A DNA stretch of 64,000 bases, taken from assembly GCA_963402885.1 (NCBI GenBank), contig OY727097.1, positions 6,572,001 to 6,636,000 of the forward strand. Reading direction: 5' to 3'. The stretch is from Antedon bifida. Taxonomy: Eukaryota > Echinodermata > Crinoidea > Comatulida > Antedonidae. A program made the position numbers and the translations under genes. This document shows positions 1-64,000 of the stretch, in pieces (the first letter of the stretch is position 1; the number at the start of each line of letters is the position of its first letter). Below the pieces are notes generated by a model, which had not been told where the DNA came from, did not search any database, and was given only the letters and a program-made list of their open reading frames with translations.

Positions 1-65
1 AAAGGTAAATAATTGCTGATTAAAGATTTTATTAGAACATATTTAAAAAAAAACTTAAAGCTTAC

Positions 66-2233
66 ATCTAACAATAAGTCTCATAATACCATGGTTACCA
101 TTAGGACTACCACCTGTATAACATTCATATACGCCATCATCTTTTCTTCGTATGTTTTCAATCATAGCAGACGTACTACCCCTCAGATTGTGTATTTCCT
201 CACCATAATTATGTCTCCAACGTAAATCGTTAAAATCAGCACCTTTAATGAGATTGATAGTGACGGAATCTCCTATACTGACTGTTATTGTTCTGTGCTC
301 CATTTCAATAGTGGCTATAAAATAATTAGGCAAATATTAATAATAAAAGTTAGGTTTGCGCGTTATACGATGTGTTTCGAAAGTATAATATGATTGAGAA
401 TGTCTTGACGTTTCGGTTGTTATGCTAAAACAGTCTCCTGGAGAAAGCTAGGCAAGGAAAGATGAGTATCAGGTGAGGTCAACAGAATGCAAATAATAGT
501 ACATAACGTATTGATATATAGACTTTGTTTTATGTTTTTGAATAACCTATCAAACAGATATACATTTTTTTAATGAATTAAGGCATGAATAACACCATGA
601 CCTTACTCACCAGAAGCGGATGTCAAGACAATTGCTGAATTTGTGACTACTCCATTTTTCTTTGCTTCAAATGAAAATACACCGACTCGTTCAGCCTGGG
701 TTGGTAAGACAACACCTAGATACGTGTTGACAGTGTGTACTCGATATCTAATTGAGCAACTTGTTGGAAATATTTTATTATTTGGCATAATTTTAGATAG
801 ATCAGTACGAGTATTGGTACCCGTATACGGCCCAGTATCATCCCAAGTCACGTTGTCTTTCCCATCAATATTTTTGTATAATATTCCAACTGATAAGTCT
901 CTAATGTCTTTGTCGCTGTCAATTGTGTATCCTCGAAACCAACTATTACCAAAAGTTTCAACCAGTGGTGTTCCAGAAAATGTTGTTATATCTAAAGGAC
1001 CTTTAAAGAAAATTCCATTTTATGATTAATTTATTATTAATTCCATACTCATGTTCATATTCCCCTATAGAGTTAGCAGTCGCATTAAAAAAATCACATA
1101 CTCAGCCCGTCAAGATATGAAACGTAAATAATATCATATTGGGGTTATTCTCTTCAAAAAAGGAGGAACACGCGATGTTTTAACATACTAGATAAATTAA
1201 ATACAATTGTAATTGTGTATATTTCCTAACCATACCATAATGCCGTTGTGTTGTAAAAGCCTTCAAACAGACATGCGTGGAAGAACTTCACAATAATTAT
1301 GTGGTCACTACAATATTGTTTAAAGTATTGAAATAGCTATTAAAGTTCCCGTTTAGCTATGGAAATGTTCCCATGTTCCCATCCTCTATCGTCAGTGTCC
1401 TACGCCATCCATGACAAGCGAACAAGATTACGTAACCTTAATTGGTTTAAATTAGTCGTCTTGTCTATTTAAAATGAATAGTATACACATGTACAAGTTT
1501 ATAGTAGAGTCAAGATCTAAATTACGGAACTTCTGTACAGAAAACATTCAGCCGACTACTGTAAGTTGATTACTGCGAGGATTAACTATGTATTAGTATA
1601 TGTTCCCTATGCATGACGTAGTGTCAGTACAATAACATTTATTGTATTATATATTAACAATTTATTCATACAAGAAAAAAACAATACAGCTTATTCCATT
1701 GTGTTGGTACTAATGTGTAGTGTATAATGTTGATCTGCTGTCAGCTGTATCGGAGTAGGCCTAGTTGACTATTATATAACAGTTTCGTTAGAAACGCAAT
1801 GTGAAGCGCACCAAATCAGTTTTTTATGGAGATTTTTAATCATTGTGTAGTAGAAACACACCCTATACAATCCTATATATGTTATATTTACTAGTAGAGT
1901 GACCACTTAGTTTGGCTTCCTTCTACACGCACATCTCTCAATATGTTTGAAAAACATCGGTGGTATAGGCCTACCGGTTTCCCATCCCTGAACAACTAAA
2001 TGTAAACTGTATGCTTGCGTACACTGTAGTAAAAGGAGTAGGCCAACGTCAAACCTTTGTTTTATTTATGTAGGCCTAGGATCAACATAATATCAATGAA
2101 TACAATTACAGAACACCGAATTTAAACAATGTATAAACTAAGTAGCCTACATACCTGAGGAGAACCCGGAATGAAACGTCATAGACAGAGCTAGTATCAA
2201 GTAGAACGAGTTTGTAAAAAGTTTAGCCAACAT
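66..2233 (-). CDS. Gene A: Tie-like receptor of the tandem family, 5' exons only (runs off left edge)
   Basis: Three exons are visible. Exon 1 (2155-2233) starts at an ATG and encodes a signal peptide, MLAKLFTN then a hydrophobic core, ending phase 1. Exon 2 (611-1000) encodes the novel N-terminal domain, with the family landmarks DLSVGILYKNIDG, NVTW and GVFSFEAKKNGVV. Exon 3 (66-314) encodes an Ig-like domain with LRW (core Trp), DDGVYECY (D-x-G-x-Y-x-C) and the closing MRLIVR. Each exon has GT/AG boundaries and exact phase-1 symmetry. In the paralogues EGF, FN3, TM and ITAM exons follow, but here they would lie beyond position 1. The second Ig cysteine is present while the first is replaced in the strand-B position, as in the other copies. 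Product: secretory-pathway receptor, probably type I membrane protein by analogy with B and D. Confidence 0.85.
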
Positions 2234-4260
2234 CTCCACTAAAGTCCACACACCTTCTTGTGTACAGAGAATGAGAAGGTGGTTAGTTCTAGCAGTGGTA
2301 CCTTATTAAGTGTCTGAAACTTAATATTCGGTCGGTATGCCGTAGTATACTTAACAAGGTAAAGCAATGAAGTTAACAGTCGCATTAGTAAATCTATTCT
2401 TAACAACAACAGACCTATCTCTCCCAATACAAATTGTTTCCTTGTTTATTTAGGTGTCGGTATATTAACCCATGACCCCTTTATCTTATAGTAATCGTCA
2501 CTATTTCCTCATAGGCTAAAACCGGTACTAAAAGTTGAATAGATATACACTCTATTTTTAAAAACAACTCATAGAGAACAGAAACATTATAATGAATATG
2601 TAAAAGAAAAGAATAGTAGTATGCTATACAGTGAGCAGAAGTCTGAACAGAGGAAGAAAACGGAGGGCCAGGGAGTGAGGTGGGAAGGCGTAGACATGTA
2701 CATTACATCCCAACTGTTCACGTCTGAATATTATATTGTTTTTTGCTTTATTCACCAAAATGATTTGGATAGGTAGTGATGTTATGACAATGAATATAAT
2801 CACTACTTCAGGCCCATCATAACCAGGAGTTTTATAAGGTGTTTAAGACGGGTCTTTCCCAAAAGTTAGGGTTAATTTAAGAAGAGTTCTTCAGCGAAGA
2901 TTTTAAATGACGTGGATTGAACCTTGGTGTTTAAATAAAGAGATCCGTTTTGTATTGTTGACATTTGTGACGATCTGCTTCAATGAATAACATATTATAA
3001 TAGAAATAGACCATACTTTTAAACTATCACAGGCCACAACTGAATCCTGATTGGTATCATAGATGATAGAATAATTATAGGTAATTAATACAGTATGCAA
3101 TATTTTTAGGGTTTATATTCATGAATATTTCACATTTCATTGATATTAAGCCTATATACAAACTGCCAAACTGTTGGGATTACACCAATGTATCATTGTT
3201 CACTTCGAACCGTATGAACCTTGGTTTAATTAAATTATTTCTATATGGTTGAAGTTGTTATGTTATTTTAATTTAATAATACCAGGGTTCTGATAATCTT
3301 ACTCATTAATTTTTACAAAATATATTTCATAATGTTATCCAAGTGGTCTTTTAAAATATTGTATTTAATAAACTGTTATAAAATATATATATATATATAT
3401 ATATAAATACGTTGGTTCAGGAATAATAATAAACCCACATAGTTTTCATCATTTTGTAGAGCTATTCATTGTCAAAGCACTTTACATGTGTAGGCACAGA
3501 TAACAATTGATGTATGTTTTTGTATGTTTATAGGCAAAACGTATCGACGGTTCCTTTACGCGAGTTATCCGAGAGATTCAACAACCTGTATAAATAAAGT
3601 AACGTACCGTAGGCCTACTCTTCATGAGTTTCTTTTAACTGTTAGCATAGACAAACGATACATTTTTTGCTATTAGTACTTTTCCGCTTGTTGTTGTTGT
3701 TGCTACCACACGTTCATTCTACCCGCGCCAGTCTCATTATACAAACAGTTTCTTTTACCCGTCTGTCTCATTACTTCTTGTTGTAGGCCTATATTGTATA
3801 AAACGTTTCTCTACCTGTCATTACTCCTCCTGTTGTTGTTGACTGTTGCGTTGGCTTGAGTTCTTGATCCATTCATTTGCATAATATGTGGTCAAACCAA
3901 GTTGGTGAACGCCGAACACAACATTTTTTTACTTTATGACGATTCTTAAATTGATGATACAACTCTTACTGTATTTATTTTTTTTTCAGAATAAATTATT
4001 GATTTCGAGTTTTGATTTGAAGTGATTTTATTTTTTTGCAAGCACGAGATAAATATATTATAGGTAAAAGCAGATGAAGACGGATACAAATGTTAAAGTA
4101 AACAAATATATTCAAACATATTTTTGAAAAAAACCACAGAACACCGCCCAATGATATCTGAATTATTAATTAATTAATTAATAAGTTACATATTTAATCT
4201 GCATACAGATATGTATAATATCTAATTATTACTAAAGATGTTTTATGAAGTGATGAAGAA
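2234..4260 (-). promoter_or_regulatory. Upstream block of gene A, shared with genes B and C
   Basis: No gene is seen here. Several stretches recur in the same order upstream of gene B (15128-17640) and partly gene C (25540-26960): the 5'-leader region ending in GGTACCTTATTA, TTTCCTTGTTTATTTAGGTGTCGG, the AGAGGAAGAAAACGGAGGGC segment, GTGGATTGAACC and the ATAAATTATTGATTTCGAG segment. This shows that the duplication unit included upstream DNA and probably the promoter. No exact promoter element can be fixed. A (TA)n tract lies at about 3384-3406. Confidence 0.55.
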
Positions 4261-4269
4261 TTGTTGTAT

Positions 4270-5200
4270 TAATAATCTATATATAAATTATGGTTAATTC
4301 TGACATTGGCGAGCACAATGCAAAAACTTCGGTACAAATCTCCGCCTTGGATACCTACCTTATCTATCTCAGATGTATCGCGAAACGTAGATTTGATAAC
4401 ATTAGTTTTCACATCGACGCTATTATTCCATTTTTGTCTTTTACAACGACAAAATTTTGCGGTACCAATCGAAATTTGTGGATTTATCACAGGGTTATTT
4501 TCACACACTCGCGCTGTTAGTACGGGTTATTATGTCTTCCAGCTCGATATTTGTGCCAAAATATATTTTTTTAGCTAACTTTGTTATTCTTGAGATGCTG
4601 AATCCAAAAAAGTTAGGTGCCATTTTTTTCGACCACTCCTTCAGCCGCCATTTTGTATTTCAAAATGGCCAAAGTTGGTCATCCATGGTATCATTGGAAA
4701 GGGAATTTAATATTGATTATTTTATTCCATTACACCCATATCAATAAACGCATAGTTACATAGTAATTGCGAAATAAAACAAATCACGTGACCAATAAAG
4801 GTCAAAGGTCAAAATGCAATTTTACCAAAATACTGTACTGTTTGGTATCGTTGGATAGATTTTTTTTATTCTGAATACAGTTTACTAATATCTATTCTAT
4901 TTTACTTTGTTTGTTGTCATAATGTTCCAATTATGTAAATAAATTGTTTTTAAATGTTCCTTGTTGTTTTATCATGCTAATTACTTCCTTATTTACATAC
5001 AACCTGTCCTATTGGAATATAAGTATACTTTAGGCGTTGTTTTCTGTTCTTCTGATGACGAGAATAGTTTCTCGAAACATGTCACATTTTAAGGCAGTTT
5101 GCCTATTCATTAAATGCCTCGCTATACTCATTTTAACAATGAAAAAATAGTCTCCTTCGTATTAAGATTAATACGGTTTTTCTTACTGGTTTTACAATTC
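4270..5200. repeat. Left arm of an inverted repeat pair; also homologous to 37440-37600
   Basis: The stretch from about 4540 to 5195 recurs reversed at about 7040-7525. Shared landmarks are the phrase around GACCACTCCTTCAGCCGCCA, the ATGGTATCATTGG segment and the ATTAAGATTAATACGG segment. The outer piece, 4290-4420 (CGGTACAAATCTCCGCCTTGG), is also present in reverse at 37465-37590. This is a dispersed repeat family, probably a transposon of unknown class. The short ORFs here show no recognisable protein. Confidence 0.65.
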
Positions 5201-7039
5201 ATTCAAAATATGTTTGTTTGATTTTCTTTCTACTTTGTCATTGTCCATTTATATGTTTTATATTATATATTATCTTAATACTGAATAAGTACCGTACGGT
5301 ACTGGATTACACTTAACTTCAATGTCAAGTTTCCGAGTTATTTAATTTAAAATCAAAATAACTATAGTCCGTGAAGAAAGGTGAAATAAACTGTTGTCAA
5401 ATCACATCTTTGTTTTGTTTCGTTGGATAGCTTTTTAAATTCTGAATCTATTTTATTTTTAGTAGTTTACATTTCTGTTTTTCGAAAAAAGAAAAAAATG
5501 CTACGGGGAATGGTATCATTTGCGTAGCGTTCAAAATCATTTGTATTTTTGTCAAAGCGGGTACCAAACAATTTAAAGCCATTGTGCACAATGCCAATGT
5601 TAATTAGCATGCCTTTCTCTTTCTCTTTGAACGTCAGATTAAGTGCAGCAAACAGAATGTTTGCATTTGATATTATTATACAGTGAAAAAATCTTAAGAA
5701 TTAAGAAAAAAAAACAAGATCAATTAGTTTTCCTTAAAGAAAGTTTACACGAAATAAAGAAAAGTCAGTGTCATACTGCTGCCTTTACTACCTTTACAAA
5801 ATACCAATCGATATTATATTGTAAAGAAACGAATTACGGTGTTTTTAACGTCTAAAAGATCCCTTTGATTTTTACGTATGGTTTGTGATTATCGCAATAT
5901 AAAACTATACGTTGTTATTAAAAGTCACATAGAATAATTAATCAAACTATACTTGTTTGTGGTAACTTAACTTTAAGAAAGAAAGAAGGGAAACAAAATC
6001 CGCTTTCCAGCAATAATATTCAAATTAGTTTGAGAAAAACGAAATCTTTTAACTACAAAGACACTTTATAAATATGTAACGTATGTAACGATTTCAGTTA
6101 TTGAATTTCCTTTTATATATTTGTATTTTAATTTTGTTACTTTTACTGCATTTCTCAGTTATATTTATCAAAAATGCAGTGGGGGTTTTTTAAAGAGTGA
6201 AGTGCGACCACACTCCGGTAGGGGATGGAATCGGCTTTTCAGTCATCGGTGCGTTTTGAATTATTATTATTATTATTATGTTATTGTTCTTGGGCATGAT
6301 CCCATTGTATCTGTTTGTTGTTAGTATTTGTATTCTTATGTGTATGAGCATATGCCACCGATGAATTGTATATTCAATAAATTATGTTATCATCTGGAAC
6401 GGTGGAAGATTTTTCGACTACTTATACACAGTATAGATGAACTGTTTTCTATCCTGTCTTTATGGTCACACAAATATCCAATATATATAATATAAGAATG
6501 TGTACATAAATTAATTTAAATAAGCAACAACTTTTTTATCGATTTACTTTATCTATATGCAACCATGCTATTGCCAGAAAACCATGTTTGAAAAAAAACG
6601 ACATAGACGCCACTGCACTGGTTATAGTTATAAATAAAACTACATTAACTAGCAGAATTAAGACATATCTAAATTCTGCTGTAGTAGTTGTATGAACTTG
6701 CTCAAATAAAAGGTACCAAAATCAATTACTTTACCTCCAAGATTATGTTTGCGTCGCAACCGGCAAAGCAATGGTTGTTTGATCTTGTTTTTAGTCGCGT
6801 GGACGCGACTCTATAGTTCACTATGTCGGTCGGTCGGTCTGTCTGTCTGTCGGTCCGGTATCACTATGCGTTTTAGCACGCGACTTATGGCTGTTGGCCT
6901 TGTACTGTACTTGCAATGCGAAAACCGGGCATATCGAGGATCTTGATAGTTAAACTTAACTTATACTAAAGTATTTTCACACTGAAATTGTTATTATAAC
7001 CAGATAAATGTTACCAACATTTGAATGAATTATGGTTAT
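5201..7039. other. Interior between the inverted arms; no gene recognised
   Basis: AT-rich sequence without a credible exon. It contains an (ATT)n tract at about 6261-6280 and one copy of the GTCGCGT/GGTC-repeat element (6788-6930). It could be the internal region of the element bounded by the arms, but no transposase-like reading frame is visible. Confidence 0.4.
6788..6930 (+). repeat. GGTC-repeat element, copy 1
   Basis: It begins TTTTTAGTCGCGTG, then GCGACTCTATAG, CACTATGTCGGTCGG and a (GGTC/TGTC)n core, and ends in a degenerate TTTTAGCACGCGACTTATGGCTG tail. It shares order and landmarks with copies at 17050-17180 (reverse) and 38684-38846. Confidence 0.65.
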
Positions 7040-7530
7040 TTAACCAATAAGAAAAACCGTATTTATCTTAATACGAAGGAGACCTTTTTTATTGTACATT
7101 TAAAAACAATTTATTAATTGGAAAATTATGACAATAAACAAAGGAAAATCGAATAGATATTAGTAAAACTGTATTCAGAATAAAAAAAGCTATCCTACGA
7201 TACCAAACAGTAAAGTATTTGAGAAAATTAAAATGTTGACCTTTTGACCTTTTTGGTCACGTGACTTGTTTTATTGTTAAATAAATATGTAACTATGCAT
7301 TTTTTGTAATGGGATAAAATGATCAGTATTACATTCCCTTTCCGATGATACCATGGATGACAAAGTTCAGTGTAGAATGTCGGCCATTTTTAAATACAAA
7401 ATGGCGGCTGAAGGAGTGGTCGAAAAAAATGGCACCTAACTTTTTTGAATTCAGCAACTCAAGAATAACAAAGTTAGCCAATAAAATCTATTTTGGCACA
7501 AATATCGAGCTGGAGCTAGTTTTTCTTACA
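7040..7530. repeat. Right arm of the 4.5/7.5 kb inverted repeat
   Basis: It is the reverse complement of 4540-5195 with scattered differences and indels, including the CCATGGATGAC, AAAATGGCGGCTGAAGGAGTGG and AAGTTAGCCAA segments. Together with the left arm it delimits about 3 kb. Confidence 0.65.
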
Positions 7531-7600
7531 TATGTGACTGTACTATGTTGTTCAGATGGCTTCCGGGTCCGTCACTTCCGGCAAAATGGCCGTTGGTGGC

Positions 7601-8055
7601 GCCATTCGATATTAAATACAAAAATATTTTAGTGGTTCAACGTATCGTGAACTCTGAAATTAGATTCTATTTATTAATCATTTAGGCCTAATCAAATTTA
7701 GGTGCGATTCAATGTTACTATAGGAGGCCTGGTAGGCCTACCAGGGAAACACCTTTACTGTTTATATTATCGATTATTTCTGTTGCTTGCTCTATTTATA
7801 ATAATTATAAATGGTGTGTACTACGACCAATATATGCCATTCGATATTAAATACAAAAATATTTAGTGGTTCAACGTATCGTGAACTACTGAAATTAGAT
7901 TTACATTTAATCAAATTTAGGTGCGATTCAATGTTACTATAGGAGGCCTTGTAGGCCTACCAGGGAAACACCTTTACTGTTTATATTATCGATTATTTCT
8001 GTTGCTTGCTCTATTTATAATAATTGTAAATGGTGTGTACTACGACCGATATATA
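7601..8055 (+). repeat. Tandem duplication, two copies of a 235-bp unit
   Basis: GCCATTCGATATTAAATAC starts at 7601 and again at 7836. The following sequence, through GTGCGATTCAATGTTACTAT, the GGCCTACCAGGG segment and GGTGTGTACTACGACC, repeats in the same order. The second copy lacks a short TTATTAATCATTTAGG stretch. No coding potential is seen. Confidence 0.9.
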
Positions 8056-8589
8056 AGTAGGCTACGACAGTTGTTATTTGATAATTTGTGATATAAATGT
8101 TAAAGCACCGCTGATTGTCATCCACTTTGATAAACTATGCTTTTGGTCTCTTGGTACGGTCACGTTAGAGACTGTTTCAGTGATTGATGACCCCTATTAA
8201 CGGTTTCCTCCTGTGTCTAACGTTCAGATAATATATATAATAATATAATATGTATATTATACGTATACTTGTCTTTACAATTATATTATTTGCATTAATA
8301 CCTATTGTTGTAAAGTTTTTATATCATTACAGGATAATTAATGTACATTATTTTTAATTACATCTATTGAGTGAATTTTTCTCCCCTTTACTGTCCTATA
8401 ACCACCGATTGCTGTCAAGTGTCCATACATCAACACTGACAGGGGACATAATCAATCATAATTGGTATACATTTCGCATCTTACCAAACTTATTTTCAGT
8501 ACAGGTTCAAATCTCACACACTCAATCGCCGGAAGACCGAATATAAAAATTAGCGTTGTTCATGTTTTCGAGAACCATTCGGGTACAGC

Positions 8590-8630
8590 CACTAGAGGGT
8601 CGCGAGCGAAGCGAGCGAACCCTCTAGTAT
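8590..8630. repeat. Short GC-rich hairpin
   Basis: ACTAGAGGGT and ACCCTCTAGT flank a core CGCGAGCGAAGCGAGCGA, forming an almost perfect hairpin in AT-rich DNA just downstream of gene B. Such GCGAGCGAAGCGAGC cores are typical of the termini or tails of small mobile elements; class unknown. Confidence 0.6.
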
Positions 8631-8953
8631 TTATAATAATCAACATTTGCATATTGCCTGAAATATTTGTATTTTCTATTTTAGATATTTAGACAATTAA
8701 TAAAAGAAAGATTGGTTTTCTCTGCGTAAGCTTGGTTCAAACTAGGATAATCAAAAGCGAGTTGACTAATGCTACGTGACAGGTCGGATGATCTATCGTT
8801 TGTGATTAGTAAACAAACAATTTACTTACATTCACATTCCTTTGGAAATGATTAGTATAACTGTCGACTTGATTAATTTTTGTGTCGGTACTGTATCTAC
8901 ATATTTTTTACATTTGTTTCTCTACTACAGAAAACTAAATTGTTTTATAATCT

Positions 8954-9194
8954 TCACTTTTCAAATGTATTATCATAAACATGATCCGGTACAGGTTGAG
9001 TGTCAGCAGGCTGGGTGTTTGCGTACACGTGTTCACCAGAACCTGCAACGATAGGCTTTATACCTTCATATTCACTTTCTTCATATTTTTTAGACAAACT
9101 TTGATAATCTGTATCTATGGCACAAACATTTTGTTGAGTAGCAGATACTTTATCAACGTCTTTATCAACGTCTTTTTCTGAATGATTTCTAAAT
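8954..9194 (-). CDS. Gene B exon 13: ITAM-bearing cytoplasmic tail
   Basis: The acceptor TTTTATAG joins the phase-2 TM exon and the frame runs 79 codons to TGA. Order: basic RFRN stop-transfer, an acidic/lysine linker with a duplicated DVDK, the ITAM (D-T-D-Y-Q-S-L, eight residues, Y-E-G-I), a short linker, then HVYAN and HVYDN near the end. The Asp at -3 of the first Tyr, the 8-residue spacing and the aliphatic +3 residues all fit the ITAM consensus. A further Tyr lies between the two ITAM tyrosines. Y-x-N is the classical Grb2-SH2 docking pattern; its use here is inference. Confidence 0.9.
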
Positions 9195-12100
9195 CTATAA
9201 AATGAACAAATGTACCGTAGTTGTTAATAATAGTTCATCATCGTAAAGGTTGTCTTTCTATTTTTTTTTCAGATATTATTTGATCGTAATGTTCTGTATA
9301 TATCATTGTCTAATTTCTTAATTTTTTCAACCATATAGTAACAGTATAAAATTAATCAAATTAAATACAGAAATTACTTTACTTTAGAGTAATACTTTAC
9401 CGTTTAGAAACCGTCAAGGTGACAGCAACTGTGATAACTGTCCAAAGTATTGAGCCAATTATAACCCCTATGACGTAACCTGAAAATAGGACATTTTATC
9501 GTTTTTATAGTTATTATTATTATTTTTTTAAATGGTTTTTCTCGTGTAGAATTTTTTTTAACGAAATACTACATACAGCTTCTTGACGAAAGGTCTAGTT
9601 TCTAAACAATTATTTATGTATCCTTTAACATTTATAACATCCATATATAAAGCTAGTACGAAAGCCCAATCTTAATCCAAAAGCAATATAGAAAAATACA
9701 CACCTTGATTATTCTGGTTTTTTTCTGGTGAATCACAATTTGTTCCTAACATAAATTTCTTTGTGTCAGATGTCCCATTAATGTTTAAATGTGACGCAAA
9801 TACTGTGAATATATATTCTTTACATGACTCAATTCCGTTACCAAGTACAACTTCAGTTTCTGTAGTATTTCCTTTCTGAAATACACCACCTGACAGTTCA
9901 TAATGGTAGGTCACCTGATAGTCTGGTATGTCGCACAGAGAAGCTTTCCACTTTATCACAAGATATGTTCCATTCGTGAATGGATTACATTCCATCGATG
10001 GTTCTATATTGGGAATATAAAATAAATCAATTAAATTGAATAGATATACTGTAAGTGGTATTTAACGTGACAAAGAATCTTTAACGAACCATTATGTCCT
10101 CTCCCCAAGTACCAGCAATCTCCCAGTTATTAATAACTCGAGCGTTTACGACATAAGCAGTACAACTTGATAATCCTGATAGTTCAACTTCTAATTCAGA
10201 ACTACTCGTTGTGTTGACTACATCTTGTATATTTCCATCTATGTCAGAGTACTGTACTTGATATCGAAGAATAGAGTTACAATGGATTCGATCATAATCA
10301 CTAGATACAGGCTGAAAATATAAACAATTTATGTAAAGTAAATAGATAAAATATTCTGTTAAAATATTTGTTTGCTATGTAGATCTGACAATGTATGCTT
10401 TACTATAATAATTATACTGTTTTGCGAGAAGAAAGAGTTTTAAAAATAGGCTTCATGTGAAAGTACCGCACTGATGTAATAATCACAAACGTTTTATACG
10501 ATTCAATGACATACTTTTTAATTAGTGTAACAATATAATAATGAGACATTTGCCGTGTTTGAAATCTGTGAATTATGAACAATAACATTGAAAACTATAG
10601 GCACCATTGTAAATATACTTCACCTTTACACTTAAGATCATCTGATCATTTGTTGCTGCTTTCAACTCTATCTCAGGTTCATCCAAAGGTTCTGTATTAT
10701 AGAATAAAACAATAAAAAACCAAAATTTATACCAAACGACAGTTTGTGAATTAATTGTATGACTCTAATTTTGTTATTATACTGTAGTATCTCTGTAGTT
10801 AGCAATTTCACAGCTTACTTGTGCATATGGTGCTTGTTGATCCAAGTTCACTTCTTGGTCCATCTACCTCAATACCATCAACCATCCTCGAAAACTGAGA
10901 GTAAAATTGAACTTGAGTATTTGGTATGAGATTATCGATAAAAATAAGCAAATAATTATCTGGTTCAGTTATTGATATAAATGAATTCATCTCCGATGAT
11001 TTGTATGAAAGCTTCCGTTTTGTAATTCTTCCTGTTCCATAGTCTTTACCAAAAATCCAAGTGACGTCAAACGTTAAAGTAGTTGCTGTCTGTTTCACAA
11101 CAGTTGGTGATTCGGAGCGGTATGGTAAGGCTAATTACGAAAAAAAAAAAAGAAAAGACACTAAACATAAGTTATTCTGTTTTTTTTAAAAATAAAATTG
11201 AGAATAATTTATAAAGGTATGTCTATGACATTTTTTACTGTGTTACCTATGTTGCAGTTTGGTCCAGCCCAGGCATCGTGACATCCAATTGAACAACTAC
11301 CATCTCGCTTACACTCTTCAGAGTCTTTGCAGTGGCATGGGAAGTTACACAAGACACCAAAAAATCCAGATGAACACGACACAGGCTCTTTAGAAACAAA
11401 GCATATTATTATTGTAGCAATTACCAACAAAAATTATAAAATTATGTGAAATTATACTTTTTACTCAACATAGATAATGCTTGCCACTGATGTAGAGTAC
11501 AAGATGATAACCAAATGTACGTTCGTTTGTAGAAAAGACATTGGATGAAGTATTAATTTTTAAATGATTATGATAAGGAAATCTGTAAGAATGTAAAAAA
11601 CGCCGCACAAACCGAGATTCGAACTTAAAATTGTATAAAAAAAAAGTTACCGAAATCTTTAAATGTTTTTAGAGTTTGCATATTAAGGATACGCAAAATG
11701 CCTGCGAAAAGTATTTGAATATTTGTAGAATGTTACTACTAAATACGCTTTTTTATCAAAACCATTTGTTTAATTACATTAAATGTATAATTATGACAGG
11801 AATAGATAAAGAAAAGTATCTACAGCAGATAATATATTACCTAAACATTTGTCGCCTGTGTAACCAGACGAACATGTTAACACGGTACCGGTACATCCTG
11901 CTATTTGATTACAATCACTGTTACAGTTACATTTTTGCCGACAACCTGCTCCATAGTATCCAGCCACACACTCTGAAAAAATGAAATACGGTAATTCAGG
12001 TTTATTGAAAAGGTAAATACAAAGACAATACGCCAGGATAAACCGGTTATTGTCACTGAAGTAAAGTGATAAAACTACACTTAGCCTACACTTAGCCTAA

Positions 12101-15100
12101 TTTTGTAAACTATACAAATTATGAAACACCATCAGTGGTGTTGGGAACTAATTAGTTATCAATAATTTTAATTATTAACCTGTAGTGCAATCTTTGCCTC
12201 CAAAACCATTGATGCACGAACAACCAACTGGATCAGGAGGACATAGAAGAGCTCCTTCGCAATCTCCACCAGTAGAACACTTATTCTTGCAGTCACGGCC
12301 CCAGTTGTTATTTCCACAACCTGTTGTTATAGATATTTTCATAAATTAAAATGATACACCAAACGCAATTTCAAATGGCATACATACCAATAAATTCTAT
12401 GTTTCAACATTGTTTAAATTACCATCTTTACAACTGACGCCTTCAAATCCTGCTGGGCAAATACAGACACCCGTCTTATCGTCACACACTCCGCCATTAT
12501 AACATACCGGACAGTCCATTTCACAATTTGGAGGATTCCACTTTGGTGAAGGACAAGCTATTAACAAATTAGTATAAAATAATAATTAATTTGTCTGATA
12601 ATATATTATCTTTGTAAGCCAAATTATAGGGTCAAAATTGTCTTATTCTTAGAACCAATTATGAAGTACAATAGTACATTTAAACACAAAAGTTCATACG
12701 ACAATCGTACACAAAGTGATTTCAAAATGCCAACGTGTGCAAATGGCTATTGGTGTTTAAAGCATGATTATCAATTAAGTCTAGACTTGATCCTTTTCTT
12801 GATCCAGGCATGCAGTTGCAAAAATAATTGCTGATTGACTTTTTTTAATAGAAACTGCAACCCAGACATAGGCCTACCTCTTACAATCAGCCTCATAACA
12901 CCATGGTTACCATCAGGGCTATTGCCTGTATAACATTCATATACGCCATCATCTTTTCTTCGTATGTTTTCAATCACAGCAGACGTATTACCCCTCAGAT
13001 TGAGTATTTCTTCACCGTAATTATGTCTCCAACGTAAATCGGTAAGATCACCATCTTTACTGAGATTGATAGTGACAGACTCCCCAATGCCGACAGTTAT
13101 CGTTCTATATTCCATTTCAATATTGGCTGAAGAATAATAAAATTACTATTACTATTGCTAAATAGACTTACGTAATGTGATGTTCTGTTAATACACTATA
13201 AAAAGAAATTAAATTTTAAAAAAAGAGTATCAAATCAATCAATCAAGTATTCGTTATTTATCATCATAAACATGAAAATAACATCGTGACCTAACTCACC
13301 AGAAGCGGATGTCAATACAATTGCTGAATGTGTGACTACTCCATTTTTCTTTGCTTCAAATGAAAATACACCAACTCGTTCAGCTTGTGTTGGTATAGTA
13401 ACGCCTAGATACGTGTGAACATTGTGTACTCGGTATCTAATTGAGCAACTTGTTGGAAATATTTTATTGCTTGGCATATTTGTTGTTCTTTCATAACCAG
13501 TATTAGTACCCGTATACGGCCCAGTATCATCCCAAGTCACGTTGTCCTTCCCATCAATGTTTTTGTATAATATTCCAACTGATAAATCTCTAATGTCTTT
13601 GTCGCCGTCAATTGTGTTTCCTCGAAACTCACTATTGACATTTCCAATCAGTGGTGTTCCAGAAAATGTTGTTATATCTAATGGACCTTTGAAAAAATTT
13701 GCAGTTACATTATGTTAAGTAAGTGGGAAAGAAAGAGAGAGAGAGGGTAGATATATTTGCTTTAAAATGTCTATAGAAAAGAGAAGAATGTGATACACCG
13801 TAATGAATTTGGAAGACAATATAATTTATTGTGTCTTAACTGTATTTAGAAACCGCAAGTTTTTACATCAGAATACCGATCGGGTGAATGCATGTTTTTG
13901 CTTTTTTATTTGAATTAGAAAAAGTTAATTCAATACTCATGTTCATATTCCCCTCTCTAGAGTTAGGACTCGTATTCATACTAATAAATCACATACTCAG
14001 CTCGTGAAGATATCAAACGTAAAAAAAACAAAATACAAAACACATTGATAAATAATAATATTATTAGATCTTTAAAAAAGAAGGAACACGCGATGTTTTA
14101 ACATACCAAATGTTTAGAAAATTAAATAAAATTGTAACATAATGCACCGTTGTGTTGTTAAAGCATTCAAACAGACATTCGCGAAAGAACTTGACGCATA
14201 AATATGGGGCCACTATGATAGTATTGTTTAGGGTATTGAAATAGGTATTATTAACCGATATACGGTCAGTTTCCGTTTATCTATGGAAATGTTCCCATCC
14301 TCTATCGGAAGTGTCCTACAAGATTACTGTGGACTAACATATGTAACATTAATTGGTTCAAATTAGTCTAATTTGTCTATTTAAAATGAATAGTATACAT
14401 GTACAAGTTTATAGTAGAATCAAGATCTAAATTACGGAACTTCTGTACAGAAAACATTCCAGTCGCCCAGTTGCTAGGAGTATGTTTCCTCATGCATGGC
14501 TAGACGTAGTATCAGTACAGTAAATATATATCAGTTTACATTACCGATGTATTCATACAATAACAAATAATACAGTTTATTCCATTGTGTTGGTACTCAC
14601 GTATCTCTACTGAGTAAGGCATGAATGTCATAATGAAAGCAGTTTCAATAGAAACTCAATAAAGCGCACTAAATAAATATGTATAGGGATGTTTAACGTT
14701 GTAATTGTAGTTTTGCGTTGCGTAGATTTTTAACGTTGTTCAGTAGAAACCACAATCCTCTATTATTATGTTATATTTACCAGTAGAGTGGCCGAGTATT
14801 TTGGCTTTCTTCTACACGCGCATCTCTTATTATGTTTGATAAATATCGGTGATAATTCATACCTCAGTTTCCCATCAACTAAACTCAACTAAATATAAAC
14901 TGTAAATATAAAGTACATTGTAGTCTCATTGCAGTCCTATTTCAGTATAGGGAGTATGTAAAACCTGTTTTATCCACATGTAGGATCAACAAGAAATGAA
15001 TAAAAATAGAGAACACCGATGTTAAACAATGTAAATCTAAATACATACCTGATGAGAATCCAGAATGAAACGTGAAAGAGAGAGTTATTATCAAGTAGAA

Positions 15101-15127
15101 CAAGTTTGGAAAGTGTTTAGCCAACAT
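8954..15127 (-). CDS. Gene B: Tie-like ectodomain receptor with cytoplasmic ITAM (complete, 13 exons)
   Basis: Exons: 15049-15127 signal peptide; 13300-13686 N-domain; 12878-13126 Ig; 12423-12557, 12180-12320, 11841-11972 and 11247-11387 EGF modules 1-4; 10819-11130 FN3-1; 10624-10691 plus about 10086-10311 FN3-2; 9704-10003 FN3-3; 9401-9479 transmembrane; 8954-9194 tail and stop. The lengths sum to 2490 nt, about 829 residues, in one open frame. EGF-1 (CPVCYNGGVCDDKTG) and EGF-2 (LCPPDPVGCSCINGFGG) resemble the first EGF repeats of Tie receptors. The TM helix (GVIIGSILWTVITVAVTLTV) has no charged residue. The tail carries DTDYQSL-x8-YEGI, a consensus ITAM, then HVYAN and HVYDN. There is no kinase domain before the stop. 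The exon 10 donor is weak: the phase-correct cut is C|GTTAAA, because the PSG ending of the paralogues is lost. Signalling through Src/Syk-type kinases is inferred from the ITAM. Confidence 0.88.
11566..11640 (-). repeat. tRNA-derived SINE fragment
   Basis: On the minus strand this reads a degenerate B-box-like segment (TTCGAATCTCGGTTTGTGCGGCG), a spacer, then CTTACAGATTTCCTTATC. It matches the junction of the SINE at 24262-24455. It lies in the intron between EGF-3 and EGF-4 of gene B. Confidence 0.55.
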
Positions 15128-15784
15128 CTCCACTGAAGTTCACACACGTTCTTGTGTACAGAGAATAAGAAGGTGGTTATAGTTCTAGTGGTACCTTATT
15201 AGACGTGTCTGAAACTCAATAGATTCTGTTAGTATGCCGTGGTATACTTAACAAGTTGTTTCCTTGTTTATTTAGGTGTCGGTACATTAACCATTTAATC
15301 GTCCTAAAACCGAAAAGTTGAATAGATATACAATACAGTACTAGTATATCATTAAAAGCAACTATTGAGGCCTGGCATCACAAAAGCAGCGCAGAGTCGC
15401 AACCCGAACTTTTGAGATATTTAGCCTTGAAGTTTAGAATGTGAAAAACGGCCTAACCTATCCATTTTAAAATTTCAATAAAAAAACGATACTATAAACA
15501 CTTATCTTTAACATATTAAACTCTTATTCATAAAAAAAATATCACAAGTATGTGTATTTTGCAATTATTTAAGTCCTTTAAGCCATTGAAAATCATTAGG
15601 AAATTGTATTTTTATTCACTCAAAATCAACTGACTTTTACGGCGCATTTGTAAACAAACCGCTAACACGAATCACGTCATGTTTGGTACCTATCTGTTCG
15701 AAAATATATCAGCTACCATAATTTTTAACAACCAAAAGAATTTTTTTAATCTACCCAATGGAAATTGGTTTTATTAAGGTGTGT

Positions 15785-15935
15785 ATTTTTCTTACTGTTA
15801 TGTATATTTTAAGGAGGGATGTGAATAGAGGTGCTTGTCACCTGTGCATCCCTTTCTTTTCGCTGCTTTTTTTGTGTTGTGTTTTTGTATGCAGTGATAA
15901 AGTTTAATAAATAAATAAAAAATAAATAAAAAGTT
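15785..15935 (+). mobile_element. 3' end of a non-LTR retrotransposon (copy 1)
   Basis: About 130 bp match 34890-35018 in order: TTACTGTTA, ATTTTAAGG-GGGATGTG, GATGCTTGTCAC-type segment, CATCCCTTTCTTTT and GTGATAAAGTTTAATAAATAAA. An A-rich tail follows. The shared 3' end with A-rich tail fits a 5'-truncated LINE; no coding part is visible. Confidence 0.6.
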
Positions 15936-17049
15936 AGGTTGCTGAAATTTCTAACAAGAATTTGTGAATCCTTGACTGTGATTGGCTATAGAGATAAATT
16001 ACTTCATAGAAAACACAAAAATCATAATGGAAAATGAGATAAATGTAGAAGAAAAGAAGAGTGGTATGCTTTATGTACAAGATGAGAAGTCGTCTGAGTA
16101 GAGGAAGAAAACGGAGGGCCAGGGAGTGAGGTGGGTAGGGGTAGATGATTGATATGTGTCCTTTACATCCATCTGAAAGCACTGTATTATGTTATTGATT
16201 TGCCTATTTATTCACCAAAATGATTTTGGTAGGTAGTGTTGATATGTCAATGAATATAATAACATGATGTCACTACTTCAGGCCCATAATAATAAGACGG
16301 TGGAGGACGATCCCATCCAAAGTTAGGCTTATTTAGAAAAGAGCAGTTCAGTCAAGTTTATGAGGAGGAAATGAATAATTAATTTCAAAATTAAGTGGCG
16401 TGGATTGAACCCTCTGTGTTTATAAAGAAATCCGTTTTGTATAATTGTTGATATTTGTGACGATATGCTTCAAAGAATGTTTATAATAAAAAGAGACTAT
16501 CTTATTACACTATGACGTAGGCCACAACTGAATCCTGATTGGGTGCCCCTTGTTATTATTATATCAAGAAACGATTCTTAACATTCATCCTGATTATAGA
16601 ATTATAGAACGTAATTAATACGGTATGCAATATTTGTAGAGTTTATATTCATGAATATTTCACATTTCATTGATATTATAATATACATTGGTAGCGTACC
16701 TGACTACAAACTGTCAAAAATTGGGGATAACACAAAATGTATAACATTGTTCACTTTGAACAGTCTAAACCTTTGTTTAAATACTACAATTAAATTATCT
16801 CTATGGTTGAAGTTGCTATTTATTTAATAATACCAGGATCCCTGGTAATACTCATTAATTTTCACAAAATATGTTTTATAATGTTATCACAATGGTCTTT
16901 TAAAATATTGTATTTAATAAACTGTTTGAAATACGTTGGTTCAGTAATAATATTACTGATTAATAATAAACCCATATTATGGTTTTCAACATTTTGTATA
17001 TAATATTATTCATTGTCAAAGCACTTTAAATGTGTAGGCACAGATAACA

Positions 17050-17180
17050 ACGCCATATACATGGCTGCAGCCGCGTGCTCAAGTTAGTGTTTACCGACCA
17101 CCCGACCGACCGACCAACCGACCGACATAGTGAGCTGTAGAGTCGCATTGCACGCGACTTGCACGCGACTAAAAATTGCT
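17050..17180 (-). mobile_element. GGTC-repeat element, copy 2
   Basis: On the minus strand it runs TTTTTAGTCGCGTGC, ATGCGACTCTACAGCTCAC, TATGTCGGTCGG, a GGTC-rich core, then TTGAGCACGCGGCTGCAGCC. The paralogous position upstream of gene A (about 3505) reads straight through GATAACAA to TGTATGTTTTTG, so this copy is a clean insertion. No obvious target duplication. Confidence 0.7.
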
Positions 17181-17640
17181 GTAGGTTTTTGTATGTTTAT
17201 AGGCAAAAAGTGTCGATGGGTCTATTACGAGAGTTATCCGAGAGATCCGATAAAAACCTAAATTACCTGTATAAATAATGTAACGTACCGAACTGTTTCT
17301 TCTAACTGTTAGCATGGACCAACAATACATTTTTGTCAATGATGTTTTTTTGGCGCTTGTTGCTACATTCATGTGTATAATAATGGTCAAACCAGGGGTT
17401 GAACGACGAAAAACATGTTTTACTTTGTGACGATTTTTGAATGATGATACAACTCTCACTGTATTTATTTTTTTAAGGAATAAATTATTGATTTCGAGTT
17501 CTGATTTGAAGTGATTTTAATTTGTTTCCAAGCAACACGAGATAATGTACATCAGATGAAGACGGATACAAATAAAAAGAGATATTAAAATAAACAAATA
17601 TACTTTTTAAAATATTTTTGAAACCCACAGGCAAATTCTA

Positions 17641-18306
17641 AACCGCCCAGTGATATATGAATAATAATTAATAAATTTGAAACGATAAATATATAATTAA
17701 ATATTTAATGCATACATTTAAATTGAATTAAAAAGTCAACTAAAGTATATAAAGCTACATTCTCATTCAAGCAAATTAAAAAGTTTATGAAAGATATATT
17801 AGGTCCCTGGAAAAATTAATTAAAATATAATATAATAATTTAAAGTTAAATTGAGTTGAATTAGCCATTTTATTGTTGCATGATAGTTAAACCGGAGCTT
17901 AATGGGTTTCTTTTGTCAATTCGGTTTATTTTGTTTTTGATAAATAAAAATAATAATTATATATTTTCGAAAATGTTTTTTTTTTGTGCTGTGTGAGAAT
18001 AATCAGAAATCGGCCTAATTCATGTAGAAACGCAGAAAAAGTCAGACAAACAGGCCCGCCAAAATTAAAAGTTGTGAAAAGATATTTTAATTACAAATTA
18101 GGAGTAGAGCTGCCAATTATTCCAAATGATTTGATCAATGCTAGAGCCGCGAATGGTAAAATCAACGCAATGTTAGAGTTTTGATTTGAATCTTTAAAAA
18201 AAAAAAAAAAACCATGAATAGTGATAATAATTATTTATTATTAAATAGTTTATTTGTGAAGATTGTAAGAAATAATTCAGGTAGAAACTCGGCGCAAAAT
18301 AAATTC
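17641..18306 (+). other. Region between gene B upstream block and gene C; one unrecognised 66-codon frame
   Basis: Mostly AT-rich. A frame at 17984-18184 encodes a lysine/arginine-rich peptide (KLKVVKRYFNYKLGVEL, then PIIPNDLINARAANGKINA). It has no recognisable family, no clear start context and no splice evidence, so I do not claim it as a gene. Confidence 0.25.
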
Positions 18307-18432
18307 TCATTTTTTATGTACACAGTTATAACAGTCGGGATCGCGAATGATTTTTTTATTGAACCATGTTTCATGAGGGTAGCCCATCCAGCAAAGCTGA
18401 TCATTGGGGCGCTCGACAATACAATACAAACA
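18307..18432 (-). CDS. Orphan Cys-rich terminal-exon candidate
   Basis: A strong acceptor (ATTTTTTCAG) opens a 41-codon exon ending TGA. Its cysteines follow C-x2-C-x10-C-x19-C-x2-C (CLYC ... LCWMGYPHETWF ... DCYNC), which looks like a small zinc-binding module. It lies just downstream of the gene C stop, on the same strand. No upstream partner exon is identified. It may be the last exon of a decayed gene or transposon; function unknown. Confidence 0.3.
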   Translation of the reverse strand, partial: CLYCIVERPNDQLCWMGYPHETWFNKKIIRDPDCYNCVHKK

Positions 18433-18730
18433 CTGAAAAAATACATTATCATAAAAAATTAATTTTAAAAAACTACTATAAATATAAAAATTGTGATAAC
18501 ATTTCAAGATTTAAGGTTTAAACCCTTAGAATATTTGAAAGTACATATAACGAAGCATGTTTTATTATATTAGTCCTGAAAATTGTATAACATGTTCGGT
18601 TATTATTTCTTATTTCTTAACATTTTTAAAAAGTCGTATCCTATTTACATTATCTATATTTTGTTGTAGTATGCTTAAATGTAACATCAATTTGGTATTT
18701 CTTCTCTGCTACAGAGAACTTAATAAGTCT

Positions 18731-18953
18731 TCAATTTGTAATTGTGTTACCATAAACATGTTCTGGTACAGGCTGTTGAGGGTTTGCGTAAACGTGTTCA
18801 GGTGGAGAAGTAGCAACAGTAGGCTTAATACCTTCATATTCACTTTCTTTGTATTTTTTAGATAAACTTTGATAATCAGTATCGATCGTGCATACATCTT
18901 GTTGAGTAGTTGATGATTTACCAACGTCTTTTTTCGAATGTATACGTCTAAAT
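18731..18953 (-). CDS. Gene C exon 13: ITAM-bearing cytoplasmic tail
   Basis: An open exon of 73 codons plus TGA follows a TTTTAG acceptor. The motif is TIDTDYQSL, eight residues (SKKYKESE), then YEGI, followed by EHVYANP and EHVYGN. It differs from the gene B tail by scattered substitutions and a shorter linker, but both ITAM tyrosines, the +3 aliphatics and both Y-x-N asparagines are kept. Conservation of these residues despite the upstream frameshift suggests the lesion is recent or artefactual. Confidence 0.85.
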
Positions 18954-21900
18954 CTAAAATTAACCAATTGTAGCGTACATTTATAATTAGTTTACCCTCT
19001 GTCTGCCAAAGAGGCAAGGCTTGTGGTTTCGTCAGGTAAGTCATTATCTAATTTCTTTAATTTTCAACCACAGAAGTAATCTAAAAGTAATAGCTTACCG
19101 TTCAAATATCATCATGGTAATAGCAACTGTCGCAATTAATGAGCTAATTACAACACCTACAACGTAACCGTAACCTGAAAATAAAAAAGGACACATTTAA
19201 ATATTTTTTCATGTTGAATTTTCAAGCTCCTTGACGAAACTTCATATTGTTTTAGAATGTTCATAACAATTACTGATTCAAAATCTGAGAGAAAGAATGG
19301 ATGCTAAATAAGGAAATGTGTTCTTAACCTTGCTTCGTTTGGTCACAATCTATTCCAAACACAGTTGTTTTTGTGTCAGAAGTCACGTTATCATTTAAAT
19401 ATGACGCGAAGACTGTGAACGTATATTCTATATTTGACTCAATTCCTTCACCAAACAAATTTCAGTTTTTGTTGTACTTCCTTGCTGGAATATTCCACCT
19501 GACAGTTCATAATAGTAGGTCACCTGATAGTCTGTTCGAGTGTCGCACATAGATCTCCACTTCATCAGCCAGTGTGTTCCATTAGTAAATGGATTACCTT
19601 CTATCGATGGCTCTATTGGAAAATAGAATAGACTATATATTGGAAATTATTAGGCCAATTAGTGTTTCTAACGAAATAATGTTTCATATTATTTGTATAA
19701 ATTAAAGTAACCCTGATCCCTAACCCAAAAACTGATGTCTGTTACGTTAGTATACCTGATGGTGTTGTTTCTACTGTTATGATCTGTCCCCAATTTCCAG
19801 CAATCTCCAAATTATTAATAACTCGAGCGTTTACGACATAAGCAGTACAACTTAATAATCCTGATATTTCAACTTCTAATTGAGAACTGTTTGTTGTGTT
19901 GACAACATCTATTGGATTTCCATCAATGTCCGAGTATTGCACTTGATATCGAAGAATATAGTTACATTGGATACTATCATAATCATCAGAAACCACCTAA
20001 ATGATAGGAATATTAAAGTTTATGTGATAACATGAACATATGTAATAGTTAGTAGTTACATTGAATTCACTAGATATAGACTGAAAATACCAGGCAATGT
20101 AAATTGTTTTTAAATATAGAAAAAAATACAGTAAACGACTCGTTATTTGGATCTGATACAGAAATAATTTTATTTCATGAGAACAAACAATTGGAGAAAA
20201 CTTCGAATGAGTTACTACTAGAAACATTGTACGTCGTTAAAACTGTGTAACACTTTTACTGAAGATACAGATACAGAAACGTAATGTATAGGCTATTTTT
20301 AGGTGGTGCAGTATTTGCGGACCCTTTGAAGAACATTAAGGACGGGAAAGCTATAAATACTACTTTCATTGAACGTACATATACCAATAACGTGATGTAT
20401 TTGAAACATTCTAACAAGAAGACATCTATAGAGAACATTGACAGAGAGGCATCTGTAGTAAACACTGTTACAATACCTTTAAACTCACGATCATCTGATT
20501 ATCTCCAACTGTTTTTAATTGTATCTCAGGTTCTTCCAAAGGTTCTATATTATCATATGTAATACAATTGATTAGAACGGAAAAATAATAAATTACTTGT
20601 TTTATACAGTACTCTCAGGTATGTTGTTCATTGGTAGGTTCATTTTCATAGTATATATTTATTATGACAGTTTATGAATTGCTATTAGTATTACATCTTT
20701 CGTATGCAGATGCTTTGTTATTTTTTACGGATTACTGTAATATAACTAGTATTAGGTTATTTTTTGGTAATTTTGTTTAATTATTTTGCTGAATATTAGA
20801 GCTTACCTTCACAGATTGTGTTAGTTGTCCCAAGTGCACTTCTTGGTCCATCTACCTCAACACTACCAACCATCCTCGAAAATTGAGAGTAGAATCGATA
20901 TTGTGTATTTGGGATGAGATTATCAATTACCATAAATAAATTATTATCTGATGCAGTTATTGATATAAATGAATTCATCTCCGATGATTTATACGAAAGC
21001 TTCCGTTTTGTAATTGTTCCTGTTCCATAGTCTTCACCAGAAATCCATGTGACGTCAACAGTTATAGTTGTTACTGCCTGGTTTACAACACTTGGCGGTC
21101 CGGACTTGTATGGTAATGCTATACTTATTTAAAAAAATAAATGTCATTCACTTGATCCTGTGTCATCTTATACCAAGGAGGGTCTAATATAAGTCTCTTA
21201 CAAATCTTATAATATATCACATCATTAACAGGTATTTGATTACTATGTATATAATTATTATGATTAGTTCTCACATAAAAGTATTACTGTAGGCCCTACA
21301 TTTTTTATTGATGCATATCACTGAATGAACTGAATTATAGAGTTCTATGCTAACATATACCAATAATACATGTTATATTAATGTAGGCCTACATGCATGA
21401 ATAAACTGTCTAAATCATCCTGTGAAAAACTAAACTGGAAATTAAATAAATTAAACTATAGCCTATCTTTCCAACCGTTGAATTATAAACAATATAGGAT
21501 ATAATGTGTTCATATTATGTTATCGTTACATATGCTGCAATCAGTTCCAGCCCAAGCCTCGTTACATCCATTAGGACAACTTCCATCTCGATTACAATCT
21601 TCGGAGTCTTTGCAGTGACATGGATAGTTACACAAGACACCAAATAATCCCGACGGACAGCCTAATGTGGATTCTAAACAGAGCAGAGATATAGTTAAAT
21701 ATATTACATCGTACAGTTAGTGTTATTAAAAAAAAGATAATACGACTACAATATCAAGCTACTATTTGCATATACAGTACCTTGACATGTATCACCAGTA
21801 TATCCAGACCAACAGGTTAACCCGAAACATCCCGTGTGGGCATTACAATTGTCACAGTGGCATTCTTGACGACAATCAGCTCCATAATATCCAGTCAAAC

Positions 21901-24900
21901 ACTCTATAAAAGCGATCTGTGTTTTCATACCTTGTTTTTGTTAAATATTATTTCTGATCTCACCATACTTTATTTACTATATTACAGCAATAATATAAAT
22001 ATTAACGTCACTTTTTTACCATAATATAACATTAATACTTCTACTACTAATAAAGTACTACTATAACAATAACCTGTATTGCAATCCTTTCCTCCAAAAC
22101 CATTGATACATGTACAACCTACTGGATCAGGTGGACATAAAAGATATCCTTTGCAACTTCCACTAGAAGAACACACAACATTGCAGTCACGACCCCAATT
22201 GTTATTTCCACAACCTATCGCAAATAAACACGTTAAATAGAATCCATTTAATATTTATTTGTTTACACAGATTTTAGCAGTTTATAATTAGCCCTACCGT
22301 TTTCACAAGAATCGCCGTTGAATCCTGCTGGACAAATACAGACACCCGTCTTATCCTCACACACTCCGCCATTATAACATACTGGACAGTCCATTTCACA
22401 GTCTGGAGGATTCCATTTTGGTGAGGGACAAGCTAATAGATTTTCATTAAAATATAAAATACATGCAGTTGTATTACTCGACAGGTTTATAAATTATAGA
22501 ACAGAAAGTAACTTTATATTCGGCAAATCTGAGTAATGGTTTAAATTACAGAAATATAAACTAATATATAATTAAATGTTTTTCAATATCAGAAAAAAAA
22601 TAACAACTGTACTATTATCTGTACTTATTTATTTTCTCGCAGGTCTATTTTTATCAACAGAAGATGAATTCACTATTTGGATCCAGATAAAATTAATTCA
22701 AAATATAAACTTTTGGAAACAAACAAGTTACAGTATTCGGCATGAAAACCTTTAAACAATATTGTACAGTAATTATAATATTTGTGGTGGTTTGACGTGT
22801 TACACTTTTTACAGACTATTTTGTATTATTCATTTGTAACACTTACCGCTAACAATAAGTCTCATGATACCATGGTTACCATCCGGGCTATCACCTGTAT
22901 AACATTCATATACGCCATCATCTTTTCTTCGTATGTTTTCAATCACAGCAGACGTATTACCCCTCAGATTGTGCATTTCCTCGCCGTAATTATGTCTCCA
23001 ACGTAAATCGTTAAGATCACTTCCTTTACTGAGATTGATAGTGACAGACTCTCCTATACTGACCGTTATCGTTCTGTGCTCCATTGAAATATTGGCTGTA
23101 AAAATTGAATCAATACGTCAAAGAAACTAATCGTAATAATGTAATGGGCTGATGTGTTTTTCTAGTGAACAATCACATCACATGTCTTCACCGTAGTTAT
23201 GTCTCCAACGTAAATCATTAAGATCACCACCTTTACTGATATTTATAGTGACAGACTATCCAATACCGACTGTTATCGTTCTGTACTCCATTTTCACATT
23301 AGCTGTAAAATTATGGCAATGTCAACTAAGTAGTGTAATAGGCTGATGTGTTTTCTAGTTGATCATTTTGATCTTTATAACAATAATAGCATGAGATACA
23401 TCATGTCATTACTCACCAGAAACGGATGTCAGTACTATTGCTGAGTTGGTAACTACACCATTTTTTTTTGCCTCAAATGAAAATACACCAACACTTTCTG
23501 CAGCCTGTAATCCACTAACACCTAGAAATGTCCAATCTCTAGCGCGTATTCTGTATCTAATTATGCTACCGATGGGAAATATTTTACCGTCTGGCATATT
23601 TTCCAATCTCTCTCTAGAGCTGGGACCGTTAAAATTACCAGTATCAGCCCAAGTCACGTTATCTTTCCCGTCGATATTCTTGTACAATATTCCAACTGAT
23701 AAATCTCTAATGTCTTTGTCATCTTGAAGTGTGAATCCTCGAAAATAACTATTCTGGTTAACCAGTGGTGTTCCAGAAAATATTGTTATATCTAATGGAT
23801 CTTGAACAAAAAAAGATTGTATAATCCTCACGAGGCAGATGCAGAATTTACAGTACACACATATATGACAGTCAATTTACTTTTTATTAATTATGTAGGT
23901 CTAAAAGTAGACTATTGCCTCGGAAAGTGTCGCAAAAATAATAAAGTAGGACGGAATGCAATACATACATTACTTTAAGTGATAACGTATTATTTTATCA
24001 CAGTTCTACTTAACCGATGTTACGAAAAAAATCGGTATAGGGCTATTTGCAACAGATAGTTCATTTATCACATTGACAATGTGACACCCACCCTGTCTTG
24101 TATAGAGCGTATTTCAATTAGGGTGGGTTATAAAATTAATAACAGCTTTAACGTTTCAGTATTTATAAGACAGAACATGGTCCGAACCGTCCCACGAAAT
24201 TATTGCTTCCGTACACTTCAACAAGAATAGCATTTGTAATACAAAGCAGGGGCGGATTTTGTAATATATATATCAGGCAAAGAACAGTAATTCTAAACCG
24301 CCCGGTGATATACTGAAATTTAATTGATTAGTTTTAAGCGATAAAGATAAGGAAATCTGTGAGAATGAGAAAAAGTCGCCCCAACCGAGACTCGAACTCG
24401 GACCGCCTGCTTGATATGCAGATATCCTAACCATTAGACCACTGGGGCTTTCATGGTATTGTTCAAACTCGATTGGATAGCGACTCTTCAACATTCTCGG
24501 CGTGGTACAGCGGAACAGCACTAGTCCTCAGTTGTACGCACGCGCACCAGAGATCAAATTGATACGCCCTCATCTTTCAGTATTTTTATTATATATAAAT
24601 ATTATGCAGCCATTTACATACGATTTTATCAACGATTTTACAGGAAAGGGGGGTACAAATCAACATTTAAAATCGTTAAAATCTTCAAAAATTTTTAAAA
24701 GTTAAACCGAGTTCAACTTCAACGTTACGATCGGTAAAACTGACTGACCAATCAAATAGTTCATAAATTACGTCATCATTGTTTGTGAAAAAATACGTAC
24801 GCGCTGACAATTCTTGATTTTTTACAACGCGACGATGTTTTTTGTACTCTTTTAAAGTCTGATATTTCAAAATAACAAGTGTAAGTAAAACTAAATTTTA

Positions 24901-25539
24901 ATATAAAAACAATTTAATTTAATGTCTTTAGTGTAAAGACTAGATTAAGATATCGGCGAAAACATGTCCTATGCCGGCTGGGTTGAAGCATCAAAACTTT
25001 TTCAATTTTCACACGGGCCCGGCTGCGCGTGACCGGCCTTGGCTTCGCAAAACTTCACGTCCATGTGTCCCAGCAACGTTGAAAGAACCAAGAAACCATT
25101 CACGATCGCGTAAAAAATGTGTGAAAATTCGCGACGGGAAAACAGGCTTTAGGCGCAAAAAAAACAGTTCCGTATATTAAATATGGTCTATAAAACCTAC
25201 TATATTCAGATAATTATATGACAACAATCGACTGGCCAAAACGCCTCAGATGCTATCTCTGGGCGTTTAGAAACACATTTTCCGGGGGAGCATGCCGGAC
25301 CACCCTAGACGATTATTTTTCCCATATCGGCCCCCTCTCTATCAACATCCTAGATCCGCCCCTGCAAAGATTATTTTAATGAATACATATTAGAACCCTG
25401 AGCAAATAGTGAACAAGCTATATACAATTATGATAATATGCCTGTATAATTAAAAAACACTACCTGCGAATCCAAAATGGAACGTCAAAGATAGAGCTAT
25501 AACCAGCCGGAACAAGATTGGTAAACGTTCGGTCAGCAT
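18731..25539 (-). CDS. Gene C: Tie-like ITAM receptor, frameshifted in FN3-3
   Basis: Exons: 25464-25539 signal peptide (MLTERLPILFRLVIALSL); 23417-23800 N-domain; 22847-23095 Ig; 22298-22432, 22074-22214, 21781-21903 and 21530-21673 EGF 1-4; 20807-21118 FN3-1; 20477-20544 plus 19756-19996 FN3-2; 19329-19612 FN3-3; 19099-19174 TM; 18731-18953 tail. All junction phases match B and D except FN3-3, which is 284 nt and one base out of phase. Near 19456-19463 the frame shifts and hits TAG at ...ELSQI, while the other frame continues as family-like sequence to the exon end. The TM and ITAM exons are intact and open (DTDYQSL-x8-YEGI, HVYANP, HVYGN). As read, the product would be soluble and truncated. 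A recent lesion, a polymorphism or an assembly error are all possible. Exon 10 has a decoy copy of its own 5' end just upstream, near 20065-20090. Confidence 0.8.
19456..19463 (-). other. Frameshift site in gene C FN3-3 exon
   Basis: Aligned by eye, gene D has four more bases and gene B one more base in this stretch between the conserved segments meaning TTETEL/V and GIE(S/P). The result in C is an in-frame TAG a few codons later. The exon length is 2457 minus 1 over the whole CDS, so one compensating base would restore the whole downstream frame including TM and ITAM. Confidence 0.75.
23180..23305 (-). pseudogene. Degenerate extra Ig exon in gene C
   Basis: Between the N-domain exon and the real Ig exon lies a second copy of the first half of an Ig exon. 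It has a good acceptor (TTTTACAG) and reads NVKMEYRTITVGIG, then an in-frame TAG where the family has GAG or GAC. It continues with recognisable DLNDLRW coding sequence and stops abruptly at the conserved NYGE region. It resembles the gene B/E Ig exon (MEYRTI) more than gene C's own (MEHRTI), so it may come from unequal exchange or a once two-Ig gene. Confidence 0.75.
24247..25364. mobile_element. hAT-like non-autonomous element with nested SINE
   Basis: The ends are inverted: CAGGGGCGGAT at 24247 and ATCCGCCCCTG ending at 25364. CAGGGGCGGA-type ends are common in hAT/MITE families. A clean 8-bp target duplication is not seen (flanks ATACAAAG and CAAAGATT). The interior has no transposase frame; it contains the SINE at 24262-24455 and a GC-richer stretch around 25010-25160. 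It lies in intron 1 of gene C. Confidence 0.55.
24262..24455 (-). mobile_element. tRNA-derived SINE
   Basis: The minus strand starts with a full tRNA-like cloverleaf (24378-24451). The acceptor GCCCCAG pairs with TTGGGGC, the D-arm has an A-box-like TGGTCTAATGGTTAGG, the anticodon stem TCTGC/GCAGG holds loop ATATCAA (apparent anticodon ATC), and the T-arm is CCGAG-TTCGAGT-CTCGG. It continues into a SINE body (TTTTTCTCATTCTCACAG, ATTTCCTTATC) ending in an (AT)n tail. Because the body recurs at 11566-11640 and 48810-48880 and an ATC anticodon is unusual, I call it a SINE, not a working tRNA. Confidence 0.7.
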
Positions 25540-27973
25540 CTCCACTAAAGTCCAATTTGTAGGTGGCTACTAAGTTTAAGTGGTACGCTCATTTACGTGT
25601 CTAAACTCAATATTTGGTTAGTATGCTGTGTTATATTTAATATGTAAAGCAATGAAATTAACAGAAATTAATAGATTACTCAATCTTAACAACATACCTA
25701 TACGGTACTCGCTCAATAATAATACAAAGTACTGTATTTCCTTGTTTATTTATGTGTCGTTATTAACCAATGGCTCCTTTATCTAGAAATCAATAGATAT
25801 GTATACAGTATAGCAAATGAAAAAGAAATATATGTGAAAAATGGCAAGAATTGAAGATGGTATGCTAAATGGACAAGGTGAGAATATGTATGATCCTATG
25901 AAGAAAATGAAGGGCCTAAAGAGAAGGGATGGGGTAGATGATGATTACAATAATATATAGTCCTACTGTTTTGCTTCTTTATTCATCAAAATGATTTCCA
26001 ACTTTACAGAACAATTTGTTATATACTGTAAATGTTTTTGAATACCATAACCTTTTATCACTACGTACAATGATTATTATTCACATAAGGTCTTGGGGCG
26101 AGGAAGGGGTTTTCCGTCAAAAGAAAACTCAGAAAAGCGTATAAGGAAATAAATAAAATTGTAAAATTAAGTGGCGTGGATCGAACATTGGTGTTTATAA
26201 AGAGATTCGTTTTGTATTTTTGACAATTGTGACGATATGCCTCAATACATTTTTATAATAACAATAGACTATCAAGCTTAGCTATTACTTAAGGACTTCT
26301 TTAATATTAACAATAGAACGTAAACATGTTATACTTTGGTGGTATGGGTTTATGTTCACTAATATTAGATTTGTGCAGCTGATCTAATACTGCCAAAACT
26401 TATTGGATTACACATATTTATTACATTTTCTCAAATTCATTCGTCTGAACTTTTATGCAAAATAAATAAATATTCTAAAATTAATTATCTTTATAAGGTT
26501 TATCCATAATCACTATTTTCCTCATAATGTTTCATTGGTTCTGTATATTTTGTTATACAGAATTATTCGTTGTACAGCAAACAGGTATCTGTTTAAGGAC
26601 GTTTAATTTTCATACAAAACATACACAAATACCGATTTTCATATTTTAGTCAAAAAGCGCTAACGATCGGTTTCGAAGAAAGGTAGATTCCATCTGTATA
26701 AATAACAACTGATATTACTGTAGTACCTGCCGATAGAGGACGGTAAATCGGGACGGTAAATGAAGGGGACGGTAATTAAGCGAGCGTGACGGTTATTTGG
26801 AGACAAACACGATGGCGGTCAGTGTGTCCCTTTCTCTCCCTCCCTTCCTTCCTCTCCTCCTAGACATAGTCCGCAGAAAAAAAAACAACATGAAAGTATG
26901 TGATAATATAGGCCTACAACAAATGAAAACGGATACAAAAAAAACAGATATATGTTTAAAATTGTTTTTAATAGGCATAGACCTAAATTTAAATGCAATT
27001 AAAAAAGGATTCAATCAGCGTATGAAATAGCAACATTCTTTATCATTCCAGACAATTAAAAGTTTATTATAATACTACACCCCTGAAAAAATAATGTTTC
27101 AAAAGTTTTTGAGTTGAGTTGAGCCATTTTATTACTGCATAATAATATAGTTATTATTTATGTATTGGACAGAAAATTGGATTAAACAAAAATAATTATT
27201 TGCGGATTTGAAAAAAATAGTCAATGATCTGGAAGTCAATGCGTTTTTTGTTAATTTAACTGTTTATTTTATTTTTTTATAAGCGAAATCATTATTATTT
27301 TTTTTTTTTTAGCAAAGGCGGAAAACTATTAAATTAACAATGGCCTATTAAATGTTTTATTTTAGTCATCTTTGCACAATACACCTTTAATTAGTGACAT
27401 TTTATTAAATTCTACTCGCGGAAGAGTCGGAATCTATATTTTAAGTTTTCTTCCATATTATTTCGAATTTTAAGAATGTTCTCTTTAGGCTAGCCTACTA
27501 CTTGTTTCAGTTCCAGCATATTGTTTTTCTTTAGGCTAGCCTACTACTTTCAGTTCTAGCAGTTTTCCTATATTGAGAACAGACGTTAAAGTCTTAATTG
27601 TTGTATCTAGATAATCCTATCATATTATTTTAATTCCGTTCCACTTGAATCTTACTGTAGGCTATTTTACACGTGTCTGCACTAATGATTATTATTTATA
27701 TATTATGTTAACTTAAAAATTGCAATTCTCTAATATACAATTGTACAATTGATTTTTTTTTGGCATATTGGTTAAATATTTTTTTTTAGAGAAGAGAACG
27801 TGAGAATTAGCGGGGTTGTTTTTCAAACTACCATATCTAAAAAAAATGTATTTACATTATTTACATCAGTTGATTTTTATGTAGTATGATTAGCGAAAGC
27901 ATCGATTTGATTGTTTTCCCTTCAGTATTTCTTCTCTACTAAGGGGAACTCAGTAGTTTGTTTTTTTCATTTT
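25540..27973 (-). promoter_or_regulatory. Upstream block of gene C and spacer to gene D
   Basis: Up to about 26960 it is a more diverged version of the blocks before genes A and B: TTTCCTTGTTTATTTATGTG, GTATGCTAAATGGACAAGGTG, AAGTGGCGTGGATCGAACA, and ATGAAAACGGATACAAA. The rest is AT-rich with a GCTAGCCTACTACTT sequence repeated twice at about 27487-27550. No exon was recognised. Confidence 0.45.
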
Positions 27974-28190
27974 TCAATTATTACTATAAACATGATCCTG
28001 TACAGAATCAGACTCGGAGTTTGCGTAAATGAATTCAGGCGGACACGTAGTAACAGTAAGCTCAATATCTTCATATACACTTTGTTCATATTTTTCCGAC
28101 AAACTGTGATAATCAGTATCTATTGTGCATACATTTTTTTTAACAGCAGAGGATTCAACAGCGTCTTTTTCTGAATCTATACGTCTACAT
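27974..28190 (-). CDS. Gene D exon 13: ITAM-bearing cytoplasmic tail
   Basis: An open exon of 71 codons plus TGA begins after TTATTTTAG. It reads RCRRIDSEKD, a linker, then TIDTDYHSL, eight residues (SEKYEQSV), YEDI, followed by FIYAN and HVYSN. The ITAM is conserved although YQSL became YHSL and YEGI became YEDI, so the pattern rather than the exact sequence is kept. The acceptor is only 28 bp from a recent LINE insertion. Confidence 0.9.
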
Positions 28191-31100
28191 CTAAAATAAA
28201 CAAAGTGTATGTATATTTTACCAACAAATTTACAATTATATAAATGGAAAATTAAAAACACAAAAAAATGTGAGTTATGTGATGTAACTGAGGATGAAAA
28301 CCACATGTTTTTCAAATGTAAAAGCAATGTCTTATTATGGAAAAAAATCAATGAAATATTTAAAAAGTTAGATAATAGTAACTGTTCTTTTGAAGAACTA
28401 GTTTTTGGATCTGAATGCAACATAAAGAATAAGTTATACTCAATTGCTCTATATTCTATATATAAAATAAAAATATTGTCAGAATTAAATAGGTCAATCT
28501 GTAAAAACTCATGGATTATGTTTAAAAATATACTTACACAAGAGCATTCCATGAATGTATTTTATTAATTTTTTTTTTTATTTTTTTTTATTTTGAAGGT
28601 AACTGTAAATAAAGTAATTTGTACAAAAATGTAAATAGTATAAATAAAACAGAAAGAGAAAAAAAAAAGGAAAAACACTAAAAAGGAGAGTAAACAAGAA
28701 GCACGGAAAAAGCTATACTATACAAGAAACTAGTTGCTTTTGATTCTATATATGTATTGATATTGTTTCTGTTTATATGTAATGTAAATGTATAAATGAT
28801 TGCTTACAGACTTCTTTTATTTTTAAAGATGTAAGGGGAAACTTTATATTTATAAATGAAAATATTTATATATTTAAAAAGATAATACGCAAACATAAAA
28901 AAAAAAATTGTTTATTTATCAAAATGATTATGTTTTGAAATGAAATAAAGGTGAGTGAACCTCACAAAAGAGAAAAAAAAAAAAAAAGTGTATGTATATT
29001 TATTTCATCAACGGATCTCTTTTTCAGAAATAATTTGATCGTAACATTCATAAGTCATAGTCATTATCTAACGTCTTTTCATTTTCAACCACAGTAACAG
29101 TCTAGGAGTGATACTTTACCGTTTCGATATCATCAAGGTGATAGCAACTGTGAGAACTGTCCAAAGTATTGATGATCCAATTACAACTCCTATTAGTATT
29201 ACGTAATCTGAAAAACATGAAACATGTCACATTGTTATAGTTGTAATTTTTAATATTTTTTTCCATGTAGAATTCTAGGTCTAAATCTCTTCCACTGTTT
29301 CCATTAACAATACCAATACTTTATATCAATCAATCTCAATACACACCTAATTGCTCTTTCTGGCTTGGATCACAATTGGTTCCAAACCTAAATTTCTTTG
29401 TTTCAGATGTACCATTATTGTTTACATATGATGCAAATACTGTGAATGTATATTCTATACTTGGCTCAATTTCTTCACCAAATAATACAAGTTCAGTTTC
29501 TGTTGTACTTCCTTGCTGAAAGAATCCACCTGACAATTCATAATAGTAGATCAGCTGATAGTCTGTGATTCCACAAGTAGGAGATTTCCACTTTATCACA
29601 ACATGTGTTCCATTTGTGAATGACCCACTTTCAATCGCTGGCTCTAGCATTACAATATAGAATAAAAAATAAATTATTATAAGCCTAATCGTTACTTACA
29701 AGGATGGTAATATGTCTAGAATAGGGAAGAGTAAACATTTCACTCTTCCCTGATTAGGACTATTATATATTTTAGTAAATGGTCAACCAACCTGATGGCG
29801 CTGTTAGTATCTTTGTATTTTGTCCCCAATTACCGGCAATATCCATATTATTAATAACTCGGGCGTTTATGACATATTCAGTACAACTTGATAATCCTGA
29901 TAGTTCAACTTCTAATTGAGAACTGTTTGTTGTGTTGACAACATCTTGTGTATGTCCATCAATGTCCGAGTATTGCACTTGATATCGAAGAATATAGTTA
30001 CATTGGATGCTATCATAATTACTAGATACAGGCTGAAAATACAACAACAAAAATTCAGGTAAGGTAAAATTGGTATGACAGCTATGACATGGAAACCAGA
30101 AGGAAGTGGGAGAGTCGGACGGCCCAAAACAACATGGCGAAGAACAGTGGAAAAAGAGGGAGAAACCCTTAGATGGAGGATATGAAACGAAGCAAAACTA
30201 TAACCAACTGGAAAATTTCCACTGCAGCCTTATGATACACGAGGCATGCAGAGGTTAGGTAAGGTAAAATATAACCAAAATACAGTAAATGACAAATACC
30301 GTTGTTTGGATATGATACTAGTAACCGATTTAATATTTAAAATCTAAAAAACTTTGACACCTAGCTACTACTAAACTATAGGCGATGAAATATATGCGGA
30401 CCATTTTAGAAACTGTTTACGTCATTAAAACCTAAAACAGCAACATAATGTATACTTTTAGGCGACAGAACATCTGCGGAACCTTTGAGAAACCATTTAC
30501 GTCATGAAAACTATGTAATACTTTCACTGAACATACATAAATACCAATAACATAAGGTATAATGTATGAAACATTCTAACAAACAAGAATAAATCTATAT
30601 TAAACAATGTACCTTTACACTCACGATCATCTGATTATCTTCAACTGTTTCTAATTCTATCTCAGGTTCTTCTAAAGGTTCTATTTCATAATACAAAAAA
30701 TAAATTGCAAACAGTAGGTAAGTTGATGTTGATTTACGGCCTATTATTATAGACCTAAAACAACGACTTTGGGTTTAATTGCTGATTAACAGTAACATAA
30801 CTAATAGACTTCGCATCTTTTTAATGATTTTGCTGTAATATTCTTACCTAAACAGATTGTGTTGGTTGATCCAAGTGTACTTCTTGGTCCATCTACCTCA
30901 ATACCACCAACCACCCTCGAAAATTGAGAGTAGAATTGAACTTGAGTATTTGGGATGAGATTTTCAATAACAATAAATAAATCACTATCTGGTTTAACTA
31001 TAGATGTAAATGAATCCATCTGCGATGATTTATACGAAAGCTTTCGTCTTGTAATTGTTCCTGTTCCATAGTCTTCACCAAGAATCCAAGTGACGTCAAA

Positions 31101-34100
31101 TGTTATATTTGTTGCTGTCTGGTTCGCAACACTTGGCGGTTCAGAACGATATGGTAATGCTAATTATTAAATAAATGCAAATTGTTTATGTAAAAACTGT
31201 TTAAATTCATTTCAATAGGGTATAGCAGAGAATGCTGATCATGTGCCATCAAGGGGAATCTTGAATATGTCACACATATTAACATATTTTATTTTTGTTA
31301 TAATTTTTAGACTTACCATTATTACGGTAGAGTATTATAGTGCTCGACTAACAGTAGTTTATAATGCTATTTCAAGCTACTGCAGTATTGTGTTGTGTAT
31401 TATGCATGTCTATCAAAACTGAAAATTACACTTTTTATATTAGTGTTTATGATCCTTACCTATGCTGCATTCATTTCCAGTCCAAGCCTCATGACATCCA
31501 TTAGGGCAAATTCCATCTCGATTACAAATTACAGAATCTTTGCAGTGACATGGATAGTTACACAAAACACCAAAGAATCCAGACGGACAGAACGGAGGTA
31601 CTAATATAAAAAAACAAAAACAAAACAGGTCCATATGATTTTAAAAACAAAAAACTTTCCATAAAAGATATGACTATAAAACGATATCTTTTGGATTTAA
31701 TACTTAGGCAAAAGTAAAAAAAAAAAATTATGGAGCAATGGTTTTGAATATTGAATAATATTTATATAGTAAGTTAACTTTAGTTTGCAAAGTGAAGATA
31801 AACCAAACAACTTAAATAAATTAGAAACTGAGTGAAATACTTGGCAATACAGAGAAAGCAATAGAGGGCGTGATATTTATTATTTCGGCCCATATTGAAG
31901 ATAAAAATAACTCGAGATTTTAATCAGAATTTGTAACCAATACATCAATTATTCTGACAATCAATAGACATGTCTGGAAGTATATAACTAATAACGCCTA
32001 AAAAGTCAGGATGATAACTTAAAAATTGTGGACGGATCCGTGCAAACAAACAACCAAAAACAAAAGAAACAAAGCTATAACTATACTTTTGCTAAGTAAC
32101 AAATAGTGGTAGTATCACAGAAGTATATACTTATAGAGTATACAGTACCTTGACAAGTATCACCAGTGTATCCATCCAAACAGTCTGACCCGGATGAACA
32201 TCCTGTGTGTTTATCACAAACACTATCGTCACAGTGACATTCTTGGCGACAATCTGCTCCATAGTATCCAGCTGCACACACTATAAAACGTAGTTCAGTA
32301 TTATTCCATCACAAATAATAATATGTTTACAGTTTTCACATCTTATTTTATCATTATTTCTTATCTTACTTGATTGCACATGTAATAATAACCAATCATA
32401 ATATAGCAATAATGCTAATACAGTATTAATTATAAACTTGCAATTAAATCTATATATTATAGATTTACATAAGGGCAAATTTCAATAACCTGTACTACAA
32501 TCGTTTCCTCCAAAACCATTGATGCATGTACAACCAACTGGATCAGGTGGACAAAAAAGCATTCCAGTACAATTCGCACCCTCACTGCTACATACAGAGT
32601 CACATTTACGACCCCAGTTGTTATTTCCACAACCTATCGCAAATAAAATACATACAATTACGTTCAATAGGATGTATGCTATGTTTTATTTGTTAATTAC
32701 ACGTCCACGTATTTTAGCAGTTTATATTTAGGCCTACCGTTTTCACAAGAAGCGCCGTTGAATCCTGCTTGGCAAATACAAAGACCCGTCTTATCGTCAC
32801 ACACTCCGCCATTATAACATACGGGACAGTTCATTTCACAGTCTGGAGGGTTCCATTTTGGTGAGGGACAAGCTAATAAAGACAACATTTAAAGTGAACA
32901 CACTATACGATTATATTGGTTGGTATATTTGTTTTAGTACAAACAGAATTCTGTGACTAATGTTTAAGTTTTAAGTTTATACATCATGTTTTCCAAACTA
33001 GCATTTCAAATCTCAAAAACTACATAATAAACTAATTTAAAAATAAAATAAACGTAATTCATTTCAAAATGTACTTTTCTTTTGTACCATTGTTTAATAA
33101 TATCCCTATAAATCTGTATCCATGCTGTTTATTTTTTAAAAAAGTAGAATTATTATTATTATATGAACCGGCCACATCAAATATTTTATCTGACGTGTTT
33201 CCATCTGATTAATTTATGTGTAATAAATGTTATAACTTACTTCTAACAATAAGTCTCATGATACCATTGGTACCATTAGGACTACCACCTGTATAACATT
33301 CATATACGCCATCATCTTTTCTTCGTATGTTTTCAATCACAGCAGACGTACTACTCCGCAGACTGTGTATTTCCTCGCCGTAATTATTTCTCCAACGTAA
33401 ATCGTCAAGATCACTTCCTTTACTGAGATTGATAGTGACAGACTCTCCTATACCGACTGTTATCGTTCTGTGCTCCATTTCAATATTGGCTGTAAAAATT
33501 GAATCAATAGGTCATACAAACTGAACGTAATCATGTAATGATGCTGATGTGTTTTTCTAGTTAATCACCTCTATACAAACAAATAATTGATAATTTTGAA
33601 CACCATAAGGATAGCAGGCATTACTCACCAGAAGCAGATTTCAATATTATTGCTGAATGTGTGACTACTCCATTTTTCTTTGCTTCAAATGAAAAGACTC
33701 CAGTCTGAGTTTGCAAGTTATTAACACCTAGAAGTGTGAAATATTGGTGTGTTCGGTATTTAATTATACTTTCGGTTGAAAATATTTTACCGTCTGGCAT
33801 ATCTTTTGTTTGCTGCCTAGAGCTTGGCCCTTTAAAATTACCAGTATCAGCCCAAGTCACGTTATCGTTTCCATCAATATTCTTGTACAATATTCCAACT
33901 GATAAATCTCTGATGCCTTTGTCTTTTTGAAGTGCGAATCCTTGAAACCAACCATTACTATTCGCGTCAACTAGAGGTGTTCCAGAAAGTGCTGTTATAT
34001 CTAATGGCTCTTTAAAGAATTAAAAAAATAGTAATTCTTAATGAAGTTAAAGTGAATCCAATCGGGTGAATAATAGTACTGTAGACCATTTGCGGGAATA

Positions 34101-34410
34101 CGGTATACATGTCGAATAAATAGATTATAATATAAAAATGTGACACACTATTAGCAGTGGCTGTTTGCAGATTGGAGGTAACCTTATGATTGGTCTTTCT
34201 ATTGTTACGGCAACTTTCAGATAGTTATTGCTTCCACACACAAAATATATATAAGTATATTTCAATACAAACTAATGAATAAAATGAGGAACCCCGATTT
34301 CAAAAAAATGTAAGCAAGTCAGTATAAAACATACCTGAGAATCCGGAATTAAACGTAACACATAGAGTCGCAATCAGGTGGAACAAGTTTGAAAAACGTT
34401 TAGCGAACAT
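27974..34410 (-). CDS. Gene D: Tie-like ectodomain receptor with cytoplasmic ITAM (complete, 13 exons)
   Basis: Exons: 34335-34410 signal peptide (MFAKRFSNLFHLIATLCV); 33629-34009 N-domain; 33241-33489 Ig; 32738-32872, 32490-32633, 32149-32280 and 31460-31600 EGF 1-4; 30848-31159 FN3-1; 30613-30680 plus 29792-30032 FN3-2; 29347-29643 FN3-3; 29120-29207 TM; 27974-28190 tail. The total is 2481 nt, about 826 residues, with every junction in phase. FN3-1 keeps the family core DVTWI-GEDYGTGTITKRKLSYKSS. The TM segment is ILIGVVIGSSILWTVLTVAI. The tail has DTDYHSL-x8-YEDI plus IYAN and HVYSN. Two LINE fragments sit in its introns (28219-28984 and 30071-30256); both leave the exons intact. This is the cleanest copy in the window, and its proposed function is the same as for B. 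Confidence 0.9.
28202..29001 (+). mobile_element. 5'-truncated LINE with 17-bp target duplication, in gene D intron 12
   Basis: AAAGTGTATGTATATTT occurs at 28202-28218 and again at 28985-29001, bounding a plus-strand insert with an A-rich 3' end. The insert encodes the C-terminus of a reverse-transcriptase protein (28209-28568). It carries the LINE zinc-like motif C-x2-C-x8-H-x4-C (KKCELCDVTEDENHMFFKC) seen at the end of L1/Tx1-type ORF2. The intact target duplication marks a relatively young insertion, antisense to gene D. Confidence 0.9.
30057..30270 (+). mobile_element. Short LINE 3' fragment with 14-bp target duplication, in gene D intron
   Basis: AGGTAAGGTAAAAT at 30057-30070 is repeated at 30257-30270. 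The enclosed plus-strand sequence translates to a typical LINE ORF2 C-terminus (WKPEGSGRVGRPKTTWRRTV, EKEGETLRW), then decays with stops. It sits between the two exons of FN3-2, just outside the exon at 29792-30032, and is absent from genes B and C. Confidence 0.85.
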
Positions 34411-37400
34411 CTTCACTAAGCTCACAGGTACCAGAATTAGTAGCTGGCTAGTCCTAGTAGTACTCTCATTCAAAACTCAATATTCGATTAGCAAATATAC
34501 CATAGGCCTAATATTTAAGAATGTGTAACAATGACATTAACAGTTGAATTAGTGAATGTTCGGATTTCCGAAATTGACGTTTGGGGGCGTAAAGATTGGT
34601 TTTGGTTGTTGAAGAATTATAGTAGTGGAAGTTATTATAGCAGATAACAATTAGATTCTTATTCCTGAAGGTCGATACCGAATTATGATTTGAATACATG
34701 CGGCAAATAAAGCCAGAATCAATAGTTCAGTAGGCATGTTTGTATCATATTAATATATAAAAGTATAAGTTTTAACGTCATACCGTAGGCCTATTTTATT
34801 TCTCAAATTGTATTCAGTATAGTATTTAAAAGTAAGTAATTTATTTTAGCTATTTTTATATTTTCCTTCTGCATTTATATATTCTATTTGTTACTGTTAA
34901 GTGTATTTTAAGGGGGATGTGGATATAGAGATGCTTGTCACATGTTCATCCCTTTCTTTTTTCTGCCTACATGTTATGTTATGTGTAGTGATAAAGTTTA
35001 ATAAATAAAAAAAAAATAAACGATACAAAGTTCGATCTTATGTTTACGAAATAAAACTGAAACAAGGGAACACCGAGTGCAATCTCATATGTCATATTAC
35101 TAAGTCAATTATTGGATTCTCTATGATGAGAATCATTCGTTAATTGTGTGGAGACGATTTGTCTGCTCTCGGGGGATCCACCCGGTAACCGTTTTAGTGA
35201 TTGTGGCCGTAAAATATGTATGCGCACAGCAGTAGCTGAGAGATTGGATCAAATAGTGGACGTCGTATAGCCGATTACCATCATTTTAGTGCCCTTGAAT
35301 TGCAGACTATTTTTGGTGAAGTGACATATACACAGTCAACTCACAACCATTGTTCGCGGATGGACCTGATCCCTGAATCATCGCCAATTGCTTTCTTTTA
35401 CCACACGGACAACCTGTAATTTTGCAACCCAACTTGGACGTGCTAACGAATCAGAAAGGTATTTTCGACATGGCACAACGACCTATCCTTGCATTCTGGG
35501 ATTGTTCAAATAGTACAACGTTCAAAGATTGGATATTTTCGTTCTAGTACTTGAACCTGGGTTAAAGGGGGCACAGTACCTTTCGAGGATTAACAATGTA
35601 TAATTGTTGTGGATGTAAAGCCTGGGAAGGACAATCTTGTTCTTAAGGCCATGTAATGGTAATGGTAATGTAGAAAGATCGCAATTTTTCTTCTAAATAA
35701 GATAATATATTACGTAAAAGTCCTTCAGACGTCTGAACATTTAATTACTGTAATATTATTAAATATAGATTGTTTTGTAGTGGTTATTCATGTTAATTCG
35801 TCACAAAGCGGGAGTGTTTCGAATTTCCGAACATTGGCGTTAGGGGTGTGAATATTTTGGTTGTAGAAGAATTGACAGCGAGAAAGTCAGAGTTATCTAA
35901 TAATATTATATAGGTGGACGTAAGTTATTATATTATAGTTTGTGTATTCAGACTTTTCCAAAGGATAAAGTACGGCTAAAGTAACTATAACGAGTTCGTT
36001 GTATCATCATCCGGATGGATGATACGTAGGCCTACGTATTAATAATACAAAGTGTTTCCTTGTGTGGTTTTATCAACTCGTGACTATATCTTTTACAAAT
36101 AATTGTCTTATATTTAACACTTAAATGGAACAGTTATGGCATTCATTCGCAAAAAGAATCGATCTACAATCATTTAAACATAAACTTAATTTAAATGTTT
36201 TCCTTTTTTGACAGTTTATACTGTACCATAATAATAATTATAATTACTAGGAAGTGTAGACGATGGTTCTCGGAATGATAATGTTCTTCTTTTAAGTTTT
36301 CTGTCGGTTACCATTATTGAAAATGCTTGACATTCGTAAAACTAAACTATTCTGTTTCACAGTGTCTTAGATGATTAATAACATTTTAAAGTATAGTCTT
36401 TATTATTTGGTAGGGCCCTTATAGGGCGGAGGTGGGGAGGCGGAGTTCATTTGACTCGAGGGAGGGGCTTATTCGAGGGATATATGTTAAATTTTTTAGT
36501 TTTAATAATATGGTAACATTTATAATCAAATGAAATCCTCTATCTAATAGATATGAAAAGTGGTAAAAAAGAATAACAAATGCTTGGTAAATTGTAGATA
36601 ACAGTGCGATGAATTCTACTACAAATAGTATAATTGTGTTATTATAAATGTGGATGGGATGGACGTTTATTAGATAGTTGGGTTGGCGTCGTGATTATTA
36701 TTCAAAGTGATGTTTTATTGGAGAGGCGTTTATTTAATAAATATCATCCTAATAAGTATTAATACATTATTTAATTTAAACATCTTTTGAAACTAACTGC
36801 CGTGACAGAGTGGGCCATTTCGGCCCAAGAAAGAAGACATTACGGCTTGCAACATGGGCAGACATCTCGGTCCTAACAGGACACAGATAGCCTACAGTTA
36901 TTCCTGCCAGCTTACTTAATAAAACTCAGCTATCGGGATTTCACTCGATTAATGTCTTATCATCAAATCTCCCTATGTAATTTTATAATACTATTCTTCA
37001 CAATATATTCCGATTCTTTATGGCGTATATTTAATTTGATCTTTATTAATTTGCAGTATAATTTTTATTTATTAACTACTGTACCTTTCACACGCGCGGT
37101 CCGTTCCTAAAATAAACAAAAAACTAAAATGGCTATGACTAATGGCCAACTTAAGCTCCAGTCCTACTATAGTATCTGTTTTTTTCTTCCGTCTTCCAAA
37201 GGGACACTGTATTGATTGATGGAAAGTGCCTGTTTCCAGTCACCTTTAGGGTCAAATCTATTATTTTAACTGCTCCCTTATGTATAAAAGAGTGAAAATA
37301 GTTGAAACCAAGTTTCTGCAAGGTGAACTTATCATAAACCCGGAAATAACTTGACCACCAAGAATTGAAATTGAGTAGAAAATCTACTGTTGAAATCATA

Positions 37401-37430
37401 AATGTTGTTAAAAAACTCTTTATAATATCT
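34411..37430. other. Spacer upstream of gene D; no gene recognised
   Basis: A LINE 3' tail lies at 34890-35018. A GTGTTTCCTTGTG segment near 36050 faintly recalls the blocks before genes A-C. The GC-richer stretch 35120-35640 and the piece 36790-36960 have no credible reading frame. No receptor exons were found, so nothing here completes gene E. Confidence 0.45.
34890..35018 (+). mobile_element. 3' end of a non-LTR retrotransposon (copy 2)
   Basis: Matches 15785-15935: GTATTTTAAGGGGGATGTGG, GATGCTTGTCACATG, CATCCCTTTCTTTT and GTGATAAAGTTTAATAAATAAA, followed by an A-rich tail. Severely 5'-truncated, with no coding part. Confidence 0.6.
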
Positions 37431-37439
37431 TGCTAAGAT

Positions 37440-37600
37440 AGAAATATGGAAAAATAGCGTCGAACTGCACATTAATGTTATCAAATCTACGTTTCGCGGT
37501 ACATCTGAGATAGATAAGGTAGGTATCCAAGGCGGAGATTTGTACCGAAGTTTTTGCATTGTGCTCGCCTATGTCAGAATTAACCATAATTTATATATAG
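37440..37600 (-). repeat. Copy of the 4.3-kb dispersed repeat
   Basis: The reverse complement of 4285-4420: AAATCTACGTTTCGCGGTAC, AGATAGATAAGGTAGGTATC, and TCCAAGGCGGAGATTTGTAC align with few differences. Here only the outer end of the repeat is present. Confidence 0.75.
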
Positions 37601-38683
37601 ATTTAAAATGTGTTGTGCATGTGCGCGGACGCAGACGAGAAGTAAGACAGTGAGTTGATCTGGGTCTCCGTATTAATTTAATTAATTAGTTAAATTAAAC
37701 TTAATGTCGGTAATTGTAGATCTTAATTAAGTTGGTTGATTATCGTAACTAATTTGCCTTTCAAATTTGTTTGTTTTGGTATTGACAGATAAATAAATGT
37801 ATTTTTTTTAAATAACGATTTTATATAAATAATTTCATTTGATTTCAGTCTTTTAATTAAGATTTTCCATATTACACAGGTACGATAAAATATCGTCCGA
37901 TAGAATACCAAACTTAGCGCGCTTATGAAGAACAATATTTCGAGGCGCGATAAGACATTGAATGTACTTTATGCTTTTTTTCATACTGTTAAAATATACT
38001 GGTAATAGGCCTATTAGTTCAATGTGATTTGCAGTATTTTGTATAGAATTTGAATCGTCAAAATAACTAGTCGTTTGCCTAGGTAGGTAAATTATAATAT
38101 AAAACATATATATCTCAATTTGATGATGTTAAAAGTGCCCGTTTTCGGATTTGATTGATTTGATTAGAAAATAGAAACACAAGCATAAGATAAACGTATA
38201 CAGTATATACCAGGTAAATACAACAAAAATACATTAAAGCCATATTTTTTTTAAAGCATTCTAACTTTATTGTTTGTAAAATGCTACCGAATAATATTTA
38301 AGGTTATTTGTTATTATTTATTATTAGTGACATTTAATTCAATCATACACAAAATAAAAGTGTATTACGTTTTCTCACTCCGAACCTTTAATGAACCTTT
38401 AACTAAATAATTAAATTATAAAACTAAAATAAAATGTATAGCTCTATTATACATGCAAGCGCATTTGAGTGAACACCTATGTCTATGTTTTAACTTAACT
38501 ACTGTACATCTACATATCTAATTACATAATATGGAATGCAGTTTGCAAAAATTAGAAAACAAGAAAAAGTAATGAATTGCCTCAACCAATACATTTTAGA
38601 AGTATATCTTTGACCTAAAAATGAAGTTTTTAGCATACACAATGCTCATTTTTAAAAATCAATCTAAACCTTTTGGTATGTTA

Positions 38684-38846
38684 GTTTTTAGTCGCGTGCA
38701 AACGCGACTTTACAGCTCACTATGTCGGTCGGTTGGTTGGTTGGTCGGTCGGTTAGTTAGTTGGTCGGTCGGTCGTTCGGTTGGTCGGTCGGTAAATACT
38801 AACTCAAATTTGAGCACGCTAACTGCAGCCATGTATATGACCTTGT
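38684..38846 (+). repeat. GGTC-repeat element, copy 3
   Basis: It begins TTTTTAGTCGCGTGC, then CGACTTTACAGCTCACTATG, a long (GGTC/GGTT)n core, then TTGAGCACGCTAACTGCAGCC. Same order as copies 1 and 2; the core length differs between copies. Confidence 0.75.
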
Positions 38847-39539
38847 TTATTTGTATTATTCTAAAATAATTACAATTGTTAGTAAAATCCCGAATGTCAA
38901 TTATGTCAATACTTGCAAAACATGACAATCAAAGGGGTAATAAATTTGTTAGTACGGATTTCAAAAATATATATATTGAAATCTTAATATGAACAAAGCG
39001 CAGTGGACTGAATTAGATTAACATTATTAAAATGCTCCTCTTTTACTGTATTTTTAAAATGCTGTTATTAAAACCATGAGAATTCTGAGTAAAACAAATA
39101 TTAAAATAAAATCGTAACAGTTTTTCTCCTTGAAAACGTCCAGAACAGATCTTTTCAAGTTCCAAGTTCAACAATAACAAAAGTCCATAACAATAACCAT
39201 CCAAAATATCCTGAAATATAAAATTATTGAAGAAACGTTTGCATTATATTTTTTTTATTTATCTTGTGTGGTTCACCACCACCTTTATTCATTCAATGTT
39301 TCATTACATATTTTCTAAAAATGTTCTACCTTTTTTCGTTATTTTCTGTTTTTCCTCATTGATATCTTAATTTTAACCTTAGTATCATACCATTAATACA
39401 AAGTATTTACTTCTTAAGATTTTTTGTTATTAAATCCTCTATTTAAAATAACCAATTGTATATAAATTAAAATACTTAACTACATACATATTCATTTATA
39501 TATATATATATATAAACAAATCAGGCAAAGAACATTAAT

Positions 39540-39707
39540 TTGTATGCCTAGGACTAAGTCATACTTAATTAATGTATAATATTATGCAAAAGTAAAAATG
39601 TGTGGAAAGGATATATATATATATATATATATATATCCTTTCCACACATTTTTACTTTTGCATAATATTATACATTAATTAAGTATGACTTAGTCCTAGG
39701 CATACAA
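39540..39707. repeat. 168-bp perfect palindrome with (AT)n loop
   Basis: The left arm starts TTGTATGCCTAGGACTAAG and ends GGAAAGGATATAT; the right arm is its exact reverse complement as read, meeting in an (AT)n centre near 39624. It lies immediately beyond the last recognisable coding sequence of gene E. Extruded cruciform DNA or a folded RNA of over 70 paired bases would be possible. Confidence 0.92.
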
Positions 39708-39743
39708 TACAAACCTTTCAGTTGTTGAACAAAGATGCATAAG

Positions 39744-42700
39744 TTATGGTGAAGTACAACCGCATCTTACACTTATAGTAAGCCCAAAAGCTGAAAAGAA
39801 AACATATTACTGAGTAAGATAATACATGATTGGAAGTTTGCGGATTTAATTGTATTAAAGGCTTACCTGTGGTGGTGTTTGTTGATCCAAGTGCACTACT
39901 TGGGCCATCTACTTCAATACCACCAACCATCCTCGAAAATTGAGAGTAGAATTGATATTGTGTATTTGGGATAAGATTATTAACAATAAATACATCATCA
40001 TCTGGTTCAGTTACTGATATAAATGAATCCATCTCCGATGATTTATACGATAGCTTCCGCTTTGTAATTGTTCCTGTTCCATAGTCTTCACCAGGAATCC
40101 AAGTGACGTCAAATGCTAGGGTGGATGCTGTCTGGTACACGATAGTTGGCGGTTCAGAACTGTACGGTAATGCTATAATTTTGAAAAGAAAATGTACAGA
40201 AGACTATTCCAAAAGAAAAGATAGGTCTATATGTTTTAGTTTTTCCATTATTGTATCATTTTTAAGATCAAAAGCGATTATTTTTTATTTTAACACCCAA
40301 AATCAACAAATTAGTAATTCCAATGTACGGATATGTAAGTTACCTACCTATACTACAGTTTGATCCAGCCCAAGCCTCATTACATTCATTAGGGCAACTT
40401 CCGTCTCGATTACAATCTGCAGATCCTCTGCAGTGACATGGGTAATTACACAAAACACCGAAGAATCCAGACGGACATGCCTCGGGAACTACACAAAAAA
40501 TCAGTTTTTAAACCATTTAAATTAAAGGAAATGATGTACAGTTGACTAATGTTATTTACCAAGAAGTTATCGTTTTTCTGTACAGTTTCTTGATTCTTGA
40601 ATGAGAAGTATTTCAATTTCTACTGTCTTTGATTAAACTGTATTGTATGTAATAGAAATTATGGTACTGCTTATTTTTATGCAAGGTTATAATCTAAAAT
40701 GCATGACACTGAGAAAATGTTTTCTAAATCTTGTATATATGATCAAAAGGAGAAATGAGTCGAATTAAATATTATTGAATAAAGTCTCTGAAAGGGAGAA
40801 AATGAAAAAAAGACAAAGACAAGAACTGATATACTATTACTGTACCTAGACAGTTATTGCCTGTGTAACCAGAAACACGTGTTGACCCAGAAGTACACCC
40901 TGCTACCAGGGAGTTGCTCCCCGCTGCTACTTAATTACACTGGCTGTCGTCACAGTTACATTTTTTCGTCAATCCGCTCCATAGCTAATAACTATACTTA
41001 ACAAAATTCTATTTTGCTAAGTAACAAATTGTGGTACTTTCACAGAAGTATATACTTTTAGAGTATACAGTACCTTGACAAGTATCACCAGTGTATCCAA
41101 ACGAACAGTCTGATCCGGATGAACATCCATTGTATGTATTACAATCACTGTCGTCACAGTAACATTCATGGCGACAATCCGCTCCATAGTATCCAGCCAT
41201 GCACTCTTAAAAAGATTTAAGATTTTAAGATAAAGATTTTAATATCAATAAGATAACCTTTGATGAGATACTGTAGATACCTTGTACGCAGAGAAGGAAC
41301 GTTTGATGGCGAGGGTTTCAAATAACGTGCCAAAGAAATTGAGGCAAGGGCACGTTCTTGTTTGTGATAGGAAATGGTTCAGCGCCGTACAAGTGACTTT
41401 TATCTATATGTGATAATGCAGTTTAGGTAGGTATCCAATCCTAAAGAGAATCATCAGGCCGTAAGACCACAGAGGAAATATATGTGTAGTTACTAAATCA
41501 AAAGCCTTGGTGATGTCAAGTAAAATATTAAAATGTCATAATAGTATCAGAAACAGCTGAGATGTGAAGGTATCTTTCAACGTGATTGTGACAAATATAG
41601 TGGATACATGATTTTTACATTCTTCCAAATTGTCCATTCGGAAATCATTATGTATGTAGGTAACAACGTTGTATTCTATAAAAAAACAGCTTTCAGGACA
41701 TTTTTATTATTAAATATCTATTTCTAAATTATTAAACCAAAATCGAATTGTTGCAATACGGTAGTGTTAAGCTAAAAAATATAGAAAACACGCAGTTTTA
41801 ATTGGTCTACTGTCTTTTGATTTTTGTCTTAGCCAAAATAACAACAATTATTACATAACAACCTGTATTGCAATCGTTTCCTCCAAAACCATTGATGCAT
41901 GCACAACCAACTGGATCAGGTGGACACCAAAGATATCCTCCGCAATTTGGAAAACAAAAAAAGTCGCAGTCACGCCCCAACTCGTCATTTCCACAACCTA
42001 AAAAATTAAAAATAAGACATATGACTTTGTATATAAGATTACATCGGAGATTGCCAGACCTTTTGCTCGATGGCAATGACTTGAAAAATCTTTGTTTATT
42101 CAATTATTTGATATATAAAACGTATGGTTATTTGTTATTCATTTTTATTTAAAGATGTATATATTCTTCACGAGTAGACTCATTTTTTGTATCGCCATAA
42201 AACAAAATCGTAGGAGGTATAATGAGCAGACCGTTTCTGTTCTGTTTCTTCATGCGTGAGAGGGCGATGAATTAGGGTGTGTACCGATGTTGCATTCGTT
42301 CAGATCATTGTCAAAGGTAAACATATATAGTTTAATCACAAAATCACTTTCAGACAGTGATATGGTGTAATGGTAAGGGATCAGAATAGTGTGTTTACTC
42401 ATTCGAAAAGGCTATTGGTATTGTCTTCCAGTGTGCTGATCTGGATAGTCACTGCACTGCTGATTGCCCTGGGTCCACAGAAGGCCACATCCAATGTTCT
42501 GCTGTTTCTAGTTAAGGTTGAGGACGATTATATAATTATTTTTATATTTACATTTAGGCCTAAACATAAACACAACTTATATAATTATATATATTATTAT
42601 TTTAATTGTATTATGTATTTGATCAAAATAAATTTCAATAACAATACTGTACATAAGAAAAAAGTACGGGGTTACCAGAAATACCGTAAATCTTCTAATA

Positions 42701-45700
42701 GTAACCCACTACTCTAATAGTAACCCTCCTTCTAATAGTAACCCACCCTAAAAACAATCAACGAATTGCAATTAGGGTTACAATTAGAAGATTTACGGTA
42801 TACTAATAAAAGGAAGTAAACTTCTTCTTCTTTCTTGGAGATCCAAGAAACATTTATTATATATGGCCTTTGGCCCAAATAATATACAATGTAATACAAT
42901 ATTAAATAAATATAATTTGAGTGCGTTTAAAAATTCTGTTCTACGTTTAAATGAAAAAAATAAATATTTTCCAATAAGATCAGAATTTGTGGTAGACATA
43001 AGATAAATATATTTTAATTTTATGAAATTATGAATTTAGTTCTAATATCTGAATAAAATGGACAAACTAAAGTGAAATGATATTCATCTTCAATTGATTG
43101 TAAAGCACATAATTTGCATAATCTTTCATTTCTATTTATACAATTCCATCTTCCTTTTTTAATTTCTAATTCTAATATTCCTAGTCTTATATTAGTCATA
43201 ATTTGTCTATGTTTGTAAGTTGTTACTTTAGTTAGATATTCTTCAATTCCAAAATTATATTTAATGTGTTTGTAATATTGGAGCTTAGAGTGTAGCCTAG
43301 TATCTTCATAGAATTTCTGTCGTTCAATGTCTGTAAGCCTTTGTTTAAAATTTGAAATAAAAGTATATATATTATTAACCTGTTGTGAGTACCATATGTT
43401 ACCAAATCCATTTATGCATAGTATTTGTTTTACGTCATTGGCCCAATATTGCTCATTTCTTTGAGCTTTTCTATATTGAAAATCATAACATTGTTTAATA
43501 AATTTGTCATTATCCATTTGGATTACTCTTAGCCAGTAACGAATTATATTAATGATAATTTGAATTTGGATAGTAAATCTTCCACATTCTCCTCTCACTG
43601 CAACACTTGGTGCAGAATTACCTATTCCTAGAATGTATTTACAGAATCTTAGATGAACTTTCTCTAATACTGATATATCATTTAAACCCCATATTTCACT
43701 ACCATAAAGTAAGATTGGCATAATCTTAACATCAAATATGGTTCCATATAATAACTTGGAGGTTGCCAAAACGCCTATGGGTCAATCCCTTTAATGTGAA
43801 CAAAGCTTTATTAGCTTGTTGACAATTGTATTCTTTTTTGCTTTATTCCAATTACCATTTGAGTTGAAAACAACTCCTAAATATTTAAAGAATTTGACAA
43901 TGTCAACTGTATTTCCATTGTAATTCCATTTTTCAAATTTGTTAAGATTACCACCATTCTTAAACACTACAATATTACTCTTGTTAACATTAACAGTTAC
44001 ATCCCATCTTGTAGAGTAGGTAGATAACTTGTTTAAATAATATAAGGTCGACCATAAACGGTATAACCAAACAATATAAGGTCATCTGCATAGAGTAAAT
44101 GATTAATTTTTAGATTTCCTATTGGGATTCTATGCTCGTCGCCTTCCTCATTTAATGTTTCACTCAAATCATTAATAAAAATATTAAATAAAAAAGACGA
44201 GAGTGGCGAACCCTGTTGTATACCTATTAAACATTTGAAAGAATTACTAATATTGCCGTCGACCTTAACATGTGCTGATAACTTATTGTACATTGAATTA
44301 ATAACGTTTAACATTTTCCTTTTACTCCTGAATTTTGTAGTTTTATGTGAAGATATTGATGTCAATGAAAGCAACATATACTTTCCCACGATTTTTTCTT
44401 AGGTATTTGTTAATTATTGTGTTAAGAATAAATACATTATCCGATGTTCTGAACCCCTTTCTAAAACCGGCTTGTTCCTGAGGTAGAATGTTATTATCTT
44501 CTGCCCAAAATTGTAATCTTTTATTAATAATATGTAAGAAAATTTTAGCAAAAACAGGAATAAGTGGTATTCCTCTATAATTCTCTGGTTGTTCTTTGTC
44601 ACCTTTTTAAAATATTGGGATAATAAGGCAGGTTGCCCATTGCTGTGGAAACTGTCCTGTATTATACATTATATAATTTTGTTATTAGATTGATTACATT
44701 TTGAGATGAGTGTATAAAAAGTTCTGGTAATAATCCATCGATTCCAGGTGGTTTACCTGTTTTGTTGGGATTTAATGGCATGAATTACCTCATCTACTGT
44801 AATGTCATTATTTAGGTCAAATTCGTTCAGGTTCATTAGTAATGATACTTTCTACATTTTGATTATCTCTATTTTCATTATTATAAAATAAGGATTCGAA
44901 GTGAGTGCGCCATGTATTAATATGTATGTTATTTGGAAAATTTTGTTTTGTTTGTTTTAGTTTAATCCAGAATGATTTTGAATTTTTTTCTCCTAATGAT
45001 CTAATCAATTCTCAACTACTCAACATGAGTAGTAGTAGTCGTAACAAGTCAATAAACAATATGACATAGCCCTTTAAACTTTTCTATTTCTTTATGTTTG
45101 TATGTAGGTAGCGTAGAAAGTTTCATCATACAGAAAATATAAAGAAAAAAAATAGCACTGTAAGTACGCTTCATTGCATTAAATCAACTTAAATATGATA
45201 AATTACATGCTATAGAAATATAAATTAGGCTATTACCAGTTTCGCAAGCATCGCCTTTAAATCCAGATGGACAAATACAGACACCCGTCTTATCGTCACA
45301 CACTCCACCATTATAACATACGGGACAGTCCATTTCACAGTTTGGAGGATTCCATTTTGGTGAAGGACAAGCTAATAAACAAATTTAAAAAAAATCTAAA
45401 TACATTGCTTTTATGAAAGCGATTTTATTGGATCGTGATTATAGTGATATTCATTTTACTTTTATTTCGGATACGTACGTCCATATAGCTACAAGACCAA
45501 TTGCATTCCATTAAAAAAAACAAGTTTAAACAAAAATGGCAAACACAAAAAAGAAAAGAAACCGGTATCAGATCATCTCCATCATTTTGTATTGGAGCCT
45601 GTTGAGTCGGATGGTGAAATCCTGGTAAAAATCATTGCTTGGTTGTTTTGAAAGCTTACTTAAGAAAATATAGTAAATGACTTAAACATAGTCAAGATGA

Positions 45701-48700
45701 TGTTTTGATAAATGTGACCCTAGATATATGAAGTGTGGTTAATAATTATACTTTTTTCCGATTTAGTTACTTTATGTTCCTATTATATGCATAATCAAGT
45801 ATTTATTGTTTTCATTTTCATTATTCTTTAGATATGCTAAGTCATTTATGACATTTATTCTACTTTCAATTTGATATTCTTTTATTGTTTTATATATATG
45901 GCTAATCATAGTTTCAAAACGTTCCGTCGGTAACGGTAAATAATTATTATATCACCAAAATACTAAAGTTTAAAAAAAAATGTGTTTATAACTTATTGAA
46001 ACAGAGTTCTTTTCTTATGAGTGAAATAGTCCATGCTTATTGAACCAATAATTGTGCTCAACTATTGTATGTAAGCTATTATTTGTGAAAAAAGTTGAAG
46101 GTAAATATAAACTAGTTTGCAAATTGAAAAAATAAAACGTCAAACAAATAGTTTCAAATTGTTTTGTATATCATTGTGCAAAGTGATTTAGATTTAGATA
46201 ATCGCATTTACAGCGTACTCAATCAAAAAGTCATGATTTGTAATTAAAAACCTCTACCTACCTCTAACAATCAGCCTCATGATACCATGGTTACCATCCG
46301 GGCTATCACCTGTATAACATTCATATACGCCATCATCTTTTTTTCGTATGTTTTCAATCACAGCAGACGTATTACCCCTCAGATTGTGTATTTCCTCACC
46401 GTAATTATGTCTCCAACGTAAATCGTTAAGATCACCACCTTTACTAAGGTTGATAGTGACAGACTCTCCAATGCCAACTGCTATTGTTCTGTACTCCATT
46501 CTAATTACAGCTGCAAAGAATAAGAGATAAAAATGTTCTAGAATAAGAGTTAATTTTGAATAGTGAAAATGATGGTATAAATATAAGATAAGATGAGATA
46601 TATCATGCAATTACTCACCAGAAGCGGATGTCAAGACAATTGCTGAATTTGCGACTACCCCATTTTGCTTTGCTTCAAATGAGAAAACACCAACTCTCTC
46701 AGTCTGAGTATGTAAGTCATTAACACCTAGATACGTGAGATCGGTGAGTACAGCGAATTCAATTCTGCTGCTTGTGTCAAATATTTTACCGTTTGGCATA
46801 CCTATCGTTTGACTCGTCTCGTAGTCATCACTTGTATATCCAGTATCATCCCAAGTCACGTTATCTTTTCCATCAATATTCTTGTATAATATTCCAACTG
46901 ATAAATCTCCGATGTCTCTGTCGTATCGAAGTCCTCGAAAGCAACTGCTAGATGACACAAGTGGTGTCCTAGAAGCAATGACTATATCTAATGGATCTTA
47001 AAAATAATAACACATTTATGATTTTCAGTCATCCTAATGCAGTTAATAAGTAGAAACTAACACACAAGCAAGAGTAACACTTTTTTTTCTGAATTTCAAT
47101 CGCGGTCATCTGATATAAGACTGGAATTATCGACGCTTAATAGCACAAAATAAGAATAAATGTGGCTTGGATAGCAGCGTTTTATTTGTTAAGTACAATT
47201 AATGTGTTGATTACTCAGACCATAGTGTCATGTAAAAAACGTAACGCCAAAAATACAATATATTTTTAGTATCTCTTTTTCAATATACAATGGAATCATG
47301 ATTGTAACATTTCAAACTTACGTTTCTCTTGTCAATTTACAATTGTCCAATAAAATGAAAAAAAATTAAATTAAAATAGAATCCCGATACCAGGTGACTG
47401 ATAAAAACATACATATGTCTTCAAACATGCACCCGATTCTGTAGCTGTTAGTACACTCAGTGTGGAAGACTGTCGACAGTCTGCCAGAGACCTGTCTGAC
47501 TGTATTAAGTACTTTTAATACACGATATCGCTGTCATTAGGTTCCTATCTAGAGACAATTTGTAACGTTATAATAGTGTATTCAATATAAAATCCACTCG
47601 GCAACCAGAATAGTAGCAGGTTTATCGTATTGCCATGCAAGAATGGATAGGCGTTTTCCTCTGCTTTTTGGCCTTCTAGTCAGTTATTGTTATTGATTAT
47701 ACGAATTACGTAATTAGTTTAGTAGCTCATCTACCTTTTTAGCAGGGCATACTCAATATCGTAGAGGCTAGGCCTACTACACTCAGGTTAAGTATGAGTT
47801 GGCATGGTACGAGTCGACCAGGGTACAACCACTAGCCTTACTAGAAGAACATAGGCTATAGGTCTGCGGGAATGGGAAATCTGGCCTAGAAGGCATAGGC
47901 CTACAGGAATCCAGTCAAGTCGCCCCATCGCAAAGTCGCCCCATCGCAAAGTCGCCCCATCGCAAAGTCGCCCCATCGCAAAGTCGCCCAATACAAAGTC
48001 GCCCCATCGCATTGGGTACGCCCAAAAAAAAGCCATCATATGAGCATTAAAAGGTCTCGTAGAGCCAGCGGTGTTAGCCTACTACGCATCACTACTACTA
48101 CTAGCTAGGCCTAGCCTAGAGTTCATTTTAAATTAAGTAGGCCTAGGGCTCGAGTAGTAATTTCGGTCGCGTTTTCGGCCTATTTTTCAGGAAATGTGAG
48201 AGGTGAGGTGGGTTAGCCAAGCTAGGCTAACCTAACCTGTAAGTAGTATTCTAGCCCATCCATGATGGGTACGCCCGGGTTGGAATTGGTACATGTTGAC
48301 CCGTATCCGTATTCTTCTAGCTAGGGTGCTGGTAAACCCGTACCCATGCCATCCAACTTAGCTAACTCGTACCCAAATAATTGGTCAACTCGTACCCTGG
48401 GCTAACCCATACCTAAACCAACCCGTATGTAATATAAATATAAAATATAATAGTTAATTATATCTCAACCGTAATAGTAATATTAGTAAATAACGATTAT
48501 TTTATTTACCATTACTATTACTGTTACTGTTGAGATATAATTAACTATTATATTTTATTTGGAATACCAACCGAATGAATCTTTTTAATGAATATAAATA
48601 TACTTTTAATAGCATTAAACATAGGTACGGGCCAGCCCATGATGAGTACGAGCCAGCCCATGAGGGTATGAGTGAGCCAAAATGTTGGGTACGAGTTGGC

Positions 48701-51700
48701 ATGGGTACGGGTTGACCTGTATCCTTCTTGCTAATCTTACTAGGCCTAGTAGAGTAGGTCTACGCTACCAAGTCCGGCTACAATAATGGTATTCTGTTTA
48801 TAGCTTTATTGGGCGATAGCTTGGTTCAAATCTGGGTTGGGACGGCTTTTTGTCATTCTAAAACAGATTTCCTTATCATAATAAAATAATATATGAATTT
48901 AACTGTAATATTGTATACATAATATTAGTAATTGCCATTGCATTTATTATTATTATTATATCATATACGGTTACCCCTTAATTATACTATAGTATAAAAC
49001 TATAATTTCCTTGTTATATTTTACAATATTTTCTTCACAATTCAACAATTTTGTCTTTCACAGCACAAATTATCATACTGAATCATCAGTATTTTCTTGA
49101 GGCTAAACTACAGTACACGGTATACTGGTACTACCATCATTCCTGGCCCGTCAACCTGGACCACATTACAGTATGGTCCAACACATAAGTACAGCCATAC
49201 TACTGATTTAAAATAGTGAATTACACCCTGTGGTCAAGACTTTATTTGCTCTTATGCTTATTTCCTCCAAATACAGAGTATGTAGGGCTTTCAATTTGCT
49301 TTTATACATGTTAATTTAAAAATCGTTTATGCCTATTGTTGTATCAAATTTAGACTTTAAATACTGGGATGATCACCCTAAATTTTCTTTTTCAATTAAT
49401 AATTTTATATTTCACAGCTTTTTATTCATAACTGTTAAATTGCATCCCAATACATGGTACCTATTGGTATTATATCTAAAAATACAAAGGTGGCCAACAC
49501 AGATAGTTTGATATATACAGTACTCTCTTATAAATAGATGTATCTCTCTAAACTACTCCAACTACCTAATTAGCATACTACTGTACACTTTGTAGACAAG
49601 AAATAAATTGTATCCACCTAGAGGACTTATGGTAGTACAGTCGATCGTCCTGTCACTGGCCCGGTCAACATAATCTACGCCTAGATTATTACAGTAATTA
49701 AAGTAATTATTACAGAGATTTTTTTTTTTTTCAGAAAAGTTATGTGTAGAGAAAGCAGTACTCGTATTAAAAACTAAGCAGGTTGTACTCTTGAACGCAA
49801 ACTGGCAGGATATTTTAAATATTTTTTATTGTTGAAATGATGGAATCCTAACTTCATTTTCCACGAATTGGAGACAAAGACATATTACGATCCTTTTATT
49901 TAAATTTATTTGGATAGACCTCCATGTAAATTCATTAAAGGCTATATGATTGTTTTATATTTTAATATGTGATAGTAGAAAATCATTGTGCATAATGAGG
50001 ACTAAGAATCTAATATTTACTTGCATTCTCATCTTTTTAAAATTGTATTTATAATGCTGGTAATGAGTTTACTATTGAAAAAGTCAAATTGTGGCACACC
50101 TCTAACCTTGTTAGAACTGACTGTGTTCTACATTATTCTGCTATATAATAGTGCTTCCACCATACTTCAACCTGGTAATTGAATAAATTCCACCGGGGTA
50201 AAATTTAAACTAATTATCATCCTTTAACATAAAGTATCCTCCTGAAACATGTATTTGTACTGTACTTCATCTAATATCCATTACTTAATACTAATTTGGG
50301 TGATTTATGTCTAACTTCAGGAATGATCTGAGGCTAGAAAAACGAATTTCTGTACATATAATTTATATAAAAAATAAACCAATGTTTTCCTAATAACTTA
50401 ACCCCTAGGTTGATAACTAACAAAGAAATTATTGGAATTGTGTTCTTACACTATAGGTGTACTGTATCTACATATGCATACTGCGTTGAAAAGAAGAATG
50501 TTTTATAGTTATTATAGGTTATTTCCAAATATTAAAGGTCTGATATCTAACAGAAAATAAATGTTACCAAACTATGTTTTTGAAAATCTTTATGATATAA
50601 TAATTATAATAATATGAACATAATATTAAATTATATTGACTATTTTTGATAATCATCATGTCCTTATAAATTCATTTATATTTATTTTGTGGTAATATAG
50701 TTCATATATTATGTATTAAATAAATTGGTAAGGCCCTATACTGTTTATATTTAAGGAAAGTTTATATACACTATTATTTTATGCCTACCAATATTAGTAT
50801 TAATTGTTTATGTAACTATTTTGTCTAATTCCATTAGATTTTTGTATAGGCCAATGGCATTAATGTTTTTCTCAAAGCAAATTAGCCTAATAATGCCATA
50901 TTTAGACACATAATTCATTGATTTCTGATATTCTGTACTTGTGTATGCATTACTAAAATAGTAGTTATTTTATTACTTTTATAATGTATGTATAAACATT
51001 TATTCATTTTTTTTTTTACATTTTTTAATTTAAAAATTATTAAAATACCTATCTCCTTTCTGTTATTGTTACTATTATAATATTTTTTGAGGCAGATTGA
51101 TTTCAATAAAAAAAATTTAAAACAATTAATTTGACTTATAGTGTACTATGTTAGTTCAGAAGATGAAGTGTGTGTGGGCAGAATCCGGTGTGTTGGAGGT
51201 TGGTGATGTGAGGTGTATTTTTGTCACTTTAAGTCCTAAATTAGATGTTTTCTGAAGAAAAGAAGTAATAGGATAGGCTTTCAAACAACTTCAAGAAGAT
51301 TCACACATAAATAATTACTTCCAAATAAAATAGTATGTAACAGTGTATATTACAGTACATTGAATAAACTCGAGCGGAAAAATAACACACATAAAAAAAC
51401 ATTCATTTTCTTGTCGAAAAGTGCCCTCTCTAGTTTTCTATTAATTTATTAATAATTATTATTAATTAATGAGTAATATAAACATATTTTTAACATTTAT
51501 TGCTTGAAGCTTATTCTACTCCTAACAAAGTTTCATACCTCCAAATTTCATCAACGTATTCAAAGCACTTCAATAAATATCACATTGAACATTAAAAATT
51601 AGGGTTATGATAGAATTTTGCTTAAAAACATATACAAAAAACATCGATAAAAAATATTTTTTTCACATCACCAACACACCAGATTCTGCCCACACACACT

Positions 51701-54700
51701 TCATCTCCTGAACTAACATAGTACAGTATAAGTCAAATTAATTGTTTTAAATTTTTTTTATTGAAATCAATCTGCCTCAAAAAATATTATAATAGTAACA
51801 ATAACAGAAAGGTAGATAGGTATTTTAATAATTTTTAAATTTAAAAATGTAAAAAAAAATGAATAAATGTTTATACATACATTATAAAAGTAATAAAATA
51901 ACTACTATTTTAGTAATGCATACACAAGTACAGAATATCAGAAATCAATGAATTATGTGTCTAAATATGGCATTTTCAGGCTAATTTACTTTGAGAAAAA
52001 CATTAATGCCATTGGCCTATACACAAATTCAATGCAATTAGACAAAATAGTTACATAAACAATTAATACTAATATTGGTAGGCATAAAATAATAGTGTAT
52101 TATAAACTTTCCTTAAATATAAACAGTATAGGGCCTTACCAATTTATTTAATACATAATATATGAACTATATTACCACAAAATAAATATAAATGAATTTA
52201 TAAGGACATGATGATTATCAAAAATAGTCAATATAATTTAATATTATGTTCATATTATTATAATTATTATATCATAAAGATTTTCAAAAACATAGTTTGG
52301 TAACATTTAGATTCTGTTAGATTTCAGACCTTTAATATTTGGAAATAACCTATAATAACTATAAAACATTCTTCTTTTCAACGCAGTATGCATATGTAGA
52401 TACAGTACACCTATATTGTAAGAACACAATTTCAATAATTTCTTTGTTAGTTATCAACCTAGGGGTTAAGTTATTAGGAAAACATTGGTTTATTTTTTAT
52501 ATAAATTATATGTACAGAAATTCGTTTTTCTAGCCTCAGATCATTCCTGAAGTTAGACATAAATCACCCAAATTAGTATTAAGTAATGGATATTAGATGA
52601 AGTACAGTACAAATACATGTTTCAGGAGGATACTTTATGTTAAAGGATGACAAATTGGTTTAAATTTTACCCGGTGAAATTTATTCAATTACCAGGTTGA
52701 AGTATGGTGGAAGCACTATTATATAGCAGAATAATGTAGAACACAGTCAGTTCTAACAAGGTTAGAGGTGTGCCACAATTTGAGATAAGTGGAAACATGA
52801 CTTTTTCAATAGTAAACTCATTACCAGCATTATAAATACAATTTTAAAAAGATGAGAATGCAAGTAAATATTAGATTCTTAGTCCTCATTATGCACAATG
52901 ATTTTCTATCACATTTTAAAATATAAAACAATCATATAGCCTTTAATGAATTTACATGGAGGTCTATCCAAATAAATTTAAATAAAAGGATCGTAATATG
53001 TCTTTGTCTCCAATTCGTGGAAAATGAAGTTAGGATTCCATCATTTCAACAATAAAAAATATTTAAAATATCCTGCCAGTTTGCGTTCAAGAGTACAACC
53101 TGCTTAGTTTTTAATACGAGTACTGCTTTCTCTACACATAACTTTTCTGCAAAAAAAAAAAAATCTCTGTAAATATGTATTTTAATTACTGTAATAATCT
53201 AGGCGTAGATTATGTTGACCGGGCCAGTGAGAGGACGATCGACTGTACAGTACTACCATAAGTCCTCTAGGTGGATACAACTTATTTCTTGTCTACAAAG
53301 TGTACAGTAGTATGCTAATAGTACTATTATTAGATTAGGTAGTTGGAGTAGTTTGGATATCTATTTATAAGAGAGTACTTTATATTTATAGATATAATAC
53401 CAATAGGTACCATGTATTGGGATGCAATTCAACAGTTATGAATAAAAAAAACTCTGTATGCTTTTTTCTAGCTGTGAAATATAAAATTGTTCATTGAAAA
53501 AGAAAATTTAGGGTGATCATCCCAGTATTTACAGTCTAAATTTGAACGTTATGCAACAATAGGCATAAACAATTTTTAAATTAACAGGTATAAAAGCAAA
53601 TTGGAAGCCCTACGTACTCTGTACGTTGGAGGAAATAAGCATAAGAGCAAATAAAGCCAAACCGTATAATATATAATAATAATTATATGCAATGGCAATT
53701 ACTATGTATACAATATTACAGTTAAATTCATATATTATTTTATTATGATAAGGAAATCGTGAAAGTACGTTGTTTGTTTTACTTTTGTATTTTTGGCGGC
53801 GATTGCCTTCCATAAATCTGTTTTAGAATGAGGAAAAGCCGTCCCAATCCAGATTTGAACCCAGCTATCAATAAAGCTATAAACAGAATAGACTATTATT
53901 GTAGCCGGACTTTAGCGTAGACCTACTCGAGGCCTAGTACGATTAGCTAGAAGGGTACAGGTCAACCCGTACCCAAATTTTGGTTTACTCGTACCCAACA
54001 CTTTGGCTCACTCGTACCCATCATGGGCTGGCTCGTACTAATCATGGGCTGGCCCGTACCTATGTTTAATGGCGAATGCTATTAAAAGTATATTTATATT
54101 ACATACGAATTGGTTTGGGTACGGGTTAGCCCAAGTGGGTACGAGTTGACCAATGATTTGGGTACGAGTTAGCCAAGTTGGGTTGGCATGGGTACGGGTT
54201 GACCAGCACCCTAGCTAGAATACAGATACGGGTCAACCCGTACAAATGCCAACCCGTACCCATCATGGATGGGCTAGAATACTACTTACAGGTTAGGTTA
54301 GCCTAGCTGGGCTGGATTAGGCCAACTTCGGCCACAGACAATTTCGGCCACAGACAATAATACTACCATATCTATGGAACGCCCATAGTGCCATTGATAG
54401 AGGAACAATGAGACACGACAATGTAATACAGGATTATCGATTTCATTGTGTTTTACTTTTGTTTTTTGTTTTTACACAGGAAAACACGGACACAGACAAA
54501 CTTGGCAATTAATTAATTAATGAAAATAAAATACGAACACGTATTTTGTAGCTAGGTGGCATGATGAGAGAAGAAACAAAGAATTACGTAGATACCGATA
54601 TTTCAGAGTACAAAAAATACAATACGGTTGAAATTAAAATGTATAGTTTTTACAAATAAAAGAAATGAATTGAATGAGGCCTAAGTGATACTAATTGTAT

Positions 54701-57700
54701 GTACATTTTTCTATAAATATAAAACGAATTGAAGTACGTAGGGATATATACTAATTTTATTGTGTCGAGGTACAATAAATATAACTTTGAAGGAATAAGA
54801 ATCGGAAGAAACAATTAAAGAGTATATAATTATTAAGAATTAATGTTGTAAGATGTAAATGAAACACAAATAAATGTTAATAGAAATGCGTGCGTTTGTT
54901 TTTGCGTGTAAAATTTTACCTAATAAAATGAACTTGAAATATTAGTAAAACACCACTACCCAAGAGGAATTATGCGAAGGCATTGAAGAATTTTTTTTTA
55001 GATATGTTTCTGAACAGGCTCAGAATGAATTTCTGCCTGTGTGCGTCATGAGGTAAGGTAAAAACATTGAATTACTCCTGTTTGTATTAAAAACCAATCA
55101 AATTAATGAAGACGACAAAGTTTTATTAAATTTATTTTTTTTATCACTAATTTTCTTCTTGATTCTGCTTGTATTGATGTGTGAGTTCCTGATATTCTTT
55201 ATTGCTCCTGGAAATTTTAATTAATTTCCACTTTTTTGACCATATTTTTAATGATTCAATGTAATTGTTTCAACATTGAATCCAGAAGATGACTTATTTT
55301 CCTCAATATTTCACTTCTGCTTCTCATTTTAGTGTTTTTAGTAGTGATTTTTGTAGGCTTCAAACTGGTGGAGTACAGCCTACTTGTTCTGAATGGTTCA
55401 CTGTTGGTAAGCCCTTTTGGCCCCCTCAACCTGATGTAAACATTAGGCCTAGCCCTGTGCTATGCTGGCCTAGGCCTAGCCCCATTAATTCCTTTGGTGT
55501 CTATCCATCTCTCTATACTGGGCCTAGCCCTGTATCTACCTTTGACTTGCGTGTGTATAGTAGGGGTACGCTACTACAACTTCGAAATTGTCGTAGACAA
55601 TGGATTTCCCCCTCTACATATCAGGTGTTGAAAGAATGCGGTATTTTCAGATCATACCGTGGCTGTAGGGCTGGTAAAAGAGTTACTATTCGGAAACCTA
55701 TACCTGTTCTTTCTACCCAGCATTCTTTACCTAAAGCAGGTCGTGGTGTCAACTTTACCAACTTATGCTACCCCACCACCATCAGCCATCGCCTGCCCAG
55801 TCACTCAGGTGCTAAGATTAACTTAGCCACATGGAATGCCAGATCTATTAGGGCCAAGAACAAATCAACTGCGCTCTGTGATTTTATCATTGATAATCAT
55901 CTTGATATACTGGCTGTTGTGGAGACATGGCTGACGGGTGATAGTAGAGATGATCGCACCATTGCTGATATAAAAACAACACTGCCTAACTACAATGTTG
56001 TTCATACCCCTCGGACTCATGGCCGGGGTGGTGGCATTGCAGTCATTGTTCGTGATGGTATTCAGATACATTGTTGCGAGTCTCCTCCTTTCAAATCCAT
56101 GGAATGCTCAAAGATTACTTTGGCTTCTTTTTCTTCCTCTTTTCAGCTTGTGGTTGTCTATAGGGTTCCTCCAAATGCCAAAAACAAATTAACCTCATCT
56201 ATGTTCATTAATGAATTTTCTTCTTTACTAGAATCATTAAGTGTGAACTCCTCCAAGTTAGTCATTTTAGGCGATTTTAACTTTCATGTTGATAATTCTA
56301 ACAACAGGGATGCTGTATTGTTCCTCAACACTCTTGAGACATTCGATTTATATCAGCACATCCATGACCCAACTCACATCGCCAACCATACTTTAGATTT
56401 ACTTATCTCCCGCAAAGAATCTGACCTGCTTAGCAAAATATCCATCCAACATGGTATGCCTTCGGACCATCATGCCATTAAGTGTCAGGTTAACATTAAT
56501 CGTCCTGGGCCCAGCATAACACAAGTAGTTTCACGAAATGTCAAAAACATAGACATCGTCAAATTCCAGTCTGATGTTCTTGATTCTCTCTCACAATGTT
56601 CCCTGGCCTCTGACATTGATTCTATGGTGAAGGGGTATAATGTGTCGTTACAGAAAATATTAGATTCTCATTCTCCACCTGTGCTTCGCACTCTTGTGCT
56701 TCGCCCTCATGCACCCTGGTATACAGGTGAACATCGTTCAATGAAGCAGGAGCGTCGACGTCTGGAGCGCAAGTGGCTGAAATCTGGTCTCATGGTAGAC
56801 AAACAACTGTACCATAATCAGTGCACTAACTACAATGAACATCTTTATAAGGCCAAGACGGAGTATCACAAAGATGAGGTATTAGGATGTGATCAACGCA
56901 AGTTATTCCGTGTTGTTGACAAGTTAACATCTACTGCCATCTCTAGTCCTCTTCCAGCTCATGATGATGCTAAAACTCTTGCAAATCTATTCTCTGACTT
57001 TTTTAAGAATAAGATTGAGAGATATTGCAGAACTTTTTCATCAACCTCCCCTCATTATGTTGAATCTCAATCATGTAAAAGTAATTTCAATACCTTTGAC
57101 CCTGTCTCTGCTGATGATTTACTTAATGTCATTAAGTCAGCCTCCATTACCTCTTGCTCCCTGGATCCGCTTCCTCTTAAATTATTTAAGACTTGTCTTC
57201 CTACCCTTCTTCCCTTCTTTACAAAAGTTGTCAACACCTCACTGAGCTCAGGTATCTTTCCATCTTCACTCAAACATGCCTGCATAACACCATTGTTAAA
57301 GAAGCCATCTTTGGATGTTGAGGAATTTGCAAGTTACAGACCCATTTCCAATCTTCCATTCCTTGGAAAAATTATTGAGAGGGTTGTGTCCAGTCAGCTG
57401 CAATCATATCTGAATAGAAATGGGTTATTTGCCACTAGACAATCCGCCTATCGTCCAAACCATAGTGTAGAATCTGCACTTCTTCTTGTGCATAATGATA
57501 TTAGCATTGCACTTGACAACCATAATGAGGTTCTTATGGTCCTTTTAGACTTCAGTGCTGCTTTTGACACCATCAACCATAAGCAGTTATTACATCGTCT
57601 ATCATCACGTTACGGTATCTCTGGAATTGGTCATAATTGGTTTGCATCATATCTAAATGATAGGTCCCAGTCCATTGTCATCAAGGATGTTTTGTCGAAC

Positions 57701-59800
57701 CCGACTCTGCTTACAGTTGGTGTTCCACAAGGGTCTGTGGTTGGTCCTCTTCTGTTTATTTTATTTACCGCCCCACTACTTGACCTTATTGAATCTCACA
57801 ATGTGAAGTGTATGGCGTACGCTGATGACACTCAGCTTTATGTCACTTTCAACCCTAATCAGCGTAATTCTGCTGTCAGTAAACTTGAATCCTGTATTGC
57901 CGAAGTCAGAGCATGGTGTCAATCTAACAACCTGGTTATGAATGATGCTAAAACAGAACTTATTCATTTTTCTTCTCGTTTTAAGCCTGCGTGTTGGACT
58001 GCCTCTGTTAAGATTGGTAATTCTTTCATTCAACCATCGTCATCCTGTAGAAACCTTGGAGTTGTCATGGATTCAACGCTTTGTATGTCCAATCAGGTAC
58101 ATAACATCTGCAAAGCTGGGCTTCACGCTATTCGTAAAATTGGAAGCATTCGGAAGTACCTGGATTCAAGATCAACTGAGATTCTTGTTCACGCCTTTGT
58201 TACATCAAGGCTAGACTGTTGTAACTCATTACTTTATGGCTTACCAGCAAAGGATATCTCTAAAATTCAGCGAGTCCAGAACACAGCTGCCCGATTGGTC
58301 GTTCAAAGCCCCATAAGGCAACATATCACACCTGTGCTGAGACAGCTTCACTGGCTTCCGGTAACACAAAGAATTACATTCAAGATCCTGCTCTTTGTTT
58401 TCAAAGCTCTTCATAATTCTTCATCTAAGTTCATTTCTGAACTTATTCAACCTTATGTTCCTAAGCGGTCTCTGAGATCTCGATCTGAGTCTCTTCTTGC
58501 CCATATATTTCATCCCTCCACTAAGTTTTATGGAAATCGTTCATTTTCTTCGGCATCCGTTTCTCTATGGAATGCGTTGCCTATTGAAATCCGTCAGGCT
58601 ACTTCCACCAGTGTCTTCAAATCTCTCCTCAAAACCCACCTTTTTAATTTGTAATTTTTCAAAATTTTCTGTCTTTGTAAAGCGCATTGAGGCTTTCAGC
58701 ATAATGCGCTATATCAAGTACCAGTTATTATTATTATTATTATTATTCCTCTTTGTTCCTTAGGTCACCTAAGCAATGGAAGGAAAAACGTTTTAATTAA
58801 ATTTCTTTTTTTTTCTTAGCATTTCTTTTTTCATAGCCAAACTATTAATACATGAGATGCGATAACTAATAGCAAAAACAATAGCACGGTCTAATATATG
58901 CGTGAATGGCGCGCCATAGAAATCTGTTGTGGCCGAAACTGTCTGTGGCCGAAACGGTCATATGCCGCTGGGCTAACCCACCTCACCTCTCACATTTCCT
59001 GAAAAATAGGCCGAAAACGCGACCGAAATTACTGGAGCCTAGGCCTATCTACTTAATTTAAAATTAACTCTAGCCCTAAATAATAGTGATCCATAGTAGG
59101 CTAACACCTCTGGCTCTACGAGGCCTTTTTATGCTCATAGGATATGATAGGATAGCTTTTTTTGGGCATACCCAATGTAGGCCTATGCCTATCTAGGCCA
59201 GATTTCCCATTCTCGCAGGACTATAGCCTATGCTCTAGTAGGTGTACCCTGTCGATTCACCCCCTGGTCGACTCGTACATGCCAACTCGTACTTAACTCC
59301 CTAAACTCGTACCACCCAAATAATTGGTTGATTTGACGCTAGTAGGCCTAGCCTAGCTACGATATTCATTATGCCCTGCTAAAAAGGTAGATGAGCTACT
59401 AAACTAATTACGTAATTCGTATAATCAATAACAATAATTTACTAGCCTAGGCCTAGAAGACCTAAAAGCGGCGGAAAACACCTATCCATGCATGGCAATA
59501 CGATAAACCTGCTACTAATACTATTCTGGTTGCCGAGTGGATTTTATATTGAATACATATTATAACGTTACAAATTGTCTATAGATATGAACCTAATGAC
59601 AGCGATATCGTGTATTAAAAGTACTTAATACAGTCAGACAGGTCTCTGGCAGACTGTCGACAGTCTTCCACACTGAGTGTACTAACAGCTACAGAATCGG
59701 GTGCACCATAAAACATACCTAATGATTCCGATAGACACGTCAAAAAGAGACCTACAACCAGGCGAAACAAGCTTGGAAAACGTTTAGCCGACATCTCCAT
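39744..59800 (-). CDS. Gene E: truncated Tie-like family member, probably secreted
   Basis: Exons: 59719-59800 signal peptide (MEMSAKRFPSLFRLVVGLFL; a second ATG at 59794 aligns with the other genes' starts); 46619-46996 N-domain; 46262-46510 Ig; 45237-45371, 41863-41997, 41074-41205 and 40348-40488 EGF 1-4; 39867-40172 FN3-1. All are open and phase 1. No FN3-2, FN3-3, TM or ITAM exon is found between 34.4 and 39.7 kb. A strong acceptor (CTTTTCAG) at 39791 would add a 47-nt terminal exon, 39744-39790, ending ...RCGCTSP and TAA, for about 534 residues in total. That would be a soluble form with N-domain, Ig, EGF and one FN3. The terminal exon is inference. Exon 1 is assigned across a 12.7 kb intron, on homology to the other signal exons and order. 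A non-functional remnant is the alternative. Confidence 0.7.
40847..40985 (-). pseudogene. Degenerate extra EGF exon in gene E
   Basis: Between EGF-3 (41074-41205) and EGF-4 (40348-40488) is a decayed copy of an EGF-3 exon. It has YGAD, then TGA where the family has Cys-Arg, then KKCNCDDSQCN, then TAA, plus a short insertion of unrelated GC-rich sequence around 40915. It cannot be translated through. It resembles the gene B EGF-3 exon (KCNCNSDCNQ) in the CNC segment. Confidence 0.7.
42681..42801. mobile_element. Small MITE-like element with terminal inverted repeats
   Basis: ATACCGTAAATCTTCTAATA begins it and the near-exact reverse complement ends it at 42801. The interior repeats TCTAATAGTAACCC three times. 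About 121 bp, non-coding, in gene E intron 4, abutting the LINE remnant. Confidence 0.7.
42793..45010 (-). pseudogene. Decayed L1/Tx1-like LINE ORF2 (RT to C-terminus)
   Basis: The minus strand carries, in broken frames: an RT lead-in (SKSFWIKLKQTKQNFPNN) near 44817-45008; RT core at 44033-44389 with GIQQGSPLSSFLFNIFIND and LLYADDLILFG (catalytic YADD); a C-terminal region at 43020-43769 with LLYGSEIWG and the zinc-like CKLC...HFTLVCPF; and a final piece at 42793-42999. Frameshifts and stops separate them, so it is inactive. It enlarges the intron between EGF-1 and EGF-2 of gene E and is in the same orientation as the gene. Confidence 0.88.
45372..46261. other. Intron of gene E between Ig and EGF-1; nothing recognised
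   Basis: AT-rich intronic sequence without repeats or exons that I can identify. Confidence 0.4.
47918..48012 (+). repeat. 16-bp minisatellite
   Basis: The unit AGTCGCCCCATCGCAA is repeated about six times, one copy degenerate (CCAATACAA). The right arm of the inverted repeat lacks this array at the matching place (about 59160), so it expanded after the arms were formed or was lost from one. Confidence 0.9.
48810..48880 (+). repeat. tRNA-derived SINE fragment in the left arm
   Basis: GGTTCAAATCTGGGTTGGGA is a B-box-bearing T-arm remnant, followed by CGGCTTTTTGTCATTCTAAA and CAGATTTCCTTATCAT. It matches the 24262-24455 SINE downstream half. The right arm carries the same fragment near 53750-53870, with an extra insertion. 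Confidence 0.6.
51211..51654. other. Unpaired centre of the giant inverted repeat
   Basis: About 450 bp of AT-rich DNA that is not mirrored. No reading frame or motif stands out. Confidence 0.6.
54306..58974. mobile_element. DNA transposon with 8-bp target duplication, host of a LINE
   Basis: GCTGGGCT at 54306-54313 recurs at 58967-58974. The left arm of the big inverted repeat provides the empty-site equivalent, showing the break falls here. The ends are imperfect inverted repeats sharing TTCGGCCACAGACA and a second TTTCGGCCACA. An 8-bp duplication suggests hAT-like, but no transposase is seen. Most of the interior is the LINE; the host's own sequence is roughly 54314 to about 55000 and 58760-58966. 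Confidence 0.8.
55289..58654 (+). CDS. L2/CR1-type LINE ORF2: endonuclease and reverse transcriptase, intact
   Basis: A single 1121-codon frame. After a variable N-terminus of about 175 residues comes an APE-type endonuclease: LATWNARS (about 180), the catalytic-type Glu in VVETWL (about 212), ILGDFNFH (about 327) and SDHHAIK (about 392). The reverse transcriptase has YRPISNLPFLGKIIERV (about 683), LLDFSAAFDTINH (about 753), GVPQGSVVGPLLF (about 811) and the YADD box (about 844). The C-terminus, with LHWLPVTQRITFKIL and LWNALPIEIR, is typical of L2/CR1-like elements. The 3' end has GCGCATTGAGG, ATGCGCTATATCAAGTACC and an (ATT)n tail, as in that group. No stop or frameshift is visible, so it may be recently active. 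An ORF1 is not identified. Confidence 0.95.
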   Translation: MTYFPQYFTSASHFSVFSSDFCRLQTGGVQPTCSEWFTVGKPFWPPQPDVNIRPSPVLCWPRPSPINSFGVYPSLYTGPSPVSTFDLRVYSRGTLLQLRNCRRQWISPSTYQVLKECGIFRSYRGCRAGKRVTIRKPIPVLSTQHSLPKAGRGVNFTNLCYPTTISHRLPSHSGAKINLATWNARSIRAKNKSTALCDFIIDNHLDILAVVETWLTGDSRDDRTIADIKTTLPNYNVVHTPRTHGRGGGIAVIVRDGIQIHCCESPPFKSMECSKITLASFSSSFQLVVVYRVPPNAKNKLTSSMFINEFSSLLESLSVNSSKLVILGDFNFHVDNSNNRDAVLFLNTLETFDLYQHIHDPTHIANHTLDLLISRKESDLLSKISIQHGMPSDHHAIKCQVNINRPGPSITQVVSRNVKNIDIVKFQSDVLDSLSQCSLASDIDSMVKGYNVSLQKILDSHSPPVLRTLVLRPHAPWYTGEHRSMKQERRRLERKWLKSGLMVDKQLYHNQCTNYNEHLYKAKTEYHKDEVLGCDQRKLFRVVDKLTSTAISSPLPAHDDAKTLANLFSDFFKNKIERYCRTFSSTSPHYVESQSCKSNFNTFDPVSADDLLNVIKSASITSCSLDPLPLKLFKTCLPTLLPFFTKVVNTSLSSGIFPSSLKHACITPLLKKPSLDVEEFASYRPISNLPFLGKIIERVVSSQLQSYLNRNGLFATRQSAYRPNHSVESALLLVHNDISIALDNHNEVLMVLLDFSAAFDTINHKQLLHRLSSRYGISGIGHNWFASYLNDRSQSIVIKDVLSNPTLLTVGVPQGSVVGPLLFILFTAPLLDLIESHNVKCMAYADDTQLYVTFNPNQRNSAVSKLESCIAEVRAWCQSNNLVMNDAKTELIHFSSRFKPACWTASVKIGNSFIQPSSSCRNLGVVMDSTLCMSNQVHNICKAGLHAIRKIGSIRKYLDSRSTEILVHAFVTSRLDCCNSLLYGLPAKDISKIQRVQNTAARLVVQSPIRQHITPVLRQLHWLPVTQRITFKILLFVFKALHNSSSKFISELIQPYVPKRSLRSRSESLLAHIFHPSTKFYGNRSFSSASVSLWNALPIEIRQATSTSVFKSLLKTHLFNL

Positions 59801-59805
59801 TAAAT

Positions 59806-60530
59806 TTCAGGATAGGTTGTATAATACTTTTCGATTGGAAACTTTCGTTGTTAACGTAAAGATTCGTTGAGTACTTTTTGTATTCGAATTGTAAATTTGT
59901 GCTCAACAGAAAGTCATTCGAATAGAAAACGTTGACAACGAAAGCTTTTTCGTTAAGAACAATCTCAACGCTCAAAATAGTCCGTTAAAAAGTACTCAAC
60001 GGAAAAACTACTCAACGGTTCACTCGAATACGACAAGCATTAGCAGTGACTGTAATAAGTGAACGACTGACTGCACAACAGTTACAATTATTGTCCCTAT
60101 CATTACCCAATACCACTGCCCAATACTATAAAGTATTTCTTTGTAAATTGAGTTGTTGTTCATAAACTTGACTGACTGATTCTCTTGTCCTTTTTTTTCC
60201 TCATACAATTGTATCAGTACTGAAACTTGAATAGATTCCCCCATGATTCTATAGACCATAGTTTATTTTAACATAGTGGAGATAATTAATAGACATTTAG
60301 GGTAAATCAGGAAAGAAAGAGCTGAAGAATGATAATGAATAATATATTTTTCTATTGTAACAGTATTGTACAATGGGTCGTAGGCTTGTACTTATTGAAT
60401 AAATAAATGAAATGAAAATTAATGTAAGTGTTTATCGAGAATTAATAGTTTGTAATAAAAGTACTATATATTTCTGACATTTCTTATTATATTAGTTGAT
60501 TCTATTTTAAGCTCTGTCTACACTATTTAT
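59806..60530. other. Region upstream of gene E exon 1; no gene recognised
   Basis: It should contain the gene E promoter, but the blocks shared by A, B and C are not evident. A short inverted pair (AACTTTCGTTGTTAACG-like and CGTTGACAACGAAAGC) lies at about 59840-59950, with repeated ACTCAACGG. Positions 60075-60106 are the apparent source of a 32-bp copy at 62889-62920. Confidence 0.4.
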
Positions 60531-60534
60531 GTGA

Positions 60535-61205
60535 CAACTAATGTAGAAACAGTCAACAGCTTATGTAGTAACGAAAATTGCCTCCCAGCTTATGTAGTTA
60601 CTATCGCCAGCTAATGTAGAAAATGTTATATATTTTACAAAAATGTCTATAATTCATGTGCAAGCATCGATCTTTACTTAGCAAATGACCACCTCTTTTA
60701 AGAAACCACAACCTCTTTCTCTCTATTAAAGAACCGCTTCTCATAATCGACTATCTCCCGTCACAACGACCTCTGGTAAGTGACCACATCTATTGAACGA
60801 CCACCATCTCTTTTAAGGGACCATTTATCATAATCGACCACCTCTCGGAAGTGGTCCCTTAAAAGAGGTGGTCATTTACGAGAGGTGGTCGCTTACGAGA
60901 GAGGTGGTCGATTATGAGAAGTGGTCCATTATGAGAGGAGGTGATCCCTTACGAGAGGTGGTCGATTATGAGAAGCGGTCCCTTAACAGAGATGGTTGGT
61001 TACGATATGTGGTCGTTTTAGAAAGTTGGTTGCTTACGAGAGGTGGAAAGACTGATAGCTAAGTAAAGATCGATGCATTTGCACATAAATGAGACATTTT
61101 TGTAAAATATATAACATTTTCTACATTAGCTGGCGATAGTAACTACATAAGCTGGGAGGCAATTTTCGTTACTACATAAGCTGTTGACTGTTTCTACATT
61201 AGCTG
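60535..61205. mobile_element. Foldback element
   Basis: The left arm (about 60537-60690: ACAGTCAACAGCTTATGTAG, CCTCCCAGCTTATGTAGTTA, ATCGATCTTTACTTAGC) is the reverse complement of the right arm (about 61052-61205). The interior is itself mirrored: CCACCTCT-type units at 60690-60850 face AGAGGTGGTC-type units at 60845-61045. It is one long imperfect palindrome, without coding capacity. Confidence 0.85.
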
Positions 61206-62091
61206 GTGTTGATTTTTATTTACTACATAAGCTGTTGGTGTTTCTACATAAGCTGGAGGTTTTACTACAAAAGCGGTGGATTGTTCTACATTCACGGTTG
61301 TTTCGACATTAGCTGGCGTTTTCTACATTAACGGTTGTAACAAGGCAGCCCAGAGACATTTGGTTAAATGAGCTAGGTACCAATATCTGACTATTTAAGT
61401 GTGTTGGGGGTCACTTGAAGTCAATGAAAATGGGAGTCTGTCGGGTACGAACTGCGTCTGCGTCTAGACTGGGGGGGGGGGGGGGGGGACTCCGAAAAGT
61501 GCTAAAAAATCGGCACCGGTTAGATGAGAGAGATACCACCTAATTTTACCACCATGGGATGCCCATTGGCAATCATCCTTATACCAGTATCACAAACAAC
61601 AGACTTGTTGTCTGCTGCAATAGGCCCGCCAGACCCCCCGAGGGACCACTCAAAATAATGCCAAATGAACAAGTTGTGTTCATACAATACTAAACGGATA
61701 ACAACAGACTAATTGTCTGCTGCACCGCAAGTACCAGACACCCTAAAGTTAGACTAGAGATTGTAGCACAAAACGTTGAATTTCACCTATATGGTTTCCA
61801 TTTCTGTTTTCTAATGTCAAATTAATATTATATTATTAGTATCTCTATGTAATATATAATATATTCATATTGTACTAGTTAGCATCTACATACGGTTATA
61901 CTGCACTTTAAAATGATTGTATTTTATTATCAATATTTTGCTATATTTTGTTATATTTGTACTGTATTAGTCAAATACATGTAAATAACTCCACATTTTC
62001 TGTCCGATTTTTTTAGGCCTAGCTACCTACTTTAGCTAGCCCAGCCAGGTCAAGTAGACCTGACCATTTTGACAATAATATTATAAGACAA

Positions 62092-62920
62092 GACACACTG
62101 TGGAATGGCGAAACCTACCACAGCTTTGGAACAACAAATAGTAAAGGAGTTTCTATCTTGTTTAAGTCTAGTTTATATGTTAAAGATATTAAACTCAAAT
62201 TTACAGACGAAGAAGGTAGAATACTAATTTTAAGCTTCAGTTTTAATGAAAAAGTAATAAATCTTATAAATGTGTACGCTCCTAATAATTATAAAGAAAG
62301 AGAAATGTTCTTTAAGAAACTGGATAGAAAAATTGTCTCTCTACGCAATGATAATGATGAACTCATTATAATGGGAGGAGATATGAATTGTATTTTAGAA
62401 CATAAAGTAGATCAAAGAAATAGCAAACCTATTCAAAAATATGACAATTCATCGAATATCTTTAAAAAATTAATGAAAAATCACAATTTAACTGATATAT
62501 GGAGACAGTGCCACAGTGATAAAACACAATTTACCTGGAGGCGAAAAGATACTTTTCGTAGATTAGACTACTGGTGTATTTCTAGTGATCTCCAAAAAAA
62601 TGGCGATATTCTTTCAACAGATATTAGGCCCTTTTTATTTTCTGACCATCAAGCAATCTCACTTAAACTCGTAAATACCAACCAAGTGAAAGGTCCAGGA
62701 ATTTGGAAAATAAATAATAGCATCTTAAATGATGATACATACGTAGAAAATATAATACACATAATAGAAATCATTAAAAATAATGAAAACAATTTAAGTC
62801 CAGACCTTCAATTGGAATTCCTGAAAGTTAAAATAAAAGAATTCACTCGTAGATACTGTACAAAGAAAAAAAAAGAAAGAAATACCCAACAACAGTTACA
62901 ATTATTGTCCCTATCATTAC
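62092..62920 (+). pseudogene. LINE endonuclease fragment (L1/Tx1-like)
   Basis: An open frame from about 62092 encodes DTLWNGETYHSFGT, then NLINVYAPNN, MGGDMNCILE (the G-D-x-N motif), WRQCHSDKTQFTWRR, RLDYWCIS and FSDHQAISL. These are ordered APE-type endonuclease motifs of L1/Tx1-like LINEs. The reverse transcriptase is missing, because the frame runs into the duplication junction at 62920. It may come from the same family as the decayed RT at 42793-45010 and the fragment at 28219-28984, which I infer from style only. Confidence 0.85.
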
Positions 62921-63865
62921 ATAAGCTGGGAGGCAATTTTCGTTACTACATAAGCTGTTGACTGTTTCTACATTAGCTGGTGTTGATTTTTATTTACTAC
63001 ATAAGCTGTTGGTGTTTCTACATAAGCTGGAGGTTTTACTACAAAAGCGGTGGATTGTTCTACATTCACGGTTGTTTCGACATTAGCTGGCGTTTTCTAC
63101 ATTAACGGTTGTAACAAGGCAGCCCAGAGACATTTGGTTAAATGAGCTAGGTACCAATATCTGACTATTTAAGTGTGTTGGGGGTCACTTGAAGTCAATG
63201 AAAATGGGAGTCTGTCGGGTACGAACTGCGTCTGCGTCTAGACTGGGGGGGGGGGGGGACTCCGAAAAGTGCTAAAAAATCGGCACCGGTTAGATGAGAG
63301 AGATACCACCTAATTTTACCACCATGGGATGCCCATTGGCAATCATCCTTATACCAGTATCACAAACAACAGACTTGTTGTCTGCTGCAATAGGCCCGCC
63401 AGACCCCCCGAGGGACCACTCAAAATAATGCCAAATGAACAAGTTGTGTTCATACAATACTAAACGGATAACAACAGACTAATTGTCTGCTGCACCGCAA
63501 GTACCAGACACCCTAAAGTTAGACTAGAGATTGTAGCACAAAACGTTGAATTTCACCTATATGGTTTCCATTTCTGTTTTCTAATGTCAAATTAATATTA
63601 TATTATTAGTATCTCTATGTAATATATAATATATTCATATTGTACTAGTTAGCATCTACATACGGTTATACTGCACTTTAAAATGATTGTATTTTATTAT
63701 CAATATTTTGCTATATTTTGTTATATTTGTACTGTATTAGTCAAATACATGTAAATAACTCCACATTTTCTGTCCGATTTTTTTAGGCCTAGCTACCTAC
63801 TTTAGCTAGCCCAGCCAGGTCAAGTAGACCTGACCATTTTGACAATAATATTATAAGACAAGACA

Positions 63866-64000
63866 CACTGTGGAATGGCGAAACCTACCACAGCTTTGGA
63901 ACAACAAATAGTAAAGGAGTTTCTATCTTGTTTAAGTCTAGTTTATATGTTAAAGATATTAAACTCAAATTTACAGACGAAGAAGGTAGAATACTAATTT
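63866..64000 (+). pseudogene. Second copy of the LINE endonuclease fragment, start only
   Basis: It repeats 62096-62230 exactly as far as the window goes, as part of the tandem duplication. Confidence 0.85.

Follow-up and report, generated by a model that had tools for sequence, protein, structure and literature searches.

In the window, that is, the whole 64 kb stretch of Antedon bifida DNA analysed here, an array of related receptor gene copies (c1 to c5) was found on the minus strand, and the coordinates are shown in Table 1. The copy c2 consists of 13 exons running from the ATG at 15127 to the end of the TGA at 8954, with an open frame of 829 aa encoding a type I receptor, and all its introns are GT-AG, each with a GT donor and an AG acceptor. 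The joining of exons 12 and 13 is matched by the same TM-tail junction in the predicted protein P0002 of Antedon mediterranea, which is 90% identical to c2 over the TM and tail region (106 residues).

Table 1. Positions of the c2 exons and of the other copies in the window
Feature	Position	Strand	Description
c2 exon 1	15049..15127	-	Signal peptide and start codon (ATG at 15127); GT donor
c2 exon 2	13300..13686	-	N-terminal domain at Tie Ig1 position; collinear only in full-length profile alignment, weak alone
c2 exon 3	12878..13126	-	Ig domain = Tie Ig2; hhalign probability 95.9% to Tie Ig2 region
c2 exon 4	12423..12557	-	EGF-like 1 = Tie EGF1
c2 exon 5	12180..12320	-	EGF-like 2 with CPPDPVGCSC = Tie EGF2
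c2 exon 6	11841..11972	-	EGF-like 3 = Tie EGF3
c2 exon 7	11247..11387	-	Additional EGF-like 4 at place of Tie Ig3
c2 exon 8	10819..11130	-	FN3-1 = Tie FN3-1; probability 95.2%
c2 exon 9	10624..10691	-	FN3-2, first part
c2 exon 10	10086..10311	-	FN3-2, second part; weak donor GTTAAA, position differs from c3/c4
c2 exon 11	9704..10003	-	FN3-3
c2 exon 12	9401..9479	-	TM helix, uncharged, and KR stop-transfer
c2 exon 13	8954..9194	-	Cytoplasmic tail: ITAM-type motif, two YxN motifs, stop
c1	67..2233	-	Exons 1-3 only; rest cut off by window edge
c3	18731..25539	-	13 exons as in c2; frame shifted within exon 11 (19612-19329)
c4	27974..34410	-	Second intact 13-exon gene, 826 aa, open frame; GT-AG introns; tail exon 28190-27974
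c5	39874..59794	-	Exon 1 at 59794 (weak match); exons 2-8 at 46994-39874

The tail exon of c3 (18953-18731) keeps the ITAM despite the frameshift in exon 11. For c5, exons 9-13 were searched for within the window and none was found, an additional EGF exon with a stop is present at 40978-40844, and the long intron 1 contains a LINE. Retroelements are present within the array, a duplication was detected near 61144-63544 (99.6% over 1087 bases, blastn), and polyadenylation signals are abundant 3' of the stops in the AT-rich DNA and uninformative.

Relation of the ectodomain to Tie receptors

Profile-profile alignment of the ectodomain with 17 vertebrate Ties gave E=3.5e-58, and the best solved-structure match was Tie2 (6.4e-32), followed by the next molecule at 1.7e-10. 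Ig2, EGF1-3 and FN3-1 of Tie were clearly matched and FN3-2 was collinear (hhalign/profile alignment); FN3-3 was unaligned to Tie in the profile alignment, Tie Ig3 is absent and there is one EGF-like module more. Judged from these alignments, the ectodomain is homologous to the vertebrate Tie receptors and collinear with them over most of its length, in agreement with the initial annotation, which had called it Tie-like, and no non-Tie family was seen as a better match among the structure matches and the listed homologues. The vertebrate angiopoietin receptors Tie1 and Tie2 have the same collinear Ig2-EGF1-3-FN3-1-FN3-2 order and an EGF2 with PDPxGCSC, whereas the window copies have no kinase and no Ig3, and carry the extra EGF-like module and an ITAM tail.

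The Ig-EGF-FN3 order read by the initial annotation holds overall, and Pfam fn3 is above its cut-off, but exon 2, at the first Ig position, is not recognized by Pfam and alone reached an hhalign probability of 3.8% against Tie, yet is collinear in the full alignment. The c2 scores for Pfam ig (20.3 vs cut-off 21.8 bits) and EGF_2 (21 vs 22.1 bits) are both slightly below threshold. Draper/CED-1/MEGF10 are EGF-rich receptors with an ITAM-type motif and no Tie-type Ig/FN3 modules. As a receptor of the Draper/MEGF10 type c2 was rejected, with no EMI domain in the Pfam scan and four EGF-like modules rather than a long run.

The transmembrane helix and the ITAM-type tail

The TM stretch VIGVIIGSILWTVITVAVTLTV has zero charged residues, confirming the uncharged helix described before. 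The c2 tail IDTDYQSLSKKYEESEYEGI has the form YxxL-x8-YxxI with D at -3, plus VYAN and VYDN; the c4 tail is IDTDYHSLSEKYEQSVYEDI plus IYAN and VYSN, and the c3 tail is IDTDYQSLSKKYKESEYEGI plus VYAN and VYGN. In c2 and c4 the DxDYxxL-x8-YxxI motif and the two YxN motifs are located in a single last exon before the stop, as had been noted earlier, and the proposed joining of a Tie-like ectodomain to this ITAM-type tail was recovered in the open 13-exon frames of c2 (829 aa) and c4 (826 aa).

The ITAM pattern in a cytoplasmic tail was found in c2, c3, c4 and four Antedon proteins, one of them with a final V, and the conserved tail across the ITAM receptors is [DE]xDYxxL-x8-Yxx[IV]. The acidic residue at -3, Y1, L at +3, Y2 and I/V at +3 are each present in 7/7 tails. 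When each of the three window tails was shuffled 20,000 times, the strict pattern [DE]xxYxx[LI]x6-8Yxx[LI] occurred in 0.01-0.09% of cases (P<=9e-4), and the significance is carried by the acidic residue and the tight spacing, because the loose pattern Yxx[LIV]x6-12Yxx[LIV] turns up in 2.8-4.4% of shuffles of these tails. With V allowed, the strict pattern was present six times among the 120 listed homologues, four times in a cytoplasmic tail (all Antedon, same clade) and twice outside a recognized tail (P0007, in Ig2; P0018, no TM found). In the five full-length tails, 8/9 motif positions, including the YxN sites, are invariant vs 15/71 others (Fisher P=1.2e-4).

An inhibitory tail, with an ITIM (S-x-Y-x-x-I) as its second motif and an ITSM-like first motif (T-x-Y-x-x-L), which would recruit SHP-type phosphatases and so keep the inhibitory function of related RPTPs without a catalytic domain of its own, is considered unlikely. 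The ITIM consensus [SIVL]xYxx[ILV] does fit 5/7 tails (SEYEGI in c2 and c3, SEYQGI in P0002, SVYEDI in c4, SAYDDI in P0019) and the close relatives are phosphatases, but N stands at -2 in P0008 (NEYEGV) and P0021 (NEYAVI), the x8 spacing and acidic -3 are present in every one of the seven tails, and the Tyr-Tyr distance of 12 residues suits the tandem SH2 domains of the Syk type. The same acidic residue and fixed spacing also argue against endocytic signals, since neither is required for YxxPhi, and the YxN sites would be left without explanation; thus a scavenger or clearance receptor that is taken up via AP-2 and does not signal through an ITAM is quite improbable, even though YQSL and YEGI fit YxxPhi as well.

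Between the window copies, dN/dS was 0.35-0.54 for the ectodomain, and for the tail it was 0.20 (c2/c3), 0.54 (c3/c4) and 0.89 (c2/c4). The last value, the frameshift in c3, the missing exons 9-13 of c5 and the retroelements in the array would fit degenerating, truncated RPTPs, i.e., by-products of tandem duplication minus the PTP exons, with the tail as a functionless remnant. However, c2 and c4 are fully open across 13 exons, the ectodomain values are as given above, the motif residues are more conserved than the remaining tail, and the same tail is kept in Antedon P0002, and degeneration is therefore regarded as very unlikely.

Crinoid relatives and the search for enzyme exons

When the C-terminal 420 residues of six relatives that bear a kinase were used as tblastn queries, a search run without a separate kinase positive control, no kinase exon was found in the 64 kb; the downstream kinase exon that would have spoken against the initial annotation did not appear. 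Likewise, no PTP exon was found in the window with the intracellular parts of 13 relatives (including P0003, P0021, P0024, P0037, P0050, and P0098), which matched the ITAM tails, the exons for the TM and the ectodomain, and a few places by chance; in the same window, the P0003 ectodomain yields 36 HSPs. An intracellular tyrosine kinase was rejected for c2 and c4, with a stop after the ITAM tail and no kinase match in the window, and these two genes were also rejected as RPTPs, with no PTP domain found in the window, though their relatives have one.

The homologue list comprised 120 of the 141 matches that passed. A kinase domain was present in 0/40 crinoid rows among the 120 listed matches, and an unlisted crinoid Tie kinase may exist because candidates were limited to proteins with a length 0.55-1.75 times that of the query. 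Among the matches listed, the closest ectodomains are from Antedon (63-77% identity), and their readable tails carry an ITAM (P0002, P0008, P0019), a double PTP (P0003), both (P0021) or, in tails that are short, neither (P0001, P0004); the models of P0006, P0007, and P0012 stop before the TM. P0002, from a different species, has the architecture and tail of c2 and is 77% identical to it overall, in a model that starts at c2 residue 97. Its sister model P0001 ('isoform X2') has other sequence after the TM and no ITAM.

The ectodomain of P0003 is 69% identical to that of c4, 68% to c2 and 72% to c3, and within Antedon 73% to P0002, 72% to P0008, 62% to P0019 and 67% to P0021. Its intracellular part contains two PF00102 stretches, with an intact D1 signature (HCSAGAGRTG) together with WPD and KNRY, and the best structural matches of the PTP part are PTPRS, PTPRF/LAR and PTPRA. 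The crinoid Tie-like RPTPs P0003 and P0024 have PTP D1-D2, whereas the window copies have an ITAM and a stop instead. P0021 shares the ITAM and the ectodomain clade with the window copies, but two PTP domains follow, a degenerate pair (HSSGGGRSG in the first, KNRY absent) that is 54% identical to P0003. P0021 is known from one cluster of predicted proteins (3 members, one contig), and a fusion of adjacent genes could have produced it. A region search turned up no other protein sharing its juxtamembrane, but this search is insensitive because it also missed P0008.

In Anneissia, P0009, P0011, and P0016, classed as PTP-type from the tail alone, have tails reading YANxEPxYGNTNLENQEYxPIEL, and those of P0011 and P0016 continue into sequence that matches the beginning of the P0003 PTP region at 72% and 67% identity, respectively. 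Identity to c2, c3 or c4 is 53-55% for P0009 and P0011, 55% for P0016 and 46% for P0024. YxN or YTN motifs precede the PTP in crinoid Tie-like PTP receptors. The window YxN segments resembled the Anneissia segments at shuffle P<0.05 in 7/9 comparisons (range 0.0015-0.15, uncorrected), and comparisons with the P0003, P0024, and P0021 juxtamembranes were non-significant in 8/9 (c3/P0003, 0.033). No ITAM tail was observed in the 19 Anneissia rows among the matches listed, 12 of which are models without a TM and hence without a tail to read. With the TM and tail of c2 as query, a search by region recovered only P0002 and P0001, and it says little on the wider distribution because P0008 and P0019 were missed. 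Among the matches listed, the name 'Tie-1-like' or 'angiopoietin-1 receptor-like' is borne by five Anneissia proteins without a kinase domain (P0010, P0014, P0016, P0023, and P0034), several of the models being incomplete, and such names should be taken with caution.

In the tree, whose root was our choice, one clade (100/99) contains four window copies and 10/13 Antedon rows, and a second (100/100) contains seven Anneissia rows, three with a PTP-type tail. A single origin of the ITAM tail has weak support (63/30). P0024 makes the PTP appear older, but its branch is long and its placement was flagged as possibly wrong. P0021 is placed inside the ITAM clade, indicating that one simple gain followed by loss is insufficient.

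As far as these comparisons reach, the closest relatives of c2 and c4 for which an enzyme domain is known are RPTPs of crinoids, not Tie kinases. The idea of an ITAM in the place of a former kinase was accordingly not borne out, the nearest enzyme-bearing relatives carrying PTP (P0003, P0021). An origin from a Tie receptor kinase through loss of the kinase and gain of an ITAM, the path of the initial annotation, would account for the ectodomain homologous to Tie, but with PTP rather than kinase in those relatives it is highly improbable.

Proposed origin and signalling of the ITAM receptors

The best reading is that the ITAM receptors would have arisen in an RPTP lineage by gain of an ITAM and loss of the PTP. 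An RPTP ancestor would have gained the ITAM within its juxtamembrane segment, and the phosphatase would have been lost afterwards, once or repeatedly, leaving activating and phosphatase-bearing receptors with similar ectodomains. Tails of these two kinds on similar ectodomains are seen in one species, with Antedon P0002, P0008, and P0019 vs P0003 in the 100/99 clade; an ITAM/PTP ectodomain pair was not seen within the window itself.

For signalling, clustering by ligand would lead a Src-family kinase to phosphorylate both ITAM tyrosines, Syk would dock on the doubly phosphorylated ITAM via its tandem SH2 domains, and Grb2-type adaptors would be brought in by the YxN sites. Sister receptors that bear a PTP have a similar ectodomain, might share the ligand and may form a built-in opposing arm, comparable to the activating/inhibitory paired receptors of vertebrates. 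Syk recruitment, ligand and cell type are elements that we infer; the analogy of echinoderm Tie proteins makes coelomocytes or phagocytes the likely site of expression. Proteins annotated as Tie-2-like receptor and RPTP are described from starfish coelomocytes (PMC13409769), SpTie1/2 from sea urchin coelomocytes (PMC12113024), and Syk is among the kinases named for the sea-star egg (PMC11593052).

Taken as a whole, the explanation we favour, with some confidence, is that of tandem crinoid receptors derived from RPTPs, with a Tie-related ectodomain, predicted ITAM signalling in cis and PTP-bearing sisters opposing it. More tentatively, and probably going too far, the crinoids may have a paired system of their own from RPTPs, with an arm keeping the PTP, an ITAM arm without it and an intermediate with an ITAM and a dead PTP, the tandem ectodomains serving immune or self recognition.

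Botryllus FcoR and Hydractinia Alr are likewise invertebrate families with ITAM/hemITAM or ITIM in cis, but they have other ectodomains and an ITIM, not a covalent PTP, on the inhibitory side (PMC12065747). Vertebrate paired receptors of the CEACAM1/CEACAM3 type also have similar ectodomains with an ITAM on one partner, whereas the opposing partner uses an ITIM (PMC5112662) and the crinoid one carries the phosphatase itself. In titles and abstract beginnings, with few subscription papers covered, no paper was found on crinoid receptors that combine a Tie-like ectodomain with an ITAM or PTP tail.

The result suggests that an on/off set of receptor partners evolved outside vertebrates, a case possibly of opposing receptors sharing a Tie-like ectodomain, and it offers a concrete route to an ITAM receptor that starts in the juxtamembrane part of an RPTP. 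In a lineage for which long genome contigs exist, ideas on where immune receptors of the activating and inhibitory kinds come from can now be tested. If the paired-system reading is true, ITAM signalling would have arisen here by turning a phosphatase receptor with an inhibitory role into the opposite of itself.

Gene copies and adjoining elements

Five copies of one gene (c1-c5) are arranged head to tail on the minus strand, and exons 9-13 of c5 were not found in the window. In the two intact copies, c2 (the copy under study) and c4, all introns are GT-AG and of phase 1, except for phase 0 before exon 10 and phase 2 before exon 13. The best matches of these two were the predicted Antedon mediterranea proteins P0001-P0003 (68-77% identity), followed by Anneissia japonica among the matches listed.

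Gene copies, repeats and mobile elements in the window
Feature	Coordinates	Strand	Remarks
c1	2233-67	-	interrupted at window edge
c2	15127-8954	-	open spliced frame, 829 residues
c3	25539-18731	-	exon set as in c2/c4; frame shifted in exon 11
Second Ig-exon fragment	23303-23181	-	in c3 intron 2; contains stop
c4	34410-27974	-	open spliced frame, 826 residues
c5	59794 (exon 1); 46994-39874 (exons 2-8)	-	
EGF-3 exon duplicate	40978-40844	-	in c5; contains stop
ORF	43023-43781		adjoins reverse transcriptase fragment; no Pfam match
Fragment of another reverse transcriptase	44036-44398	-	between c5 exons 4 and 5
Tandem repeat	47917-48011		16-base unit x 6
LINE frame	55286-58651	+	open, 1122 aa; endonuclease and reverse transcriptase domains; inside long first intron of c5, opposite strand
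Direct duplication	61144-64000		spacing ~1.77 kb; 99.6% identity across 1087 bases
Endonuclease-type ORF	62023-62961		within the duplication

Tie-related ectodomain and ITAM tail

The initial annotation had proposed a Tie-like ectodomain joined to an ITAM tail, and this architecture was borne out by the open frames of c2 and c4, the Tie profile match and the strict tail motif. With Pfam, fn3 was above its cut-off and the Ig and EGF modules were under theirs. The best-matching solved structure was Tie2 (6.4e-32, against 1.7e-10 for the molecule ranked second), over residues 210-373, a span that starts at the end of Ig2 and reaches EGF3. When 12 crinoid ectodomains (11 left after hhalign filtering) were compared with 17 vertebrate Ties, the profiles were collinear over the N terminus, Ig2, EGF1-3, FN3-1 and FN3-2 (E=3.5e-58). 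Ig3 has no counterpart, its place being taken by a fourth EGF-like module, and exons 2 (3.8%) and 11 (2.3%) did not map to Tie in the single-exon profile comparison. In that comparison the probability was 95.9% for exon 3 against Tie Ig2 and 95.2% for exon 8 against FN3-1, and exons 9-10 mapped weakly (16.9%). The partial mapping and the missing Ig3 indicate, at the sequence level, an ectodomain that is Tie-related and short of a full Tie ectodomain. A further ectodomain variant is seen in Anneissia P0009, where the Tie-like part follows a pair of F5/8 type C (discoidin) stretches.

The TM helix is uncharged, and the tail after it, 72-80 residues long and encoded by a single exon, combines DxDYxxL-x8-YxxI with two YxN sites. 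An uncharged helix suits a receptor that carries its own ITAM in cis and not one that pairs with an adaptor, and the window receptors would be of the former kind. The ITAM pattern is common to seven tails (c2, c3, c4, P0002, P0008, P0019 and P0021); by shuffling of five (three window tails, P0002, P0019), the strict pattern was expected at 0.01-0.09% and a looser one at 2.3-4.6%. Among five full tails, 8/9 motif residues were conserved versus 15/71 of the rest (P=1.2e-4, a guide value and not an independent test, the tails being akin to each other).

Tail dN/dS was 0.20 (c2/c3), 0.54 (c3/c4) and 0.89 (c2/c4), and that of the ectodomain 0.35-0.54. Per exon, c2/c4 values were highest in exons 13, 11 and 2 and lowest in exons 3 and 4 (0.25 each), but this ranking was not repeated in other pairs (exon 3 reached 0.93 in c3/c4), so no conclusion is drawn on which domain diversifies. 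The isoform X2 model of Antedon P0001, 787 aa long, stops after the TM and an unrelated 29-residue tail that lacks the ITAM, possibly marking a non-signalling form; no counterpart of this tail was found in the window.

Phosphatase-bearing relatives and origin of the tail

The initial annotation also held that the ITAM had taken the place of a kinase, and here the relatives pointed elsewhere. Among the best 120 of 141 passing proteins, a kinase domain was present in 0/40 crinoid rows, the kinase-bearing matches belonging to other echinoderms, amphioxus and vertebrates, while a Pfam PTP domain was found in 7/120 (P0003, P0021, P0024, P0037, P0050, P0066 and P0098). The interpretation in the initial annotation is partly supported, its kinase-replacement step giving way to a probable phosphatase-receptor origin.

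The ectodomain of Antedon P0003 is 68-72% identical to those of c2, c3 and c4 and 62-73% to those of four Antedon ITAM proteins, and is followed by two PTP domains (D1 with HCSAGAGRTG, WPD and KNRY) whose best structure matches were PTPRS, PTPRF/LAR and PTPRA. In P0021 the ITAM precedes a pair of PTP domains that are closest to those of P0003 (54%); its D1, with HSSGGGRSG and WSD and without KNRY, is very probably inactive. The tails of Anneissia P0009, P0011 and P0016 contain YANxEPxYGNTNLENQEYxPIEL, which in P0011 and P0016 continues into a stretch resembling a PTP domain start; the three are called PTP-type because of this stretch, as Pfam detects a PTP domain in neither P0009 nor P0016. 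The window post-ITAM segment resembled the segments of these three (shuffle P below 0.05 in 7/9 comparisons), and in 8/9 comparisons with P0003, P0024 and P0021 it showed no significant resemblance (exception c3/P0003, 0.033). The contigs of 12 Antedon matches, ITAM and PTP forms among them, are all 31,901,198 bases long, so these genes are probably on one chromosome.

In a 26-row ectodomain tree, four window copies grouped with 10 of 13 Antedon rows (100/99) and seven Anneissia rows formed a second clade (100/100), with Antedon P0017, P0018 and P0024 outside both. The PTP-bearing P0024, on a long branch flagged as possibly misplaced and part of the author-chosen outgroup, again fell outside both clades in a separate tree rooted towards Patiria kinase-bearing proteins. 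ITAM rows were split from five PTP rows with weak support (63/30). Since PTP-type tails are present within the window/Antedon clade (P0003) as well as beyond it, PTP is likely the older state relative to the ITAM tail under the root chosen. The position of P0021 within the ITAM clade suggests either that the ITAM was gained while PTP was still present, PTP then being lost more than once, or that P0021 is a chimera. Two region searches (c2 TM plus tail; P0021 juxtamembrane) were insensitive, and this, together with the dependence of the PTP-first order on the chosen root, slightly tempers the overall reading.

Proposed signalling

According to the cited papers, starfish coelomocytes carry proteins annotated as Tie-2-like and RPTP (PMC13409769), SpTie1/2 is present in coelomocytes and the axial organ (PMC12113024), Syk is present in sea-star eggs (PMC11593052), and Botryllus and Hydractinia have receptors with ITIM/hemITAM/ITAM (PMC12065747), so that ITAMs in invertebrate receptors are as such not new. 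From the sequence features, which are directly observed, the following steps are proposed as most likely: ligand would cluster the receptors, a Src-family kinase would phosphorylate both ITAM tyrosines, Syk would dock on the phosphorylated ITAM, Grb2-type adaptors would bind the YxN sites, and PTP-bearing sibling receptors would oppose the signal. We lean modestly towards the reading that the crinoid receptors with a Tie-related ectodomain and an ITAM tail are RPTP-derived and may signal through that ITAM in cis, opposed by their PTP siblings.
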